From contig CANNGL010000004.1 in assembly GCA_947504205.1 (NCBI GenBank), positions 248,001 to 312,000 on the forward strand: 64,000 bases of DNA, read 5' to 3'. The stretch comes from an uncultured Litoreibacter sp. GTDB lineage: Bacteria > Pseudomonadota > Alphaproteobacteria > Rhodobacterales > Rhodobacteraceae. A program made the translations under genes and the position numbers. A model generated the notes under the pieces. The model worked only from the letters and a program-made list of their open reading frames with translations. It ran no database searches and was not told the origin of the DNA. This document shows, in pieces, positions 1 to 64,000 of this stretch (positions are counted from its first letter, which is position 1; each line of letters opens with the position of its first letter).

Positions 1-1
1 A

Positions 2-1258
2 GAGACGAAATTTCGCATCTGGTACGAGATCGAGGCCCATGCCTGTGATGCGATGGCTGATCTGGGCGTCATCCCACGTGAAAACGCCGAAGCCGTGTGG
101 AAAGCCAAGGATGTCGAATTCGATGTAGCACGCATCGATGAGATCGAGGCCGTCACCAAACATGACGTTATCGCGTTCCTGACACATCTTGCCGAGCATG
201 TGGGCAGTGAAGAAGCCCGCTTCGTGCATCAGGGCATGACCTCCTCCGATGTTCTCGACACCTGCTTCAACGTGCAGCTTGTACGTGCCGCCGATATTCT
301 GATTGCGGATATGGACGATTTGCTCGCCGCTCTGAAGCGTCGCGCGATGGAGCATAAAAACACGCTGCGGGTTGGGCGCTCTCACGGCATTCACGCGGAA
401 CCCACCACGATGGGTCTCACCTTCGCGCGTTTCTATGCCGAGATGGATCGCAACCTGACCCGCCTGCGCACAGCCCGCGCGGAAATCGCCACCGGTGCCA
501 TCTCCGGTGCCGTCGGAACATTCGCCAATATCGACCCTCGCGTCGAGGAACATGTTTGCGAAAAACTGGGCCTCGACCCGGAACCCATCTCCACCCAGGT
601 TATCCCCCGCGACCGCCACGCGGCCTTCTTCGCGGCTCTGGGCGTTGTCGGCTCCAGCATCGAGAACATAGCGACAGAGATCCGCCACATGCAGCGCACC
701 GAAGTACTGGAAGGGGCGGAATTCTTCTCGATGGGCCAGAAGGGCTCTAGCGCAATGCCGCACAAGAAAAACCCAGTCCTGACCGAGAACCTGACCGGGC
801 TCGCGCGCCTCGTGCGCATGGCTGTGGTGCCCGCGATGGAAAACGTGGCCCTCTGGCATGAGCGCGACATCTCGCATTCGTCGGTTGAGCGTAACATCGG
901 CCCTGACACGACTATCACGCTTGATTTTGCCCTCGCCCGCCTGACCTCCGTGATCGACAAAATGCTGATCTTCCCAGACAACATGCTCGACAACATGAAC
1001 AAGTTCCCCGGGCTGGTTATGTCGCAGCGCGTGCTGTTGGCCCTCACCCAAGCAGGTGTCAGCCGCGAGGATGCTTACGCAATGGTGCAACGCAATGCGT
1101 TAAAGGTCTGGGAGCACCGCACCGACTTCCGTGAGGAATTGTTGGCCGACGAAGAAGTCTGCAAGGCGCTTTCGGTTGAAGAGATCAACGAGAAGTTCGA
1201 CATGGGGTATCACACCAAACATGTCGACACGATCTTCGCGCGGGTATTCGGCGATTAA
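2..1258 (+). CDS. purB: Adenylosuccinate lyase (5'-truncated by window edge)
   Basis: This enzyme of purine synthesis cleaves SAICAR and adenylosuccinate, releasing fumarate. The reading frame is open from base 2, before the first ATG at 53, and the upstream codons read as normal PurB sequence (KFRIWYEIEAHACDAM), so the true start lies outside the window; by comparison with family length only a few to about 20 residues are missing. The fumarase/aspartase-superfamily signature is intact as GSSAMPHKKNP, with the catalytic serine loop, and TSSDVLDTC earlier in the chain is the other substrate-binding loop. A stem-loop with a T run follows the stop codon. Confidence is high; only the N-terminus is unseen. 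Confidence 0.97.
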   Translation, partial: ETKFRIWYEIEAHACDAMADLGVIPRENAEAVWKAKDVEFDVARIDEIEAVTKHDVIAFLTHLAEHVGSEEARFVHQGMTSSDVLDTCFNVQLVRAADILIADMDDLLAALKRRAMEHKNTLRVGRSHGIHAEPTTMGLTFARFYAEMDRNLTRLRTARAEIATGAISGAVGTFANIDPRVEEHVCEKLGLDPEPISTQVIPRDRHAAFFAALGVVGSSIENIATEIRHMQRTEVLEGAEFFSMGQKGSSAMPHKKNPVLTENLTGLARLVRMAVVPAMENVALWHERDISHSSVERNIGPDTTITLDFALARLTSVIDKMLIFPDNMLDNMNKFPGLVMSQRVLLALTQAGVSREDAYAMVQRNALKVWEHRTDFREELLADEEVCKALSVEEINEKFDMGYHTKHVDTIFARVFGD

Positions 1259-1312
1259 CACCGGGCCTGCTGTATTCTAGGTTTTTCTTGCCAGACAAGC
1301 GGCTTCCGTGAT

Positions 1313-1349
1313 CCAGTAAGCCCATTATTTGCAATGGGTTTTTGACTGG
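1313..1349 (+). terminator. Stem-loop after purB, reaching the next gene's ribosome-binding region
   Basis: The inner stem pairs 1318-1326 with 1333-1341 (AAGCCCATT with AATGGGTTT, one G-U pair) around a 6-base loop and runs into five T residues, so it reads as an intrinsic terminator for purB. An outer pair CCAGT (1313-1317) with ACTGG (1345-1349) lengthens the structure. The next start codon is only 8 bases further on, and its only purine-rich upstream stretch (GGTGG, 1348-1352) touches the outer stem. Confidence 0.6.
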
Positions 1350-1356
1350 TGGCATT

Positions 1357-2577
1357 ATGCGTCGCACCTATTTGATCGTTATCTTGGGCTGTTTTGTTGT
1401 CGGAATGATTGGCGTGGTTAATCTGGGGCAATTGATGATGTCCGAAAGAAAGGACAGCAAAAGCGATTTCGAGGGGCAGCTCGACAACCTTGAGACCGGT
1501 GGATTTGACAATGCCGAGCCAAGCGAGGCCGCCGAAAGCGAAGATATCAAAGAGATTGGCGAACGATTAGTCGAAGCCGACGCACAGAAGGGCCAACGTA
1601 TCTACAAAAAATGCGCGGCTTGTCACAATCCGGATTTCGTTACCTCTGGCGTCGGACCACCCCTTCTCGAAATTGTCGGTCGTCCTATCGGATCTTGGCC
1701 CAATTATTCATACTCGAACGCTCTGAGCAACATAACAGACCGCTGGAGCTATCAGGCCCTCGATGAATATCTTGAAGATCCAAAGGCATGGGCAAGCGGA
1801 ACCTCCATGAACTTTCGCGGTCTTCGCAAACCGCAGGACCGGGCCGATCTGATCGCTTATCTAGATGCGGCCGCAAGGAGCGCCGATTCGATCCCGGTCG
1901 ACCTTTCGATCGTACTTGGTCTCCCTTCGAACTCTGACACAGAGACCACAGCCGTCGCCCGCCTCGAAGACCAGCTGAACGCGGCCGATCTGGCCTTCAA
2001 TAGACCCGATACCATGCGTATCGGCACTACGACGACCGTTGAACTTGTCCTCAGCCCAAAGACGGCTCCGCGTGCGGCGGTCTCCGCCGAGGCGAGTGTT
2101 ACTGAACAAGCCGAAAGTCTTGGGCTGACCGCCGATCTGGAGGGCACAACACAGTTTGTCGAAGACATCAATTATGCGGTAACCATGGAAGCGACACTTG
2201 CCGGTCTCGACTTCACGGTTGAGCCGCCCGGAGCGCAACGCCAGACCGTTCTGCCGGGTCAATCTGCAAAATGGGTCTGGAGCGTTCAGCCGAAAGCGCA
2301 TGGACCCGACAGGGTTCTCAGACTGGACCTTGATGCGGTGATCCAGAAAGACGGTAACGATCTGGCACCCGTCCGCATCCGCACTTTCACGGAACGAATC
2401 GTGGTAGATATCTCCGCCTGGGACCGCTTGGTTGTGTCAGCAAAATCCATCTCAGCCGTCAACGCTGCGGTCGCAGGGGTCGGCGGTACGGTGATTGCCG
2501 TACTGGGGTGGGCATTGAGCAGGACCCGGAAGAAAAAAGCGAATGAAGAAGACGCTGATGAGAAGGACGAGACCTAA
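1357..2577 (+). CDS. Membrane-anchored class I cytochrome c fused to an unknown beta-rich domain
   Basis: The 406-residue product has an N-terminal hydrophobic anchor (about residues 4-28), an acidic linker, and a cytochrome c domain with the haem motif CAACH at 86-90 and a likely axial Met in GTSMNFRG (Met151). After the haem domain comes roughly 190 residues of beta-rich sequence ending in a pattern (VLPGQSAKWVWSVQPKAHG) that I associate with C-terminal domains of large bacterial signalling or STAND-type proteins. A second membrane helix lies near 363-385, followed by a short charged tail. The haem domain should lie in the periplasm. ATG 1357 is preferred over TTG 1342, although neither has a strong ribosome site. 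The electron partner is unknown. Confidence 0.75.
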   Translation: MRRTYLIVILGCFVVGMIGVVNLGQLMMSERKDSKSDFEGQLDNLETGGFDNAEPSEAAESEDIKEIGERLVEADAQKGQRIYKKCAACHNPDFVTSGVGPPLLEIVGRPIGSWPNYSYSNALSNITDRWSYQALDEYLEDPKAWASGTSMNFRGLRKPQDRADLIAYLDAAARSADSIPVDLSIVLGLPSNSDTETTAVARLEDQLNAADLAFNRPDTMRIGTTTTVELVLSPKTAPRAAVSAEASVTEQAESLGLTADLEGTTQFVEDINYAVTMEATLAGLDFTVEPPGAQRQTVLPGQSAKWVWSVQPKAHGPDRVLRLDLDAVIQKDGNDLAPVRIRTFTERIVVDISAWDRLVVSAKSISAVNAAVAGVGGTVIAVLGWALSRTRKKKANEEDADEKDET

Positions 2578-2685
2578 GCGTAAACTAATGGGTAACTTAC
2601 CCCGTGAGACACACAGAACCAAATAATTTTTGATCTGAAGGCAGCCCATGCTAGGTTATTCAAGTGAGACATTAGGAGACGCACC

Positions 2686-2850
2686 ATGAAGACCAAGACA
2701 ATCCTCGCTGCCATAGCTTTGACGTTGGCTCCGACTTTTGCCTTCGCGATGGGATGTGGGGCGGATCACAACCAGCAGGCGTCAAGCTGCAAAGCTGGCA
2801 CCAGTTGGGACGCGGACACGGGCAGCTGCAAAGCTGACGCAAGCACCTAA
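2686..2850 (+). CDS. Small secreted cysteine-motif protein (54 aa)
   Basis: The peptide has a clear signal sequence (MKTKTILAAIALTLAPTFAFA) and a mature part of about 33 residues containing SCKAGTSWDADTGSCK. That fits the pattern C-x2-G-x2-(W/F)-D-x5-C, which could form a disulfide loop outside the cytoplasm. A purine-rich site (AGGAGA, 2674-2679) sits at good distance from the ATG, and a strong terminator follows the stop. From memory, similar short proteins near purB in roseobacters carry the misleading name adenylosuccinate lyase; nothing in this sequence supports enzyme activity. The next gene carries the same cysteine motif. Function unknown. Confidence 0.8.
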   Translation: MKTKTILAAIALTLAPTFAFAMGCGADHNQQASSCKAGTSWDADTGSCKADAST

Positions 2851-2876
2851 AATTGGCGGTACCAAAACGGATTTGG

Positions 2877-2902
2877 CGAGGGGCGCGACGCCTCTCGTTT
2901 TT
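2877..2902 (+). terminator. Intrinsic terminator after the 54-aa gene
   Basis: A 9-bp stem (CGAGGGGCG with CGCCTCTCG, one G-U pair) with a 3-base loop is followed directly by five T residues. It separates the small secreted-protein gene from the TPR gene, so the latter probably has its own promoter in 2903-3034. Confidence 0.85.
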
Positions 2903-3034
2903 CGTTTTAGCCCTAGGTAACACGCGGGCGCTGCGGTTTATTCGAGCACCATTCGTCACAATAGATTTTATAGCGTTTGCACCCGGCGCGGCTACATTCG
3001 GGCCATCGGATATTTTTACAACGGAGCGTTTCAA

Positions 3035-3571
3035 ATGCGTATCATTCCCCTTCTGGCAGCAGCCATCATCATCCCTTCAATTGCCTTCGCGGCCGGATCT
3101 CAGGACAGCTCTCCCCCGAAAAGCACCAAGACCTCGACCGAGTGCAAAGCTGGAGAGATTTTCGATGCCGCCAGCCAAACCTGCGTCGACTCGCAAAGCG
3201 GCAGCTTGAACGACGAACTGCGGTACGACGCGGTACGGGAACTGGCCTATGCCGGCGCCTATGATCGCGCGCTTCTCGTCCTGTCCTCCATGACAGATCA
3301 AGCCTCCAGCCCGGTTCTGACGTATCGCGGGTTTATCGCACGCAAAACAGGCGACATGGACAGTGCGATGGAATTCTATACCGCTGCTCTGGAAGCTAAC
3401 GCCGACAATATACTTGCGCGCTCCTATATGGGTCAGGCGCATCTGACATTGGGCGACCGGACCGGAGCAGAGAACCAGCTTGCAGAAATTCGGATGCGCG
3501 GTGGCCGCGATACGTGGGCCGAAGCGTCCCTGAAGATCGCTCTGCAAAGCGGGAAAACGTTCAGCTATTGA
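3035..3571 (+). CDS. Secreted tetratricopeptide-repeat protein with N-terminal cysteine motif
   Basis: The 178-residue protein starts with a signal peptide ending near SIAFAAGS. The mature N-terminus holds ECKAGEIFDAASQTC, the same C-x2-G-x2-(F/W)-D-x5-C pattern seen in the 54-residue gene just upstream. The rest is helical and fits two or three TPR units (for example ALLVLSSMTDQASSPVLTYR, then GDMDSAMEFYTAALEANADN), a protein-protein interaction scaffold. It is therefore likely a periplasmic partner-binding protein. ATG 3035 follows GGAG (3021-3024) at reasonable spacing. The specific role is unknown. Confidence 0.8.
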   Translation: MRIIPLLAAAIIIPSIAFAAGSQDSSPPKSTKTSTECKAGEIFDAASQTCVDSQSGSLNDELRYDAVRELAYAGAYDRALLVLSSMTDQASSPVLTYRGFIARKTGDMDSAMEFYTAALEANADNILARSYMGQAHLTLGDRTGAENQLAEIRMRGGRDTWAEASLKIALQSGKTFSY

Positions 3572-3671
3572 GTAAAACTCAGCGCTTCGCCTAAGCGGGT
3601 GGTGACCCTTTCTTAAGCCTCGCTCCGTCACATGATGGGGCGAGGTTATTTATTGGGGAAAGGGGTGGTCC

Positions 3672-4754
3672 ATGTCGGGCGCACTTGTAACTGTAACGGA
3701 CGATCCGAGGAGCGCCACCGCGCCTGCAACCAGCGTGGATGTCAGCCAACTGTCCGGCTCCCAGAAGGCGGCAATCATTGTTCAGATGATCCTGTCGCGA
3801 GGCGGCAAGGTTGATTTGTCCAGCCTTGCCCCCGCGCATCAGGTGCAGCTTGCCACCGATTACGCCGGTATGGTGCGGGTCAACCAAGCCACGATGCAGG
3901 TCGTTCTCGCGTCACTCGAAGATGCGCTAGATCAAAGCGACCTGATTTTCCCAGAGGCCCCTGCTGCAGCGCTAGATCAAATTGAGGATGTTCTTTCAGC
4001 GGAGACAAGCCCGACCTTGCGCGATCAGTTTGGCTTGAGCACACCAAACGACCCTTGGCAGGCGGCGGCTGATCTCTCCGTGGACGATATCGCCAACCGG
4101 CTTGAGACGGAAAACCCGCAAATCGGCGCGGTCGTTTTGTCCAAACTCAACCCCGAAAAAGCGGGCGATGTGCTGGCGCAACTGCCCGAACCTGCTGCCA
4201 TGTCGATCACGCTCGCCATAGCCAAAACCGCCCGCACTGGATCTGCGCCTGCCGACAGGATCGGGGCTAAGCTGACAACAAAAAGCGCGGGGACGTCCTC
4301 ACCCAAGGCATTTGCCAAGGATCCCGTCGCGCGAACCGCAGCGATCCTGAACGCGGCAACCGCCTCCCAGCGAGATGAACTGATCAACGTCATCGAGATG
4401 CAGGATGCAGGTTTCGCGGCAGATGTCCGCAAGGCAATTTTCACCTTCGCCGACATTTCCGAGCGGTTGGAGCCGGTCGACGTTCCAAAATTCACCCGGG
4501 ATGTGCCGCAAGATGCCCTGATAACCGCCCTTGTTGCTGCTGGCGCTGATCATGGCGAGGTAGTGAGTTTCATCCTCGACAACATGTCCCAGCGCATGGC
4601 CGATCAACTGCGCGACGAGATGTCAGAAATGGGCGAAATTGACCTGAAACCCGGAGAGGCCGCTATGGGTCAGGTCACATCTGTGATCCGAGCCTTGGTC
4701 GATCAGGGGGAAATCAAGCTGATCCCGCCTCAAGCCGATGGGGAGGCGGCATAA
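3672..4754 (+). CDS. fliG: Flagellar motor switch protein FliG-like
   Basis: FliG sits on the cytoplasmic face of the flagellar basal body, where it couples stator torque to rotor rotation and switching. The 360-residue product shows a FliG-type N-terminal segment (GSQKAAIIVQMILSRGG), a middle domain (IGAVVLSKLNPEKAGDVLAQ) and the C-terminal armadillo-type segment (ILDNMSQRMADQLRDEMSEM, then QVTSVIRALVDQGEIKL). A longer linker near residues 180-220 is poor in conserved residues. No other flagellar gene lies in the window, so this copy is separated from any flagellar cluster. A shared terminator separates it from convergent lon. The match is to family pattern; the sequence is divergent. Confidence 0.8.
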   Translation: MSGALVTVTDDPRSATAPATSVDVSQLSGSQKAAIIVQMILSRGGKVDLSSLAPAHQVQLATDYAGMVRVNQATMQVVLASLEDALDQSDLIFPEAPAAALDQIEDVLSAETSPTLRDQFGLSTPNDPWQAAADLSVDDIANRLETENPQIGAVVLSKLNPEKAGDVLAQLPEPAAMSITLAIAKTARTGSAPADRIGAKLTTKSAGTSSPKAFAKDPVARTAAILNAATASQRDELINVIEMQDAGFAADVRKAIFTFADISERLEPVDVPKFTRDVPQDALITALVAAGADHGEVVSFILDNMSQRMADQLRDEMSEMGEIDLKPGEAAMGQVTSVIRALVDQGEIKLIPPQADGEAA

Positions 4755-4755
4755 A

Positions 4756-4779
4756 AAAGGCGGCTAAAGCGCCGCCTTT
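4756..4779. terminator. Bidirectional terminator between fliG and lon
   Basis: A 9-bp stem (AAAGGCGGC, 4756-4764, with GCCGCCTTT, 4771-4779) closes a 6-base loop. A runs on the left and T-rich sequence on the right let it work for both convergent genes. Confidence 0.8.
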
Positions 4780-4798
4780 CTGATTAGTGTTTTGCAGA

Positions 4799-7210
4799 TC
4801 AGTGGGCCACGGCCCCTGCCCCGTCGCCACCTTCCGACTTCAACGCCGCAGCGGCGGCTTCTTCCGCCTCTTCGTCCCATTCGATGGCTTCTGGCATTCT
4901 GACCAGCGCATGTTTCAGCACTTCGGAGACATGATCGACCGGAATGATTTTCAAACCGTCTTTCACATTATCCGGGATCTCCGGCAGGTCCTTCTCGTTC
5001 TCTTTCGGGATCAGCACCGTTTTGATGCCACCCCTGAGAGCTGCGAGCAGCTTTTCTTTCAGACCACCGATTGGCATGGCGTTCCCGCGCAGGGACACCT
5101 CACCTGTCATCGCGATGTCTTTGCGGACAGGAATTTGCGTCAACACAGACACGATGGAGGTCACCATCGCCAGCCCAGCCGATGGACCATCTTTTGGTGT
5201 TGCACCGTCCGGCACGTGCACGTGGATATCGATCTTGTCGAATTTCGGAGGTTTGACCCCGATCAACGGACTGATGGAGCGTACATAGGAGGACGCGGCA
5301 TCAATCGACTCCTTCATCACATCGCCCAGCTTACCAGTGGTTTTCATCCGACCTTTGCCCGGCAGGCGCAAAGCCTCAATCGACAGAAGCTCACCACCGA
5401 CGGATGTCCAGGCAAGCCCTGTCACAACGCCGATCTGATCTTCCTTCTCGGCCAGTCCGTAGCGGAACTTCTTCACACCCAGATAGTCGTCCAGATTGTC
5501 AGGCGTAATGACGACCTTGTCTTCGGCCTTCCGCACAATCTTGGTCACGGCTTTTCGCGCAAGCTTCGCGATCTCACGTTCCAGATTCCGCACACCCGCT
5601 TCGCGCGTGTAGGTCCGGATCATTTCCAGAAGCGCCTCATCGGTCAGCTCGAACTCGTCCTTCTTCAGGCCGTGGTTCTTGATCTGCTTGGCGATCAGGT
5701 GGCGTTTCGCGATCTCGGATTTCTCATCCTCGGTGTAGCCCGCCAGCGGAATGATCTCCATCCGGTCCAGAAGAGGGCCCGGCATGTTGTAGGAGTTCGC
5801 TGTGGTCAGGAACATCACATCCGAGAGGTCATACTCGACCTCCAGATAGTGATCCACGAAAGTGGAATTCTGTTCCGGATCAAGTACTTCCAACATGGCA
5901 GAGGCCGGATCACCACGGAAATCCTGACCCATCTTGTCGATCTCATCAAGCAGGATCAGCGGGTTCGTGGTCTTCGCCTTTTTCAGCGCCTGAATGATCT
6001 TGCCGGGCATCGAGCCGATATAGGTCCGACGGTGACCCCGGATTTCAGACTCGTCACGCACGCCCCCAAGAGAGATGCGAATGAACTCGCGCCCTGTGGC
6101 CTTGGCAACCGATTTGCCCAACGAAGTTTTACCCACACCCGGAGGGCCGACCAGGCACATGATCGGGCCTTTCAACTTCTTGGAGCGTTGCTGAACTGCA
6201 AGATATTCGACGATGCGCTCTTTCACCTTTTCAAGGCTGTAGTGATCGTCATCCAGCACCTTCTGCGCACGTGCTAGGTCTTTTTTGACCCTGGAACGTG
6301 TGCCCCACGGAATGCCCAGCATCCAGTCAAGATAGTTGCGCACAACGGTCGCTTCCGCAGACATCGGCGACATGTTCTTGAGCTTCTTCAGTTCGCCTTC
6401 GGCTTTTTCGCGCGCTTCCTTGGACAGCTTGGTCTCGGCGATCTTTTGTTCCAGTTCGGCGACTTCGCCTGCCCCTTCTTCGCCATCACCCAATTCCTTC
6501 TGAATGGCCTTCATTTGCTCATTCAGATAATATTCACGCTGCGTGCGCTCCATTTGGGTCTTAACGCGGGATTTGATCTTCTTTTCGACCTGCAGCACCG
6601 ACATTTCGCCTTGCATCAGGCCGTAGACCTTCTCCAGACGTTCCGAGACAGACAGCGTTTCAAGCAGATCCTGCTTTTGCTCAATCTCGACACCCAGATG
6701 CCCGCCAACCAAGTCGGCAAGCTTGTTCGGAGCTTCTGTTTCGGCAACCGAGGTCAAAGCTTCTTCTGGGATGTTCTTTTTGACTTTCGAATAGCGCTCA
6801 AACTCTTCGCCTACAGACCGCACCAACGCGTTCTGAGCGGTTACATCACCTTCGATTTCCTCCAGCTTCTCGGCAAACGCTTCGAAGAATTCGTCATTTG
6901 GCACGAATTCCGTGATGCGCACACGGGAGCGACCTTCGACCAGAACCTTCACGGTTCCATCCGGAAGCTTCAGGAGCTGCAGTACATTTGCCAGCACGCC
7001 TACCTCGAAAATTCCATCGGAGGTCGGGTCATCGATGGCAGGATCAATCTGGCTCGACAGCAAAATCTGCTTGTCATCCTTCATGACCTCTTCCAGCGCA
7101 CGCACGGAGCGTTCGCGGCCCACAAAAAGCGGGACAATCATATGCGGAAACACCACGATGTCGCGCAAGGGCAGCACTGGGTAGGATTGGTTCAATTGCT
7201 CGGTCATCAT
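4799..7210 (-). CDS. lon: ATP-dependent protease La
   Basis: Lon is a cytoplasmic AAA+ serine protease that degrades misfolded and regulatory proteins. The 803-residue product has the N-terminal substrate domain (YPVLPLRDIVVFPHMIVPLF), the Walker A site GPPGVGKTS, Walker B LILLDEIDKM, and the C-terminal protease domain with the catalytic serine in KDGPSAGLAM and the lysine in GGLKEKLLAA. The reading frame extends upstream to 7264, but those codons look non-coding; ATG 7210 (or the adjacent ATG 7207) follows an AAGGA site at proper spacing. It is transcribed alone, with a 267-bp upstream gap. I looked for a heat-shock sigma-32 promoter there and could not support one. Confidence 0.97.
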   Translation of the reverse strand: MMTEQLNQSYPVLPLRDIVVFPHMIVPLFVGRERSVRALEEVMKDDKQILLSSQIDPAIDDPTSDGIFEVGVLANVLQLLKLPDGTVKVLVEGRSRVRITEFVPNDEFFEAFAEKLEEIEGDVTAQNALVRSVGEEFERYSKVKKNIPEEALTSVAETEAPNKLADLVGGHLGVEIEQKQDLLETLSVSERLEKVYGLMQGEMSVLQVEKKIKSRVKTQMERTQREYYLNEQMKAIQKELGDGEEGAGEVAELEQKIAETKLSKEAREKAEGELKKLKNMSPMSAEATVVRNYLDWMLGIPWGTRSRVKKDLARAQKVLDDDHYSLEKVKERIVEYLAVQQRSKKLKGPIMCLVGPPGVGKTSLGKSVAKATGREFIRISLGGVRDESEIRGHRRTYIGSMPGKIIQALKKAKTTNPLILLDEIDKMGQDFRGDPASAMLEVLDPEQNSTFVDHYLEVEYDLSDVMFLTTANSYNMPGPLLDRMEIIPLAGYTEDEKSEIAKRHLIAKQIKNHGLKKDEFELTDEALLEMIRTYTREAGVRNLEREIAKLARKAVTKIVRKAEDKVVITPDNLDDYLGVKKFRYGLAEKEDQIGVVTGLAWTSVGGELLSIEALRLPGKGRMKTTGKLGDVMKESIDAASSYVRSISPLIGVKPPKFDKIDIHVHVPDGATPKDGPSAGLAMVTSIVSVLTQIPVRKDIAMTGEVSLRGNAMPIGGLKEKLLAALRGGIKTVLIPKENEKDLPEIPDNVKDGLKIIPVDHVSEVLKHALVRMPEAIEWDEEAEEAAAAALKSEGGDGAGAVAH

Positions 7211-7477
7211 TTTTCCTTTTTGGCAAGATCGCGACGGTCCCGCTCTGCGGCAACTCTGGTGCAATCTCCGGCTTAGATCACTTGAAATGGGCCCTCAATC
7301 AGCCGCTTTCAACCAACCAAGCTCAATCGTCAATTTAGTGTGAACCGGCTCTGTGGCGACCACAAGGCCACAACCGCGTCAATTCGGCTAAAATTTGCCC
7401 TTATCTGCCCGAATTTGCGCCCTAGCTTGGCCTGATACGGCGTTTAGGCATAAGCTAATAATAAAGAGAGCAGAGTG

Positions 7478-8329
7478 ATGTTGCCTGTAATATTCAGCCA
7501 AAGCCGCCGCTTCGGCATTTTTGCCTTCGGTATGGCCGCCCTTGCGACCGCGTTGTTGATGCGGTCCGGAGAGGCGTGGACATTTGCCTCCGCGACGTTG
7601 TTCTTCTTGTTTGTAGCGCTTTGCTCGCTGCCGATAGGTCTGGGCATATTGGCGCTTGTGCCCAATTATCGCGGATTTATTGAGCTATTTGGTATATCAG
7701 CTTTGATTGCCACGGCCTTCTTGTTCTATCTGCCGTTCAGCGGGATTGTGCCATTCATCGTGGCTGGCAGTATTTTTGTCGTCAGTTTGGTCGGCATGAA
7801 GCTGTTCTTCAAATCGTCATGGGCCAAGCGTTTGAGCGATGACAGGCCTTTTCGCGACAGCCATGCTTGTCTGATCGAAGCTCCCGCCAAGCGAATATGG
7901 CGCCATGTTGTGCCGGGTGAATGCCCTCCGTCGGAGCATTGCACAGGCATCATGGAAAGCTGCGAGCCGCTCGAAGACAGTTACGAAGACAGCGAAGCAT
8001 ACCGTCTGACGTTAAAGGGCCGTAAAGGCGCGGCGTCGTATGACATCACATTTCTCGATAAAGATCAGCCGGACCGCTGCCGGTTCTACTTTCACGGTAC
8101 TGAAGGAGACGGCACCGTTGTCGACGGCGTCTTTGCGTTCCATCTGACAATCATGGATCGTGATAGCTGCTTTGTCAGTTCCACCGAAGAGCGCAATGGT
8201 CTGTCGCTCGCAGCCTATGTGCAGCGCTGGTTCGACAACCCGCTGGCGTTCCACAATCTGCGCTTGAAAGCCAAGCTGAAAGAACTATACGGCGACGAGT
8301 TTGCATCGCCCGCCCCGCGCGAAGCCTAG
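7478..8329 (+). CDS. Membrane protein with soluble C-terminal domain, function unknown
   Basis: About 110 N-terminal residues form four or so membrane helices (FGIFAFGMAALATALLM and following). A soluble C-terminal half of about 160 residues begins near ACLIEAPAKRIWRHV. The phrase beginning APAKRIW and the following beta-rich segments resemble the start of SRPBCC/START-like lipid- or ligand-binding folds, but this is weak. ATG 7478 is preferred over GTG 7475 because of the AAGAGAG stretch at 7464-7470. The gene converges on tgt with only 3 bases between stop codons. Cellular role not recognised. Confidence 0.7.
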   Translation: MLPVIFSQSRRFGIFAFGMAALATALLMRSGEAWTFASATLFFLFVALCSLPIGLGILALVPNYRGFIELFGISALIATAFLFYLPFSGIVPFIVAGSIFVVSLVGMKLFFKSSWAKRLSDDRPFRDSHACLIEAPAKRIWRHVVPGECPPSEHCTGIMESCEPLEDSYEDSEAYRLTLKGRKGAASYDITFLDKDQPDRCRFYFHGTEGDGTVVDGVFAFHLTIMDRDSCFVSSTEERNGLSLAAYVQRWFDNPLAFHNLRLKAKLKELYGDEFASPAPREA

Positions 8330-8332
8330 ACC

Positions 8333-9463
8333 TCAGAGCGGAGGGATATCGCCCTCCGCACGATCTGCGTGGAATTTCGCCTCAAACGCCTCAAAAGCCC
8401 CTGCTGCAATCGCTGTGCGCATCTCCTCCATCAAATCCTGATAATATCGCAGATTATGCCATGTCATCAGCATGGAGGCGATGATCTCCTGCGATCTGAA
8501 CGTGTGGTGCAGATAGGCACGTCCATAGTTCGAGCAGGCGGGACAGCCGCAGTTTTCATCCAAAGGTCGCGGATCATCTGCGTGGCGCGCATTCTTAATG
8601 TTCACCACGCCATGGCGCGTAAATGCCTGCCCGGTGCGCCCCGACCGCGATGGCAAAACGCAGTCCATCATGTCAATGCCACGCTTGACCGCGCCAACAA
8701 TGTCATCGGGTTTGCCGACCCCCATCAGGTAGCGCGGCTTGTCGACTGGCAACATGTCCGGTGCGTAATCCAGACACCCGAACATGGCCTCCTGCCCCTC
8801 GCCCACGGCTAAGCCACCCACGGCGTATCCGTCAAAGCCAATCTCAGTGAGAGCCTGTGCGCTTTCCTCTCTGAAATCCTGCTCAAGGCCGCCCTGTTGA
8901 ATGCCAAAAAGCGCATGACCCGGCCGGTCCCCGAAGGCATCGCGCGACCGAGCAGCCCAGCGCATCGACAAGCGCATGCTTTCCGCGATCCGGTCGCGAT
9001 CAGCTGGCAAAGCCGGGCATTCGTCGAAACACATCACGATATCGGATCCCAGAAGTTTCTGGATTTCCATGGAGCGTTCGGGCGACAGCATGTGTTTGGA
9101 GCCATCGATATGGGATTTGAATGACACGCCGTCTTCGGTCAGCTTTCTTAAATCAGCAAGGCTCATCACCTGAAACCCGCCGGAGTCGGTCAGGATGGGC
9201 CGCTCCCAGTTCATGAACTTGTGTAATCCGCCAAGCCGATCAATGCGTTCCGCTGTTGGACGCAACATCAGATGGTACGTATTGCCAAGCAGGATATCGG
9301 CACCGGTCGCCCGCACGCTTTCAGGCAGCATCGCCTTCACCGTGGCCGCCGTGCCCACGGGCATGAATGCCGGCGTGCGGATATCACCACGCGGCGTCGA
9401 AATCAGGCCGGTGCGGGCTTTGCCATCGGTGGCGTTCAGGGCGAAGGAAAAACGTTCTGTCAT
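8333..9463 (-). CDS. tgt: Queuine/preQ1 tRNA-guanine transglycosylase
   Basis: Tgt swaps guanine-34 of the GUN-anticodon tRNAs for preQ1, a step toward queuosine. The 376-residue length is normal. Visible are the substrate loop [15 protein letters not shown], the nucleophile segment [20 protein letters not shown], and the zinc site [17 protein letters not shown] with the later ligand His in MLMTWHN. The start at 9463 gives a standard N-terminus ([14 protein letters not shown]). It is divergent from sufT with a 118-bp shared upstream region. Other queuosine genes are not seen here. Confidence 0.96.
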
Positions 9464-9581
9464 CCGCGCCCCTTAGCTGGCTTCACAGGGTTTTGGCAAG
9501 ATGAGGCAATACGGCCTCTAGACCTTCACAGGCGCAATCCCTATATTTTCACTCAACAATGCCTCCGAAAGGCTGAACGAG

Positions 9582-9941
9582 ATGAATGAACAAACTCCCA
9601 TGGAAGGCGCGCCGCTGATCCAACCTTCATCGACGGATCATCCGTTGCATGAAGCCATCGTGGACGCCTGCCGGTCGGTTTATGACCCCGAAATTCCGGT
9701 GAATATCTTCGATTTGGGGCTGGTCTATACCATCGACATCAACCCAGAGAACGAAGTTCGGATCATCATGACACTGACCGCGCCCGGATGCCCCGTGGCC
9801 GGTGAGATGCCCGGATGGATTGCAGATGCGGTCGAACCTTTGCCCGGCGTGAAGCATGTCGATGTCGAGCTGACCTGGGAGCCCCCCTGGGGCATGGAGA
9901 TGATGTCAGACGAAGCCAAACTTGAACTGGGGTTCATGTAA
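9582..9941 (+). CDS. sufT: SufT-like Fe-S assembly protein (MIP18/DUF59 family)
   Basis: Members of this family help mature iron-sulfur proteins. The 119-residue product holds the DUF59 core: VYDPEIPVNIFDLGLVY, then MTLTAPGCPVAGEMPG with the conserved Cys, and VELTWEPPW near the end. It is the first gene of a four-gene run; its stop overlaps the start of the A-type carrier gene by one base, which supports a joint role in Fe-S cluster delivery. The main suf operon is not in the window. Confidence 0.9.
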   Translation: MNEQTPMEGAPLIQPSSTDHPLHEAIVDACRSVYDPEIPVNIFDLGLVYTIDINPENEVRIIMTLTAPGCPVAGEMPGWIADAVEPLPGVKHVDVELTWEPPWGMEMMSDEAKLELGFM

Positions 9942-10303
9942 TGTTCGGCATTCCCGGCAAACAGGCGGTCACGATGACCCCGGCTGCGGCCATGCAGATT
10001 TCGAAGCTGATGGGCAAAGAAGGCCATAAAGGGCTTCGCATCGGCGTTAAGAAAGGCGGCTGCGCAGGCATGGAATATACCATGGATTACGTCGATGAGG
10101 TCACACCCAACGACGAGGTGGTTGAACAGGATGGCGCACGTATCTTGATCGCTCCGATGGCCCAGATGTTCTTGTTCGGCACAGAGATCGACTACGAGGT
10201 CGGGTTGCTGGAAAGCGGCTTCAAGTTCAACAACCCGAACGTTTCGGAAGCCTGCGGTTGCGGTGAATCGATCAAGTTCGACGAAAGCCTTTTCCAAAAA
10301 TGA
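9941..10303 (+). CDS. sufA: A-type iron-sulfur carrier protein
   Basis: This small carrier binds and hands over Fe-S clusters. The 120-residue chain carries the three conserved cysteines of the IscA/SufA/ErpA family: one in KKGGCAGMEY and the C-terminal pair in EACGCGES. It overlaps sufT upstream (TAATG) and the TfoX-like gene downstream (ATGA), indicating translational coupling. SufA is favoured over IscA because of the SufT neighbour, but the three family members cannot be separated with certainty by eye. Confidence 0.9.
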   Translation: MFGIPGKQAVTMTPAAAMQISKLMGKEGHKGLRIGVKKGGCAGMEYTMDYVDEVTPNDEVVEQDGARILIAPMAQMFLFGTEIDYEVGLLESGFKFNNPNVSEACGCGESIKFDESLFQK

Positions 10304-10629
10304 GCGTCTCGGAAGAGGACATCGCCCATGCGTTGGACCTCTTCTCTGATCTTGGCGACCTGAGCACCCGACGAATGATGGGTGGCTTGTGTATCTATCA
10401 TCGTGGAACGATTTTCGCGCTTTTGCGCTCGGATGGAGCCGTCTTGCTGAAGGGCGTTTCCCCGGAATTTATTGCCAAACTGGAAGAGATGGGCGCAGAA
10501 CATTGGACCTATCAACGCGCGGCCCAGAAACCCAGCGCCATGCCCTATTGGACCCTGCCCGAAGCGGCTCTTGACGAGCCTGCCCTGGCTTGCGATCTCG
10601 CACGTGAAACCCTTAGTGATCTGGAGTGA
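10300..10629 (+). CDS. TfoX/Sxy N-terminal-domain protein
   Basis: The 109-residue product matches the TfoX N-terminal fold: [20 protein letters not shown], then [17 protein letters not shown] and the end motif [12 protein letters not shown]. In gammaproteobacteria the two-domain Sxy/TfoX promotes competence gene expression; stand-alone N-terminal domains such as this one have no settled function. It overlaps sufA by four bases and is followed closely by tpiA, so it is probably co-transcribed with both. Confidence 0.85.
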
Positions 10630-10634
10630 CTGTC

Positions 10635-11384
10635 ATGCGCCGCAAACTTGCCGCAGGAAACTGGAAAATGAATGGCCTTGCGGCCAGCCTCAGCGAGCTG
10701 GACGCCCTGACCACTGCGCATGCTGATCCTAAAGTGGATATCCTGATCTGCCCACCTGCTCCGCTGATTTCAGCGGCGGTTGTTCAAGCCGCCGACCACC
10801 CGCTTGCGATTGGCGGCCAGGATTGCCATAGCGCAGCCTCAGGGGCTCATACGGGCGACATCTCCGCGGACATGCTGCGCGATGCCGGGGCGTCTCATGT
10901 GATTGTCGGTCATTCAGAACGGCGCACGGATCACGGTGAAACGGACGACGATGTGCGTGCCAAAACCCGCGCCGCGCTTGAGGCAGGGCTAATCGCGGTC
11001 TTGTGCATCGGTGAGACGCTGGAAGAACGGGAAGCTGCCAACACCTTGGAGATCATCGCCGGTCAGCTCGCAGGCTCGGTTCCGGATCTGGTGACAGCAG
11101 AAAACCTCGTGATCGCCTATGAGCCTGTCTGGGCCATCGGCACCGGCAAAGTGCCAACACTCAATCAAATCGGTGAGGTTCACGACTTCATTCGCACCAA
11201 GCTGATCCAGCGTTTCGGCGACGGCGTAGGGAACTCCATGCGCATTCTCTATGGTGGTTCTGTCAAAGGCAGCAATGCCGCAGATATCTTCGCAGTCTCA
11301 AATGTTGACGGCGCTCTGGTGGGCGGTGCCAGCCTCAAGGCCGAGGATTTCTCTCCAATCGTCAGCGCCCTCGAAAGCGCCTGA
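10635..11384 (+). CDS. tpiA: Triosephosphate isomerase
   Basis: Interconverts dihydroxyacetone phosphate and glyceraldehyde 3-phosphate in glycolysis. The 249-residue chain has the catalytic lysine in AAGNWKMNG, the catalytic histidine in VGHSERR, the active-site glutamate in [12 protein letters not shown] and the phosphate loop [13 protein letters not shown] 10635 is chosen over the in-frame GTG 10626 because a GGAG site (10623-10626) lies at ideal distance and the N-terminus then matches the family. Last gene of the sufT-sufA-tfoX-like run. Confidence 0.96.
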
Positions 11385-11451
11385 CCTCACCCCCCCCGGC
11401 CGGAACCAATCCTGCGCCAACGTGGAGATATCGCAGCGGCATCAGACAGCG

Positions 11452-13335
11452 TCAAAAGAACAGATTCAAAGCCGTAAGTGAGACGATCAGGAACAGCACG
11501 GTCATGATCCCGCCAGTCCGCATGAAGTCCACCACCCGGTAGCCTGCCGGACCCATGATCAGGGCGTTGACCTGATGTGTGGGGATCAAGAACGAGTTTG
11601 ACGTCGAAATAGCGACCGTCAGAGCAAAGATGCCGGGATCACCACCCGCGGCCACAGCTATCGACACCGCCAGTGGTACAAGCAGCACGGTCGCGCCCAC
11701 GTTCGACATGACCAGCGTAAAGCCTGTGGCCAGAACCGCCAGACCGGCCTGAAGCCCCCAAAGTGGCCAGCCGTCCAGAAGGCGCAATATCTCCTGTGCG
11801 ATCCATGCCGCTGTACCTGTGGATTGCACGGCCTGCCCCAACGGGATCAGAGACGCCAGCAGGAAGACGGTAGACCAACTGACAGCGTCATAGGCCTCGT
11901 CGACCGAAATCACCTTTGACATGATCATGCCAACCGCCCCGACCAGCAAACATAGCGACAAGCGCAGATCGGAAAACAAGACCAGTGCCAAGGCGACGGC
12001 AAAAAAGGCCAGCGCCCAGTTCACCTTATGGGGTCGCAATTCCTCCCGCGGGAAATCACTGGTGATCACCACGAAATCCCGATCATCCAGCAAACGTGCG
12101 AGGCTGTCCCAAGGCGTGTGCACAACCAGCGTGTCGCCGGAGCGGAATTCAACAGTGCCGAGCCGCGTTGCGGGGTGGTCTTCTGTTTCAACAAGGCTCA
12201 GCACATCCTCGCCCCGATGCACCGCCAGAAGCGAAAACCCATAGGTCTGCCGGATGCGGAGTTCTTGCGCGGTCTTGCCCACCAAGGAGGAGTTTGGCGG
12301 AATAACCATCTCGGCCACCCCGGCCTGCGTGCTGGCAAAGTCATCAGCAAAGCGGTCAGGCTGTCGCAACACGGTCAGCCCGTAGATATCAGCAAAATCC
12401 GCCACCACGCGGCGCAGGCCCAAGATCGCCAGCCGACAAGGCGTTTCAATGCAGGTGGCATTCATCGGCGCGATCACCTTTTTGCCCTGATAATCCGTCC
12501 CGATGATGTAGAGGTGATGGGCATCCATGATATCGGCCAGCGTTTGTCCCACCAAAATATTTCCGTCGGGCACTAGTACTTCGAACAGATCAGCCTTCAG
12601 CCCATAGGTCTGTTTGACGTAATCCTGCATGGATTGACCGGTGGTGGCGTCTTCGCGGATTTCACCTGCAGGCAGCACCCAGCGCCCCAGCAACATGAAA
12701 TACAGGATTCCGGTCAGGATCAGGAATATGCCAACCGGTGTGACCGAGAACAAACCAAAGGGCTCTATCCTCTGCCCCTCGGGCAAGCTTTCATTGGCAC
12801 TGAGGATCAGATCGTTGAGCAGGATCAGTGGCGAGGAGCCGACCATCGTCATGGTCCCGCCAAGGATCGCACAAAAACCCATAGGCATCAGCAATCTGGA
12901 GAGGGGCAAACCGGTGCGGGCTGAAATCCGGCTGACAACGGGCAGAAACAGGGCTGCTGCACCGACATTCTGCATGAAGCTGGAAATCACGGCTACCGTG
13001 CCGGAGACGATGGGGATAATCCGCCCTTCCGTGGTGCCGCCCTTGCGCATGATCAGCCCGGCGACCTTACTCATCAACCCCGTCTTGTCGAGACCAGCGC
13101 CAATAATCATCACCGCAATAATCGAGATCACCGCATTCGAGGCAAACCCGTCAAAGAGATGATTGACGTCGGCAAGATTGCCCAAACCGGGCAAGTAACT
13201 GAACACACCGAGACACACCATCACCAGAATGGCGGCCAGATCAATCCGAATGATTTCCGAGACAAACAAGCCGACGGTAAAGGCCAGAAGGCCCAGTACC
13301 ACCATCATTTCCATCGTTAGCGACAGGGTCTGCAA
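11452..13335 (-). CDS. SLC13-family transporter with internal RCK_C (TrkA-C) domains
   Basis: The 627-residue protein has two blocks of membrane helices (about residues 5-215 and 425-625) split by a cytosolic insert of two RCK_C-like units, for example ADLFEVLVPDGNILVGQTLA and AGVAEMVIPPNSSLVGKTAQ. This layout is that of the DASS/SLC13 anion transporters annotated as SLC13 family permeases; substrates in the family include sulfate and dicarboxylates, so the substrate here is open. The start is TTG 13335, chosen because GGAGGG sits just upstream; the alternative is ATG 13314. It is divergent from the P450 gene with 146 bp between. Confidence 0.85.
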   Translation of the reverse strand: MQTLSLTMEMMVVLGLLAFTVGLFVSEIIRIDLAAILVMVCLGVFSYLPGLGNLADVNHLFDGFASNAVISIIAVMIIGAGLDKTGLMSKVAGLIMRKGGTTEGRIIPIVSGTVAVISSFMQNVGAAALFLPVVSRISARTGLPLSRLLMPMGFCAILGGTMTMVGSSPLILLNDLILSANESLPEGQRIEPFGLFSVTPVGIFLILTGILYFMLLGRWVLPAGEIREDATTGQSMQDYVKQTYGLKADLFEVLVPDGNILVGQTLADIMDAHHLYIIGTDYQGKKVIAPMNATCIETPCRLAILGLRRVVADFADIYGLTVLRQPDRFADDFASTQAGVAEMVIPPNSSLVGKTAQELRIRQTYGFSLLAVHRGEDVLSLVETEDHPATRLGTVEFRSGDTLVVHTPWDSLARLLDDRDFVVITSDFPREELRPHKVNWALAFFAVALALVLFSDLRLSLCLLVGAVGMIMSKVISVDEAYDAVSWSTVFLLASLIPLGQAVQSTGTAAWIAQEILRLLDGWPLWGLQAGLAVLATGFTLVMSNVGATVLLVPLAVSIAVAAGGDPGIFALTVAISTSNSFLIPTHQVNALIMGPAGYRVVDFMRTGGIMTVLFLIVSLTALNLFF

Positions 13336-13481
13336 ATACGCCCTCCGAACCTTTTAAGTTCCTCACCTTAGCAGCCGCGGCCCACAGGCCAAGCCTCAGA
13401 TTTTCGCGAAAGTCGCCTGATCTGGACTTACCAACATCCACCGGGCTTGCCTCATCGGCTCGCTTGGATCATTGATCCCGC

Positions 13482-14651
13482 ATGCTTCGTTTTGACCAAT
13501 CTCCAACCGATCCCGCATTCGTCCAGAACCCCTATCCGTTCTATGATCGATTGCGGCAGGGTGGAGAACTTGTCTGGTGGAACGCGTATGACATGCCCGT
13601 CTCTGCCTCCTACCGATTGGTATCAGAACTTTTGCGGGATCGCAGATTTGGCCGGGAGGAGCCTGAAGAGCTTCGCCGTCCGATCCCCGATCACCTGAAA
13701 CCGTTCTACGCGGTCGAGGCGCATTCGATGTTGGAGCTTGAGCCACCGCGCCATACGCGGTTGCGCGGCCTAGTCTTGCGGGCTTTCACTTCTCGCAGGA
13801 TTGTCGGCTTGGCCCCCGAGATCGAGACGATGTCACACGCGTTGATCGACGCCTTTCCCGATGAGCCATTTGATGTGCTGCAGGCCTTCGCGCAGGAACT
13901 GCCTGTTCGCATCATTGCGCGGCTGATGGGTGTTCCCGAAGACCGATCGCCCGATTTGCTTCGATGGTCAAATGCAATGGTCGGGATGTATCAGGCCAAG
14001 CGAACACGACAGGATGAAGATCGGGCCGTCGCGGCGACGACCGACTTTGTAGCCTTCATGACGGAATATGTCGACGCGCGCCGCTCGGACCCGCGCGACG
14101 ATCTGATCACTCATCTGATTGCCGCTGAAGAGGCCGGTGAAAAATTGAACACGGACGAGCTGATCACCACGCTTATTTTGTTGTTGAACGCGGGCCACGA
14201 GGCGACCGTACACACGATGGGCAATGTGCTGCACACCCTACTCAGTACGGGGATCCGCCCTGCCCCGACTAAAACTTTCACCGAGGAGGTTTTGCGCCAC
14301 GATCCACCGCTGCATATGTTCACGCGCTATGCGTTGGAAGACATCGACCTTGCGGGCCACAGCTTTAAGCGCGGCGATCAGGTTGGATTGCTGTTGGGTG
14401 GTGCCAACCGGGACCCTGCTGTGTTCAGCTCCCCCGATGAATTTGATCCTGAACGCACAGGCCCGGCCCATGTCAGCTTCGGAGCAGGCCTGCATTTTTG
14501 CGTTGGCGCCCCTTTGGCGCGCCTGGAGCTGGACATCGGACTGCGTGTTCTCTTTGAGCGATGCCCCGATCTGCGTCTCTGCGAGACGCCGCGCTATGCG
14601 AATGTCTACCACTTCCATGGATTAGAACGGTTGGTGGTCTCGAAAAGCTAG
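13482..14651 (+). CDS. Soluble cytochrome P450
   Basis: A 389-residue bacterial class I P450 without membrane anchor. The haem loop FGAGLHFCVGAP places the thiolate ligand at Cys340, the I-helix oxygen motif is AGHEAT at 237-242, and the K-helix ExxR is EVLR at 269-272. No ferredoxin or ferredoxin reductase lies nearby, so electrons must come from elsewhere. Its stop codon is one base from the stop of convergent ccmI. Substrate unknown; the divergent SLC13 transporter could supply it, but that is only positional. Confidence 0.93.
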   Translation: MLRFDQSPTDPAFVQNPYPFYDRLRQGGELVWWNAYDMPVSASYRLVSELLRDRRFGREEPEELRRPIPDHLKPFYAVEAHSMLELEPPRHTRLRGLVLRAFTSRRIVGLAPEIETMSHALIDAFPDEPFDVLQAFAQELPVRIIARLMGVPEDRSPDLLRWSNAMVGMYQAKRTRQDEDRAVAATTDFVAFMTEYVDARRSDPRDDLITHLIAAEEAGEKLNTDELITTLILLLNAGHEATVHTMGNVLHTLLSTGIRPAPTKTFTEEVLRHDPPLHMFTRYALEDIDLAGHSFKRGDQVGLLLGGANRDPAVFSSPDEFDPERTGPAHVSFGAGLHFCVGAPLARLELDIGLRVLFERCPDLRLCETPRYANVYHFHGLERLVVSKS

Positions 14652-14652
14652 A

Positions 14653-15801
14653 CTACTTGCCCGACAGCTCTGCCAAGCCCTGCTCGACCGTCACGCGTTG
14701 CGGATCATCTTCGGGCAGATCAGCCACCAGCGGTTGCGCCGATTGCAGCGCGGCCAAGGCGTCTTCCCGCTGCCCCAGAACCGCATAGGCCCGTGCCAGT
14801 TGCAGCCAGCCTTGCAGATCGTCAGGCTCATCCTTCAAACGCTCTGCCAAACCGGCAACCATCGAGCGGATGAAATCCATACGTTCTTCCACCGACATAT
14901 CCTGAGCGGCGGCAACGTCTTCTTCAGTAGGTCCACGTGGCGCGTTTTCAAAAGCAGGCAACCCGACGGGCTCCAGCCCAAACTCTGCGCCCATCCGGTT
15001 GGCCTCTCGCAAGAAGACCTCCATCCAGGGCTGGGGCTGTCCCTCCGCCGCGATACGTTCGAGAATGATCCGGCGCGCCTCAGGGGTTTGACCTGCTTGC
15101 TCCAGAGCAACCGCCTTATAGTAGGTGCCAGCCGGGTTCAGAGGATCCAATTGCAGCGCGCGATCAATCGCCTTTTCGGCTTTTGGTGTGACCACCCCCT
15201 GCTCTGCGGCTATCAAAGCCTCCGCATATTGGGACAGCGTGGCCGAGGTCGCATCGTCACGGTCCACAACCCGCTCCCAAGCGCGCACGGCATCGTCAAA
15301 GCGGCTCATATTCATATAAGTGGTCGCCAAAAGCTCCCAGCCTTGGGTTTCACCGCCATCCGGCTCCGCGTTCAGGCGTGTCTCAAGCCGTTCGGTCAGT
15401 ACCGCCAGATCGGACCCCACTTGCTGCTCAGCGCTACGTTGCGCGAACGGAATAGAGGGCGTGCCCGGCGACCCTGTGACCGAATAAACCAACGCGCCGC
15501 CCAGCGGGATCAGTGCCGCCATCACAACCAGAACCATCGCACCGCCGCTACCGCGGACAGAGCTTCGGTCCTTGTCTGCGCTCAGCATCCGGCGCTTGAT
15601 CTCGATCTTCGCGGCCTCCGCTTCCGCGCTGGAAATCAGGCCCCGCGCCGCGTCGCGGTCCACCTCTGCCAATTGATCATTGAAGATGGCCAACGCCCCA
15701 TCTGCGCGATCCAGCGTCTCAGCGCCGTCCTTGTGCAAGGGCCACAGGACAACAAGGGCCGCAATCGCTGCCAAGGCAAAGGCCGCAATCCAGAAGATCA
15801 T
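14653..15801 (-). CDS. ccmI: Cytochrome c biogenesis protein CcmI
   Basis: CcmI holds apocytochrome c for haem ligation by the CcmF/CcmH complex. The 382-residue protein has two N-terminal membrane helices (near residues 1-20 and 87-110) flanking a cytoplasmic loop, then a periplasmic TPR domain (WELLATTYMNMSRFDDAVRA and similar repeats). Its start overlaps the ccmH stop by four bases. Last gene of ccmF-G-H-I. Confidence 0.93.
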   Translation of the reverse strand: MIFWIAAFALAAIAALVVLWPLHKDGAETLDRADGALAIFNDQLAEVDRDAARGLISSAEAEAAKIEIKRRMLSADKDRSSVRGSGGAMVLVVMAALIPLGGALVYSVTGSPGTPSIPFAQRSAEQQVGSDLAVLTERLETRLNAEPDGGETQGWELLATTYMNMSRFDDAVRAWERVVDRDDATSATLSQYAEALIAAEQGVVTPKAEKAIDRALQLDPLNPAGTYYKAVALEQAGQTPEARRIILERIAAEGQPQPWMEVFLREANRMGAEFGLEPVGLPAFENAPRGPTEEDVAAAQDMSVEERMDFIRSMVAGLAERLKDEPDDLQGWLQLARAYAVLGQREDALAALQSAQPLVADLPEDDPQRVTVEQGLAELSGK

Positions 15802-16253
15802 TTGTCGCCCTCGCTCAACAAATCCTTCACCCGCCGTTCTTCCTCGGCTGAAAGCCCCTTCGCGGCAGCCGCTGTCTTCTGGCGCGACAGGGTCAGAAAC
15901 ACGGCGCCCGCGCCAAATAAAAGGATCGCAAACGGTGCGATCCAGAGCGCATAGGTCGAGGGTTTAAACGGCGGTTTGAACAACACGAATTCGCCGTATC
16001 GCGCGACGAGAAATTCATAAACCTGCGCATCGCTGTCTCCGGCGACAAGCCGTTCACGGATCAGAAGTCTCAGGTCGCGCGCGACGCCAGCATTTGAGCT
16101 GTCGATCGGCTCATTTTGACACACCACACAGCGAACCTGTGCGCTGATGGCACGCGCGCGCTCTTCCAACACGGAGTCATCTAGTATCTCGTCCGGCTCT
16201 ACCGCGAAAAGCGGCGTCGCACAGAACAACAGCAGGCACAGCAACCGTTTCAC
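15798..16253 (-). CDS. ccmH: Cytochrome c biogenesis thiol oxidoreductase CcmH
   Basis: CcmH acts in the periplasm on the cysteines of apocytochrome c before haem attachment. The 151-residue protein has a signal peptide (MKRLLCLLLFCATPLFA), the redox motif RCVVCQNEPIDSS with cysteines 42 and 45, and one C-terminal membrane helix (LWIAPFAILLFGAGAVFLTL). This is the short CcmH/CcmL form; the TPR part is the separate ccmI gene. It overlaps ccmG and ccmI by four bases each. Confidence 0.95.
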   Translation of the reverse strand: MKRLLCLLLFCATPLFAVEPDEILDDSVLEERARAISAQVRCVVCQNEPIDSSNAGVARDLRLLIRERLVAGDSDAQVYEFLVARYGEFVLFKPPFKPSTYALWIAPFAILLFGAGAVFLTLSRQKTAAAAKGLSAEEERRVKDLLSEGDK

Positions 16254-16801
16254 GGATAATCCTCACGCAGGTCCGCGAGTGCTTTCTGAAGGCGTTTCAT
16301 CCCATCACCGACAACGGGACCCGCTTCGCGGTACAAAATGGTGCCGCCCGGAGCGATGATGAAAGTCTCAGGCACGCCCGTAACCCCCCACTCAATCCCG
16401 ACGCGTCCGGATAGATCGTGTCCAATGCGCTGATACGGATTGCCAAGCTCTTCGAGCCACGCAGCGGCGGCGTCAGCCTTGTCTTTATAGTTCAGGCCAA
16501 ACAAGGGAATTCCTTCCTCTTCGGCCAGACGAGTCAACAACGGGTGTTCCGCACGGCATGGTGCGCACCAGGAGGCAAAAACGTTGACGAGCGATAACTC
16601 CTCCAAGCTCGCCAGATCAGATTGCGCAAAACCGGGGGTGCCGACCCCATCGATGGCAGAAAGCTCGAACGCGGGCGCAGGCTTGTTGATCAGCGCAGAG
16701 GGGATCGAACCGGGGTCACGCCCATCTTGCAGGCCCCAAAGAAAGACCCCACCCAGAAACGCGACAATCGCCAATGGCAAGAAAAAGAGAATACGCCTCA
16801 T
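16250..16801 (-). CDS. ccmG: Periplasmic thioredoxin for cytochrome c maturation (CcmG/DsbE)
   Basis: A membrane-tethered thioredoxin that reduces apocytochrome c or CcmH disulfides. The N-terminal helix (FFLPLAIVAFLGGVFLWGL) anchors it; the redox site is WCAPC at 78-82, and the CcmG-typical cis-proline stretch is GVTGVPETFII. 183 residues is normal for the family. It starts 3 bases after the ccmF stop. Confidence 0.95.
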   Translation of the reverse strand: MRRILFFLPLAIVAFLGGVFLWGLQDGRDPGSIPSALINKPAPAFELSAIDGVGTPGFAQSDLASLEELSLVNVFASWCAPCRAEHPLLTRLAEEEGIPLFGLNYKDKADAAAAWLEELGNPYQRIGHDLSGRVGIEWGVTGVPETFIIAPGGTILYREAGPVVGDGMKRLQKALADLREDYP

Positions 16802-16804
16802 CTG

Positions 16805-18787
16805 CTACTCCGCTGGTGTTGCTGCGACAGGCGCACGTGTCTTGCGCGGGGCACCGACACGAAGCCTGCGGTCGCTGAGCGACAGCAATCCCCCGCACAC
16901 CAACAGCGCCGAGCCGATCCACAGGAAGTTCACCAGCGGCTCATAAAGCGCGCGCAAAACCCATTTGCCCTCGGAGCCTTCTGCGGCGGGTTCGGCAATC
17001 GACAGGTAAAGATCGCCCGCCAGAGTCTGACGGATATCGCTTTCGGTCGTGGTGGAACGCGCAACGGGGTATGTCCGGCGCTCAGGATAAAGTGTGGTGA
17101 TCTGCGCGCCGGCTCGCTCAACCTTGATCGTTGCCACCTGCGCCAGATAGTTCGGCCCACGTTCTTCGGAAATGCCCTCAAACGTCAGATCAAACCCCGC
17201 GACCTGCACCTGAGTACCGGGTTCAGCGAAGGCCACGACCTCTTCTTTCCACGCGGAAGAACCGATTACGCCCATCATCACTACACCGATGCCGATATGC
17301 GCCAAGGTCATGCCGTGGGAGGCGCGCGGCTGACGGCGGATACGCGACCACGCGTCCGCCTTGAACAGCTTGACGCGGCGGGCCCATTCCATCGCAGTCG
17401 CCCCGATCAGCCAGAATGCGATGCCCATCGAAACAACTGCCAGAACCGGTCCCCCGGTTGTGAAATACCAAACCGCCAGCGTGGCGAGGACGACCAGAGC
17501 GAGCAACAGCTTCATACGCGACAGCACGCCCGCCAGATCAGCACGCTTCCAGCTTAGAAACGGGCCAATGGCCATAACGATGATCAACGGCAGCGTCACT
17601 GGAATGAAGGACGCATTGAAGAACGGTGGCCCGACGGAGATTTTTTCATTCGTCATGGCTTCCAGAAACAGCGGATACAGCGTCCCAAACAGAACGGTCG
17701 CCGTGGCTGTGGCCAGAAGCAGGTTGTTGATCAGCAATCCTGCCTCGCGGGAGATGGGGGCAAACAGGCCCCCGCCCTCCATCGCTGGCGCGCGCACTGC
17801 AAACAGTGTCAGTGACCCGCCAATGGAGAGGCCCAACAGGCCCAGGATGTAAAGACCGCGCTCTGGGTCGACAGCAAAGGCATGAACCGATGTCAGCAGA
17901 CCCGATCGGACAATAAACGTACCGAGCAAAGACAGAGAAAATGTCAGAATGGCCAGCAGGATCGTCCAGCTTTTGAATGTATCCCGCTTCTCGGTCACGA
18001 TGGCCGAATGCAACAAAGCGGTCCCCAAGAGCCAAGGCATGAACGACACGTTTTCCACCGGGTCCCAGAACCACCAGCCGCCCCAGCCAAGTTCGTAATA
18101 GGCCCACCAAGAGCCCAGTGCGATGCCACCGGTCAACGCCACCCAAGCTGCTAACGTCCAAGGCCTGACCCAACGCGCCCATGCCGGATCAACGCGGCCC
18201 TCGATCAGGGCTGCAACGGCAAACGAGAAGACAATCGAGAACCCGACATAGCCGATGTAGAGCAGCGGCGGGTGGATCGCGAGCCCGATATCCTGCAACA
18301 GAGGGTTCAGGTCGTTGCCATCCATCGGCGGGGGGAAAACCCGTTCAAAAGGGTTGGATGTGAAAATCATGAAGCTGAGAAAGCCCACCGAAATCCACGC
18401 CTGCACCGAAAGCGTCCTCGCTTTAAGACCATTCGGAATATTTCCGCCGAACAGCGCCACGGCTGCCCCAAACAGCGCAAGAATGAGAACCCAGAGCAAC
18501 AAAGAGCCCTCGTGGTTGCCCCAAGTTCCCGCGATCTTGTAGATCATCGGCTTCAGCGAATTGGAATTCTGCACGACGTTCAAAACTGTGAAATCGCTCA
18601 CGATGTAGCTGCGCATCAGCACACCGAATGCGAAAGCGATCAGCAAGGCCTGCACGACAGATGTGGCTGTGCCCGCGCGCATCCACACCAGATTTCCGCG
18701 CGCCGCTCCCAGCATGGGCAACACCGACTGAACGCAAGCGGCAATCAGCGCCAGTGCAATCGCAAATTGTCCAAGCTCTGGGATCAT
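16805..18787 (-). CDS. ccmF: Haem lyase subunit CcmF
   Basis: CcmF is the large membrane protein that joins haem to apocytochrome c. The 660-residue chain has many membrane helices and the tryptophan-rich haem-handling motif WGGWWFWDPVENVSFMPWL. The reading frame runs on to 18844, but ATG 18787 (MIPELGQFAIALAL) gives the family N-terminus and has AAGGAGG upstream. ccmA-E are not in the window; the gene upstream is divergent and unrelated, so the ccm system is split in this genome. Confidence 0.96.
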   Translation of the reverse strand: MIPELGQFAIALALIAACVQSVLPMLGAARGNLVWMRAGTATSVVQALLIAFAFGVLMRSYIVSDFTVLNVVQNSNSLKPMIYKIAGTWGNHEGSLLLWVLILALFGAAVALFGGNIPNGLKARTLSVQAWISVGFLSFMIFTSNPFERVFPPPMDGNDLNPLLQDIGLAIHPPLLYIGYVGFSIVFSFAVAALIEGRVDPAWARWVRPWTLAAWVALTGGIALGSWWAYYELGWGGWWFWDPVENVSFMPWLLGTALLHSAIVTEKRDTFKSWTILLAILTFSLSLLGTFIVRSGLLTSVHAFAVDPERGLYILGLLGLSIGGSLTLFAVRAPAMEGGGLFAPISREAGLLINNLLLATATATVLFGTLYPLFLEAMTNEKISVGPPFFNASFIPVTLPLIIVMAIGPFLSWKRADLAGVLSRMKLLLALVVLATLAVWYFTTGGPVLAVVSMGIAFWLIGATAMEWARRVKLFKADAWSRIRRQPRASHGMTLAHIGIGVVMMGVIGSSAWKEEVVAFAEPGTQVQVAGFDLTFEGISEERGPNYLAQVATIKVERAGAQITTLYPERRTYPVARSTTTESDIRQTLAGDLYLSIAEPAAEGSEGKWVLRALYEPLVNFLWIGSALLVCGGLLSLSDRRLRVGAPRKTRAPVAATPAE

Positions 18788-18909
18788 TTTGGGGCGTGCC
18801 TCCTTATCCAGACCGATATGTCGGCATGCAGGCGGCGGGGTCAAGGTCGCGGCCCGCGACAGGGTGTCCTGCCCGGCTCACAATCGGGTCATCAGCTGAA
18901 AGCGCGGCA

Positions 18910-18938
18910 TTGCTGAATATCACTTGAATACGTATTCA
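18910..18938 (+). promoter_or_regulatory. Promoter overlapped by a LacI-type operator
   Basis: TGAATACGTATTCA at 18925-18938 is a perfect 14-bp palindrome with a central CG, the form typical of LacI/PurR-family operators. It overlaps a possible promoter: TTGCTG (18910-18915), 17-bp spacer, TATTCA (18933-18938). A wider inverted pair GCTGAATA (18912-18919) / TATTCAGC (18933-18940) also spans the site. The operon downstream encodes its own LacI-family protein, the obvious candidate ligand. Promoter boxes were read by eye. Confidence 0.7.
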
Positions 18939-18984
18939 GCTTAGGTAAGACTGCAAACGAATGTGCTATCTGGGAGGATCTGCC

Positions 18985-20313
18985 ATGGCGATCGAACATC
19001 TAAAACGCGGCAAACCCGAGACCGAGCGTCAGGATGATGATGCCAAGGTGCGTCAGGTGGTCGAAACGACACTCAAGGATATCGAAGCACGCGGGGATGC
19101 CGCTGTTCGGGAATTGTCCGAAAAGTTTGATAACTACTCGCCTCCCGCTTTCAAATTGAGCCAAAGCGACATTGATGCGCTGATGGCCAAGGTCAGCCCG
19201 CGCGACATGGAGGATCTCAAGTTCGCGCAGGACCAAGTGCGCAAGTTTGCCCAGGCCCAGCGCGACTCGATGCTTGATATCGAAGTAGAGCCAATGCCGG
19301 GCGTTATCCTCGGTCACAAGAATATCCCAGTTCAAAGCGTCGGCTGTTACGTGCCGGGCGGCAAATTCCCGATGGTGGCCTCCGCGCATATGTCGGTGGC
19401 AACGGCCTCCGTCGCGCAAGTCCCGCGCATCATCGCCTGCACCCCGCCCTTCAAGGGGGAGCCGAACCCGGCGGTGATCGCCGCGATGCATTTGGGCGGT
19501 GCGCATGAGATCTACGTGCTTGGCGGCATTCAAGGCATTGGCGCGATGGCCCTTGGCACCGAGACGATTGACCCCGTCCACATGCTCGTCGGTCCCGGCA
19601 ACGCCTTCGTGGCAGAAGCAAAACGGCAGCTGTTCGGGCGCGTCGGCATCGACCTGTTTGCAGGACCCACGGAAACGATGGTCATCGCCGATGACACCGT
19701 CGATGGCGAGATGTGCGCGACCGACCTCTTGGGTCAGGCGGAGCATGGCTACAACTCCCCCGCCGTTCTGGTCACGAACTCCCGCAAGCTGGCGACTGAC
19801 ACGCTGGCAGAGATCGATCGCATCCTGAAGATCATCCCGACCGCCGATACGGCATCCAAAAGCTGGGAGGATTATGGCGAGGTGATCCTGTGTGACACCT
19901 ATGACGAAATGCTGGAAGTGGCCGACGATATCGCGTCCGAGCATGTGCAGGTGATGACCGATCGCGATGATTGGTTCCTTGAGAACATGACCTGCTATGG
20001 CGCGCTCTTCCTTGGGCCGCGCACCAATGTCGCCAACGGGGACAAGGTGATCGGCACCAACCACACCCTACCCACCAAGAAGGCCGGGCGTTACACGGGC
20101 GGGCTTTGGGTCGGCAAATATCTGAAAACCCACAGCTATCAGAAGATCACAAGCGATGAGGCGGCGGCGGATATCGGCGCTTATGGATCCCGCCTGTGCT
20201 TACTGGAAGGCTTTGTCGGTCATGCAGAGCAATGCAACCTGCGCGTACGCCGCTACGGGGGCCTGAACGTGCCTTATGGCGGCCCCGCACCTTACAAGGA
20301 CGTGGCCGAGTAA
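18985..20313 (+). CDS. HisD-like NAD-dependent dehydrogenase (HpsN/sulfopropanediol-dehydrogenase type)
   Basis: This is a histidinol-dehydrogenase-family enzyme of 442 residues: a zinc-dependent oxidation of an alcohol with NAD. Family zinc and catalytic residues are present: Gln and His in [10 protein letters not shown], the Glu-His pair in ASEHVQVM, Asp and His in [14 protein letters not shown], and a late His in [13 protein letters not shown]. The setting argues against histidine synthesis: no other his gene, and a catabolic-looking operon under a LacI-type regulator. HisD paralogues in such settings include HpsN, which oxidises dihydroxypropanesulfonate to sulfolactate; no partner of that pathway is seen here, so the substrate stays open. 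ATG 18985 is chosen over 18961 because GGGAGGA lies at correct spacing. Confidence 0.85.
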
Positions 20314-21296
20314 TGGCGAGCGCCAGCGATAAAGCCGCCTATCGGGCGTTTTGGGAGGCCTTCCGCCACCCGGACGCCGACGGGCAACGGGCAGCCGTCA
20401 GAAAGTTCTTCGCCAACGACGCAGCGGTCAATATCGCGCATCCGATCAACGATCTTTCAGGGGCAGATGGCGTGATCGAGGGGTTTGTCGACCCACTTCT
20501 GCGCGCCTTCGAAGGGTTCTATTATCGCCCGGATATCCAGATCGCCGGTGTGTCCTTCGAGGGCAGCGACTGGACCTCCGGCATGGGCTATCTGGTCGGC
20601 ACGCATCGCAAGGATTGGTGCGGAATCAAACCGACCGACAAGCTGGCCTATATCCGCATCGGGGACTTCCACCGGATGGAGAACGGTCAGGCGGTTGAGA
20701 GCTATATCTATCTCGATATCCCCGAGTACCTGATCCAGATCGGCAGGTATCCTCTGCCCGCCCCACAAGGCTCCTGCTTTATGATCCCCGGCCCCGCCAC
20801 CCATGACGGGCTGCGAGAAGACGTGGGGGATGCCGAGCGCTCCGCCAGCACCTACAAGATCATGACCGACATGCTCGCCGGTCTGGCGACCGAGGACGAA
20901 CAGTGGCGGCCCTACTGGCATCCGAACATGATGTGGTACGGCCCCGCCGCCTTTGGCCGGTTTGTCGGGATCGAGGAATTTCAGAGGTTCCAGGTTCCGT
21001 TTGAGAACGCCTTTGACGGCTGGGGCGGCGGCTTGTCCCCCGACACGCCCACCAAGCATTTCACGCGCTTTGCCGATGGGGACTATTCCTGCATCGGCGG
21101 CTGGCCGTCCCTGCAAGGCACCCACACCGGTAAATATCTGGGCTTCGAGCCCACCGGCGTCACCACGCAGTTCCGTGTCTGCGACTGGTATCGTCGAGAA
21201 GGCGATCTTCTGGTGGAAAACTGGGTCTTCGTCGATTTGCCCGACGCGCTTTTGCAATGGGGCTATGACATGATGGCGGAACAGGCGAAGCAATGA
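20313..21296 (+). CDS. Tandem NTF2/SnoaL-like protein A
   Basis: A 327-residue soluble protein built from two SnoaL/NTF2-like units (about 5-150 and 185-320). The first has AVRKFFANDAAVNIAHPIND and the second WHPNMMWYGPAAFGRFVGIE; both end with the family's cone-closing strand (HRMENGQAVESYIYLDIPE and REGDLLVENWVFVDLPD). SnoaL-type folds serve as cyclases, hydrolases or isomerases, but no catalytic residue can be assigned. The reading frame is open further upstream, but ATG 20313 overlaps the dehydrogenase stop (TAATG). It shares layout with the genes at 21293 and 23297. Confidence 0.8.
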   Translation: MASASDKAAYRAFWEAFRHPDADGQRAAVRKFFANDAAVNIAHPINDLSGADGVIEGFVDPLLRAFEGFYYRPDIQIAGVSFEGSDWTSGMGYLVGTHRKDWCGIKPTDKLAYIRIGDFHRMENGQAVESYIYLDIPEYLIQIGRYPLPAPQGSCFMIPGPATHDGLREDVGDAERSASTYKIMTDMLAGLATEDEQWRPYWHPNMMWYGPAAFGRFVGIEEFQRFQVPFENAFDGWGGGLSPDTPTKHFTRFADGDYSCIGGWPSLQGTHTGKYLGFEPTGVTTQFRVCDWYRREGDLLVENWVFVDLPDALLQWGYDMMAEQAKQ

Positions 21297-22285
21297 TCGG
21301 GCCGCTCCGTGAAGCGCTTTATGATTTCGAGGAGGCGCCCGTGCGCGCCGCCTTGACTGATTGCTTTGCCGACGATGCAGTCATTCACCTTTGCCACCCT
21401 TTCGGCGATCTGAGTGGTCCGGATGCGTTCTACGAGGCCGCCCTCGCTCCGCTGCACCACGCCTTTCCCGATCTCGAACGCCGCGACTGGATCGTGGTGC
21501 AAGGCGAAACGGAGCATGGCGGCCATTGGATCGGATGTGGCGGATATTATACCGGACTTTTCGACGCGCCCTTCCTCGACATTCCCCCGACCGGTCATCA
21601 GGCCCACATGCGATTCCACGAATTCTACCGCATCGACGGCGGCAAGATCGTCGAGATGCAAGCGATCTGGGACATCCCCGAGCTGATGATGCAGGCAGGG
21701 GCATGGCCGATGGCCCCGTCTCTGGGTCGGGAATGGCTCACCCCTGCGCCCGCCACACAAGACGGCCTTGGCCCGCACGGATCAGGCGGCGCGGAGAGCC
21801 TCTCGACCGTGCGCGACATGCTGATTCATATGGGCAAACACCCTTCCGAGGGCGGTCCCGAAGTCATGGAAATGGAGCGCTTCTGGCATCCGCGCATGTC
21901 CTGGTATGGCCCTGCCGGCATCGGTACGGCTCGTGGAATTCAAGGGTTTCGCGACTGGCACCAGATCCCGTTTCTGTCCGCAATGCCCGACAGGGGCAGC
22001 TACCGCGACCAGATGACCTACCACTTCTTTGCCGAAGGCAATTATGTAGCCGTGACCGGTTGGCCCAACATGCGCCAGCACCTGACCCATGACGGCTGGC
22101 TTGGCATCGCCCCATCTGGCAAACTGGTCGAGCTTCGGTCTCTCGATTTCTGGCGTCTGGAAAACGGGCTTATCCGCGAAAACTGGGTGATGGTCGATCT
22201 TCTGGACGTCTACCGCCAGCTTGACGTCGATGTCTTGAGACGGATGCGTGAGTTTAACAAAGCAAGGCGAGCCAGTTATGCCTAG
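21293..22285 (+). CDS. Tandem NTF2/SnoaL-like protein B
   Basis: A 330-residue paralogue of the preceding gene with the same two-unit layout: DDAVIHLCHPFGDLSGPDAF in unit one and FWHPRMSWYGPAGIGTARGI in unit two, each followed by the closing strand (IVEMQAIWDIPELM; LIRENWVMVDLLDVY). The second unit is close enough to protein A to see by eye (WHPxMxWYGPA). It overlaps protein A by four bases (ATGA) and the LacI gene by eight. A paired role of A and B, perhaps as a hetero-oligomer or for successive steps, is inference. Confidence 0.8.
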   Translation: MIGPLREALYDFEEAPVRAALTDCFADDAVIHLCHPFGDLSGPDAFYEAALAPLHHAFPDLERRDWIVVQGETEHGGHWIGCGGYYTGLFDAPFLDIPPTGHQAHMRFHEFYRIDGGKIVEMQAIWDIPELMMQAGAWPMAPSLGREWLTPAPATQDGLGPHGSGGAESLSTVRDMLIHMGKHPSEGGPEVMEMERFWHPRMSWYGPAGIGTARGIQGFRDWHQIPFLSAMPDRGSYRDQMTYHFFAEGNYVAVTGWPNMRQHLTHDGWLGIAPSGKLVELRSLDFWRLENGLIRENWVMVDLLDVYRQLDVDVLRRMREFNKARRASYA

Positions 22286-23300
22286 TCGCCGCGTCACTGC
22301 CCTGGATGTTGCCAAGGAAGCTGGTGTCAGCCAGCCCACCGTCAGCCGCGTGTTTACGCCGGGAATGAAGGTGATCCCGGAAATGGAGAAGCGCGTCCGC
22401 GACGCCGCGAAGAAACTTGGCTATCGACCCAACGCCCTGGCACGCTCCTTGATCACCGGACAATCCAAGACCATCGGGCTGATCGTAGCCTATCTGAACA
22501 ACCCGTTTTATACGGAAGTGCTGGAAAAACTGAGCCACTCGCTGCGCGAGCGCGGCTACAACATCATGATCTTTCTGGCCGCCAATCATGCGGCGGATGT
22601 CGATGGTGTCGTGCAGGATTTGCTGGACCATCAGGTCGATGGGATCATCATGGCCTCGGTCTCTATCTCTTCCGCGCTGACGGACCGGCTGAAAGAGGAA
22701 GACGTCCCGCTGATCCTGTTCAACCGGGGCAAAGATGATCCGGACCTGACTTCCGTGACCTCGGCCAATGTAGATGGCGGGCGCAAGGTGGCAGAGTTCC
22801 TGATCCAAGGCGGCCACACGCGGATAGCGCATATCTCGGGCTGGCAAGGCGCCTCGACCGGACTTGATCGACGCCGGGGCTTCGAAGAAGGCTTGGCCGC
22901 GGCGGGATTGGAACCCATCGCCGTGGTTGACGGCCTGTTTTCGCGCGAAGCCTCTGCGGCAGCCGCACGCGCCCTATTTGCCAGCGCGCAGGCGCCGGAT
23001 GCAATCTTCGTGGGCAATGACCACATGGCATTCGCCGTTCTTGAAGTGCTGCGCAACGAGCTGGCTCTGGATGTGCCGGGCGATGTATCCGTTATCGGAT
23101 ATGACGATGTGGCCATGTCGGCTTGGGACAGTTTCCAGCTTACAACAGTGCGCCAGCCCGCCAACCGTATGGTCGAGGCCGCCGTCGATCATTTAATGGC
23201 ACAAATCTCCAGCAAAGAAACCGCCGCCGATCATATCGAGATCGACGGGCCGCTCATCGTTCGCAAAAGCGCACGCATACCTAAAGGATGGAAAGAATGA
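22278..23300 (+). CDS. LacI-family transcriptional regulator
   Basis: A 340-residue repressor-type protein. The N-terminal helix-turn-helix with hinge reads VTALDVAKEAGVSQPTVSRV, followed by the usual RPNALARSLITGQSKTIGLI and a periplasmic-binding-protein-like sensor domain (DAIFVGNDHMAFAVLEVL, GDVSVIGYDDVAMSAWDS). It lies in the middle of the operon it probably controls, and a matching operator palindrome sits over the operon promoter at 18925. ATG 22278 is chosen; the frame is open 30 bases upstream inside the previous gene. The inducer is unknown, presumably the pathway substrate or an intermediate. Confidence 0.93.
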   Translation: MPSRRVTALDVAKEAGVSQPTVSRVFTPGMKVIPEMEKRVRDAAKKLGYRPNALARSLITGQSKTIGLIVAYLNNPFYTEVLEKLSHSLRERGYNIMIFLAANHAADVDGVVQDLLDHQVDGIIMASVSISSALTDRLKEEDVPLILFNRGKDDPDLTSVTSANVDGGRKVAEFLIQGGHTRIAHISGWQGASTGLDRRRGFEEGLAAAGLEPIAVVDGLFSREASAAAARALFASAQAPDAIFVGNDHMAFAVLEVLRNELALDVPGDVSVIGYDDVAMSAWDSFQLTTVRQPANRMVEAAVDHLMAQISSKETAADHIEIDGPLIVRKSARIPKGWKE

Positions 23301-24292
23301 AGGGATTTTCAAACAAGTTCGAGGACTTCCCGGACTACATCATCAAGATCACCAAAGAGATTTGGGAAGATCGCGGCGTCGGCACGCTGAACCATTATTA
23401 TTCCGAAGATATCCCGGTCCGGTCTCCGATGGGCATCCAGCGGGGCAACCAGGCTGTTATCGCGTCCACCATGGCGACCATCAACGAATTCCCTGACCGT
23501 CAGCTTTTTGGAGAGGATGTGATCTGGTCCGGCAATGAGGATGACGGTTTTTTATCCTCGCACCGTTTGCTGACCACCGCCACTCATACACGCGACGGGC
23601 AGTTCGGGCCGGCCACCGGCAAACACTGGCGCGCCCGCGTGATCGCAGATTGCGCCGCCAAGGATGACACAATCTATGACGAATGGCTGATCCGCGATTA
23701 TGGCGGGATTGTCCGCCAAATGGGGATCGACCCGCGAAGCTTTGCCGCGGAACTGATTGCGCGCGAAGGCGGCGCACAGAACGCAACCCTCCCCTTCGTG
23801 CCCGCAAATGACGTCGATGGGGGCTATCACGGGACCGGCAATGACAATGAATGGGGCGCACGCTACGCCGCGACGCTCACCCGCATCATGGACAAGGACT
23901 TCAACCACATCTTTGAAGCTTATGACCGTGCGGTGATCGGCGAATATGCGGGCGCACAGACCGCGATCAGCCATGCTCAGGTTTTGGAATTTTGGGTCGG
24001 GCTGCGGTCATCGTTCCCGGAGGCTGAGTTCAGGATACATCACCAGATCGGCATGGATGGCGGAATGATGAGCCCAAGAGCGGCCATCCGATGGTCACTC
24101 GACGGCAAACACACGGGTTGGGGCAGCTATGGCGAGCCCACAGGCGCCGATGTGCACGTCATGGGTATGTGCCACGCAGAATACGGACCCTTTGGACCAC
24201 GCGGGTCTGGCACCGGCCTTCGACGGGAATTTGCGCTTTATGACGAGATCGCCATCTGGAAGCAAATCCTGATGCAAAGCGGCGGCGCTTAG
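23297..24292 (+). CDS. Tandem NTF2/SnoaL-like protein C
   Basis: The third two-unit SnoaL/NTF2-like protein of the operon, 331 residues. Unit one has TLNHYYSEDIPVRSPMGIQR, a SnoaL-like polyketide-cyclase pattern; unit two runs from about residue 195 (IFEAYDRAVIGEYAGAQTAI). It differs more from A and B than these do from each other. ATG 23297 overlaps the LacI stop (ATGA) and has AAAGGA nine bases upstream; the ATG at 23288 is too close to that site. Function unknown. Confidence 0.75.
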   Translation: MKGFSNKFEDFPDYIIKITKEIWEDRGVGTLNHYYSEDIPVRSPMGIQRGNQAVIASTMATINEFPDRQLFGEDVIWSGNEDDGFLSSHRLLTTATHTRDGQFGPATGKHWRARVIADCAAKDDTIYDEWLIRDYGGIVRQMGIDPRSFAAELIAREGGAQNATLPFVPANDVDGGYHGTGNDNEWGARYAATLTRIMDKDFNHIFEAYDRAVIGEYAGAQTAISHAQVLEFWVGLRSSFPEAEFRIHHQIGMDGGMMSPRAAIRWSLDGKHTGWGSYGEPTGADVHVMGMCHAEYGPFGPRGSGTGLRREFALYDEIAIWKQILMQSGGA

Positions 24293-24921
24293 TGGACAGC
24301 TACGGCAAACATATGTTCACGCCCAACGTGCGCACCGAGCAAGACAAGGTCGGCATGGGCGAGCGCTACGCGCAGGTCTACGAAAGCCGTTTGCGTGACC
24401 CGCTGGATGCCGATGCACGCGCCTTCATCGAAAGCCGTGACAGCTTCTACATGGCCACGGTCTCCGAGACCGGCTGGCCCTATCTGCAGCATCGCGGCGG
24501 ACCAGCGGGCTTTCTGAAAGTTCTCGGTCCACAGCAGATCGGCTTTGCCGATTACCGTGGCAACAAGCAATTCATCTCCAAGGGAAACCTGCGCGCAGAC
24601 ACGCGCGTCTCGCTATTCCTCATGGATTATCCGCGCAAGGCTCGACTGAAGCTGATCGGGCACGGCACAATGATCGAGGCGTCAGACGACCCGGAGCTCA
24701 CCAAATTGCTGAGCACCGACGGGGCTGCTCCTGCCGAGCGGTTGATGACCATCGATCTGGTCGCAATGGACTGGAACTGCCCGAAATATATTACGCCACG
24801 CCTCACCGAAGCAGAAATCGAGACCGCGCTCGGCCCGAGACTGAGCGCTTTGAACACTCACATAGAAAGCCTTGAAGCGCGACTGGATGCGCTCGATCCC
24901 GATTGGAAAGCGAAAGAATGA
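24292..24921 (+). CDS. Pyridoxamine 5'-phosphate oxidase-family flavoprotein
   Basis: A 209-residue protein of the FMN-binding split-barrel (PPOX-like) type. Core motifs are DSFYMATVSETGWPYLQHRG and IGFADYRGNKQFISKGNL, followed by the barrel strand RLMTIDLVAMDWNCPKYI; a helical tail ends the chain. Such proteins bind FMN or F420 and reduce or oxidise small compounds. It starts with GTG 24292, which overlaps the preceding stop (TAGTG), and its stop overlaps the bicupin start (ATGA). The reaction cannot be specified; a redox step in the operon's pathway is plausible. Confidence 0.85.
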   Translation: MDSYGKHMFTPNVRTEQDKVGMGERYAQVYESRLRDPLDADARAFIESRDSFYMATVSETGWPYLQHRGGPAGFLKVLGPQQIGFADYRGNKQFISKGNLRADTRVSLFLMDYPRKARLKLIGHGTMIEASDDPELTKLLSTDGAAPAERLMTIDLVAMDWNCPKYITPRLTEAEIETALGPRLSALNTHIESLEARLDALDPDWKAKE

Positions 24922-25886
24922 CCCCACAGGAAATGGAACAAAACATCGTCCGATATGGCGACCTCGTCCCCTGCAAGACTGCCTTTATTGATGCGCATAC
25001 GCCGGGCTCGGATCAGAAAGAGAATTTCACGGTGATTGGTGGTGGTGTCTCTGAAAGTCCGGATCAGCATGTGCATATTGCCGAAAAGATTGGCTTCAAC
25101 ATCGGGGCCGCCGGACAACCTCCGAAATGTCGGAACTCCCTGCATTCGCATCGCACGGCCGAGGTGTTTTTCGTACTCAAAGGCCGATGGCGGTTTTTCT
25201 GGGGTCGTTGGGGGGATGCCGGCGAGGTGGTTCTGGAAGAAGGCGACATCATCAATATCCCAACAGGTATATTCCGCGGTTTTGAGAATATCGGGCCCGA
25301 TTACGGGATGATCATGGCTATCCTCGGCGGTGACGATGCTGGTGGCGGTGTGATCTGGGCCCCGCAGGTGATCGAAGATGCTGCCGATCACGGGCTCATC
25401 CTTGGCGAAAACGGCAAGCTCTATGACAGCAAACAAGGCGATACCCTGCCCCACGGTGTCGGGGCAATGCCGCTGCTGACCGACGCGCAGTTGAAAGACT
25501 ACCCAGAGCCCGTGGCACAAGACGTGGTGCCAAATTACGTAGCGCGGTATTGGGACCTCATGGCGCTGGCGGACAAGGCCCCTGCAAAGGTTATCGGCGA
25601 GACCGGCAAACTTCGCGACAAGCCGGGCTTCGAGGTTGATTTCATCACGCGCGGCTCTGCGACTGGGAAGATGCACAAGCATGATCGCGCCTCCGTCCTG
25701 ATGCCGATGCGTGGCCATTGGCGACTGGACTGGCAAGGAGGGTCCACGGTGCTGAACCCCGGCGACACGGCAATGGTGCCCGCTCATGTTGAACATAGTG
25801 CGGTTCCCTCGATGACGGGGGAGGCCAGCCTTTATCACATCATAGCCACCGATGATCCGGCAGGCCCCACACATACATTCCAGTAA
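24918..25886 (+). CDS. Bicupin protein, possible dioxygenase or lyase
   Basis: A 322-residue protein with two cupin barrels. Cupin 1 has NSLHSHRTAEVFFVLKG (HxH and Glu), but its second motif reads PTGIFRGFEN, with Arg where the metal-binding His is expected. Cupin 2 has KMHKHDRASVLMPMRG (HxH, no Glu at the usual place) and PAHVEHSAVPS with the His present. This pattern resembles gentisate-dioxygenase-like bicupins but metal occupancy cannot be predicted. Start ATG 24918 overlaps the PPOX stop. Last gene of the operon; a palindromic terminator region follows. Confidence 0.8.
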   Translation: MTPQEMEQNIVRYGDLVPCKTAFIDAHTPGSDQKENFTVIGGGVSESPDQHVHIAEKIGFNIGAAGQPPKCRNSLHSHRTAEVFFVLKGRWRFFWGRWGDAGEVVLEEGDIINIPTGIFRGFENIGPDYGMIMAILGGDDAGGGVIWAPQVIEDAADHGLILGENGKLYDSKQGDTLPHGVGAMPLLTDAQLKDYPEPVAQDVVPNYVARYWDLMALADKAPAKVIGETGKLRDKPGFEVDFITRGSATGKMHKHDRASVLMPMRGHWRLDWQGGSTVLNPGDTAMVPAHVEHSAVPSMTGEASLYHIIATDDPAGPTHTFQ

Positions 25887-25925
25887 CTCTTCCCATGTTC
25901 TGGAAATATCCCGGGAGGGGGTCTT

Positions 25926-25980
25926 GGGGAGGGCTGGCCCTCCCCCTGATATGAACGGGGTTTGGGGGCGCTGCCCCCAA
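25926..25980. repeat. GC-rich palindromic intergenic repeats
   Basis: Two compact palindromes stand side by side: GGGGAGGG (25926-25933) with CCCTCCCC (25938-25945), and TTGGGGGC (25962-25969) with GCCCCCAA (25973-25980). Sequences of this look recur in Rhodobacterales intergenic DNA in my experience, but I could not search the genome. Placed between the cupin operon and the MFS gene. Confidence 0.55.
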
Positions 25981-25992
25981 GGCCCGCGCGGC

Positions 25993-26034
25993 CCGAGCGC
26001 AAAAGTGTGATGCGCGCCGAAGGCGCTCGGTTTT
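25993..26034 (+). terminator. Terminator-like stem after the palindromic repeats
   Basis: CCGAGCGC (25993-26000) pairs with GCGCTCGG (26023-26030) and is followed by TTTT. The 22-base loop is long, so strength is uncertain, but it is positioned to end the seven-gene operon. Confidence 0.55.
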
Positions 26035-26046
26035 GGCACCTATACA

Positions 26047-26063
26047 CTCCCGCCACACGGGAG
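26047..26063 (+). promoter_or_regulatory. Leader hairpin before the MFS gene
   Basis: CTCCCG (26047-26052) pairs with CGGGAG (26058-26063) around a 5-base loop, ending 12 bases before the MFS start codon. It could affect translation of the transporter mRNA; no T run follows, so it is not a terminator. Confidence 0.35.
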
Positions 26064-26075
26064 TAGCGTCGCGCC

Positions 26076-27293
26076 ATGAGCGCAGCTTCGATCCTCGACA
26101 GTCGCACTTCGTGGATGCGGCTTACCCTGACACTCGTAATCGCCATCGTTGGCAATGCGGGAATGTGGTCGGCCATTGTCGTGCTGCCCGACATGCAGGC
26201 AGAGTTTGGTCTTGGTCGGGCCGACAGCTCCCTTCCCTACACGCTGTTCATGCTTGGCTTCGCCGTTGGCAGCTTCGGTATGGGCAAACTGGTGGACAAG
26301 CTCGGGGTGACCCGGGCGATCTGGATCTCATCGGTCGTCACCATAGTTGCGTTCACTCTTGCCAGTCTCAGCCCCATCTATTGGATCGTGGCCCTGCTTC
26401 ACGCCGTTCTTGGTTTCGCCACCGCCACCTTCTTCGGGCCGCTCATGGCCGATATTTCGCTCTGGTTCTTCCGGCGCCGCGGTATTGCCGTGGCCATCGC
26501 CGCCAGCGGCAACTACCTTGCCGGTGCCATTTGGCCAATCCTTCTGAGCGACGTGATTGCCGAGCAAGGCTGGCGCGGAGCCTATCTGGCACTTGCCGCT
26601 ATCACGCTGGTTGTCATCCTGCCCCTGTCAGTTTTCCTGCGCCAACAGGTTCCTGCAGAGGCCATCGCCACGGCAGATGCCCGGGCCAGCGCACGCGCGT
26701 CCGCCGTCTCCATCTCCCCGCGCCTCTTAACCGGGCTTTTGATTGTTGCGGCTCTTGGATGTTGCGTTGCGATGTCCATGCCTCAGGTCCATATCGTGGC
26801 CTATTGCGTGGATCTGGGCTACGGACCGGCGGTCGGCGCAGAGATGCTGTCCGTGATGCTGCTGGGCGGGGTCATCTCCCGACTGATCTCAGGGCTGATC
26901 GCTGATAAGCTCGGCGGCGTTGTAACGCTGCTGATCGGCTCCACGCTGCAATGTATCGCACTTTTTCTCTACCTGCCCTTTGACGGTCTTGTTCCGCTCT
27001 ACATGGTTTCGGCTGTCTTCGGGCTTAGCCAAGGTGGGATCGTCCCCGCCTACGCGCTCGTTGTGCGTGAGTACATGCCCGCCCGTGAAGCCGGTGCCCG
27101 CGTTGGCCTCGTGATTGCCGCGACCATGGTCGGCATGGCCCTTGGCGGGTGGATGTCCGGCTGGATTTACGATCTCACCCGGTCCTATCAAGCGGCCTTC
27201 CTCAACGGGATCGCGTGGAACATCCTGAATGTGGCGATCATGCTGCTGATCCTCTTCCGGGCCAAATCACGCGCCCTGCCAAATCCGGCATAG
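26076..27293 (+). CDS. MFS transporter
   Basis: A 405-residue major facilitator with about twelve membrane helices. The loop 2-3 signature is GMGKLVDKLGVTRAIWIS and the C-terminal half has its counterpart ISGLIADKLGGVVTLLIG. The pattern best fits the OFA/monocarboxylate-like branch, though the substrate is not readable. It lies on the same strand after the LacI-type operon, but stem-loops separate them, so co-regulation is likely only if it has its own operator or receives read-through. A bidirectional terminator follows the stop. Confidence 0.9.
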   Translation: MSAASILDSRTSWMRLTLTLVIAIVGNAGMWSAIVVLPDMQAEFGLGRADSSLPYTLFMLGFAVGSFGMGKLVDKLGVTRAIWISSVVTIVAFTLASLSPIYWIVALLHAVLGFATATFFGPLMADISLWFFRRRGIAVAIAASGNYLAGAIWPILLSDVIAEQGWRGAYLALAAITLVVILPLSVFLRQQVPAEAIATADARASARASAVSISPRLLTGLLIVAALGCCVAMSMPQVHIVAYCVDLGYGPAVGAEMLSVMLLGGVISRLISGLIADKLGGVVTLLIGSTLQCIALFLYLPFDGLVPLYMVSAVFGLSQGGIVPAYALVVREYMPAREAGARVGLVIAATMVGMALGGWMSGWIYDLTRSYQAAFLNGIAWNILNVAIMLLILFRAKSRALPNPA

Positions 27294-27298
27294 AAAAA

Positions 27299-27320
27299 CC
27301 CCGCGGATCGCGCCGCGGGG
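27299..27320. terminator. Bidirectional terminator between the MFS and ABC operons
   Basis: An 8-bp GC stem (CCCCGCGG with CCGCGGGG) closes a 6-base loop. An A run precedes it and T/C-rich sequence follows, so it can serve both convergent units. Confidence 0.85.
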
Positions 27321-27346
27321 TCTCTCAACTTTCAAACAGAAGCGGC

Positions 27347-28348
27347 TTAGTTCAAGGCTGCATCCGTAATGGCTGATGTCCAGGCACCTTCCGGCTCTTT
27401 TGTAATCACCGGATCAGAACCACCTGCCAGCAACGTCGCCACAGTGCGCTTGAAATCGGCCTCGTCAAGTGCACCATTGGAGCCAGCGGTCAGCTTGGCA
27501 ATCTCGCCCATCATGCGCTTTTGATGCGCTTCGGTCTGTGCGCCGGTTTCGTCGTTATCGAGCACGATACCAGCCGCTTCATCCGGGTTCTCTTCCGCGT
27601 ATTTCCAGCCCTTCATCGACGCGCGCACAAAGCGGACCATCTTGTCCTGGAAGACGGGATCGTTCAGGTTTTCTTCCAGCGCATAGATGCCGTCTTCCAG
27701 CGTCGCCACACCCTGATCTTCATATTTGAAGGTCACGAGCTCATCTTCGGATACGCCCGCATCCAGCACCTGACCATATTCATTGTAGGTCATGGTGGAG
27801 ATACAGTCGGCCTGACGTTGCAACAGCGGGTCAACATTGAAGCCCTGCTTGAGAACCGTCACGCCATCATCGCCGCCATCGGTCGGAATGCCTTCCTGGC
27901 TCATCCAGCTCAGGAACGGATATTCGTTGCCAAAGAACCAGACACCGATTGTCTTGCCCTTGAAATCAGCAGGTGAGGTGATGCCCGTGTCCTTCCAGCA
28001 GGTCAGCATCAAGCCGGATGACTTGAAAGGCTGTGCGATGTTCACGACGGGCAGGCCCTTTTCACGCGCAGCCAGCGCCGAGGGCATCCAGTTCAGCATG
28101 ACGTCAGCGCCTCCACCGGCCAGAACTTGTGGCGGTGCAATGTCAGGACCTCCGGGCAGGATCGTGACCTCCAGCCCTTCTTCATCGTAGAACCCCTTGT
28201 CGAGTGCCACATAGTACCCGGCAAATTGGGCCTGAGTGACCCATTGCAGTTGCAGTTTCACGGTATTGGCATGGCCATCTGCGGTCGCAAGCTGCGGCGT
28301 CGTGGCCAAGGCAAGCGCCATGGCAGCGGATGCGAATAGTTTTTTCAT
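27347..28348 (-). CDS. NMT1/THI5-like ABC transporter substrate-binding protein
   Basis: Periplasmic binding protein of 333 residues with a signal peptide (MKKLFASAAMALALATTPQLATA) and the NMT1-type opening LQLQWVTQAQFAGYYVALDKGFY. This family binds thiamine-precursor pyrimidines, riboflavin-like or hydantoin/pyrimidine compounds; the adjoining dihydropyrimidinase and carbamoylase genes favour a pyrimidine-like ligand. It is the last gene of the cluster, after two permeases. No TPP riboswitch-like leader was found, which fits a catabolic and not a thiamine role. Confidence 0.88.
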   Translation of the reverse strand: MKKLFASAAMALALATTPQLATADGHANTVKLQLQWVTQAQFAGYYVALDKGFYDEEGLEVTILPGGPDIAPPQVLAGGGADVMLNWMPSALAAREKGLPVVNIAQPFKSSGLMLTCWKDTGITSPADFKGKTIGVWFFGNEYPFLSWMSQEGIPTDGGDDGVTVLKQGFNVDPLLQRQADCISTMTYNEYGQVLDAGVSEDELVTFKYEDQGVATLEDGIYALEENLNDPVFQDKMVRFVRASMKGWKYAEENPDEAAGIVLDNDETGAQTEAHQKRMMGEIAKLTAGSNGALDEADFKRTVATLLAGGSDPVITKEPEGAWTSAITDAALN

Positions 28349-28381
28349 TTTTGTCTTCCTCCAGGTTGAGTGGTTTTGCTC

Positions 28382-29227
28382 TTATCCTCTTTGCGAAGGG
28401 TGCCAGAACGTCACCCCTTTTTCTATTGCGGCAACCACGCCGTAAAAGGCGGAGCCCGCAAGGGCTGCCACCACGATCTCTGCCCAGACCATATCAAGGG
28501 CCAGCTGGCCCACCGAGGTCGAGATGCGAAAGCCCATTCCTACAATGGGCGAGCCGAAGAACTCTGCCACGATCGCCCCGATCAGGGCCAGCGTGGTCGA
28601 AATCTTCAGCCCGTTGAAGATGAACGGCATGGCAGCGGGCAAGCGCAGTTTCATGAGGCTCGCCCAGTAACTCGCGCCATAGGTCCTCATCAGATCGCGC
28701 TGCATGGCGGTGGTCTCCTGCAAGCCCGCCACAGTATTGACCAGCATGGGAAAGAAAACCATCACAACCACCACAGCGGCTTTTGACTGCCAGTCAAACC
28801 CGAACCACATGACCAGAATGGGCGCGGTTCCGATGATGGGCAAGGCGGCGATGAAGTTGCCCACGGGCAAAAGCCCCCGCCTCAGGAAATCAAACCTATC
28901 TGCAAGAATGGCCACCACAAAGGCCGACACACATCCGATCACGTAGCCGCTCAGAGCGCCCTTCACAAAGGTCTGCACGAAATCCGCCCACAATGTCGGC
29001 ACTTCGCTGGCAATCCGCGCAACAATCTGGCTGGGTGGCGGCAATATGACCAACGGGACGGCCAGACCGCGCACGACCAGCTCCCAGACCACGAGGATTG
29101 TCAGACCAAAGATCAAGGGCACTCCAAACCGTACCGCTTGCGTGTGGGACAGACCAGAATTCGCCAGCCGCACGTTCAGCCACCAGGCGGCGATCCAGAG
29201 GATCAGGGCAAGCAGAACCAGCGTCAT
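28382..29227 (-). CDS. ABC transporter permease (NMT1-type system)
   Basis: A 281-residue inner-membrane permease with six or so helices and the binding-protein-dependent transport loop MKLRLPAAMPFIFNGLKIST, which contacts the ATPase. Its start overlaps the stop of the other permease by four bases, so the two probably form a heterodimeric channel with the ATPase at 30409. Confidence 0.9.
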   Translation of the reverse strand: MTLVLLALILWIAAWWLNVRLANSGLSHTQAVRFGVPLIFGLTILVVWELVVRGLAVPLVILPPPSQIVARIASEVPTLWADFVQTFVKGALSGYVIGCVSAFVVAILADRFDFLRRGLLPVGNFIAALPIIGTAPILVMWFGFDWQSKAAVVVVMVFFPMLVNTVAGLQETTAMQRDLMRTYGASYWASLMKLRLPAAMPFIFNGLKISTTLALIGAIVAEFFGSPIVGMGFRISTSVGQLALDMVWAEIVVAALAGSAFYGVVAAIEKGVTFWHPSQRG

Positions 29228-30138
29228 GACAACCCCATCCGTCTAAGTGTAACACGCTGAATCAAGGTCACGATCGCAACCAGCCCGGCCGCCACGATCG
29301 CGGCCGCCAGCAAGGCGGACCAAATCTGGATCGTCTGTCCGTAATAACTGCCCGTCAACATGCGCGCACCCAATCCCCGGATCGCCCCAGTGGGCAATTC
29401 TCCGACAATGGCCCCCACCAATGAGGCCGCGATTCCGATTTTGAGTGAGGCAAAGAGATAGGGCATCGAGGCGGGCAATCGCAGTTTCCAAAAGCCCTGC
29501 GCATTGCTGGCATTGTAGGTCTTGAGCAAATCGAGCTGCATGTGATCAGGGCTCCTGAGGCCTTTGACCATTCCGACGACAACCGGAAAGAAACTCAAAT
29601 AGGCAGAAATGATCGCTTTCGGCAGCAATCCCTGCACCCCGACCGAGTTCAAAACCACAATGATCATCGGCGCGATGGCAAGGATCGGAATGGTTTGCGA
29701 TGCAATCGCCCAGGGCATGACGCTCATATCCATCGCACGATTATGCACAATGCCGATGGCCAGAACGATCCCGAGCCCGGTGCCGATGGCGAAGCCCAAA
29801 AGCGTCGCCGACAAGGTAATCCAACCATGAAACACCAAAGACCGCTTGGACGTGATCTTCTTCTCCACGGTCGTGTCCCATAACTCACGCGCCACTTGAT
29901 GAGGCGCCGGCAAGCGCGGACGGTCCTGATTGAACGTGCTCGCGATATGCTCGGAGTTATTGGCGGCCAGCGAAATCCCGGACAAATCGCGGCGCGCCGC
30001 CGCTCCCTCGGGCGAGATCACCGCCCCGCCCCGTTCTGCGGTCGTGAGGGCTGCATGCATGTTCATTGGGATCACGGCCAGATACCAAAGCGCGAAAATC
30101 GCTGCGACAACCGTCAAGACCGGCAGAAATGATTTCAT
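29224..30138 (-). CDS. ABC transporter permease (NMT1-type system)
   Basis: A 304-residue permease with an N-terminal helix, a long periplasmic stretch (about residues 30-105) unlike the partner permease, then the usual helices and the ATPase-contact loop FWKLRLPASMPYLFASLKIG. A 270-bp spacer with large inverted repeats separates it from the ATPase gene, an odd break inside a transporter operon. Confidence 0.9.
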   Translation of the reverse strand: MKSFLPVLTVVAAIFALWYLAVIPMNMHAALTTAERGGAVISPEGAAARRDLSGISLAANNSEHIASTFNQDRPRLPAPHQVARELWDTTVEKKITSKRSLVFHGWITLSATLLGFAIGTGLGIVLAIGIVHNRAMDMSVMPWAIASQTIPILAIAPMIIVVLNSVGVQGLLPKAIISAYLSFFPVVVGMVKGLRSPDHMQLDLLKTYNASNAQGFWKLRLPASMPYLFASLKIGIAASLVGAIVGELPTGAIRGLGARMLTGSYYGQTIQIWSALLAAAIVAAGLVAIVTLIQRVTLRRMGLS

Positions 30139-30156
30139 CTCAACGGCCCCGATCTT

Positions 30157-30252
30157 ATCATTGTTTCGAAAATACCGCCGCCGGAGGCTCCCCGGAAGAC
30201 CAAGCGCGTGGCGGTGGCAGATCTTGGAATTCGGTATTTTTGAAACAGTGAT
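30157..30252. repeat. Large imperfect inverted repeat inside the transporter operon
   Basis: Arms of 21 bases (30157-30177 and 30232-30252) are reverse complements with two mismatches: ATCATTGTTTCGAAAATACC and its partner ending GAAACAGTGAT. The inner part is GC-rich with further partial pairing. The element is 96 bp, holds no gene, and could be a REP/MITE-like insertion or an mRNA-processing structure. Confidence 0.7.
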
Positions 30253-30356
30253 AGTAACAATTGTTTAACCAGAATCCCGCCACGGTAGAGATGCGGTACA
30301 GGCTGCGGAGCCGATGGCCGTAAACGGTGATAGGCTTGAATGAAAGCTGTTCCCAG

Positions 30357-30386
30357 GCGCTCCGTCTTCGCAAGTTGGCGGAGCGC
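30357..30386 (-). repeat. Second hairpin in the ATPase-permease spacer
   Basis: GCGCTCCG (30357-30364) pairs with CGGAGCGC (30379-30386) over a 14-base loop, about 22 bases after the ATPase stop on the minus strand. There is no T run. It may stabilise the upstream mRNA or weaken read-through into the permease genes. Confidence 0.45.
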
Positions 30387-30408
30387 TGCTTGCCCTATTA
30401 CCGCGTGT

Positions 30409-31191
30409 TCAGTCATCCAGATGCCCTGCGCGCAACCCGTCCCGAACCCGGTGGGCCACTTCAATGAACTCGGGCGTGTCGCGGATATCGAGTGGACGCT
30501 CTTTTGGCAGCGGGCTGTCGATCACGTCGGTGATCCGTCCAGGGCGGGGGCTCATGACGACAATTTTTGTCGAGAGATAAACCGCCTCCGGGATCGAATG
30601 GGTGACAAAGCCAATCGTTTTGTTGGTCCGGGCCCAAAGCGCCAGAAGCTGCTCGTTCAGGTGGTCGCGCACGATCTCATCAAGTGCGCCAAACGGCTCG
30701 TCCATCAGCAAGATGTCAGCGTCAAAGGCCAAGGCGCGCGCGATCGAGGCACGTTGTTGCATCCCTCCGGAAAGCTGCCAGGGGTATTTCTTCTCGAAGC
30801 CTTTCAAATCAACGAGATCCATCACCTCCCTGACCCGTGTTTCCTGATCAGATTTCGCATAGCCCATAATCTCGAGCGGCAGACGAATGTTCCCGCCAAT
30901 CGTGCGCCATGGGTAGAGGCCTGCGGCCTGAAACACATAACCATACGCGCGGTTGCGACGTGCTTCATCGGGCGTCATGCCGTTCACGCTGAGTGTGCCG
31001 CCCGTTGCATTCTCCAGACCGGCGATACAGCGCAGGAACGTGGTTTTGCCGCAGCCTGACGGGCCGATGAAACTGACAAAATCGCCCGCCTCGACATCCA
31101 GTGAGACATCTTTTAGCGCATGGACTGGTCCATCATTCGTTTGAAAGGTCAGATCGAGATTTTTGGCCTGAATGACCGCATTGGAAGTCAT
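30409..31191 (-). CDS. ABC transporter ATP-binding protein (NMT1/SsuB-type)
   Basis: A 260-residue ATPase with Walker [10 protein letters not shown], signature [15 protein letters not shown] and Walker [14 protein letters not shown]. Its nearest pattern is the SsuB/TauB/ThiZ branch that powers NMT1-type importers. ATG 31191, one base after the stop of the 48-residue gene, is preferred to ATG 31206, which would overlap that gene by 14 bases. Confidence 0.92.
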
Positions 31192-31192
31192 A

Positions 31193-31339
31193 TCAGACGT
31201 CTTCATCCGCCTGTTTGCCCCAGAGCCCGCCGATCACGAAGGCCGCAAAGACGATGACCGCATCGGCGGCGGCAACTTCATTGACCCATGTTGCCCCAGC
31301 CAGCAAAAACAAACCTATTATCAATGCCACGCGCATCAT
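31193..31339 (-). CDS. Small membrane protein (48 aa) in the pyrimidine operon
   Basis: The reading frame encodes a 48-residue peptide with two hydrophobic stretches ([16 protein letters not shown] and [15 protein letters not shown]) and a charged tail (KQADEDV). An AAAGGAGG site lies upstream of a double ATG. It sits exactly between the dihydropyrimidinase and ATPase genes and its stop is one base from the ATPase start, so it is probably translated. It may be a helper of the transporter; this is inference. Confidence 0.7.
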
Positions 31340-31361
31340 GCCAGCGGCCCCTCCTTTGGTG

Positions 31362-32825
31362 TCAGACGCCCGATGGGATATTCATCGGGTCGCGCTCTAT
31401 CTTGCGCGGTGTGTTCAGTGATTTCCATTTCGACAAGGCCTTGGACGGGCTTGCGAACGGCGTTCTCTTGACGAATTTACCTCGGCCGGGTTGCGGCTGC
31501 GAGTTCTGGCCATAGGCCCAGATGACGTCGCCACGCGATAGCGTGAAGCGCGGCTGTGCAGTGACCTCCATGCCCTCAAAGACGTTGTAATCAATGATAG
31601 ATTTCTGCGTGGAGACCGCGACCGTCTTGGTGATTTTCGGATCCCACACAACGATATCTGCATCACCGCCAACCGTTATCCCGCCTTTCAGCGGGTAGAT
31701 GTTGAGTATCTTCGCAATATTGGTTGATGTCGCTGCGACGAATTCTTCCGGCGTCAGACGGCCCGTTTCCACACCTGTGGTCCAGAGCATCGCCATCCGC
31801 TCTTCCAGACCGCCAGTGCCATTGGGAATGGTCGTGAAGTTATCGAGCCCCATGCGTTTTTGTTCATCCGTGAAGGCCGCGTGATCTGTCGCAACCACTT
31901 GCAGCGATCCCGCCGAAAGCCCAGCCCAAAGCGAGGCTTGGTGGTCTTTTGAACGAAATGGCGGCGACATCACCCGGCGCGCTGCATATTGCCAATCCTT
32001 GTTGAAATACTCGCTTTCATCCAAGGTCAGGTGCTGAATCAGCGGCTCTCCATAAACGCGCATACCCTTTTGCCGGGCGCGACGGATCGCTTCATGGGCC
32101 TGCTCACAGCTGACATGCACGATATAGAGCGGAGTGCCTGCAGCATCCGCGATCATGATCGCACGGTTGGCGGCTTCCCCTTCAACCTCAGGCGGGCGCG
32201 AATAGGCATGACCCTCAGGACCCGTGACTCCTTCGGACATATATTTTTCCTGAAGCTCGGCAACGATGTCGCCATTTTCCGCATGAACCAAAGGCAAGGC
32301 GCCCAGTTCTGCGCAGCGTTTGAACGAGGCAAACATCTCGTCATCTTCAACCATCAAAGCGCCTTTATAGGCCATGAAATGCTTGAATGTATTGATGCCG
32401 CGCTCCTTAACAACGGCCTCCATCTCATTGAAAACATTCTCAGACCAGCCGGTGATGGCCATGTGATAGGAGATGTCGCAGCAGATTTGATCTTTCGACT
32501 TGCGGTCCCAGTCATCGATAGCATTCAGCAGTGAGCCATCTTCACCGGGCAGGCAGAAATCGACCAGCATCGTTGTGCCACCGGCCGCGGCGGCAAATGT
32601 GCCTGAGGTGAAGGTTTCGGCGGCAGTGGTGCCCATAAAGGGCATTTCCAGATGGGTATGCGGGTCGATACCGCCCGGTATGACATAGGCCTCGGAGGCA
32701 TCAATGACCTCATCGCCTTTCAGGTTCTCGCCAATCTCGGCGATCTTCTCTCCCTCGATCAGAACATCTGCAGTGAACGACCGATCCGCGGTTACGATGG
32801 TACCGCCCTTGATGACCTTACTCAT
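31362..32825 (-). CDS. hydA: Dihydropyrimidinase / hydantoinase
   Basis: Hydrolyses the ring of dihydrouracil or dihydrothymine, or of 5-substituted hydantoins, to an N-carbamoyl amino acid. The 487-residue amidohydrolase has the metal motif HTHLEMPFMGT, the lysine that is carboxylated in FKHFMAYKG, histidines in HAENGD and YIVHVSCEQA, and the catalytic Asp in ATDHAAF. The carbamoylase for its product is upstream in the same operon. The dihydropyrimidine dehydrogenase that would make its substrate from uracil is not in the window. Confidence 0.95.
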   Translation of the reverse strand: MSKVIKGGTIVTADRSFTADVLIEGEKIAEIGENLKGDEVIDASEAYVIPGGIDPHTHLEMPFMGTTAAETFTSGTFAAAAGGTTMLVDFCLPGEDGSLLNAIDDWDRKSKDQICCDISYHMAITGWSENVFNEMEAVVKERGINTFKHFMAYKGALMVEDDEMFASFKRCAELGALPLVHAENGDIVAELQEKYMSEGVTGPEGHAYSRPPEVEGEAANRAIMIADAAGTPLYIVHVSCEQAHEAIRRARQKGMRVYGEPLIQHLTLDESEYFNKDWQYAARRVMSPPFRSKDHQASLWAGLSAGSLQVVATDHAAFTDEQKRMGLDNFTTIPNGTGGLEERMAMLWTTGVETGRLTPEEFVAATSTNIAKILNIYPLKGGITVGGDADIVVWDPKITKTVAVSTQKSIIDYNVFEGMEVTAQPRFTLSRGDVIWAYGQNSQPQPGRGKFVKRTPFASPSKALSKWKSLNTPRKIERDPMNIPSGV

Positions 32826-32846
32826 GTCTGTCCTCCTGTTCTCAAT

Positions 32847-33530
32847 CTATTGTCTGCGAAAAACCAACGGCTCTCGCCCGCCTTGCCCCGTGCTGGAGAC
32901 CACAAGATCCACCATCACCCCATTGCGGTCGAGCGAGTAGATCATACGTTGTCTGCCGGTGCCCTGCGAGCCTGCCGCAGGTCGTGTCACCGTGGTCCAG
33001 ATCCCGCCGCTTTCTGTGGTTTCTGACACCAGGGTGACCGATTGATCCCCTTCGAACGCGCGATATGTGCATCTGCCCAGAACGGCGAAGCAATCATGCG
33101 GCACATAACGCCCGCTCGACCGCAGAAAATCCGACGAGAGCGAACGAAACCGATTGTCCGTGCGCAGCGCCACCGGAAAACTGGCCGTGCTGCCGCTGAA
33201 TTTGATATCCGAGACGCCAAAGCTCTGCGCCACCAAAGCGCCGATTTCGGCGAAATTCACCTCATCAGGAAAGCGAATGGCCATTGTCCCGGTGTAATCA
33301 TAGACCCGTGCGGAGCGACGCTTTGACCGCAGGCTCAGTGATACGGGCACGGGTATGTCGCCACTTTCCATTTTGTATCTGTAGGTCACCCCCGAAGGAG
33401 GCCGCAGCGCATCCAGATTGGCATCAGACGTCAGGCCGGGTCTGATCGCGATACTATCTGCCGGATCGGCGCAGGCCGCGAGAAAACTCAGAGCGATGAG
33501 GGCCAGTACGGGGCGATATAAATTTTTCAC
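32847..33530 (-). CDS. Lipoprotein of unknown function in the pyrimidine operon
   Basis: The 227-residue product has a lipoprotein signal (VLALIALSFLAAC) that should be cut before the Cys and lipidated. The mature part is beta-rich, with a hydrophilic stretch VPVSLSLRSKRRSARVYDYT and two cysteines in PHDCFAVLGRCTYRA that may pair. The carbamoylase stop overlaps its start, and the dihydropyrimidinase follows after 21 bases, so it is locked into the operon. I do not recognise a family; a role tied to uptake across the envelope is possible but unproven. Confidence 0.75.
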   Translation of the reverse strand: MKNLYRPVLALIALSFLAACADPADSIAIRPGLTSDANLDALRPPSGVTYRYKMESGDIPVPVSLSLRSKRRSARVYDYTGTMAIRFPDEVNFAEIGALVAQSFGVSDIKFSGSTASFPVALRTDNRFRSLSSDFLRSSGRYVPHDCFAVLGRCTYRAFEGDQSVTLVSETTESGGIWTTVTRPAAGSQGTGRQRMIYSLDRNGVMVDLVVSSTGQGGREPLVFRRQ

Positions 33531-34777
33531 TCCACAATCTCCGCCGTCTCAACAACGGCATGGAACAGCACATTTGCTCCGGCGGCCGCCCATTCGGGAC
33601 TGATTTCCTCGGCCTCATTGTGGCTCAGGCCGTCTACACAAGGACACATAACCATCGCCGTCGGAGCCACCCGATTGATCCAGCAGGCATCATGGCCTGC
33701 CCCCGAGATCAAATTCTGATGGGAATAGCCCAGGCGCTCCGCCGCATTGCGCACGGCCGTCACGCAACCTTCGTCAAACTCAACCGGATCAAAGCCGCCA
33801 ACCTTCTCAAATTCGACATCTAAGCCCATGTCATCGCATATTTTTTTAGCGCCAACCTTCAAGCGTTCTTCCATATCCTCGATCACGCTCAGATCGGGAG
33901 AGCGGAAATCTACCGTAAATACTGTTTTGCCCGGGATCACGTTGCGAGAGTTTGGATAGACGTCGATATGACCTGCCGCCCCGACCGCGTGAGGGGCATG
34001 GGACAAGGCGATCTCGTCGACAAGCTCCAGCACGCGAGCCATGCCAAGCCCCGCATTCTTGCGCATCGGCATCGGGGTCGAGCCGGTATGACTGTCCTTG
34101 CCGGTGATAGTGACTTGCGTCCAACTCAGACCCTGACCGTGGGTGACCACGCCAATATCTTTGCCTTCGGCCTCAAGGATGGGGCCTTGTTCGATGTGAA
34201 GTTCGAAGAACGCGTGCATCTTGCGGTCACCGACTTCCTCATCTCCTCGCCAGCCAATCCGCTTCAACTCATCGCCGAATTTCTTTCCATCGGCATCCTC
34301 GCGATCATAGGCCCAATCTTGGGTATGAATGCCCGCAAATACGCCCGATGACAGCATGGCCGGGGCGTAACGGGTGCCCTCCTCGTTGGTCCAGTTCGTC
34401 ACCACGATCGGGTGCTTTGTCTTGATCCCGAGATCATTCAGCGATCGCAGAATCTCGAGACCGCCCAGAACACCCAAGACACCATCATATTTGCCACCGG
34501 TTGGCTGCGTATCGAGATGAGAGCCCACATACACGGGAAGTGCGTCAGGGTCGCTGCCCTCTCGACGCGCGAACATGTTGCCCATCTGGTCGAGCCCCAT
34601 CGAGCACCCCGCAGCTTCGCACCAAGATTGAAACAGGGCACGGCCCTCGGCATCTTCGTCAGTCACTGTCTGACGATTATTTCCGCCTGCGATCCCTGGC
34701 CCGATCTTGGCCATATCCATCAGGCTGTCCCAGAGCCGTTCAGAGTTGATTTTCAGATTTTCGCCTGGTGCAGCCAT
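33527..34777 (-). CDS. N-carbamoyl-beta-alanine amidase / hydantoin carbamoylase
   Basis: A 416-residue M20-family metallohydrolase that removes the carbamoyl group from N-carbamoyl-beta-alanine (pyrimidine breakdown) or related N-carbamoyl amino acids. Metal-site motifs are GSHLDTQPTGGKYDG, TNEEGTRYAP, FELHIEQG and the C-terminal GAGHDA. ATG 34777 has GAGGA five bases upstream; the frame is open further, to 34849, across the operator region. First gene of the minus-strand operon, divergent from the RutR-like gene. Confidence 0.92.
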   Translation of the reverse strand: MAAPGENLKINSERLWDSLMDMAKIGPGIAGGNNRQTVTDEDAEGRALFQSWCEAAGCSMGLDQMGNMFARREGSDPDALPVYVGSHLDTQPTGGKYDGVLGVLGGLEILRSLNDLGIKTKHPIVVTNWTNEEGTRYAPAMLSSGVFAGIHTQDWAYDREDADGKKFGDELKRIGWRGDEEVGDRKMHAFFELHIEQGPILEAEGKDIGVVTHGQGLSWTQVTITGKDSHTGSTPMPMRKNAGLGMARVLELVDEIALSHAPHAVGAAGHIDVYPNSRNVIPGKTVFTVDFRSPDLSVIEDMEERLKVGAKKICDDMGLDVEFEKVGGFDPVEFDEGCVTAVRNAAERLGYSHQNLISGAGHDACWINRVAPTAMVMCPCVDGLSHNEAEEISPEWAAAGANVLFHAVVETAEIVE

Positions 34778-34826
34778 GTCTATCCTCGCTTGGCTCCGAG
34801 CTGACTGTTCAGATACCGTGGTAAAT

Positions 34827-34844
34827 TTTGACCGAAAGGTCAAA
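34827..34844. promoter_or_regulatory. RutR-type operator palindrome
   Basis: TTTGACC (34827-34833) and GGTCAAA (34838-34844) form a perfect 7-bp inverted repeat spaced by 4 bases. The known E. coli RutR site is TTGACCAnnTGGTCAA, with the same half-sites and spacing. It lies in the divergent region between the carbamoylase operon and the RutR-like gene, so both directions may be controlled from it. Confidence 0.85.
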
Positions 34845-34884
34845 GGCACGCTATCAGAGGGACTCAGTCAGTCAAGGATTCCCC

Positions 34885-35553
34885 TTGCGCATTGTGACAT
34901 GGAATAAGCATTTGACCAGAAATTCAGCAGTTGCGAAATCCGGCACCGCTCAGCCTCGTCAAGAGACGCGCATCCAGAAGAAAAACAAAGAGTTGATATT
35001 GGGCGCGGCCTTGGAGGTGTTTTCGTCCTACGGCTTCCGAGGCTCGACCATCGACCAAATTGCCAACCAGGCTGGGCTCTCAAAGCCGAACCTGCTCTAT
35101 TACTTCCCCTCAAAAGAGGCGATCCACGCGGCTCTGCTCGATGCGCTCCTCGATACGTGGCTCGATCCATTGCGCGCTCTCGACCCAGAGGGCGAGCCCG
35201 TCGCGGAAATTTTGGACTATGTGCATCGCAAACTTGAGATGAGCCGCATGTATCCGCGCGAAAGCAGGCTCTTTGCCAACGAGATCATTCAGGGTGCGCC
35301 CCGGATCCTGGAAAATCTCGAAGGAGAGCTTCGCGCACTGGTCGACGAAAAGGCCGCTGTGCTTGAAGACTGGATGACGGCTGGCAAGATCGCACAGACC
35401 CATCCCCACCATCTGATCTTCTCCATCTGGTCACTGACCCAGCATTATGCAGATTTCGAGGTTCAGGTCCGCGCCATCCGCACCAAGCAGGATATTTATG
35501 AGGAAGCAGATACGTTTCTGCAGAATCTGTTCACGCGACTTTTGAAGGTTTAG
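34885..35553 (+). CDS. rutR: RutR-like TetR-family regulator
   Basis: A TetR-type repressor. The N-terminal DNA-binding part reads GSTIDQIANQAGLSKPNLLY followed by YFPSKEAIH, and the C-terminal segment FSIWSLTQHYADFEVQVRA is typical of RutR, which senses uracil/thymine and controls pyrimidine breakdown. A RutR-type palindrome lies just upstream and pyrimidine genes are divergent, which agree with the call. The start is uncertain: no ATG is in frame. TTG 34885 has AAGGA (34874-34878) upstream; GTG 34894 and TTG 34912 are alternatives. It converges with the FbpC-like gene, overlapping by 4 bases. Confidence 0.88.
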   Translation: MRIVTWNKHLTRNSAVAKSGTAQPRQETRIQKKNKELILGAALEVFSSYGFRGSTIDQIANQAGLSKPNLLYYFPSKEAIHAALLDALLDTWLDPLRALDPEGEPVAEILDYVHRKLEMSRMYPRESRLFANEIIQGAPRILENLEGELRALVDEKAAVLEDWMTAGKIAQTHPHHLIFSIWSLTQHYADFEVQVRAIRTKQDIYEEADTFLQNLFTRLLKV

Positions 35554-36626
35554 CTTTCTGCGGGAAAGACAAAGCACCGGTCGCGGCGCATCGTCAGCCA
35601 CAACGCGGTGCCGGGCTTTGGCAAGAACACCGCCGGCACGGTTGCATGAATATCGCTTCCATCGGCCACCATCTCGAACTCCACCAAGCTTTCCCGGCCC
35701 ATAAACCTTGCGCGTTTGACCACCGCCTTCGCCGGCATTCCATCAGCAGGCGTCGGATTGGGACCACGACCGCCCCGATCAAAATCAATGCCCAGATGCT
35801 GCGGTCGAATGACAATCTCGACCTTTGCTCCATCCGACAGCCCCGGCGTCAAGAACTGCCCGAATGGCGTTTCTGTGAGAGCCCCATTGGATTGGCCATA
35901 AATGACGTTGATATCCGAGAAGAAGGCAGCAGCAGCCTTGTCGACGGGGGCATTGTAAAGGTTATACGGATTGCCGATCTGAACGATCCTGCCATCACGC
36001 ATCAGGGCAATTTCATCCGCCATGCGCATCGCTTCATCGGGCTCATGGGTCACCAGCAGAACAGCGGCTCCCTCATCCTTGAGCACATGCAGCGTCTCGT
36101 CACGGATGTCATCGCGCAAACGGTTGTCGAGGCCTGAAAAGGGCTCATCCATCAACAATATCAAAGGCTTCGGAGCTAAAGCTCGCACAAGCGCCACACG
36201 TTGCTGCTCCCCGCCAGACAATTCATGGGGATATTTCTGGGCGAATCCTGCCAACCCAACGCGTTCCAGCAGCTCGCCAACGCGTCGTGTTTGTTCTGCC
36301 TTGCTACTGGTCAGCCCGAACGCAACATTGTCCGCCACATTCAAGTGCGGAAAAAGAGCGAAGTCCTGAAACATCAGGCCAATCTCTCTGGCCTCCGGTG
36401 GCACCCGGTAGTCATCGCCACATATCAGCTTGCCGTCGACCCATAGCTCTCCGCTTGATTGGCGCTCAACGCCTGCAACGATGCGCAAGGTCGTGGATTT
36501 GCCACAGCCCGAAGGCCCAAGGAGGCAAGTGACCTGCCCGGGTTGGATCGACAAAGACACATTATCCACGACCCGACGGGATCCGTAGAGCTTCGAGATG
36601 TCTCTGAGTTCGAGGCGTGGTTCCAA
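35550..36626 (-). CDS. FbpC/PotA-like ABC transporter ATPase, no partner genes nearby
   Basis: A 358-residue ATPase with Walker A GPSGCGKST, signature LSGGEQQRVALVRAL, Walker [14 protein letters not shown] and a C-terminal TOBE-like domain (KVEIVIRPQHLGIDF and following). This layout belongs to importers of iron, spermidine or sugar phosphates. No permease or binding-protein gene is adjacent, so the partners must be encoded elsewhere, or it serves a known permease in trans. An SDR gene lies 81 bp upstream on the same strand. Confidence 0.85.
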   Translation of the reverse strand: MEPRLELRDISKLYGSRRVVDNVSLSIQPGQVTCLLGPSGCGKSTTLRIVAGVERQSSGELWVDGKLICGDDYRVPPEAREIGLMFQDFALFPHLNVADNVAFGLTSSKAEQTRRVGELLERVGLAGFAQKYPHELSGGEQQRVALVRALAPKPLILLMDEPFSGLDNRLRDDIRDETLHVLKDEGAAVLLVTHEPDEAMRMADEIALMRDGRIVQIGNPYNLYNAPVDKAAAAFFSDINVIYGQSNGALTETPFGQFLTPGLSDGAKVEIVIRPQHLGIDFDRGGRGPNPTPADGMPAKAVVKRARFMGRESLVEFEMVADGSDIHATVPAVFLPKPGTALWLTMRRDRCFVFPAES

Positions 36627-36707
36627 GACTGTCTGATCCCTAATCCGATCAAATCAATCGGAAATCCGGAATTGCTCTAACAGCCCAATCGGGCTGGGAC
36701 AAGCGGC

Positions 36708-37487
36708 TCAGAGCGTTGCGTTCACGCCACCGCCATCGAGCAGTATGTTCTGGCCCACGATAAAGCCGGCGTGTTGCGAGCACAGAAACGCGCAAACCGC
36801 CCCAAATTCTTCGCGTGTGCCATACCGTCGTGCCGGGATTGTCGCTTCACGGTTGGCTTGTGCCTCGGCCAGCGAAATCCCTTGCGTTTTGGCGACATTG
36901 GCATCGAGCGAGCTTGCACGGTCCGTGGCATGGATGCCCGGCAGAATATTGTTGATGGTTACCCCGCATGGCGCAACCTGACGCGAGGTGCCTGCAACAT
37001 AGCCTGTCAGCCCGGCGCGCGCCGAGTTCGATAAGCCAAGCGCTGGAATTGGGGCTTTGACCGATTGCGAGGTGATATTGACCACACGGCCCCAGCCCCG
37101 GTCCATCATTCCGGGCAAAGACGCTTTGATCAAAGCAATCGGCGTGAGCATGTTGCCATCGAGCGCCTTGATGAAGTCGTCGCGATCCCAGTCGCTCCAC
37201 AACCCCGGAGGTGGACCACCTGCATTGGTAACAAGGATGTCCAGCTCTCCCGCTGCGGACAGGGCTTCAGCGCGCCCCTCTTCCGTGGTGATGTCAGCCG
37301 CAACGGCCGTGACTTCGACCCCGTATGCGTCGCGCAATCGATCCGCCGCCTCGGTCAGCGGCCCTTCACTGCGCGCATTCATCACCAGATCCACACCGGC
37401 TTCGGCCAGCTTTTCGGCACAGCCAAGGCCCAAACCCTTGCTTGATGCGCAAACAAGCGCACGTTTTCCGCGAATTCCCAGGTCCAT
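36708..37487 (-). CDS. Short-chain dehydrogenase/reductase lacking the catalytic Tyr-Lys pair
   Basis: A 259-residue Rossmann-fold protein with the nucleotide motif ASSKGLGLG at residues 14-22, NAGGPPPG after strand 4 and a C-terminal segment VGQNILLDGGG typical of FabG-like SDRs. Where YxxxK is expected the sequence is LGLSNSARAGLTG, so both Tyr and Lys are replaced. Such variants exist in SDRs annotated as 3-oxoacyl-ACP reductases; true activity is doubtful. ATG 37487 has GGGAGAGG upstream; the frame to 37619 is probably untranslated. Confidence 0.88.
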   Translation of the reverse strand: MDLGIRGKRALVCASSKGLGLGCAEKLAEAGVDLVMNARSEGPLTEAADRLRDAYGVEVTAVAADITTEEGRAEALSAAGELDILVTNAGGPPPGLWSDWDRDDFIKALDGNMLTPIALIKASLPGMMDRGWGRVVNITSQSVKAPIPALGLSNSARAGLTGYVAGTSRQVAPCGVTINNILPGIHATDRASSLDANVAKTQGISLAEAQANREATIPARRYGTREEFGAVCAFLCSQHAGFIVGQNILLDGGGVNATL

Positions 37488-37791
37488 CGGCCTCTCCCCT
37501 CTGATGTGATGACCTTCACCTAACGCGGGATGGCCAGCTTGACCACAGATTCGAAACACCCGTGTTGCGAACGACCCGCGCCTTGCCAATCCCGCCGATC
37601 TGGCAAAATTGTAAAGCAATCAGGTTCAATTCATCACAAATCCGCTGGTTATGGACGATAAGTCTTGATCCATCACCGTGCTGCGTTACGAGTTATTTGC
37701 TGTGTATGCGACCTGCGTTTGGCCGGGATTTGATCAAGTCCATGCCGCGCCCTAATTATTGTCGTCTGTGTGTGTTTTAGTGTGCTGCCAA
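37488..37791. other. Gene-free divergent spacer (304 bp)
   Basis: This stretch separates the divergent SDR and Hint-protein genes. It is more AT-rich than its surroundings near 37600-37680. I see no convincing gene, operator palindrome or repeat; it presumably holds both promoters. Confidence 0.5.
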
Positions 37792-38808
37792 ATGACCCGC
37801 CAAGATCAAATCGATATCCCTGAGCACCACCGGCTCTCCGTGGTGCCCGCCGAGGCCCTCCGGGTGATCTCTGGTGTTGCGATTGGGGATACACTCGGGG
37901 ACATGTGCTCCGTCTGCCTGGGCGACGGGTATGCGTTGCAGCAGGGCATGCATATGTCGGAACTTGCGCTCACAAAAACGCGTTCTGAGGGGCCAAATTC
38001 TGTTTACAAAGTGGTATCCGGATCGCTTGGAGAACTGACAGGTGCACGCGTCACGGTATTGGCCCAGCTCACCTTCGTGACGCAGATCGGGGCCACCGTC
38101 GAAGCGCTGCTTTTGGCTTGCGATGGCCCGGCGGCGCGTCACTACGTGCACCCCCTTGGCCCGATCGAGCCTCGTACAGAATATTCCCTGATTGCAGTAG
38201 ATGAAACGGTTCTCGATATTCCGCTGATCGACGGGGCCGATCTTTGTTTCGGGCGCGGCACCCGGATCACCATGTCTGACGGCTCTCAAAGACCCGTTGA
38301 GACGCTGAAAGTGGGGGATAGGGTGCTTACCCGCGACAATGGCATGCAGCCTATTCGCTGGATGGGGCATCGCACTGTTCAGGCCGCCGGGCGATTTGCG
38401 CCTGTGGTCATCAGTCCGGGCGCTTTGGGCAATGTCGAAACGCTTACACTGAGTCAGTCCCATCGCATGCTGATCACCGATTGGCGTGCCGAGGTTCTGA
38501 CGGGGTCTCGCGATGTTCTGATTTCGGCAAGCGATCTGATCAACGAGGAGACGATCTACATCCGTTCAGGTGGTTTTGTGGATTATATCCAGCTGGTGTT
38601 TGACCAACATCAGATTGTCTACGCGGAAGGCGTTCCCACCGAAAGCCTGCTGGTGACGCAACAAATGTTGTCGAACATGTCGAAAGATGCCGCGTCGGAA
38701 ATACTGAACGCCTTCCCTGACCTGCAAGCGGCAGAGACACAATACTGCCGCACACCGCTCGACAGCAAGTCGGCGCAGGACCTGCTGCGCCAGACCGGTC
38801 GTTTGTAA
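37792..38808 (+). CDS. Hint-domain (Hedgehog/intein-type) protein
   Basis: The 338-residue product has an N-terminal region of about 150 residues of unknown type, then a Hint domain opening with the likely nucleophile in LCFGRGTRITMSDG (Cys152), followed by VETLKVGDRVLTRDNGMQPI and the histidine motif LSQSHRMLI. Hint domains can cleave their own backbone after an N-to-S acyl shift at the Cys. Stand-alone copies are common in roseobacters and often sit at the end of secreted proteins, but no signal peptide or RTX repeat is present here. The start is uncertain: ATG 37792 lacks a clear ribosome site, and the frame is open to TTG 37759. Confidence 0.8.
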   Translation: MTRQDQIDIPEHHRLSVVPAEALRVISGVAIGDTLGDMCSVCLGDGYALQQGMHMSELALTKTRSEGPNSVYKVVSGSLGELTGARVTVLAQLTFVTQIGATVEALLLACDGPAARHYVHPLGPIEPRTEYSLIAVDETVLDIPLIDGADLCFGRGTRITMSDGSQRPVETLKVGDRVLTRDNGMQPIRWMGHRTVQAAGRFAPVVISPGALGNVETLTLSQSHRMLITDWRAEVLTGSRDVLISASDLINEETIYIRSGGFVDYIQLVFDQHQIVYAEGVPTESLLVTQQMLSNMSKDAASEILNAFPDLQAAETQYCRTPLDSKSAQDLLRQTGRL

Positions 38809-38811
38809 GAT

Positions 38812-39219
38812 CTATTCGTCCATCGGATAGAAAAATTCTTCCCGGACGATCTTGCCGCCATCCACATGATACACCGCGACCTCTTTCATATCTTCGACTT
38901 TTCCGGTTTCCCGGTTTTTCGCTTTCATCTCGAAAATCACTGCAAACCGGTCGTCTCCATGCGGGTACGGGTCAGAGACGTTTCCATCCAAAATCTCGAC
39001 CTGATTGCCAAACCAAGCGTGCTTTTGCTTGATCCCTTCCACGCCTTTGGTCTCGCGCCCCTGCCCTGAGAAATCGGCAGCTTCGATGGAAACAGCGTCA
39101 GGTGAATAGAGCTTATCGAGGTTCTCCAGCTCGCGGTTTTCACGGCAACCCGCGACCAGTTCATTTGCCACCTTCATCATAGACATCGCATCCTCCAACT
39201 TGTTCTTGATCTGTTCCAT
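38812..39219 (-). CDS. Single-domain NTF2/SnoaL-like protein
   Basis: A 135-residue NTF2-fold protein: helix (MMKVANELVAGCRENRELEN), the segment LYSPDAVSIEA, and the closing strands FAVIFEMKAKN and VAVYHVDGGKIVREEFFY. Members of this group range from isomerases to stress proteins; no active-site residue can be assigned. It is unrelated in length and layout to the tandem proteins at 20-24 kb. It converges with the Hint gene, 3 bases apart. Confidence 0.75.
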   Translation of the reverse strand: MEQIKNKLEDAMSMMKVANELVAGCRENRELENLDKLYSPDAVSIEAADFSGQGRETKGVEGIKQKHAWFGNQVEILDGNVSDPYPHGDDRFAVIFEMKAKNRETGKVEDMKEVAVYHVDGGKIVREEFFYPMDE

Positions 39220-39300
39220 GAAAGCACAGGTTATTTCTCACGATCAAGACAGCGCCACTGACCGATTGCGGAGACGCGCTGATCCGCCTATATCGCCTGC

Positions 39301-40911
39301 ATGTTGGACCACGCCCATAACCGCCCCGAATTGCCGCCGGAAATTGCCCGTCGCAGAACCTTTGCGATCATCTCGCACCCGGATGCGGGCAAAACGACGC
39401 TGACAGAGAAATTTCTTCTCTATGGTGGCGCGATTCAGATGGCCGGACAGGTGCGCGCCAAGGGCGAAGCACGGCGCACGCGCTCTGACTTCATGAAGAT
39501 GGAGCAGGACCGCGGTATTTCCGTCTCGGCATCCGCAATGTCGTTCGATTTCGACAAATACCGCTTCAACCTCGTGGACACGCCCGGGCACTCCGACTTT
39601 TCCGAGGACACCTATCGCACGCTCACCGCTGTGGATGCGGCTGTCATGGTCATTGATGGGGCCAAGGGCGTCGAGAGCCAGACACAAAAGCTCTTTGAGG
39701 TTTGCCGCTTGCGCGATCTTCCGATCCTGACCTTCTGTAACAAGATGGACCGGGAAAGCCGCGACACCTTCGAAATCATTGATGAGATTCAGGAGAATCT
39801 GGCGATTGATGTAACGCCCGCGTCTTGGCCTATCGGCGTCGGACGGGATTTTATCGGCTGCTATGACCTGTTACGCGACCGGCTCGAACTGATGGATCGC
39901 GCGGACCGGAACAAAGTTGCTGAATCGATCGAAATCAACGGCCTGGACGATCCCAAGCTCAAGGAACATGTGCCCGAAGAACTTCTGAACAAATTCCTTG
40001 ACGATGTTGAAATGGCAAAGGAATTGCTCCCAGAATTAGACCACAAGGCGCTTCTGGATGGCACGATGACGCCTATCTGGTTTGGCTCGGCGATCAACTC
40101 TTTTGGCGTACAGGAACTGATGAAGGGCATTGCGGAGTACGGCCCCGAACCGCAACCTCAGAAAGCTGAACCCCGCCAAATTCTGCCCGAAGAGCCGAAG
40201 GTCGCGGGCTTTGTCTTCAAAGTGCAGGCCAATATGGACCCGAAACACCGCGACCGGGTGGCGTTTCTGCGCATGGCCTCCGGGCATTTCAAACGCGGCA
40301 TGAAGCTGACCCATGTACGGTCCAAAAAGCCAATGGCGATCTCTAATCCGGTCTTGTTTCTGGCCGCCGACCGTGAGCTGGCGGAAGAGGCCTGGGCTGG
40401 CGACATCATCGGCATTCCCAACCATGGCCAATTGCGGATCGGCGACACCCTGACCGAAGGCGAAGCGTTGCGCGCCACTGGCATCCCCTCATTTGCACCC
40501 GAACTCTTGCAGGGCGTGCGCGCCGGTGACCCTCTGAAATCGAAACACCTCGAAAAAGCTTTGATGCAATTCGCGGAAGAAGGCGCCGCCAAAGTGTTCA
40601 AGCCGATGATTGGCTCAGGCTTCATCGTTGGTGTGGTGGGCGCGCTTCAGTTCGAGGTACTCGCAAGCCGGATTGAGCTTGAATACGACCTGCCCGTTCG
40701 CTTCGAGGCGTCCCAATTCACCTCTGCGCGTTGGGTGGCGGGCGAGAAAAGTGCGGTTGATGCATTTGTCCAAGCCAACAAGCAACACATCTCGCACGAC
40801 AATGATGGGGACGTGGTTTATCTGACCCGTCTGCAATGGGATATTGACCGTGTTGAGCGGGATTATCCGGACGTCACGCTGTCTGCGACCAAGGAGATGA
40901 TGGCGACCTGA
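39301..40911 (+). CDS. prfC: Peptide chain release factor 3
   Basis: RF3 is a GTPase that removes RF1/RF2 from the ribosome after peptide release. The 536-residue protein has the G motifs ISHPDAGKTTLTEK, VDTPGHSDFS and TFCNKMDRE, and the RF3-type switch region FMKMEQDRGISVSASAMSF. The length and C-terminal domain (GVVGALQFEVLASRIELEYD) are normal. It stands alone with its own short upstream region. Confidence 0.96.
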   Translation: MLDHAHNRPELPPEIARRRTFAIISHPDAGKTTLTEKFLLYGGAIQMAGQVRAKGEARRTRSDFMKMEQDRGISVSASAMSFDFDKYRFNLVDTPGHSDFSEDTYRTLTAVDAAVMVIDGAKGVESQTQKLFEVCRLRDLPILTFCNKMDRESRDTFEIIDEIQENLAIDVTPASWPIGVGRDFIGCYDLLRDRLELMDRADRNKVAESIEINGLDDPKLKEHVPEELLNKFLDDVEMAKELLPELDHKALLDGTMTPIWFGSAINSFGVQELMKGIAEYGPEPQPQKAEPRQILPEEPKVAGFVFKVQANMDPKHRDRVAFLRMASGHFKRGMKLTHVRSKKPMAISNPVLFLAADRELAEEAWAGDIIGIPNHGQLRIGDTLTEGEALRATGIPSFAPELLQGVRAGDPLKSKHLEKALMQFAEEGAAKVFKPMIGSGFIVGVVGALQFEVLASRIELEYDLPVRFEASQFTSARWVAGEKSAVDAFVQANKQHISHDNDGDVVYLTRLQWDIDRVERDYPDVTLSATKEMMAT

Positions 40912-41074
40912 TCAGAACAAGCACCGGGTATTTTCTCCGCAAAAACAGCCTGTTTCTGTCGAAAAGGCAGTGATTTCCGTACCTGTGCCGGGGTCGCCGC
41001 GAAATCGATTTTGTGGTACTATCATCCAGCGCGCGATTTTTAGTGCGTCCACTTTTATTGCTTTAGAGGTTTTT

Positions 41075-41677
41075 ATGAGACATTTTTCACGCGCAATTGG
41101 CGCAGCTATTTTCAGTATGTTTTGCGCCGCAAGCGCAAACGCTGTCCCGATCAACTTCACCTATACAACACTCGATGCAAGCGGCACGCTTGATGGCGAT
41201 CTCTTCGGCACATCGGATGTGAAGATCACAGCGACAGGTGACACAGATAACCGCATCGCATTTGGCTCTGGCTGGTTCATCGACCATGACACGGCCCAAA
41301 TCGATATTCAGGGGCTCGGTGTTTACACTTTCACCTCACCTACCCGAACATTTGTAAACAACTCCGGTCAGGTTGTCGGTTTCTCACGTGCCGGAATTTC
41401 TGGCTCCGACTTGCTCAACAGCACGGCGAACCCGATTTACGCAGCATGGGATATGACGACATCTATCGGGCCTGACGGCAACTCCATGCGGTACATCCAA
41501 TGGACCTCCAGTCCGGTCACCACTGATGCAGGAACGCTGGTCTTCAACAACAGCACTGTCCGCGGCACCTTTCAGGCCGTAGTCGATGATGGCCCTCCTG
41601 CCGTCCCGCTTCCAGCCGCTGGTTGGTTGCTCCTTGTAGGTCTTGGCGGTTTGTTCGCGGCGCGCCGCAAGTCCTGA
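41075..41677 (+). CDS. VPLPA-CTERM sorted exoprotein
   Basis: A 200-residue secreted protein with a signal peptide (AIGAAIFSMFCAASANAVP) and, at the C-terminus, VPLPAAGWLLLVGLGGLFAA followed by the basic end RRKS. This is the VPLPA-CTERM sorting signal: a motif, one membrane helix and a basic tail, recognised by an exosortase-type enzyme. The middle part is beta-rich and of unknown function. The frame is open upstream, but ATG 41075 follows AGAGG and fits the signal peptide. No exosortase gene is in the window. Confidence 0.85.
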   Translation: MRHFSRAIGAAIFSMFCAASANAVPINFTYTTLDASGTLDGDLFGTSDVKITATGDTDNRIAFGSGWFIDHDTAQIDIQGLGVYTFTSPTRTFVNNSGQVVGFSRAGISGSDLLNSTANPIYAAWDMTTSIGPDGNSMRYIQWTSSPVTTDAGTLVFNNSTVRGTFQAVVDDGPPAVPLPAAGWLLLVGLGGLFAARRKS

Positions 41678-41704
41678 ACGAACGACATTGCGATTGTAGC
41701 TGAC

Positions 41705-41730
41705 GGTCTCCCGGTCTTCGGGGGGCCTTT
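41705..41730 (+). terminator. Terminator after the VPLPA-CTERM gene
   Basis: GGTCTCCC (41705-41712) pairs with GGGGGGCC (41720-41727), using two G-U pairs, and is followed by TTT. Moderate strength by eye. Confidence 0.55.
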
Positions 41731-41768
41731 CTGGGGTTTATGACCCTGCGGCAGAATGCCGTGCTTCG

Positions 41769-41797
41769 TTGACCAATGGGGCAGACTGCGCTACATC
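41769..41797 (+). promoter_or_regulatory. Possible promoter of the RNA helicase gene
   Basis: TTGACC (41769-41774), 17-bp spacer, TACATC (41792-41797): a close fit to a -35 box and a weaker -10 box. It lies downstream of the previous terminator and would give a leader of about 100 bases. Confidence 0.4.
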
Positions 41798-41829
41798 CCC
41801 ATTAACCTGTGGAAAACGTCCTCAGGCCC

Positions 41830-41857
41830 GACGCAGGGACGCGTTGGAACCTGCGTC
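41830..41857 (+). promoter_or_regulatory. Leader hairpin upstream of the RNA helicase
   Basis: GACGCAGG (41830-41837) pairs with CCTGCGTC (41850-41857) over a 12-base loop inside the presumed 5' leader. No T run follows. DEAD-box helicase leaders are sometimes cold-responsive; here that is only a suggestion. Confidence 0.4.
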
Positions 41858-41907
41858 CCAAACATTGCTGATTTAGTGAACAACGATCTGCAAATATTTG
41901 GTAGTAA

Positions 41908-43341
41908 ATGACAAAATTCTCTGAGCTTCCGCTCCATACAAAAGTCCTCAAAGCGATTGAGGAAGCAGGCTATACACAGCCAACCCCAATCCAAGAAGGC
42001 GCGATCCCGCCGGCCTGTGAAGGCCGCGATGTTCTGGGCATCGCTCAGACGGGTACCGGTAAAACCGCAAGCTTCACTTTGCCGATGATCACGGCGCTGA
42101 ACCGCGGGCGCGCGCGGGCGCGTATGCCAAGGTCTCTCGTACTGGCACCGACCCGCGAGCTTGCAGCGCAAGTTGCTGAAAACTTTGACCAATATGCAAA
42201 ATATACGAAGCTCACAAAAGCGCTTCTGATCGGCGGCGTTTCGTTCAAGGAGCAGGACGCGCTGATTGATCGGGGCGTGGACGTGCTGATTGCCACGCCG
42301 GGCCGTCTGCTGGACCATTTCGAGCGCGGCAAGCTGATCTTGTCGGATGTGAAGATCATGGTTGTTGATGAAGCCGACAGAATGCTTGATATGGGGTTCA
42401 TCCCCGATATTGAACGTATTTTCGGCCTGACGCCATTTACACGGCAAACCCTGTTCTTCTCCGCCACCATGGCACCCGAGATTGAGCGGATCACCAATAC
42501 CTTCCTGTCCAATCCGGCGCGCGTGGAGGTGGCCCGACAGGCCACAACGTCGGAGATGATCACGCAGACGGTGTACGAAATAAAAGGCTCCGGGCGCGAC
42601 ATTCCGAAGAAAAAACGTGATTTCCTGCGCCAGCTGATTGATAGCGAAGGCGAGAAAGTCACCAACGGCATCATCTTCTGCAACCGCAAGGTTGATGTAG
42701 ATATCGTCGCTAAGTCATTGAAAAAGCATGGGCACGACGCTGAAGCCATTCACGGCGATCTGGATCAGTCCTACCGGACACGGACCCTTGAAGGGTTCCG
42801 GGACGGCAATATCCGTTTTCTGGTCGCCTCTGATGTGGCCGCGCGTGGTTTGGACATTCCGAATGTCAGCCATGTGTTCAACTTCGATGTGCCAAGTCAC
42901 TCGGAGGACTATGTGCACCGGATTGGCCGTACGGGTCGTGCCGGGCGTGCAGGCACCGCGATGATGATTTCCGCGCCCAAGGACGAAAAGTTGTTGGCGG
43001 GGATCGAGCGACTGATCGAAACAACTATTCCGCGCGGCGAAACTGGCCTGCCTGAGGCAAAAGCCAAAGACGACACCAAGCCCAAGGAAGAAAAGCCAAA
43101 GCGCAGCCGATCCAAAAAGCCGAAAGCTGACGCCGAAAAGCCAGCAGAGGCAGAGGCAGCCGCCGCAGAAGAACCAGCACCGGAAAAGTCGAAGCCTGCT
43201 GACAAGCCAAAGTCAGAGCGGTCTCGTGGCGGACGCGGTCGTGGGCGCAACGAGGATCGTGGCCCCAAGACCGTGGGTCTTGGCGATCACCTGCCTGATT
43301 TTATCGCGCAAAGCTTCGAAGAACGCCGGGAAGCGGGCTAA
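41908..43341 (+). CDS. DEAD-box RNA helicase, RhlE type
   Basis: A 477-residue ATP-dependent RNA helicase. Motifs in order: Q motif YTQPTPIQEGAIPP, motif I AQTGTGKTAS, motif II VVDEADRMLDMGF, motif III SAT, and motif VI YVHRIGRTGRAGRAG. After the core, about 100 residues are rich in Lys, Glu, Ala and Pro, then Arg-Gly (RGGRGRGRNEDRG), a tail likely to bind RNA. The overall pattern is RhlE. It has a 5' leader with a stable hairpin and is convergent with ndh, with two bases between the stops. Confidence 0.93.
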   Translation: MTKFSELPLHTKVLKAIEEAGYTQPTPIQEGAIPPACEGRDVLGIAQTGTGKTASFTLPMITALNRGRARARMPRSLVLAPTRELAAQVAENFDQYAKYTKLTKALLIGGVSFKEQDALIDRGVDVLIATPGRLLDHFERGKLILSDVKIMVVDEADRMLDMGFIPDIERIFGLTPFTRQTLFFSATMAPEIERITNTFLSNPARVEVARQATTSEMITQTVYEIKGSGRDIPKKKRDFLRQLIDSEGEKVTNGIIFCNRKVDVDIVAKSLKKHGHDAEAIHGDLDQSYRTRTLEGFRDGNIRFLVASDVAARGLDIPNVSHVFNFDVPSHSEDYVHRIGRTGRAGRAGTAMMISAPKDEKLLAGIERLIETTIPRGETGLPEAKAKDDTKPKEEKPKRSRSKKPKADAEKPAEAEAAAAEEPAPEKSKPADKPKSERSRGGRGRGRNEDRGPKTVGLGDHLPDFIAQSFEERREAG

Positions 43342-43343
43342 AT

Positions 43344-44618
43344 CTAGCTCTCCGGCGCTTTGTCGCGATGCAGTATCAGGCGCACGCCTCGCTGCCATGT
43401 GATATACGACCACAACCAGTTCAGCACGACAAAAAGCCTGTTCCTGAAGCCGATCAGGAAGTAGACATGGGCCGCACCCCAAAGCAGCCAGCCCAGAAAT
43501 CCGGTGACCTTTAATCCAAAGATGTCTGCAACCGCGCGATTTCGCCCGATCGTGGCCAACGCCCCTGCATCGCGGTAACGAAACGCTTTTTCAAAAGCCC
43601 GTCCCCGCGCCACTGCAGCCAAACGCGATCCGACATATTGGCCCATTTGTTTCGCCACAGGTGCTATGCCCGGCAGTGGCATCTCTGCCCCGCTGGGCGT
43701 ATACTCTGCTGTGTCCCCAATGACATAGACGTTTTCAAAACCGACAGGGCGCAGGGTTTTGTCCACAATCACCTGCCCGCCTCGCGCAGGTTCAACCGCG
43801 AGCCATTCAGCCGCCTTGGAGGCCTGAACACCCGCCGCCCAAATCACCGTCTTCGCGGAAATCTCAGTGTCATCGGTCCGGACACCGTCTTCCGAGATGT
43901 CACGTACCATCGTGGAGACGCGCACCTCGACGCCCAGTTTCTCAAGATCCCGCTCCGCGCGCGCTGACAGACGCTCCGCGAAGCTGGGCAATACCCGGGG
44001 ACCCCCTTCAAGCAGGATGATCCGATTGCGGTCTGCATCGAGCCTGCGGAAATCCCGCATCAACGATTGGGCCAGTTCCGAGACAGCCCCAGCCATCTCG
44101 ACGCCGGTGGGCCCTGCCCCGATCACGACAAAGGTTTGATAAGCTTGCGCTAATTCGGGATTGTCCTCCGCAACGATCTCAGCACGCTCGAAGGCCGTCA
44201 GAATTTTCTCGCGCAGCGCATAAGCCTCCTGCAGGGTTTTCAAACCCGGAGCATGCGCCGCCCAATCCTGCCGTGAGAAGTAGCTGTGTCGCGCGCCGGT
44301 CGCCAGGATCAGCGCATCATAGGGCACGGACTGGCCAGCCTCGGTCAAAACCGCTTGCTCTTTGGTATCAACATCCCGAACCCGGTCCATCAAGACCGTC
44401 ACATTTGTCTGATTGCGCAGGACCTGCCGGATCGGCACAGCAATTTCGGCTGGCGTCAAAGCGGCGGTCGCGACCTGATACAGCAAAGGTTGAAAGAGGT
44501 GATGGTTCTGCTGGTCGATCAACGTGATGTCGACCGGCGCTTTCGCCAAGCGTTGTGCTGCGGAAAGCCCCCCAAAACCCGCACCGACGATGACGATCTT
44601 TCGAAGTGGCTCTGCCAT
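43344..44618 (-). CDS. ndh: Type II NADH:quinone oxidoreductase
   Basis: A single-subunit, non-proton-pumping NADH dehydrogenase of 424 residues. The FAD-binding motif is IVIVGAGFGGLSAAQRLA at the N-terminus, the NADH-binding motif is FVVIGAGPTGVEMAGAVSEL, and the C-terminal hydrophobic part (GFLGWLLWGAAHVYFLIGF) attaches it to the membrane. ATG 44618 has AAGGAGG upstream; the longer frame is not likely used. It is near, but separate from, the complex I operon, so the cell has both NADH entry routes. Confidence 0.93.
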   Translation of the reverse strand: MAEPLRKIVIVGAGFGGLSAAQRLAKAPVDITLIDQQNHHLFQPLLYQVATAALTPAEIAVPIRQVLRNQTNVTVLMDRVRDVDTKEQAVLTEAGQSVPYDALILATGARHSYFSRQDWAAHAPGLKTLQEAYALREKILTAFERAEIVAEDNPELAQAYQTFVVIGAGPTGVEMAGAVSELAQSLMRDFRRLDADRNRIILLEGGPRVLPSFAERLSARAERDLEKLGVEVRVSTMVRDISEDGVRTDDTEISAKTVIWAAGVQASKAAEWLAVEPARGGQVIVDKTLRPVGFENVYVIGDTAEYTPSGAEMPLPGIAPVAKQMGQYVGSRLAAVARGRAFEKAFRYRDAGALATIGRNRAVADIFGLKVTGFLGWLLWGAAHVYFLIGFRNRLFVVLNWLWSYITWQRGVRLILHRDKAPES

Positions 44619-44754
44619 CTGGCAGCCCTCCTTGATCTCGTGACATCGGGCCATAACCTGACCCTCTTTTATCTAGTCACGCGCTCTCGGATTACATCCT
44701 CCAAACCTGAAAAATCGTAAGCTGTGTGGCGGCAGTTCACCACGCTGACAGCCT

Positions 44755-46419
44755 TTAAGCTGCCAGACGCGAGATCAGCACAGAGACTTCCGGTTTTTTG
44801 CCAATTTCTTCCTGTGCCGTTTGGCGCACAATCCGCCGGATCGCCTCCTCCAGTTTGTCGTCATCGAGGATTGTCTTGTCATCCGCGCGCCCCAGAAACT
44901 GGCCCACTTCATCTTCGATCAACTCGGCCAGTGCGGCTTTCGAGCGACCGACCTCCGGCAGGCCACGCAGGTCACACCACGCATCCAGCAGCGGTTCGTC
45001 TTCTTCATCGATCAACACACCAATGACAGCAACTCCGTTCAGTGCCATGCGAATACGGTCTCGCACGATGCCGTCCATCGCTCCGATCTGGGTCGACCCG
45101 TCCAGATAGGTCCGCCCCGTTTCGACAAATTCGACCACCTCGGGCCGGTTGCCCGACAAGGACACCATCGTTCCGTTAGGCGCCACGACCGAGGCTATGC
45201 CCGTGCTCTCGCCCAGTTTCGCATGTTCCCGCAGCATCCGGTGTTCGCCGTGCATTGGAACCAGAATTTGCGGCTGCACCAACTGGTGCATCTCCTGCAG
45301 ATCAGGGCGGTTGGCATGGCCCGAGACATGAATATCGGCCAGTTTGTCGTCAATCACATCAACGCCCATCTCCGACAGGGCATTCACGATACGACCAACC
45401 GAGACTTCGTTGCCCGGAATGGTTTTGGAAGAGAACAGAAACAGGTCCCCCTCTTTCAGGGTCAAACCTTGATACTTGCCGCGACTAAGCTGCGCAGACG
45501 CCGCGCGCCGTTCGCCTTGGGAGCCGGTCGCAAGCAGCATCAGATTGCCACGAGGGATATCGCGCGCCTCTTCCGGGCTGACGACAGCCGGAAAATCCTT
45601 CACGACGCCGGTCTCCACGCCCGCCGTGATCATCCGGCGCATGGCACGGCCCAGAAGCACCACCGAGCGCCCCGCCGCGATGCCTGCATCTGCAAGTGTC
45701 TTTACCCGCGCAATGTTTGAGGCAAAGGTCGTTGCCACAACCATGCCCTCCGCCTCTTGCACGATTTTCCGGATGTTTGGTCCAACCAGCGCTTCAGAGC
45801 GCCCTTCGGCGAAGGAAAACACATTGGTTGAATCGCAGACCAGCGCTTTCACCGGACCAAGACTCGACCACGCGCCGCGATCAAATGGCTCGCCCAGTCC
45901 TGGGGTTTCATCAATCTTGAAGTCGCCCGAATGCACCACGCGGCCTTCCGGCGTGTCGATGATCAGGGCACTGGATTCCGGAATCGAGTGTGAAATAGGC
46001 ATGAAGCCTACCTTGAACGGACCAACGCTCACCTGCTCGGGCATTGCGCCCACTGTGTGCACTTCGTCACCGTGAAAGCCGTGTTCATCCATCTTCAGCC
46101 GCGCGATATGCGCTGTGAATTTCCGCGCATAGATCGGGACATCGAGACGGCCGAAAAGATGGCCAACCGCGCCCACATGATCTTCATGCGCATGCGTGAT
46201 GAAAATTGCATCCAACTGGTCGCGGCGCTCCGCGATCCAGTCGATATCCGGGAAGATCAGATCAACGCCGGGTGAGCCATCCATATCTGGAAAAGTTACA
46301 CCGGCATCCACCATGATAAATCGCTCCGAGCCCTTCGCTCCGTAGCCATAGAGGTACATGTTCATACCGACTTCACCCGCCCCACCGAGGGGCAGGTACA
46401 CAAGTCTTTCGCCTGTCAT
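44755..46419 (-). CDS. rnj: Ribonuclease J
   Basis: A beta-CASP metallo-beta-lactamase ribonuclease of 554 residues with 5'-3' exonuclease and endonuclease activity in RNA decay and rRNA maturation. The metal motif is FITHAHEDHVGAVGH, a further ligand is in VHSGDFKIDE, and beta-CASP motifs follow (LLLATGSQGE-type segment written LMLLATGSQGE; ISVHVSGHANRP-like DIHVSGHANRP). ATG 46419 is reached directly after the coaX stop (TAATATG); the frame also contains ATG 46446 inside coaX. It is the last gene of the long minus-strand run that includes birA and coaX. Confidence 0.95.
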   Translation of the reverse strand: MTGERLVYLPLGGAGEVGMNMYLYGYGAKGSERFIMVDAGVTFPDMDGSPGVDLIFPDIDWIAERRDQLDAIFITHAHEDHVGAVGHLFGRLDVPIYARKFTAHIARLKMDEHGFHGDEVHTVGAMPEQVSVGPFKVGFMPISHSIPESSALIIDTPEGRVVHSGDFKIDETPGLGEPFDRGAWSSLGPVKALVCDSTNVFSFAEGRSEALVGPNIRKIVQEAEGMVVATTFASNIARVKTLADAGIAAGRSVVLLGRAMRRMITAGVETGVVKDFPAVVSPEEARDIPRGNLMLLATGSQGERRAASAQLSRGKYQGLTLKEGDLFLFSSKTIPGNEVSVGRIVNALSEMGVDVIDDKLADIHVSGHANRPDLQEMHQLVQPQILVPMHGEHRMLREHAKLGESTGIASVVAPNGTMVSLSGNRPEVVEFVETGRTYLDGSTQIGAMDGIVRDRIRMALNGVAVIGVLIDEEDEPLLDAWCDLRGLPEVGRSKAALAELIEDEVGQFLGRADDKTILDDDKLEEAIRRIVRQTAQEEIGKKPEVSVLISRLAA

Positions 46420-46420
46420 A

Positions 46421-47194
46421 TTATTGTTGCTTTCTATTGTAGTCATTGATGACGACGAGGCCGTGAATGGTCAGGTCATCATTGAATTCGTCAAAAAGAT
46501 CGGCGGATTGCTGAAACAAAGGTGCCAGCCCGCCGGTTGAAATTATTTTCATGGGCCGCTCGCGCTCGGCTTTTATGCGGTCACAGATCTCACGCACAAG
46601 ACCCACATAGCCCCAGAAGACGCCCGATTGCATACAGGCGACCGTGTTGGTCCCGATCACCGCCTGCGGACGGGTGATATCCACATGCGGAAGTGCAGCG
46701 GCGGCCTGATGCAGCGCCTCCAGCGACAAGTTCACACCCGGCGCGATGACACCACCAATATAGGCACCGTCCTTGGCCACCACGTCAAAGGTTGTCGCGG
46801 TTCCAAAGTCGACGATGATCAGATCACCTCCGTAAAGATCGTGCCCCGCGACCGTATTTACAAGCCTGTCCGGCCCAACTTGCGTGCCCTCGTCGACGCG
46901 CACGTCTACCGGAAGCACACACCCTTCCTTGCCGACCACAATGGGCCGGGTGTTGAAGTAGCGATCCGAGAAAACACGCAGGTTGAATACCACACGCGGC
47001 ACAGTCGAAGAGATAATCACCTCGGTGATATCTGCCTCGATCTCCTGGAATTTCATCAGACTGGAGAGCCAGACGTAATACTGGTCTGCTGTGCGCTGCC
47101 ATTCGGTTGAGGTGCGCCATGTGGCGATAAATTCGGTGCCGTCCCAGATCGAGAACAGCGTGTTGGTGTTGCCGCAGTCAATCGCGAGAAGCAT
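46421..47194 (-). CDS. coaX: Type III pantothenate kinase
   Basis: Phosphorylates pantothenate, the first step of coenzyme A synthesis. The 257-residue ASKHA-fold protein has the phosphate loop MLLAIDCGNTNTLFSIWDG, the ADP-site stretch IIVDFGTATTFDVV and PGVNLSLEALHQAAAALPHV. AGGAGG precedes ATG 47194. A 468-bp gap lies between birA and this gene, and a promoter-like pair of boxes in it may start a separate coaX-rnj transcript. Confidence 0.95.
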   Translation of the reverse strand: MLLAIDCGNTNTLFSIWDGTEFIATWRTSTEWQRTADQYYVWLSSLMKFQEIEADITEVIISSTVPRVVFNLRVFSDRYFNTRPIVVGKEGCVLPVDVRVDEGTQVGPDRLVNTVAGHDLYGGDLIIVDFGTATTFDVVAKDGAYIGGVIAPGVNLSLEALHQAAAALPHVDITRPQAVIGTNTVACMQSGVFWGYVGLVREICDRIKAERERPMKIISTGGLAPLFQQSADLFDEFNDDLTIHGLVVINDYNRKQQ

Positions 47195-47662
47195 AGGCGC
47201 CTCCTGAACAGATACGCGGAAGGGGCAGGCCCCTTGATGTCGTCATTCTCAAATTGTCCTTTCAAGACATGGATACTGCGCGTCTTTTCCGGTCTGCACG
47301 CAAGACCTGTTGCGCGCAGCCTTAGCCGCTTGTTGCGCAAAGGTCAAAGCATGCGCTCGGGTGCATTACCTTTCATTCACGCATTGCGGCTACACCCCAT
47401 CCCCGGTACCGCGTGGGTCCGGGGCGTAAATCCCGGCTCACAGAAACACAGCAGAGGGTTCGCCTCCCGGCCAACCTGCGCAGATTTCGGGACAGGGCCT
47501 TCAACCCTGCATCAGGACCCGCTGTTTTTGACGGCGCCGTCATTTCCCCATTGTTGCGACGCAACACGGTTTGAGTTCCCCCACCCTCACCTTGCGAGGC
47601 TCATGGCATACCGACACGGGGTTGCCGTGGGTCTGATTATTTGTGCAGGGCTGGCCGTGGTC
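47195..47662. other. Gene-free spacer (468 bp) between birA and coaX
   Basis: No reading frame here looks coding: the longest minus-strand frame (64 codons) has no ribosome site and low-quality sequence. The spacer holds a perfect 14-bp palindrome TGACGGCGCCGTCA (47529-47542), an inverted repeat GTTGCG-A-CGCAAC (47553-47565), and a promoter-like sequence for coaX. It could be a decayed gene or a regulatory region. Confidence 0.5.
47319..47347 (-). promoter_or_regulatory. Possible promoter for coaX-rnj
   Basis: On the minus strand, TTGACC (47347-47342) is followed after 17 bp by TAAGGC (47324-47319). The -35 box is good, the -10 box weak. Transcripts would start roughly 115-120 bases before coaX. 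Confidence 0.35.
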
Positions 47663-48451
47663 TCAGAAAAACACGTCGCCGGCAGGGATCTCGACTATGC
47701 CCTCTGCCGTGCGCAGGATCAGATTTCCGGCCTCATCGACCGTATCAAAGGTGCCAATATAAGTGTCACGCACAGTCCGGGCCGTAATCACCTCACCAAT
47801 CCGCGCTGCATTCTGCAACCAGAGTCTTCGGATCGGATCAATTCCAAGCTTGCGAAACGCGCGCTCGTGATCTGCGTAAATGCCCGCAAACCAGAACAGG
47901 AAATCCTCCGGCGTGACACGGGCACCACCCTGAGCGTGAAGGGCCACAGGGCGAAAGGCGCCCTCCTCCACCTGCGTGGCCTCCGGGGCTGCGATCAGAT
48001 TGACACCGATACCGATGGAGAGCCAATCCACTCCTCCACCGCGCCCACTGCTTTCCAGAAGAATACCCGCGACCTTGCCCCCGTCCAGCAGCACATCGTT
48101 AGGCCATTTCAGGGCCAATCGTTTTGGGTCGATGGATTTGGACAGCGTGTCATAAAGGGCGATGGACGCCACGAAACTGCGCAGCGCCGCCTGCTGAGGT
48201 GGATCCCCATCCAACGGCAGAAACAGCGTTGCTGCGAAATTTCCTTCGGGGGCCGTCCACGCCCGGCCTCTGCGCCCGGTGGGCACAGACTGCCGCTTGG
48301 ACATGATCCATGTGGGTCCGCTCAGTTCTGACGCCCGCCTGCGGGCCTCGGCCATCGTGCTGTCAGTGTCTTCCAGCACGATCCGGGCGTAGTCATCCGG
48401 CCAGATCTGCCTCAGTTGGGGATGCTCCCAAAGCGGCGTGTCAGTTGACAA
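47663..48451 (-). CDS. birA: Biotin-[acetyl-CoA-carboxylase] ligase
   Basis: Attaches biotin to the carboxyl-carrier subunit. About 262 residues, without an N-terminal DNA-binding domain, so it is the catalytic-only form. Motifs: [11 protein letters not shown], the biotin-site loop [15 protein letters not shown], and [20 protein letters not shown]. The start is uncertain; TTG 48451, overlapping the end of nuoN, gives a family-like N-terminus, and no good ATG exists in the right place. In Paracoccus the reading frame after the last complex I gene is likewise BirA-like, which matches this order. Confidence 0.9.
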
Positions 48452-49880
48452 GAGATCCAGCCGCGGCCATCGCGAGACCTTCGATGCCAAACAGGTTGAT
48501 GACACCCACCAGCATCACGGCGGCCGAGCCCATTAGCAGCACCCAAGCCACCGGTGTGATCGAGCCATCCAGCGCGTCGCGCTCCTCGCCGAAATACATG
48601 AAGTAGATAATCCGCAGGTAGTAGAATGCACCGATGACCGAGGCGATGACGCCCGCGACCGCCAGCCAGACCATGCCCGCGTCCACTGCCGCTTTCAGCA
48701 CGTAGAACTTGCCGAAGAAGCCCACCATTGGTGGGATGCCCGCCAGCGAGAACAGCAAGATAAGCATTGCCAAGGCGCGGCCCGGTTGCACTTTCGAATA
48801 CATCTGCAAGCTGTCGATATCGGTGACGGGTTGCCCGTCTTTCTCCATCGACAGAATGAACGCGAATGTGCCGATATTCATCGTGACGTAAATCGCCATG
48901 TAGATCAGCATCGCCTGAACCCCTTCAGCGGTGCCGGCGGCAAGGCCCATCAAGGCAAAGCCCATATGTGCGATCGAGGAATAGGCCATCAGACGCTTGA
49001 TATCGCGCTGCCCAATCGCGGCAATCGCGCCAAGAAACATCGAAGCGACGGACAGGAAGGCCACGATCTGCGTCCAGTCGGCTGTCGCCCCGCCGAATGC
49101 GTCATGTGCCACACGCGCGAACAGCGCCATGGCAGCCACTTTCGGAGCCGTTGCGAAAAACGCCGTGATTGGTGTGGGGGAGCCTTCGTAAACGTCTGGT
49201 GTCCACATATGGAATGGTGCGGCAGAGACCTTGAAAGCCAGACCTGCGAAAACGAAGACCAGACCAAAGAGCAGGCCCAGCGAGATCGGCCCGTCAGACG
49301 CGGTTGTTACGATGCCAGAGAACAGGGTCGTGCCTGCGTATCCGTAGACCAGCGATGCCCCATAGAGCAGCATACCCGAGCTGAGCGCGCCCAGAACGAA
49401 GTATTTAAGCCCCGCCTCTGTCGAGCGCACGCTGTCGCGACGCAGGGCCGCTACCACATAGAGCGAGAGCGATTGCAGCTCCAGCCCCATGTAAAGCGCC
49501 ATCAGATCACCTGCAGAGACCATCATCATCATGCCGACCACAGCCAGTGCCACAAGGATCGGATACTCAAAGCGCAGCAGGTCCTGACGCGTCATGAAGT
49601 CCTGGCTCAGAAGTAGAATTGCGGCGGCCGATAGCAAGATCATCACCTTCGCAAAACGGGAGAACGCGTCGTCGATAAACGCGCCACCAAAGGCCGTTTG
49701 CGTACCTTCCCCGGCGAACCCGATCCAGGCTGCCAGTATTACGAACAAACCTGCCGTGGCCCAAAGGATCAGAGGGGCTGTCTTGTCTTTGCCGGTATAG
49801 ACCGCCCCGATCAGGGCCAGCATCGCGTAGACCGCCAGAACGATCTCGGGCAAAAGCGTATTCAGGTCAGCTTGGATCAT
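48441..49880 (-). CDS. nuoN: NADH-quinone oxidoreductase subunit N
   Basis: One of three antiporter-like proton-pumping subunits of the complex I membrane arm. 479 residues, about fourteen helices, with the conserved lysine segment [19 protein letters not shown] and [16 protein letters not shown]. It follows nuoM after 9 bases and overlaps the presumed birA start. Confidence 0.96.
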
Positions 49881-49889
49881 TCTCTTACC

Positions 49890-51434
49890 TCAATGCCCAG
49901 CCATGTGGGTGACGATGCCACTGTCCAGAACAGCGGTCGTGTAGTTGTTAATCAACGCCGAGACCGACGGACCGATCATATCGAGGATCGGTGCGGGATA
50001 GACGCCAAACAGAATTGTCATAAAGACCAGCGGCGCAAAGATCGCGCGCTCGCGGCCGGTCATATCCGTGATCGATTTCAGGCTTTCCTTTATCAGATCG
50101 CCCATCACGACCCGACGATAGAGCCACAGCGCATAGGCCGCCGACAGGATCACACCTGTTGTGGCGAACATCGCGATCCATGTGTTTTTCTGGAAGATGC
50201 CCATCAATGTCAGGAATTCACCAATAAAACCGGATGTGCCCGGCAGGCCGACATTGGCCATGGTGAACAGCATGAAGATCAGCGCATAGGCTGGCATCCT
50301 GTTTACAAGGCCGCCATAGGCGTCGATCTCACGGGTATGCATCCGGTCATAGATCACTCCGACGCAGAGGAAGAGCGCGCCAGAGATAAAGCCGTGACTG
50401 ATCATCTGGAAGATAGCGCCGTCGATCCCCTGCTGGTTCACCGCAAAGATGCCCATGGTCACGTATCCCATATGGGCTACGGATGAATAGGCGATCAGCT
50501 TTTTCATGTCGTGCTGCGCCAGCGCGACGAGAGAGGTGTAGACAATCGCAATAACCGACAGCCACAAGACCAGCGGTCCCATCACCTCGGACCCGACAGG
50601 GAACATCGGCAGGGAGAAGCGCAGGAAGCCGTAACCGCCCATCTTCAACAGGATCGCCGCAAGAACAACAGACCCCGCCGTCGGCGCCTGCACGTGCGCA
50701 TCGGGCAACCAGGTGTGCACCGGCCACATCGGCATCTTCACAGCGAATGACGCAAAAAACGCGAGGAACATCAATGTCTGTGCGCCGCCCATGATCTGGA
50801 TACCCAGAAGCGAGAAATTCTCTGAGCCGAACTGATGGCTCAGCAGCGTCGGGATATCCGTCGTGCCTGCATCAAGATACATGTAGATCATTGCCACCAG
50901 CATCAGGACCGAGCCCAGCAGCGTGTAGAGGAAGAATTTGAAGGAGGCGTAGATACGCTCCTTGCCACCCCAAATCCCGATGATCAGGAACATTGGGATC
51001 AGGCCCGCCTCGAAGAACAGGTAGAACAGGATCAGATCGAGCGCGCAGAAGACGCCGATCATCAGCGTTTCCAGCACAAGAAACGCGATCATGTAATCTT
51101 TGACGCGGGTCTTCACATCCCAGCAGGACGCAATGACCAATGGCATCAGGAAGGTGGTCAGCAGGACGAAGAGGATCGAGATACCATCAACGCCCATCTT
51201 GTATTGCAGGCCCAGCAGCCATTCGCGCTCTTCCACGAACTGGAAGTCCGGATTGGCCGGATCAAAGCCGGTATAGAGGAAGATCGACAGAACAAAGGTC
51301 AGTGTCGTCGCGGCCAGAGCCACCCATTTGGCATTGCGCTGCGCAGCCTCGTCATCGCCACGCAGGAACAGCGCGAGAATAGCCGCCGCTACTGAAGGGA
51401 TGAAAATGATGAGGGAAAGAAGTGAGTCCTGCAT
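49890..51434 (-). CDS. nuoM: NADH-quinone oxidoreductase subunit M
   Basis: Antiporter-like proton-pumping subunit of complex I, 514 residues. The family signature is seen in [20 protein letters not shown] with [15 protein letters not shown] next, and in [18 protein letters not shown]. The start base is shared with the nuoL stop region, so the two genes overlap by one base. Confidence 0.96.
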
Positions 51435-53536
51435 CAGTTGGCACTCCCGCCAATGGCAAACCAGCTGATCAGGATAACGATCCCGATCACCATTGCGAAT
51501 GCGTAGTGGAACATGAAGCCCGATTGGGCACGACCGGCCAGGCGTGTGAAGAAGGGCACGATACCCATCGCCACACCATTGATTGAGCCGTCAATGACAT
51601 TGCCATCCCCGCGTCTCCACAGGAAGCCACCAATCCATTTTGCAGGCCGAACGAACACGACGTCGTACAGTTCGTCAAAATACCACTTGTTGAGCAGGAA
51701 CTGATAGAGCGGCTGTTGGCTCTCAGCCAACCGACGTGGCAGCGAAGTGTCCTTGATATAGAAGAACCAAGCCGTCACGAAGCCCAGAAGCATTGCGATG
51801 AACGGCGAGAACTTCACCCATTTTGGCACGTGGTGTGCATCATCCAGCACCGTATTGCTCTCTGCCATGAAGATCGCGCCATCGCCCGGCTCACCCACAT
51901 GACGGGCGCCGTGATCATCTTTGCCCTCGCCCTCGCTTGCAGCATAGGCCACACCCACCGGGCTCAGTTGATAGGGTTGAACAATGGCGTGTTTTTCGCC
52001 GCTGATCCCGAAGAACTTCTCAACACTCTCGAAGGAGCCGAAGAACGGCTTGTAAAACACCATGCCGGAGAAGACCGCTCCAACCGCGAGCACCGCAAGC
52101 GGCGCCAGCATTGTACGGGGGCTTTCATGGGCATGTTCGTGCGTATGCTTGTCACCGCGCGGTTTGCCGTAGAAGGTCATGAACATCAAACGCCAGCTGT
52201 AGAAGCTGGTGAACAGCGCAGAGACGACCAGAAGCCAGAACGCCCCACCGGCATCCGCGGCATAGGCGCTTTCGATAATCGCATCCTTCGACACAAAGCC
52301 TGCAAAGCCCACCGGGAAGCCCACATAGAGCAGCGGAATGCCGACACCCGTAATCGCCAATGTGCCGATCATCATCGCCCAGAACGTGTAAGGGATCTTC
52401 TTCCGCAGCCCACCATAATTGCGCATGTCCTGCTCGTGGTGCATCGCGTGGATGACCGAGCCTGCTCCCAGAAACAACATCGCCTTGAAGAAGGCGTGGG
52501 TCAGCAGATGGAACATCGCGACAGAATAGACACCGACGCCTGCGGCCACGAACATGTAGCCAAGCTGCGAACAGGTTGAATAGGCGATGACGCGCTTGAT
52601 GTCGTTTTGAACGAGACCCACCGTCGCGGCGAAGAACGCAGTCAGAGATCCAAGGATCACAATCAGTGTCTTTGCCTCTGGTGCGAATTCCAGAAGAGGC
52701 GACATACGGCAAACAAGGAAGACGCCCGCCGTCACCATCGTTGCGGCGTGGATCAGCGCGGAGACCGGCGTGGGACCTTCCATCGCATCCGGCAGCCAGG
52801 TGTGCAGGAAGAGCTGCGCCGATTTGCCCATCGCACCGATGAACAGCAGAACCATGATCAGATTGGCCGCGTTCCAGTCGGCCCAAAGGAAGCTCAACTC
52901 TGTTTCAGCCAGTTCCGGTGCGGCGGCAAAAATGTCGGAGAAGTTGATGCTGTCGACCAGAAAGAACAGACCAAAGATGCCAAGCGCGAAGCCGAAATCG
53001 CCGACGCGGTTGACGACAAAAGCCTTGATCGCAGCCGCATTGGCAGAGGGTTTACGGTAGTAAAACCCGATCAAGAGATAGGACGCGACACCCACGCCTT
53101 CCCAACCAAAGAACATCTGCACAAGGTTGTCGGCGGTCACCAGCATCAGCATGGCGAAGGTAAAGAAGCTCAGATAGGCGAAGAAACGTGGCTTGTAGAC
53201 CTCTCCCTCGCGGAAGTTCTCGTCATGAGCCATGTAGCCAAAGCTGTAGAGATGCACGAGGCTGGAGACCGTAGTGATCACGATCAGCATGATCGCGGTC
53301 AGCCGGTCGAGCCGGATGGCCCAGCTTGTGTCCAGCGTGCCCGATTGGATCCAGCGCAGGATCTCGATCTGCTGCATCGTGCCATCGAAGGTCAGGAAGA
53401 CAATCCAGCTCAGAATTGCCGACAGAAACAAAAGCCCCGTCGCAATGACGCAGGCGGCTTGTTCACCGATGAGCTTCCAGCCGAACCCGCAGACCAACGC
53501 GCCTACGAGAGGGGCAAAGAGGAGTATCGTTTCCAT
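51434..53536 (-). CDS. nuoL: NADH-quinone oxidoreductase subunit L
   Basis: The distal antiporter-like subunit of complex I; its long C-terminal lateral helix spans the membrane arm. 700 residues with [20 protein letters not shown] and [20 protein letters not shown]; the C-terminal third includes a hydrophilic insert near 535-570. ATG 53536 lies five bases after the stop of a 39-residue reading frame. Confidence 0.96.
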
Positions 53537-53540
53537 GACG

Positions 53541-53660
53541 TCAATTCACTTTCTTATCGTCGTCTGCGGTCTTTGAGACATCCGGCCACGCAAAATAGAG
53601 CGCCATGGCACTGCCAAGGCCACCTGCCAGAAGTATCGCCATCCAATAGGTCAAGCTCAT
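53541..53660 (-). CDS. Small membrane peptide (39 aa) between nuoK and nuoL
   Basis: The frame encodes 39 residues with one membrane helix ([20 protein letters not shown]) and a charged tail ([11 protein letters not shown]). It fills the gap between nuoK and nuoL exactly (4 bases on each side), which supports real translation. The Paracoccus complex I operon is known to hold unidentified reading frames among the subunit genes; this is of the same kind. Role unknown. Confidence 0.65.
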
Positions 53661-53664
53661 ACGA

Positions 53665-53970
53665 TCAGCCCTTCATCACATTGACATCTTCCACGGCGAT
53701 AGTGCCCCGGTTGCGGAAGAAACAAACGAGGATGGCCAACCCGATGGCGGCCTCTGCGGCGGCGACCGTCAGCACGAACAAGGTGAAGACCTGCCCGACG
53801 AGATCGCCAAGGAATGAAGAAAAAGCCACGAGGTTGATGTTCACGGCCAACAGCATAAGTTCAATCGACATCAGGATAATGATGACGTTCTTGCGGTTCA
53901 CAAAGATCCCGAAGATGCCAATGACAAACAGCGCGGCGGCGACTGTCAGATAGTGTTCCAGACCGATCAT
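53665..53970 (-). CDS. nuoK: NADH-quinone oxidoreductase subunit K
   Basis: A 101-residue three-helix membrane subunit of complex I. It has the conserved acidic residues in helices 2 and 3 ([16 protein letters not shown] and [14 protein letters not shown]). Its start overlaps the stop of the 57-residue frame (ATGA). Confidence 0.96.
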
Positions 53971-54140
53971 TGGAATATGCCCTCGTTCGGTTGTGTGACA
54001 ACGCCAAGAGGCGCGTAATTCAGTGGCCCGCTCAGGCCATGGACCGCATCAACAGGTGAAGTGCCCATCACGATTACCGGCAAAAGCAGGCAGGCAAGCA
54101 TCCCACCAATCACCAATTTACGTGTGCGCGCGGAAGTCAT
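53967..54140 (-). CDS. Small secreted or membrane peptide (57 aa) between nuoJ and nuoK
   Basis: A 57-residue frame: basic N-terminus (MTSARTRK), one hydrophobic stretch ([18 protein letters not shown]), then a periplasmic-looking tail ending NEGIFQ. Its stop overlaps nuoK by four bases and its start is 5 bases from the nuoJ stop. Tight packing argues that it is a real gene; function unknown. Confidence 0.65.
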
Positions 54141-54145
54141 CGTGA

Positions 54146-54760
54146 TTACAGCCCCTGCCCCGGTTTCACGTCTTTCAACTCCATCGCCTCGGCCGGATCA
54201 CGCATAATCTGATCCACGATGTTTTGGCGCTTGATGTCCGTACGGTGGCGCAAGGTCAGAACGATGGCTCCGATCATTGCGACCAGCAGGATCAGGCCAG
54301 CCGCCTGAAAGAGGTAGATGTATTTTGTGTAGATCAGTTGCCCCAGAGCGGCGGTGTTCTGGGTCTCGCTCAGCGCGGGCGTCACCGCGTCACGCAGGTC
54401 AGCTACATTTGCTGTCGATTGCCATGCGCCGAAAACCAGAGCCAGCTCCATCAACAAGATCACGCCGATCAGGCCAGCAAGCGGCACAAACTTCGCCAGC
54501 TCTCCACGCAGTTCCGCGAAATCGACGTCGAGCATCATCACCACGAACAGGAACAGGACGGCGACCGCACCCACATAGACGATCACCAGAAGCATCGCGA
54601 CGAATTCTGCCCCGAGCAAGATGAAAAGCCCGGCGGAAGACAGGAAGGCAAGGATAAGCCACAGGACCGAATGGACCGGGTTTTTCGAGACAACAACCAA
54701 AAGTCCCGAAGTCACAACGACCACGGCAAACATGTAGAACGCGAAATCGGCAAAGCCCAT
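54146..54760 (-). CDS. nuoJ: NADH-quinone oxidoreductase subunit J
   Basis: Membrane subunit of complex I, 204 residues, five helices; the family stretch [20 protein letters not shown] and the flexible third helix region [20 protein letters not shown] are present. Its start overlaps the preceding carboxymuconolactone-decarboxylase-like gene by one base. Confidence 0.96.
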
Positions 54761-55167
54761 CAGCTGTCCCCTTCTTTCTCACCGTCCAGAACGGACGTGG
54801 CGAGTTCCATCGCCTTTGTCATAGCAGGCACGCCCCCAAACATCGCGGCTTGGGCGATGGTCTCGGCGATTTCCTGTTGCGTGGCCCCGGCTTCGATCAG
54901 ATGGCGCACGGTGAGACGTATCTGAGCCTCGGCCTGAGCGCCTTGTATCGTCAGACCCGTCAGCGTCAACAGCAGCCGTGTCTTCGCATCAAGACCACCG
55001 GGATTATAGGTTTTGCCCATGAACTGCTCCATCAGATCAGCAGACATGGTGGGCATCATCTTTTCGAACCCTGCGGGCGTGAACGATTCCATAGAGGGCG
55101 AGACGGCTTTCGCCCAGTCCTGGCCCATCTTCATCATTTGCTCAAAAGGGTTCTTGGGGTCGGTCAT
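54760..55167 (-). CDS. Carboxymuconolactone decarboxylase-family protein in the nuo operon
   Basis: A 135-residue AhpD/CMD-like helical protein ([20 protein letters not shown], then [20 protein letters not shown]). The CxxC pair of peroxidase-type AhpD proteins is absent, so thiol redox activity is unlikely. It is coupled to nuoI (4-base overlap) and nuoJ (1-base overlap), so it is made with complex I. Its role there is unknown; complex I assembly or quinone handling are guesses. Confidence 0.85.
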
Positions 55168-55655
55168 CTGTAGGGCGCATCCATTTCGAGGTTGCGGGCG
55201 ATCTCGGCTTCCCAGCGTTCGCCGTTTTCAAGAAGCTTGGCCTTATCGTAGTAAAGCTCCTCGCGTGTCTCGGTCGCGAATTCGAAATTCGGACCCTCAA
55301 CAATGGCATCGACCGGGCAGGCTTCCTGACAGAAGCCGCAATAGATGCATTTGGTCATGTCGATGTCGTAACGCGTTGTACGGCGAGAGCCGTCATCGCG
55401 GGGCTCGGCATCAATTGTGATGGCCTGCGCGGGACAGATCGCCTCGCAAAGCTTGCAGGCAATGCAGCGCTCTTCCCCGTTTGGGTAGCGGCGCAACGCG
55501 TGTTCTCCCCGGAAGCGCGGCGAAAGCGGACCCTTTTCGTGCGGGTAGTTCACCGTCGCCTTAGGGGCGAAGAAGTATTTCATCCCAAGGCCGAAGCCTT
55601 TGAAGAAATCGATGAGCAGGAAGTATTTGGCCCGACGGGCAATACTGGATGCCAT
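55164..55655 (-). CDS. nuoI: NADH-quinone oxidoreductase subunit I
   Basis: Peripheral-arm subunit of complex I carrying two 4Fe-4S clusters (N6a and N6b). The 163-residue protein has the two cysteine motifs [15 protein letters not shown] and [15 protein letters not shown]. It follows nuoH after 3 bases. Confidence 0.97.
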
Positions 55656-55658
55656 GGT

Positions 55659-56696
55659 TTAACCTCCAACAGCCCAGCGGGCATAGGCTCCGCCAAAGGC
55701 TCCGAATTGTGCGAAGAAAGCCACGATCACGACCCATGCCAGCGACAATGGCAGGAAGACTTTCCAGCCCAGTCGCATCAGCTGGTCGTAGCGGTATCGT
55801 GGCACGATGGCTTTCACCATCGCGAAGAGGAAGAAGAAGATCGCCATTTTGCCGACCATCCACAGCGCTCCGTCAGGAATGCCCGGGATGGGTGACAGCC
55901 AGCCGCCGAAGAACAGCAGCGAGATCAAGGCACACATCAGGAAGATGGCGATGTATTCACCGGCCATGAAGAGCAGGAACGGCGTCGAGGAATATTCGAC
56001 CTGATAACCCGCCACCAATTCCGATTCTGCCTCCGGCAGGTCAAATGGTGGACGGTTGGTCTCTGCAAGGGCCGAGATGAAGAACAGGAAGACCATCGGG
56101 AAATGCGGCAGCCAGTACCAGCTGAAGAAGCCGTAATCGCCGTCTTGAGCCCGAACGATGTCGCCAAAGTTCAGCGATCCTGTCGACAAGATCACACCAA
56201 CGATAATCAGGCCGATGGAGACCTCGTAGGAAATCATTTGTGCAGCCGAACGAAGCGATCCCAAGAACGGATATTTCGAGTTCGAGGCCCAGCCGCCCAT
56301 GATCACGCCGTAAACCTCGAGTGATCCGATGGCGAAAACATACAGGATTGCGACGTTCAGATCGGCCAGAACCCACGTGTCATTGAACGGAATCACCGCC
56401 CAAGCGATCATCGCCAGAACAAAGGAAATAAGGGGTGCGAGCATGAAAACCGTCTTGTCGGCACCTGCCGGGACGACGATTTCCTTGACCACGTATTTTA
56501 ACGCGTCCGCCACGGTTTGCAGCAGACCCCAGACGCCGACGACATTCGGGCCGCGACGCATCTGAACAGCGGCCCAGATCTTGCGGTCGCCATAGACGAG
56601 AAACAGCAGCGAAACCATGACGAAACCGATCACAGCCAGACATTGAGCCACGATGATCAGGGCGATCCCCGGTCCTGTTGTCAGAAAGTCAGCCAT
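55659..56696 (-). CDS. nuoH: NADH-quinone oxidoreductase subunit H
   Basis: Membrane subunit at the quinone-binding site of complex I. 345 residues, eight or so helices; family motifs [39 protein letters not shown] and the polar loop [19 protein letters not shown] are intact. Confidence 0.97.
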
Positions 56697-56720
56697 AAGT
56701 CCTCACTCAGTTACCGCATC

Positions 56721-57131
56721 TCACACGGTGGGTATGCCGTTTTCTTGGCAATCGGCGACGACCACCTCGGCATCTATGGTTTGCAATCCTTCCGGAAGGG
56801 CTGCTGAAACGGTGTAAACCGCATCTGCGGCCCAAAGACCAGACTCTTCCTGCACGTTTGTTCGCACATGACGCGCAAATCCGAAGCCTCGGATCAGCGC
56901 ATATTGCGCGGCAGCGCATTTGCCATATTCCGCAACGTCCTCGTTCCCGCGCGCGCCCTTCATTCGAACAAGGAACGAGACAATGTCTTCGTCCAGTTTC
57001 CGCGTCTCGACGCCAAGGTATTCAGGCTGGAAAACATCGCGCGTGGGTTCAGCCTCGGGCGTGCAGGCGACAAGCGCCGAAAGGCCCGCCAAGGCGATCC
57101 CTGTCTGCGCGATATGTCCCCCGTTCGGCAT
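56721..57131 (-). CDS. Small lipoprotein between nuoG and nuoH
   Basis: A 136-residue product with a likely lipoprotein signal (IALAGLSALVACTPEAEP; Cys as acceptor). The mature part has no domain I recognise. It lies 6 bases after nuoG and 24 before nuoH, inside the complex I operon. Its secreted location would put it at the periplasmic face, away from the catalytic arm. Confidence 0.7.
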   Translation of the reverse strand: MPNGGHIAQTGIALAGLSALVACTPEAEPTRDVFQPEYLGVETRKLDEDIVSFLVRMKGARGNEDVAEYGKCAAAQYALIRGFGFARHVRTNVQEESGLWAADAVYTVSAALPEGLQTIDAEVVVADCQENGIPTV

Positions 57132-57137
57132 TCTGGT

Positions 57138-59153
57138 TTACTCCGCCGCGATTGGAGCCTCGGCGCGGGCTTTGGCGTTTGCCGAAAGCTCCGCCATCAA
57201 TTGGCTTGCGCGTGCGATAGGATTGGTCAGGTAAAAATCGCTTAGGGCGTTCTCGAACGCGCCTTTGCCTAGCTTTTTAGGCTTAAGCGCGTTCCATTCG
57301 TTCTCCGGCACCTGATCAATCATCTCCAGATGCGGGGCGTGAGCAACGAGCGCCTGACGCAAACCAGCCAGCGTATTCCAGGGCTGTGTTGCGCCCAGTT
57401 CGGCCGACAGTGCCCGCAGGATTGCCCAGTTTTCCTTGGCCTCACCCGGCGCAAAACCGGCGCGCAATGCAAGTTGCGGACGCCCTTCGGTGTTGACGAA
57501 GAGACCTTGTTCTTCGGTGTAGGCGGCACCCGGCAGGATAATGTCGGCGCGATGCGCCCCACGATCCCCATGGGATCCCTGATAGATCACGAACGGGCCA
57601 TCTGCGATGTCGATCTCGTCAGCGCCCAGATTGTAGATCACCTGCGCACCGGACACGGCATTCATCCCGTCAGGATTGGTTGCGCCAGCATCCATCGCGC
57701 CGACACGGCCTGCGGCAGTGTGCAGGATCATCAGCTTCGAGTTCGCGGCTTCTGCCATTTGCATTGCCGTGGCCAACACAGCGTCGCCATCAGCGCCGGT
57801 CAATGCGCCGTGACCAACGATCATGACACCCGGCACGTCACGTTTGTCGGAATGATCTTGCGAGGCCAAATTGGAGAGCGCCGCGCGATCATCGCCGAGA
57901 TCAACAACATCATAGGTCAGATCTGCAGCCGCCCCGATACGGGCAACCTTCGCTCCGTTGATCCATGATTTGCGGATACGGGCGTTCAGCACCGGCGCTT
58001 CAATAGCCGGGTTGGTGCCGATCAGCAGGATCATCTTGGCGTCATCGATATCTTCGATGGTCGCATTGCCCACATAGGCCGAGCGATTATCCGATGGCAA
58101 CTTCGCGCCATCCGTGCGGCATTCGACAACACCGCCCTGCCCTTCGATCAGTTGCTTCAGGCTGAAGGCAGCTTCGGTTGGCGCTAGATCGCCAACAACG
58201 CCAGCAATCTTCTTGCCTTTCATCACGGTTGCCGCGGCAGACAGCGCTTCGGGCCATGACGCTTTGCGCAGCCTACCGTTTTCGCGGATGTAAGGCGTAT
58301 CCAGACGCTGGCGGCGCAAGCCGTCCCAGACAAAGCGCGTCTTGTCGGAAATCCATTCCTCGTTCACGCCATCATGGTTGCGTGGCAGGAAACGCATGAC
58401 CTCACGGCCTTTGGTATCCACGCGAATATTCGATCCAAGCGCGTCCATCACGTCGATGGATTCGGTTTTGGTCAATTCCCATGGACGGGCAGTGAAAGCA
58501 TAGGGTTTGGAGACCAACGCACCTACCGGACAGAGATCAATGATGTTGCCCTGAAGATTCGAGTCGAGCGTCTGGCCGAGATAGGAGGTGATCTCCGCAT
58601 CTTCGCCGCGTCCAGTCTGACCCATCTGCGTGATGCCAGCCACCTCGGTCGTGAAGCGGACGCAGCGCGTACACGAGATGCAGCGTGTCATGTGGGTTTC
58701 GACCAGCGGGCCCAGATCGAGGTCGGTCACCGCCCGTTTGGGTTCGCGGTAACGCGAGAAGTCCACGCCGTAAGCCATTGCCTGGTCTTGCAAATCGCAT
58801 TCGCCGCCCTGATCGCAGATCGGGCAGTCCAGCGGATGGTTGATCAGCAGGAATTCCATAACCCCTTCTCGGGCCTTCTTTACCATCGGAGAGTTGGTCT
58901 TGATCACCGGTGGTTGGCCTTCGGGGCCCGGACGCAGGTCTTTGACCTGCATCGCACAGGAGGCGGCGGGCTTTGGCGGACCACCCACAACCTCGACAAG
59001 GCACATGCGGCAGTTGCCCGCGATGGTCAGACGCTCGTGATAGCAGAAGCGCGGAATTTCGATGCCGGCCTGCTCGCAGGCCTGAATGAGGGTCATCGCC
59101 GGATCAACTTCGATCTCGGCCCCATCAATAACAATCTTGCGCAGATCAGACAT
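57138..59153 (-). CDS. nuoG: NADH-quinone oxidoreductase subunit G
   Basis: Large peripheral subunit of complex I with several Fe-S clusters. The 671-residue chain shows the 2Fe-2S motif [18 protein letters not shown], the 4Fe-4S site [20 protein letters not shown] and a third site with [10 protein letters not shown]; the C-terminal two thirds is molybdopterin-oxidoreductase-like but without cofactor use. ATG 59153 (MSDLRKIV) is favoured over 59159. Confidence 0.96.
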
Positions 59154-59248
59154 GCGCATCCCCTTTTCAGTTTCGGTTCGGCGGCAGCGCCGTCAAACCA
59201 CTATGTGTTCACCTGAAAGAGAATGCGTCCGACCTCAAGGCCGAAACG

Positions 59249-59653
59249 TCAGTTCGTCCTCAGGAATTTGCCCACCGATGTTTCGGTGGCGATTTCTTTC
59301 TTGCCAACGGCGCAGATGGATGCCGGGTTCGACATATCCGCCCCTTTGGACTTCAAATACTTCGCCGCCTTGGCTTTCACGCGGTCCTTATCACGCTCGC
59401 TGTCGAGATAGGCGTCGATTTCCGCATTCGAATACCCAAGAGACTTGGCCCTGCTTTGCAGCGAACGCGCAAAGGAAAACGCCTTGATACGGCGCGGGCT
59501 GATATCTTCACAGGATTTGTAAAGCACCTTGCCAATCGCGACAGTGACAAGTCCTGCCTCGATCGTTTTGTCATCTTTGAGGGCAACACGCGCTTCGGCG
59601 CTTGCGGTCCCTGCCATCAGAAGGGCTGCGATAATTAAAGTTGTTCGGGTCAT
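59249..59653 (-). CDS. DUF5333-like secreted protein
   Basis: A 134-residue protein with a signal peptide (TTLIIAALLMAGTASAEA) and two cysteines, one in LYKSCEDISPRRIKAF and one in NPASICAVGKKE. From memory it corresponds to the Rhodobacterales family DUF5333, which is found in complex I operons. It overlaps the DUF3291 gene by four bases. Function unknown. Confidence 0.75.
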   Translation of the reverse strand: MTRTTLIIAALLMAGTASAEARVALKDDKTIEAGLVTVAIGKVLYKSCEDISPRRIKAFSFARSLQSRAKSLGYSNAEIDAYLDSERDKDRVKAKAAKYLKSKGADMSNPASICAVGKKEIATETSVGKFLRTN

Positions 59654-60150
59654 GCGGCGTCCTCGCTACATCCATGGGTCTTGTGCAGTTTTGCCCGCTC
59701 AAGATAATCCCACCCGAAGGCATCTTCACTATCTCCGTGTTCACGTCTCATTTCGAGACGTTGCAAAGCCTCCTCCAGCGTTGGTTTGTGACCCTCGGGC
59801 ACCCACCACATCACGAAATGCTGTTCGCCCAGAATTTCGAACCAGTCATGGCGACGTTCATAGAACTGCTTGTGAACCGTGCCCCAGACAAACTTTTCAA
59901 GGCTTTCAACGTCTTGCCAGACAGTGAGGTTGGGTACGTAAAGCGGATCACCGTCTATTTTGGCTTCCGTGTTTCCCTGTCCGGGCTCGCCCGAGCCTTC
60001 CATCATCCAGACAAAGCCCGGCATGCGCTTGCCCAACCCATTCACGAAGTCGAGAGCGTTCATGAAATCGGCCACGCGCGGATCATCTGTCGGCGCCACA
60101 AGCCGCCCCACGTTGAGCTCTGCCAGATTATGTCCCGCAGGTTGTTGCAT
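59650..60150 (-). CDS. DUF3291-family protein
   Basis: A 166-residue protein whose pattern (HNLAELNVGRLVAPTDDPRV, LTVWQDVESLEKFVWGTVHK, HFVMWWVPEGHKPTLEEALQ) fits DUF3291, a dimeric alpha/beta-barrel-like fold related to small monooxygenases. ATG 60150 overlaps the preceding stop (TGATG). It is coupled to neighbours within the nuo operon, with no known link to complex I. Confidence 0.85.
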   Translation of the reverse strand: MQQPAGHNLAELNVGRLVAPTDDPRVADFMNALDFVNGLGKRMPGFVWMMEGSGEPGQGNTEAKIDGDPLYVPNLTVWQDVESLEKFVWGTVHKQFYERRHDWFEILGEQHFVMWWVPEGHKPTLEEALQRLEMRREHGDSEDAFGWDYLERAKLHKTHGCSEDAA

Positions 60151-60488
60151 CAGCGCGCCGTGCACCGGGCGTTGAAGACATAGGCGTTGTCGCCCTCGGC
60201 GGTGTAGGCCCAGTCGTCGGTTGCGGGGTCAATCTGCCATTCGGCGTCCGAGCCACCAAAGTTGATCAGGCAATATTTGGTTGCTTCAAATCGCACACTT
60301 TCCCGCAGCGCTTCGAGGTCCGCTCCGTTATGGGTCACTCTGACCTCGATCGCGCGTGGATCATCGGTCTTCGAGAATGCCGCTTTGAACGGTAGCTCGC
60401 GTTCCGTATCGGCATTTCGTGTACCCTTACGCGCGCAGCCCGCCACAAGGGCGACCGAGATTAGCATCAGTAGGACAATGCGCAGCAT
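60150..60488 (-). CDS. Small lipoprotein in the nuo operon
   Basis: 112 residues with a lipoprotein signal (VLLMLISVALVAGCARKG). The mature part has two cysteines (KYCLINFGG and FNARCTAR) that may bond. No family recognised. It lies 3 bases after another lipoprotein gene and overlaps the DUF3291 gene. Confidence 0.75.
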   Translation of the reverse strand: MLRIVLLMLISVALVAGCARKGTRNADTERELPFKAAFSKTDDPRAIEVRVTHNGADLEALRESVRFEATKYCLINFGGSDAEWQIDPATDDWAYTAEGDNAYVFNARCTAR

Positions 60489-60491
60489 CGT

Positions 60492-60839
60492 TTAGGCTCC
60501 TTTGAACGGGGTGCCGTCGACCACCTGATTGGATTTGACAACTTGAACGCAGAATACGTTCGCTGTCAGCACGCCGTTGCGTCGCGATGTCGTATCGGCA
60601 ATTGCTTGTTCGCCGGCCTGACAGGCCACCTGCATCGCACGTGCCATCGCCCGGGATGTGTCTGCCGCCGGAATGGCCGAGCCATCCTTGTAGCGCATTG
60701 CAACCCGAACCGTATCCAGCTTCCGCCCTGCTTCGAGGATCTCAATCGGTGGACCTTTCGCCACTGTGGGCGTTGTCGTTGTCGGCTCGCAGGCCATAAG
60801 CGCCAGAGCGACACCCGATATCAAAAAACCATTACGCAT
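60492..60839 (-). CDS. Small lipoprotein in the nuo operon
   Basis: 115 residues with a short lipoprotein signal (LISGVALALMACEP). The mature domain (RVAMRYKDGSAIPAADTSRA, VACQAGEQAIADTTSR, VFCVQVVK) shows no motif I know. It shares size and lipid anchor with the next gene but little sequence, so the two are probably not recent duplicates. Confidence 0.75.
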   Translation of the reverse strand: MRNGFLISGVALALMACEPTTTTPTVAKGPPIEILEAGRKLDTVRVAMRYKDGSAIPAADTSRAMARAMQVACQAGEQAIADTTSRRNGVLTANVFCVQVVKSNQVVDGTPFKGA

Positions 60840-60848
60840 ATTCCACCC

Positions 60849-61076
60849 CTATCGCGCCCGGCTGCGTGCCGGTGCTATCCCTTTGAACGCTTTTCTGAAA
60901 AAATCCAGCGCCACCAATAGCGCCAAAATAGCCAGCAACAAAATGAATGCATAGCCCCAGTTCGGTGCCAGCCCGGCCGCGACCGCCAAATGCGCGAACC
61001 ACGCTGGAAACAAGGCGATAGCCAGCGTCGCGATTGCGGCAACAAAACTCAAAAATCCGTCCCAAAGGCGTATCAT
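60849..61076 (-). CDS. Small inner-membrane protein in the nuo operon
   Basis: 75 residues with two membrane helices (GFLSFVAAIATLAIALFPAW and YAFILLLAILALLVALDF) and a basic tail (RKAFKGIAPARSRAR) that should face the cytoplasm. It starts 6 bases after the methyltransferase stop. Unknown function. Confidence 0.7.
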   Translation of the reverse strand: MIRLWDGFLSFVAAIATLAIALFPAWFAHLAVAAGLAPNWGYAFILLLAILALLVALDFFRKAFKGIAPARSRAR

Positions 61077-61082
61077 GCTGCA

Positions 61083-61934
61083 TCACCCCGCCTCTGCTGA
61101 TGTTTCGACATTAAACTGACCGAACCTGTCGATCCCCACCATCGAAGATCGCGGCGGCTCCAGGCGCGTGCGCTTTTCCAGAACGACAACCGAGTCGTGC
61201 ACGTGCATCCCGTAAAGATCTGGCGCCACACCGGGATGACGGGTGCCTGCGGTGTGGTAGCGCCGGTGCAAATCGTCGATCAGATCTTTGACATCCGAGA
61301 TGAAGCTGGAGGCGGTGTTATGTCCGCCTTCATAGTAGCCCCAATAATTCGCATGGGTGTCTTCGATCAGATACGTCCCCTCATCGCTCAACTTGGGGAA
61401 CAGATGCGTAAGACTTGCGCGAATGTGGCTCGACATGTGGCTGCCATCGTCGATGATCACATCCACGCCGCCCATCTCTTCTATGACCCGGTCCAAGAAA
61501 GCCGGATCATCTTGTGAGCCGAGACGCACCTGAGCGTGGTCCCCGTCGAAGACCGCACATCGCTCGTCGATATCTATCCCGAAAATTGTTGCATCCGGTC
61601 CCAGATAGTCGCGCCACATGGCAAGACTGCCGCCACGAAACACACCGATTTCCAGAAACCTGACCGGCGTACCGCGATAGCGCGACAGGTAGCGGTCATA
61701 GACTGGAAAATAGTGATGCCACTTGTGGATCAGATCACCGTCGTGGTTCGCCCAGAAGAACGCCTCGAGATCGCCGCCATCACCATAGGGTGCCAAAAGC
61801 GGCGCACCTTTATAGTCGTGGTTCACATCAGACGCAAAAATCGGGCCTTGCGGCACCTCCGTCGCGGCAGCATCCGCCGCAGCCTCTGGCTTATCGTCCA
61901 GAAAGCCTTCAGATATGGAGGGCGTGCCTGTCAT
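61083..61934 (-). CDS. SAM-dependent methyltransferase, MycE/TylE-like, in the nuo operon
   Basis: The 283-residue protein has the SAM-binding motif FLEIGVFRGGSLAMWRDYLG, the acidic ribose site IFGIDIDERC and a metal-like site VDVIIDDGSHMSSH. This pattern is that of class I sugar or macrolide O-methyltransferases and cephalosporin-hydroxylase-like proteins. No sugar-biosynthesis gene is near; it lies between nuoF and nuoG, 15 bases after nuoF. The target is unknown; an enzyme inserted in the operon without a complex I role is as likely as a complex I modifier. Confidence 0.8.
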   Translation of the reverse strand: MTGTPSISEGFLDDKPEAAADAAATEVPQGPIFASDVNHDYKGAPLLAPYGDGGDLEAFFWANHDGDLIHKWHHYFPVYDRYLSRYRGTPVRFLEIGVFRGGSLAMWRDYLGPDATIFGIDIDERCAVFDGDHAQVRLGSQDDPAFLDRVIEEMGGVDVIIDDGSHMSSHIRASLTHLFPKLSDEGTYLIEDTHANYWGYYEGGHNTASSFISDVKDLIDDLHRRYHTAGTRHPGVAPDLYGMHVHDSVVVLEKRTRLEPPRSSMVGIDRFGQFNVETSAEAG

Positions 61935-61949
61935 CCCAGCGCGTTCCGA

Positions 61950-63242
61950 CTACTCTGCCGCGATCGGCGCGGGACCGCGTTTGTGTTTGATCCGGTCTTC
62001 GATCTCATCTCGGAAATGACGGATCAAGCCTTGGATTGGCCAAGCGGCCGCATCGCCGAGTGCGCAGATCGTATGACCTTCCACCTGTTTGGTGACGTCG
62101 AGCAACATGTCGATTTCTTCAACGGCAGCCTCGCCTTTCACCAGACGATCCATCACGCGCATCATCCACCCGGTGCCTTCGCGGCATGGCGTACATTGGC
62201 CGCAGCTCTCGTGCTTGTAGAAGCTCGACAGGCGCCAGATGGCTTTGATGATGTCGGTGTCATTGTCCATCACGATGACAGCGGCAGTGCCCAGACCGGA
62301 TTGCTGCTCGCGCAGCCAGTCGAAATCCATGATCGCGTCTTTGCGCATCACCGAGCCTGGCAGACATGGAACGGATGAGCCGCCGGGGATAACCGCTTTC
62401 AGATTGTCCCAGCCGCCACGGATGCCGCCACAATGTTTCTCGATCAACTCGTCAAACGGGATCGACATTTCTTCTTCGACCACACAGGGGTTGTTCACGT
62501 GTCCCGAGATGGCAAACAGCTTCGTGCCTGCGTTGTTCGGCCGCCCAAAGTTGGAGAACCAGGACGCGCCACGCCGCAGGATCGTCGGCACGACAGCGAT
62601 CGATTCAACATTGTTCACAGTGGTCGGGCAACCATAGAGCCCTGCCCCCGCCGGGAACGGTGGCTTCATACGCGGCATGCCCTTCTTGCCTTCAAGGCTT
62701 TCCAGCAGCGCCGTTTCTTCACCGCAGATATAGGCGCCCGCACCGTGATGCAGATACAGATCGAAATCCCAACCGGATTTGGCGGCGTTCTTGCCCAGAA
62801 GCCCAGCTTCATAAGCCTCGTCGATGGCATTCTGAAGGGCTTCTTTCTCGCGGATATACTCGCCCCGGATGTAGATATAGCAGGCGTTTGCATTCATCGC
62901 GAAGCTTGCGATCAGACAGCCCTCGATCAGGGTGTGGGGATCATGGCGCATGATCTCCCGGTCCTTGCAGGTGCCCGGCTCGGATTCGTCTGCATTCACC
63001 ACCAGATAGGAGGGTCGGCCATCGCTTTCCTTCGGCATGAAGGACCACTTGAGGCCAGTCGGGAAACCGGCCCCGCCGCGACCGCGCAGCCCCGACGACT
63101 TCATCTCTTCAACGATCCAATCGCGACCTTTTTTGATCAGCTTGTCGGTACCATCCCAATGGCCGCGCGATTTCGCGCCTTGGAGCGTACGGTCATGCAT
63201 CCCGTAGAGGTTCGTGAAAATCCGATCCTTATCCGCCAGCAT
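61950..63242 (-). CDS. nuoF: NADH-quinone oxidoreductase subunit F
   Basis: Holds FMN, the NADH site and one 4Fe-4S cluster of complex I. The 430-residue chain has the NADH/FMN loop [18 protein letters not shown], a second glycine-rich stretch [19 protein letters not shown] and the cluster motif [16 protein letters not shown] with a later Cys in [12 protein letters not shown]. Confidence 0.97.
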
Positions 63243-63246
63243 AGGC

Positions 63247-63474
63247 CTAGCTTTCCTTATCTGTCTGGCGGTCCCGCCAGAGCGTCCATGTCATCCACAG
63301 GGCCCATCCAAAAACCGCCAAGGTGGCAAGGTCGAACAGGGCCATAATTCGGTGCGGCCAGTCATATTCCGCCGCAAGAAACTGTACGAGGATATAGGCA
63401 ACGCCGGTTCCAGCAAGGATCTTCGCGATCAATCTGCCGCGCTGCGCTTGGCCTTGCTGGTTATCGGCACTCAT
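63247..63474 (-). CDS. DUF5337-like small membrane protein
   Basis: 75 residues with two helices ([20 protein letters not shown] and [17 protein letters not shown]). From memory it matches DUF5337, a Rhodobacterales family placed between nuoE and nuoF. ATG 63474 (MSADNQQG) follows GAGGA at good spacing; the ATG at 63486 and the one at 63480 lie within that site. Role unknown. Confidence 0.75.
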
Positions 63475-63530
63475 GCCCATCCTCATTTTTATCGACCCCC
63501 CGACCAGATCAGGTCGGAGGGTCGGTTACG

Positions 63531-64000
63531 TTAGTACTTGGCGCGCTTGGAGAACTCGGTCTGTCCACCTTTGGCCAGTGTCTTGGCTTGTTTAATCCAG
63601 CCGTCGCGCTCGATGCGGCCTTTGAACTTCAGACGTTCATCGACCCATTCAACTTCTTTCTTCCGCCAGCCTGCAATCTGGTCGTAGTGCCAGAAGCCCA
63701 ACTCGTTCAGCGTTTTCTCAAGCCCCGGACCGACGCCTTTGATCATCTTCAAATCATCCGCGCCTGCTTTGCGCGGCTTTTTCATTGTCGATGGCTTGCC
63801 ATCCTTGGCAACAGGTTTGCGCGCCGCTTTCGCAGGTGCAGCAGCTGCGGCTTTTGTCGGTGCCTTGGCAGTCGCCGCTTTCGACGTGGATGCGGACTTG
63901 CCAGCAGCTTTCCTAGCTGCAGGTTTCTTGGCGGTCGCCGTTTTGGTTGCCGCTGGCTTTGCTGCCGCTTTTTTCGCAGCTGGCTTCTTGGCCGCAGGCT
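63531..64000 (-). CDS. nuoE: C-terminal extension of NADH-quinone oxidoreductase subunit E (start outside window)
   Basis: The frame is open to the right window edge (first full codon at 63998) and so the start is unseen. Visible are about 72 residues very rich in Lys and Ala (KKPAAKKAAAKPAATKTATA and similar), then a helix-hairpin-helix-like domain (DDLKMIKGVGPGLEKTLNEL, EVEWVDERLKFKGRIERDGW). In Rhodobacterales, NuoE carries a C-terminal extension of this kind; position before DUF5337-nuoF supports it. The catalytic 2Fe-2S part lies outside the window, so the call rests on the tail and the context. Confidence 0.75.
   Translation of the reverse strand, partial: PAAKKPAAKKAAAKPAATKTATAKKPAARKAAGKSASTSKAATAKAPTKAAAAAPAKAARKPVAKDGKPSTMKKPRKAGADDLKMIKGVGPGLEKTLNELGFWHYDQIAGWRKKEVEWVDERLKFKGRIERDGWIKQAKTLAKGGQTEFSKRAKY

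Follow-up and report, generated by a model that had tools for sequence, protein, structure and literature searches.

A seven-gene operon with a distinct HisD-like dehydrogenase, proposed as part of a LacI-controlled catabolic regulon of alphaproteobacteria

Genes and junctions of the operon

Seven plus-strand genes at positions 18985-25886 of the window (the whole 64,000-nucleotide stretch that was analysed, from an uncultured Litoreibacter sp.) overlap consecutively by 1, 4, 8, 13, 1 and 4 bp. The open reading frames and Pfam profiles confirmed the families assigned to these genes in a previous sequence-only reading. That reading had given overlaps of 1-8 bp; all of the genes do overlap, but the LacI/NTF2C junction may reach 13 bp, or 4 bp if NTF2C starts at its second ATG (23297). 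The HisD-like gene was taken to start at the ATG at 18985, behind GGGAGG, while the open reading frame list starts it at 18961. The features are:

18924..18939, no strand: candidate LacI operator TTGAATACGTATTCAG, 46 bp before the HisD ATG, one mismatch to TTGNATACGTATNCAA
18925-18938: perfect palindrome TGAATACGTATTCA, inside the candidate operator
18985..20313, +: HisD-like NAD-dependent dehydrogenase, placed by motif (GKFPM) and tree in a third class; Pfam Histidinol_dh, 439.9 bits
20313..21296, +: NTF2A, tandem SnoaL/NTF2-like protein; Pfam SnoaL, two stretches
21293..22285, +: NTF2B, tandem SnoaL/NTF2-like protein; Pfam SnoaL, two stretches
22278..23300, +: LacI-family regulator, proposed repressor of the regulon; Pfam LacI and Peripla_BP_3
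23288..24292, +: NTF2C, tandem SnoaL/NTF2-like protein; Pfam SnoaL, two stretches; predicted structure compared with known folds
24292..24921, +: PPOX-type (pyridoxamine oxidase-like) flavoprotein, optional member, GTG start; Pfam PNPOx_N, 39.5 bits (cut-off 28.1)
24918..25886, +: bicupin; His76, His78 and Glu82 invariant, Arg120 at the classical fourth-ligand position

Each NTF2 protein has two SnoaL stretches, which bore out the earlier description of all three as two-unit proteins. All three scored over the Pfam cut-off, and the NTF2 fold was checked on NTF2C, whose predicted structure contained two NTF2 domains (mean pLDDT 93) and whose top matches among solved structures were IdmH and other SnoaL-like proteins. 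Riboswitch control was rejected, as Rfam gave no match at gathering thresholds between positions 14000 and 34000. The terminator and promoter scans were uninformative, yielding numbers below the shuffled expectation.

Conserved cluster and shared operator-like site

NTF2C was used as the query to retrieve 50 relative loci, several of which are short contigs, so that the following counts are lower bounds: NTF2C 49, cupin 45, HisD 41, LacI 39, MetE-like 39, CUT1 ATPase 34, SDR 34, hydrolase 31 and RraA-like 21. HisD, LacI, NTF2C and cupin were found all together in 34/50 loci, indicating that the grouping of these genes exceeds chance, and HisD shared a locus with the CUT1 ATPase in 32/50. In many relatives the genes form a single cluster, with about 15 members at most, which includes the CUT1 importer, NTF2/SnoaL proteins, HisD-like enzyme, SDR, LacI regulator, bicupin, MetE-like protein, alpha/beta hydrolase and RraA-like aldolase. 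The nearest relative (L065) retained six of the seven window genes in unchanged order. The PPOX gene was present in 4/50 loci, and it was not found in L065 or in the congeneric L138, where HisD and cupin were recovered as positive controls. The MFS gene at 26076-27293 was rejected as a member of the operon, given the gap of about 190 bp, its occurrence in 0/50 loci and its absence from the two nearest relatives, L065 and L138. A protein of the (S)-ureidoglycine aminohydrolase family lay beside the cluster in four loci (the one that was scanned scored over the cut-off) and was judged a chance neighbour.

Among 198 genomes of the family, the HisD clade was present in 96 and the MetE-like protein in 78; 76 genomes carried both, at most 15 kb apart in 61 of them, and two (G157 and G168) carried the MetE-like protein alone. 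At the limit used, the MetE-like protein was absent from 20/96 HisD genomes. The system is widespread in alphaproteobacteria and apparently undescribed.

The seven genes had been read as encoding a catabolic pathway. The operon is real, but as the whole pathway the seven genes were rejected, since the importer is part of it too, as probably are an SDR, a MetE-like protein and a hydrolase, all of which are encoded elsewhere in the genome. A full CUT1 importer sits on a contig other than the regulator's; it comprises an SBP_bac_1 binding protein, permeases and a MalK-type ATPase that carries OB and TOBE domains, and shows 58-79% identity to the importer of locus L059. A group formed by SDR, MetE-like and hydrolase genes was likewise found elsewhere, with the MetE-like copy on contig C4 at 208 kb.

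The core TGNATACGTATNC of the LacI operator TTGCATACGTATGCAA was detected at four places in the 3.79 Mb own genome (reversed control, 0): in front of the window operon, 73 bp upstream of the SBP gene belonging to the full CUT1 importer, at the start of the SDR/MetE-like/hydrolase group, where it overlaps what is probably the start codon of the SDR, and inside an unrelated open reading frame. In the congeneric genome G171 only two places carried the core (control, 0), one at the HisD operon, the other 75 bp upstream of the SBP gene of the importer, and its SDR had no such site. Since the core was picked with the own-genome sites already in view, only the importer site of G171 constitutes an independent prediction. 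The longer pattern TTGNATACGTATNCAA, allowing two mismatches, gave no excess over the reversed control in the own genome (3 vs 5 per strand); it matched the window site and two other places, and missed the importer site on account of differing outer bases. Operator-like sites (at least 13/16 matches) numbered 108 in 81 loci vs 15, 8 and 10 in dinucleotide shuffles, with a consensus drawn from these same loci, which include four pairs that represent one region taken from two collections each (L037/L095, L039/L072, L047/L078 and L062/L106) and three own-genome loci without a cluster member of interest (L054, L063 and L064). Of these sites, 85/108 were close to where a gene for an importer ATPase or binding protein starts. 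A shared LacI operator can explain the scattered genes as one regulon, and the importer seems to be switched on by way of the LacI-type repressor of the window.

Proposed catabolic route and its alternatives

We consider it rather probable that the operon belongs to a catabolic regulon under LacI control, to which it contributes the regulator and some of the enzymes, and that this regulon is fed by a CUT1 importer and ends in aldolase cleavage. The sugar-type ABC importer would bring in a small polyhydroxylated compound, and LacI would release its operator when this substrate or an intermediate is present, turning on the operon and the importer together. Conversion of the imported compound into an intermediate with a HOCH2-C(OH)- group may fall to the bicupin, the alpha/beta hydrolase and the tandem NTF2/SnoaL proteins, joined in many members by the MetE-like protein. 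The HisD-like enzyme would oxidise the CH2OH of this intermediate to a carboxylate using two NAD+. The partner SDR would make a ketone after the HisD step, and an RraA-type aldolase (elsewhere a GarL/HpaI-like one) would split a 4-hydroxy-2-oxo acid into pyruvate and a second oxo acid. The operon, its conservation as a cluster, the operator-like site in common, the distinct HisD class and the retention of catalytic residues are visible in the sequences, whereas we infer the regulation, the order of the reactions and every chemical step. The earlier suggestion that the pathway is catabolic and unassigned, and that its HisD-like enzyme oxidises an alcohol, was supported, and no description of the cluster appeared among the open-access literature matches listed.

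The zinc ligands of the MetE-like protein (H243, C245, E277 and C343, presumably those of cobalamin-independent methionine synthase) were kept in 95% or more of the 51 sequences remaining after filtering. The RraA-like protein, a cluster member from outside the window, scored 55.8 bits against a Pfam cut-off of 24.5, and R128 and D129, which we take to be the Arg-Asp pair of RraA-like proteins, were kept in 95% or more of the 22 sequences left after filtering by length and identity. On the curated CHA-aldolase model it stayed below the cut-off with 20.9 bits, vs 304.5 for LigK; none of the bicupin, MetE-like and RraA-like proteins came near the curated cut-off of the functional family it resembles. 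No clear RraA homologue was found in the own genome (34% over 110 aa), so the last step would need another enzyme here.

The same HisD class was also found in other contexts, without NTF2 or cupin, indicating that the HisD step is not confined to this pathway. In line with the proposed oxidation and cleavage steps, an SDR lay within 3 kb of HisD in 71/86 loci, a GarL/HpaI-like aldolase adjoins HisD in L175, an aldolase is annotated beside it in L177, and RraA accompanies it in L168, L169 and L171. A polyol or sugar-acid substrate is favoured by the enzyme's other contexts and by the importer class. In one candidate route, doubtful in our view, 4-hydroxy-2-oxoglutarate for aldolase cleavage would be made by HisD and SDR from the 3-deoxy aldonate-like HOOC-CH(OH)-CH2-CH(OH)-CH2OH or from a closely related polyol. 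The CUT1, CUT2 and TRAP transporters and LacI regulators that accompany the HisD class are consistent with it, as are a D-psicose-epimerase-like protein and GarL/HpaI-like aldolases (both below curated cut-offs), and we reason that a topology HOCH2-C(X)-CH2-C/S-Y would fit both histidinol and DHPS; however, the NTF2, bicupin and MetE-like proteins are left unexplained.

We judge it improbable that the cluster is the missing route for breaking down mycosporine or gadusol-type cyclohexenones, which serve algae and cyanobacteria as sunscreens. In this reading NTF2 proteins would remove the amino-acid side groups, HisD would convert the ring CH2OH next to the tertiary C5-OH into a carboxylate, and the MetE-like zinc enzyme would take the methyl from the C2 methoxy to leave a cyclic acireductone. 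Its opening by the bicupin would yield exactly 4-carboxy-4-hydroxy-2-oxoadipate; RraA-family CHA aldolases, for which this is presumably the substrate, would cleave it into pyruvate and oxaloacetate. The enzyme types match, the bicupin has a very weak match to the acireductone dioxygenase profile (E = 0.00045, no stretch passing alone), and the carriers include species whose names point to algae, ascidians, sponges or cyanobacteria as partners; against this stand the soil and root relatives, the altered cupin metal site and the lack of a clear RraA in the own genome. No paper on bacterial MAA catabolism was among the literature matches listed.

The HisD-like enzyme and the operon among known systems

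The LacI-controlled regulon proposed above includes a dehydrogenase that scored over the cut-offs of histidinol dehydrogenase profiles (Pfam PF00815, 439.9 bits; NCBIfam hisD TIGR00069, 422.8 bits, cut-off 243.8). As anticipated, all the tested zinc and catalytic residues were present (Gln248, His251, Glu318, His319, Asp352 and His411), in addition to Lys353, and the zinc and catalytic residues were kept in 94/94 open reading frames of its clade. GKFPM was read in 92/94 (89 distinct), L160 and L161 being those without it and L113 conforming on its C-terminal 460 residues. According to PMC11382572, the biosynthetic HisD motif is G-S-A-P-L, and DHPS dehydrogenases are marked by the sulfonate-binding His126 of CpHpsN within G-R-Y-A/S-H. 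By motif, the window protein would represent a third class, neither histidinol nor DHPS dehydrogenase.

A sulfonated substrate had been suggested by analogy with HpsN, and this idea was weakened. DHPS-type catabolism, with the window protein as a DHPS (sulfopropanediol) dehydrogenase, draws on its nearest solved structures, CpHpsN and the (R)-DHPS dehydrogenase 8wwe (E 1e-111 to 1e-114), on the retained Lys353, which binds sulfonate in HpsN, and on HisD-SDR-TRAP units in other contexts that resemble hps clusters. Nevertheless, His126 is replaced by Met, an HpsN-type copy (GRYAH) lies elsewhere in the own genome about 8 kb from xsc, the tree separates the window clade from CpHpsN and this copy (support 100/99 on both sides), and no sulfite-releasing lyase was recognised in the subset of neighbours scanned or annotated, all of which makes the reading very improbable.

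That the window copy is the histidine-biosynthetic enzyme, as its NCBIfam score and the RefSeq-type hisD labels of relatives would have it, is hardly credible, and the earlier view that it is not was upheld, given a better-scoring copy on contig C5 (Pfam 554.7 vs 439.8 bits; NCBIfam hisD 528.5) with Tyr at the position of Lys353 and, in the alignment, GLASY rather than GSAPL.

The HisD class is present in about half of the sampled family genomes (96/198), and 10/11 plasmid records viewed label it hisD, 'histidine biosynthetic process'; recognising a third class by its clear motif would put such annotations right. The operator suggests which scattered genes form one regulon and makes that regulon testable, and the regulon could point to a common carbon source of marine and plant-associated alphaproteobacteria.

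Compared with HpsN (CpHpsN 8v35; 8wwe), the window class shares the HisD family, the zinc ligands Gln248, His251, Asp352 and His411, the catalytic Glu318 and His319, Lys353 and the frequent neighbouring SDR, with a TRAP transporter in other contexts; it differs in the Met of GKFPM, its separate clade and its CUT1, LacI, NTF2 and cupin neighbours rather than hpsOP/suyAB. With histidinol dehydrogenase it has in common the superfamily, the zinc and catalytic residues and the automatic annotation name, but not the Tyr replaced by Lys, the 122-126 motif or the neighbours, which are catabolic here, and a separate, better-scoring HisD copy exists. The two-cupin fold supported by the model of the bicupin is that of quercetin 2,3-dioxygenase (1y3t, 1juh) and oxalate decarboxylase (1j58), matched by Foldseek at E of about 1e-15 and TM of about 0.5 (rmsd 8.6-12), although with 14-15% identity. 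Instead of three His and one Glu, which we take to be the metal site of metal-dependent bicupin dioxygenases, cupin 1 conserves only two His and a Glu, unchanged across the 35 sequences aligned, with Arg120 fourth, and the cupin 2 ligands are not conserved. Finally, the system resembles LacI-controlled CUT1 sugar-uptake operons in its SBP_bac_1 protein, permeases, MalK-type ATPase, LacI regulator and palindromic operator-like site, whereas it carries HisD, NTF2, bicupin, MetE-like and RraA proteins rather than sugar kinases or isomerases, and has its importer and regulator on different contigs.

The operon and the wider cluster in relatives

The seven genes assigned to an operon by the sequence-only reading were all present in the window, with the families and place it had given. 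An NMT1-type transporter set is located beside the operon, as it also is in the nearest relative locus, L065, and the congeneric locus L138.

18985-25886, + strand: HisD-like, NTF2A, NTF2B, LacI, NTF2C, PPOX and bicupin genes
27347-31206, - strand: NMT1-type substrate-binding protein, two permeases and an ATPase

The start codon of the HisD-like gene, at 18985, is preceded by a plausible ribosome-binding site. All the junctions overlap, as had been claimed, although the lengths (1, 4, 8, 13 or 4, 1 and 4 bp) place one of them possibly beyond the 1-8 bp range. The divergent ORF upstream of the operon, which we take to be similar to ccmF, is 88% identical in L065. The PPOX gene was absent from L065 and L138, the two nearest relatives; in L065, a 173-aa ORF without PPOX similarity (10986-11507) occupies its position between NTF2C and the cupin. 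An MFS gene about 190 bp downstream was rejected as an operon member, as none of the 50 relative loci contained it and it was also missing from L065 and L138. No Rfam matches were obtained in window positions 14000-34000.

An NTF2A search of 198 same-family genomes detected relatives in 81, and an NTF2C scan of named genome contigs yielded 50 loci. The cluster recurring around the loci comprises a CUT1 (sugar-type) ABC importer (binding protein, two permeases and MalK-type ATPase), one to five NTF2/SnoaL proteins, HisD-like, SDR, LacI, NTF2C, bicupin, MetE-like, alpha/beta hydrolase and RraA-like proteins, together with a GMC oxidoreductase in 8 loci and PPOX in 4. Among the 50 loci, NTF2C was detected in 49, the cupin in 45, HisD in 41, LacI and MetE-like in 39 each, the ATPase and SDR in 34 each, the hydrolase in 31 and RraA-like in 21, with HisD and the ATPase together in 32; all these counts are lower bounds, because short contigs were included. 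Among the named carriers are Ruegeria, Octadecabacter, Yoonia, Loktanella, Rubellimicrobium, Tagaea, rhizobial MAGs and one Granulosicoccaceae MAG. The tandem NTF2 proteins form a large paralogous family; a lone 50% relative of the divergent NTF2 protein of L059, a relative locus with importer, adjoins an ORF resembling fabF in the own genome (G000:C1:440299-441237, L054).

With match limits of E up to 1e-200 for the HisD clade and 1e-150 for MetE-like, matches were found in 96/198 and 78/198 genomes, respectively, and both in 76/198, the two being at most 15 kb apart in 61 of these 76. MetE-like occurred without HisD in 2 genomes and HisD without MetE-like in 20 (Fisher p = 5e-33 for co-occurrence, relatedness of the genomes ignored). 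In L144 (G188:C2:55000-74900) the HisD gene is present twice, owing to what appears to be a direct duplication of ~8.9 kb.

Missing members and a candidate LacI operator

The window operon is without importer, SDR, MetE-like, hydrolase and RraA genes. Own-genome contig C1 carries a full set of CUT1 importer genes (~134-138.5 kb) with 58-79% identity to their L059 counterparts, and SDR (61%), MetE-like (76%) and hydrolase (57%) genes are grouped together on C4 (~207-211 kb); no clear RraA homologue was found in the own genome.

A perfect palindrome, TGAATACGTATTCA, lies upstream of the window HisD gene. With a match to TTGCATACGTATGCAA required at no fewer than 13 of its 16 positions, 108 sites were counted in 81 relative loci; dinucleotide-shuffled controls gave 15, 8 and 10, and a plain shuffle gave 7. 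The count is a description and not an independent test, because the consensus was drawn from the same loci and four regions were counted twice. At least one site was present in 57/81 loci, and 85 of the 108 were near the start of the importer ATPase or binding-protein gene. In the own genome, a longer operator pattern performed no better than its reversed control; the core TGNATACGTATNC, chosen with the first three sites already known, occurred at four places in 3.79 Mb (reversed control, 0).

Places of the core TGNATACGTATNC in the own genome
Site 1: window operon
Site 2: 73 bp before the CUT1 binding-protein gene
Site 3: start of the SDR/MetE-like/hydrolase group
Site 4: within an ORF judged by eye to be a TRAP small permease

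The congeneric genome G171 is a cleaner test: the core was found at two places only, before the HisD operon (seen beforehand) and 75 bp before the importer binding-protein gene, which had been located separately by protein search. The candidate site at the SDR group is weaker, as it extends over the probable start codon of the SDR gene and has no equivalent at the G171 SDR.

The HisD class and its substrate

The closest solved proteins to the window HisD by sequence are DHPS (sulfopropanediol) dehydrogenases. According to PMC11382572, the mark of HpsN is His126 in G-R-Y-A/S-H, and HisD has G-S-A-P-L; the window protein has G-K-F-P-M at this position. The zinc and catalytic residues were kept, as the sequence-only reading held (Gln248, His251, Glu318, His319, Asp352 and His411, numbered as in the solved HpsN, CpHpsN), and so was Lys353. 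Among 94 clade ORFs (89 distinct), GKFPM was present in 92, and these residues with Lys353 in all 94. The tree placed the window clade apart both from CpHpsN, itself a long branch, together with the C2 copy of the own genome, and from the copy of biosynthetic type; the best HisD of the own genome is the copy on C5. The C2 copy is HpsN-type (GRYAH). At a distance of ~8 kb are a sulfoacetaldehyde acetyltransferase, for which one model scored over cut-off, and Pta-like and Ack-like proteins, both below their cut-offs; this region (L063 3-10635) is probably a sulfonate locus. The GKFPM motif, the separate clade and this GRYAH copy elsewhere therefore make a sulfonate, proposed earlier by analogy with HpsN, an unlikely substrate of the window operon.

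A second HisD-family protein, 43-47% identical to the window protein, was observed near the cluster in five loci (L102 13565, L105 15716, L113 10550, L152 7051 and L162 11580), with GRYPL or GRFPL in the three read. It is accompanied by an amidase in L102 (Pfam), where it has an operator-like site of its own, and ORFs similar to the amidase were seen by eye in L152 and L162.

In the 86 clade loci where 3 kb or more of sequence flanked HisD on each side, an SDR lay no more than 3 kb from it in 71; the window belongs to the other 15. Beyond the NTF2 cluster, HisD and SDR also occur as a pair, accompanied by TRAP or CUT2 transporters and by LacI regulators. Among plasmids (11 of 176 records with a match examined), an aldolase accompanied the pair in two loci, GarL/HpaI-like and below cut-off in the one scanned, and three plasmids carried HisD with no cupin but with genes for a TetR regulator, a cyclase-family protein and an SDR nearby. 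These three are pRL8 of Rhizobium johnstonii (L167), an Ancylobacter plasmid (L170) and a Rhizobium CIAT894 plasmid (L176); their HisD proteins are of the same class (83-84% identical), and genes of XdhC or xanthine-dehydrogenase type are also close by. This differing setting could point to the substrate of HisD.

Proposed pathway and comparison with known systems

HisD would oxidise CH2OH to carboxylate in a four-electron reaction, the SDR would form a ketone, and an aldolase of RraA or GarL/HpaI type would carry out retro-aldol cleavage; these predicted steps are a coherent core. The substrates of HMG/CHA aldolases of the RraA family are 4-hydroxy-2-oxo acids with a C4 carboxylate, and this carboxylate is the group that HisD would install. 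The intermediate would be prepared by the NTF2, bicupin, hydrolase and MetE-like proteins. Residues of the MetE-like (Zn site), RraA-like, hydrolase and SDR proteins that we take to be catalytic were conserved in the alignments.

In fold comparison the bicupin resembles quercetin dioxygenase, but has Arg120 in place of the usual fourth ligand. Among the matches listed from the open-access PMC literature, we found no described pathway with this gene set, in line with the sequence-only reading, and no description of GKFPM HisD enzymes. The parts are known families; what appears to be undescribed is their combination, the scattered regulon and this class of HisD.
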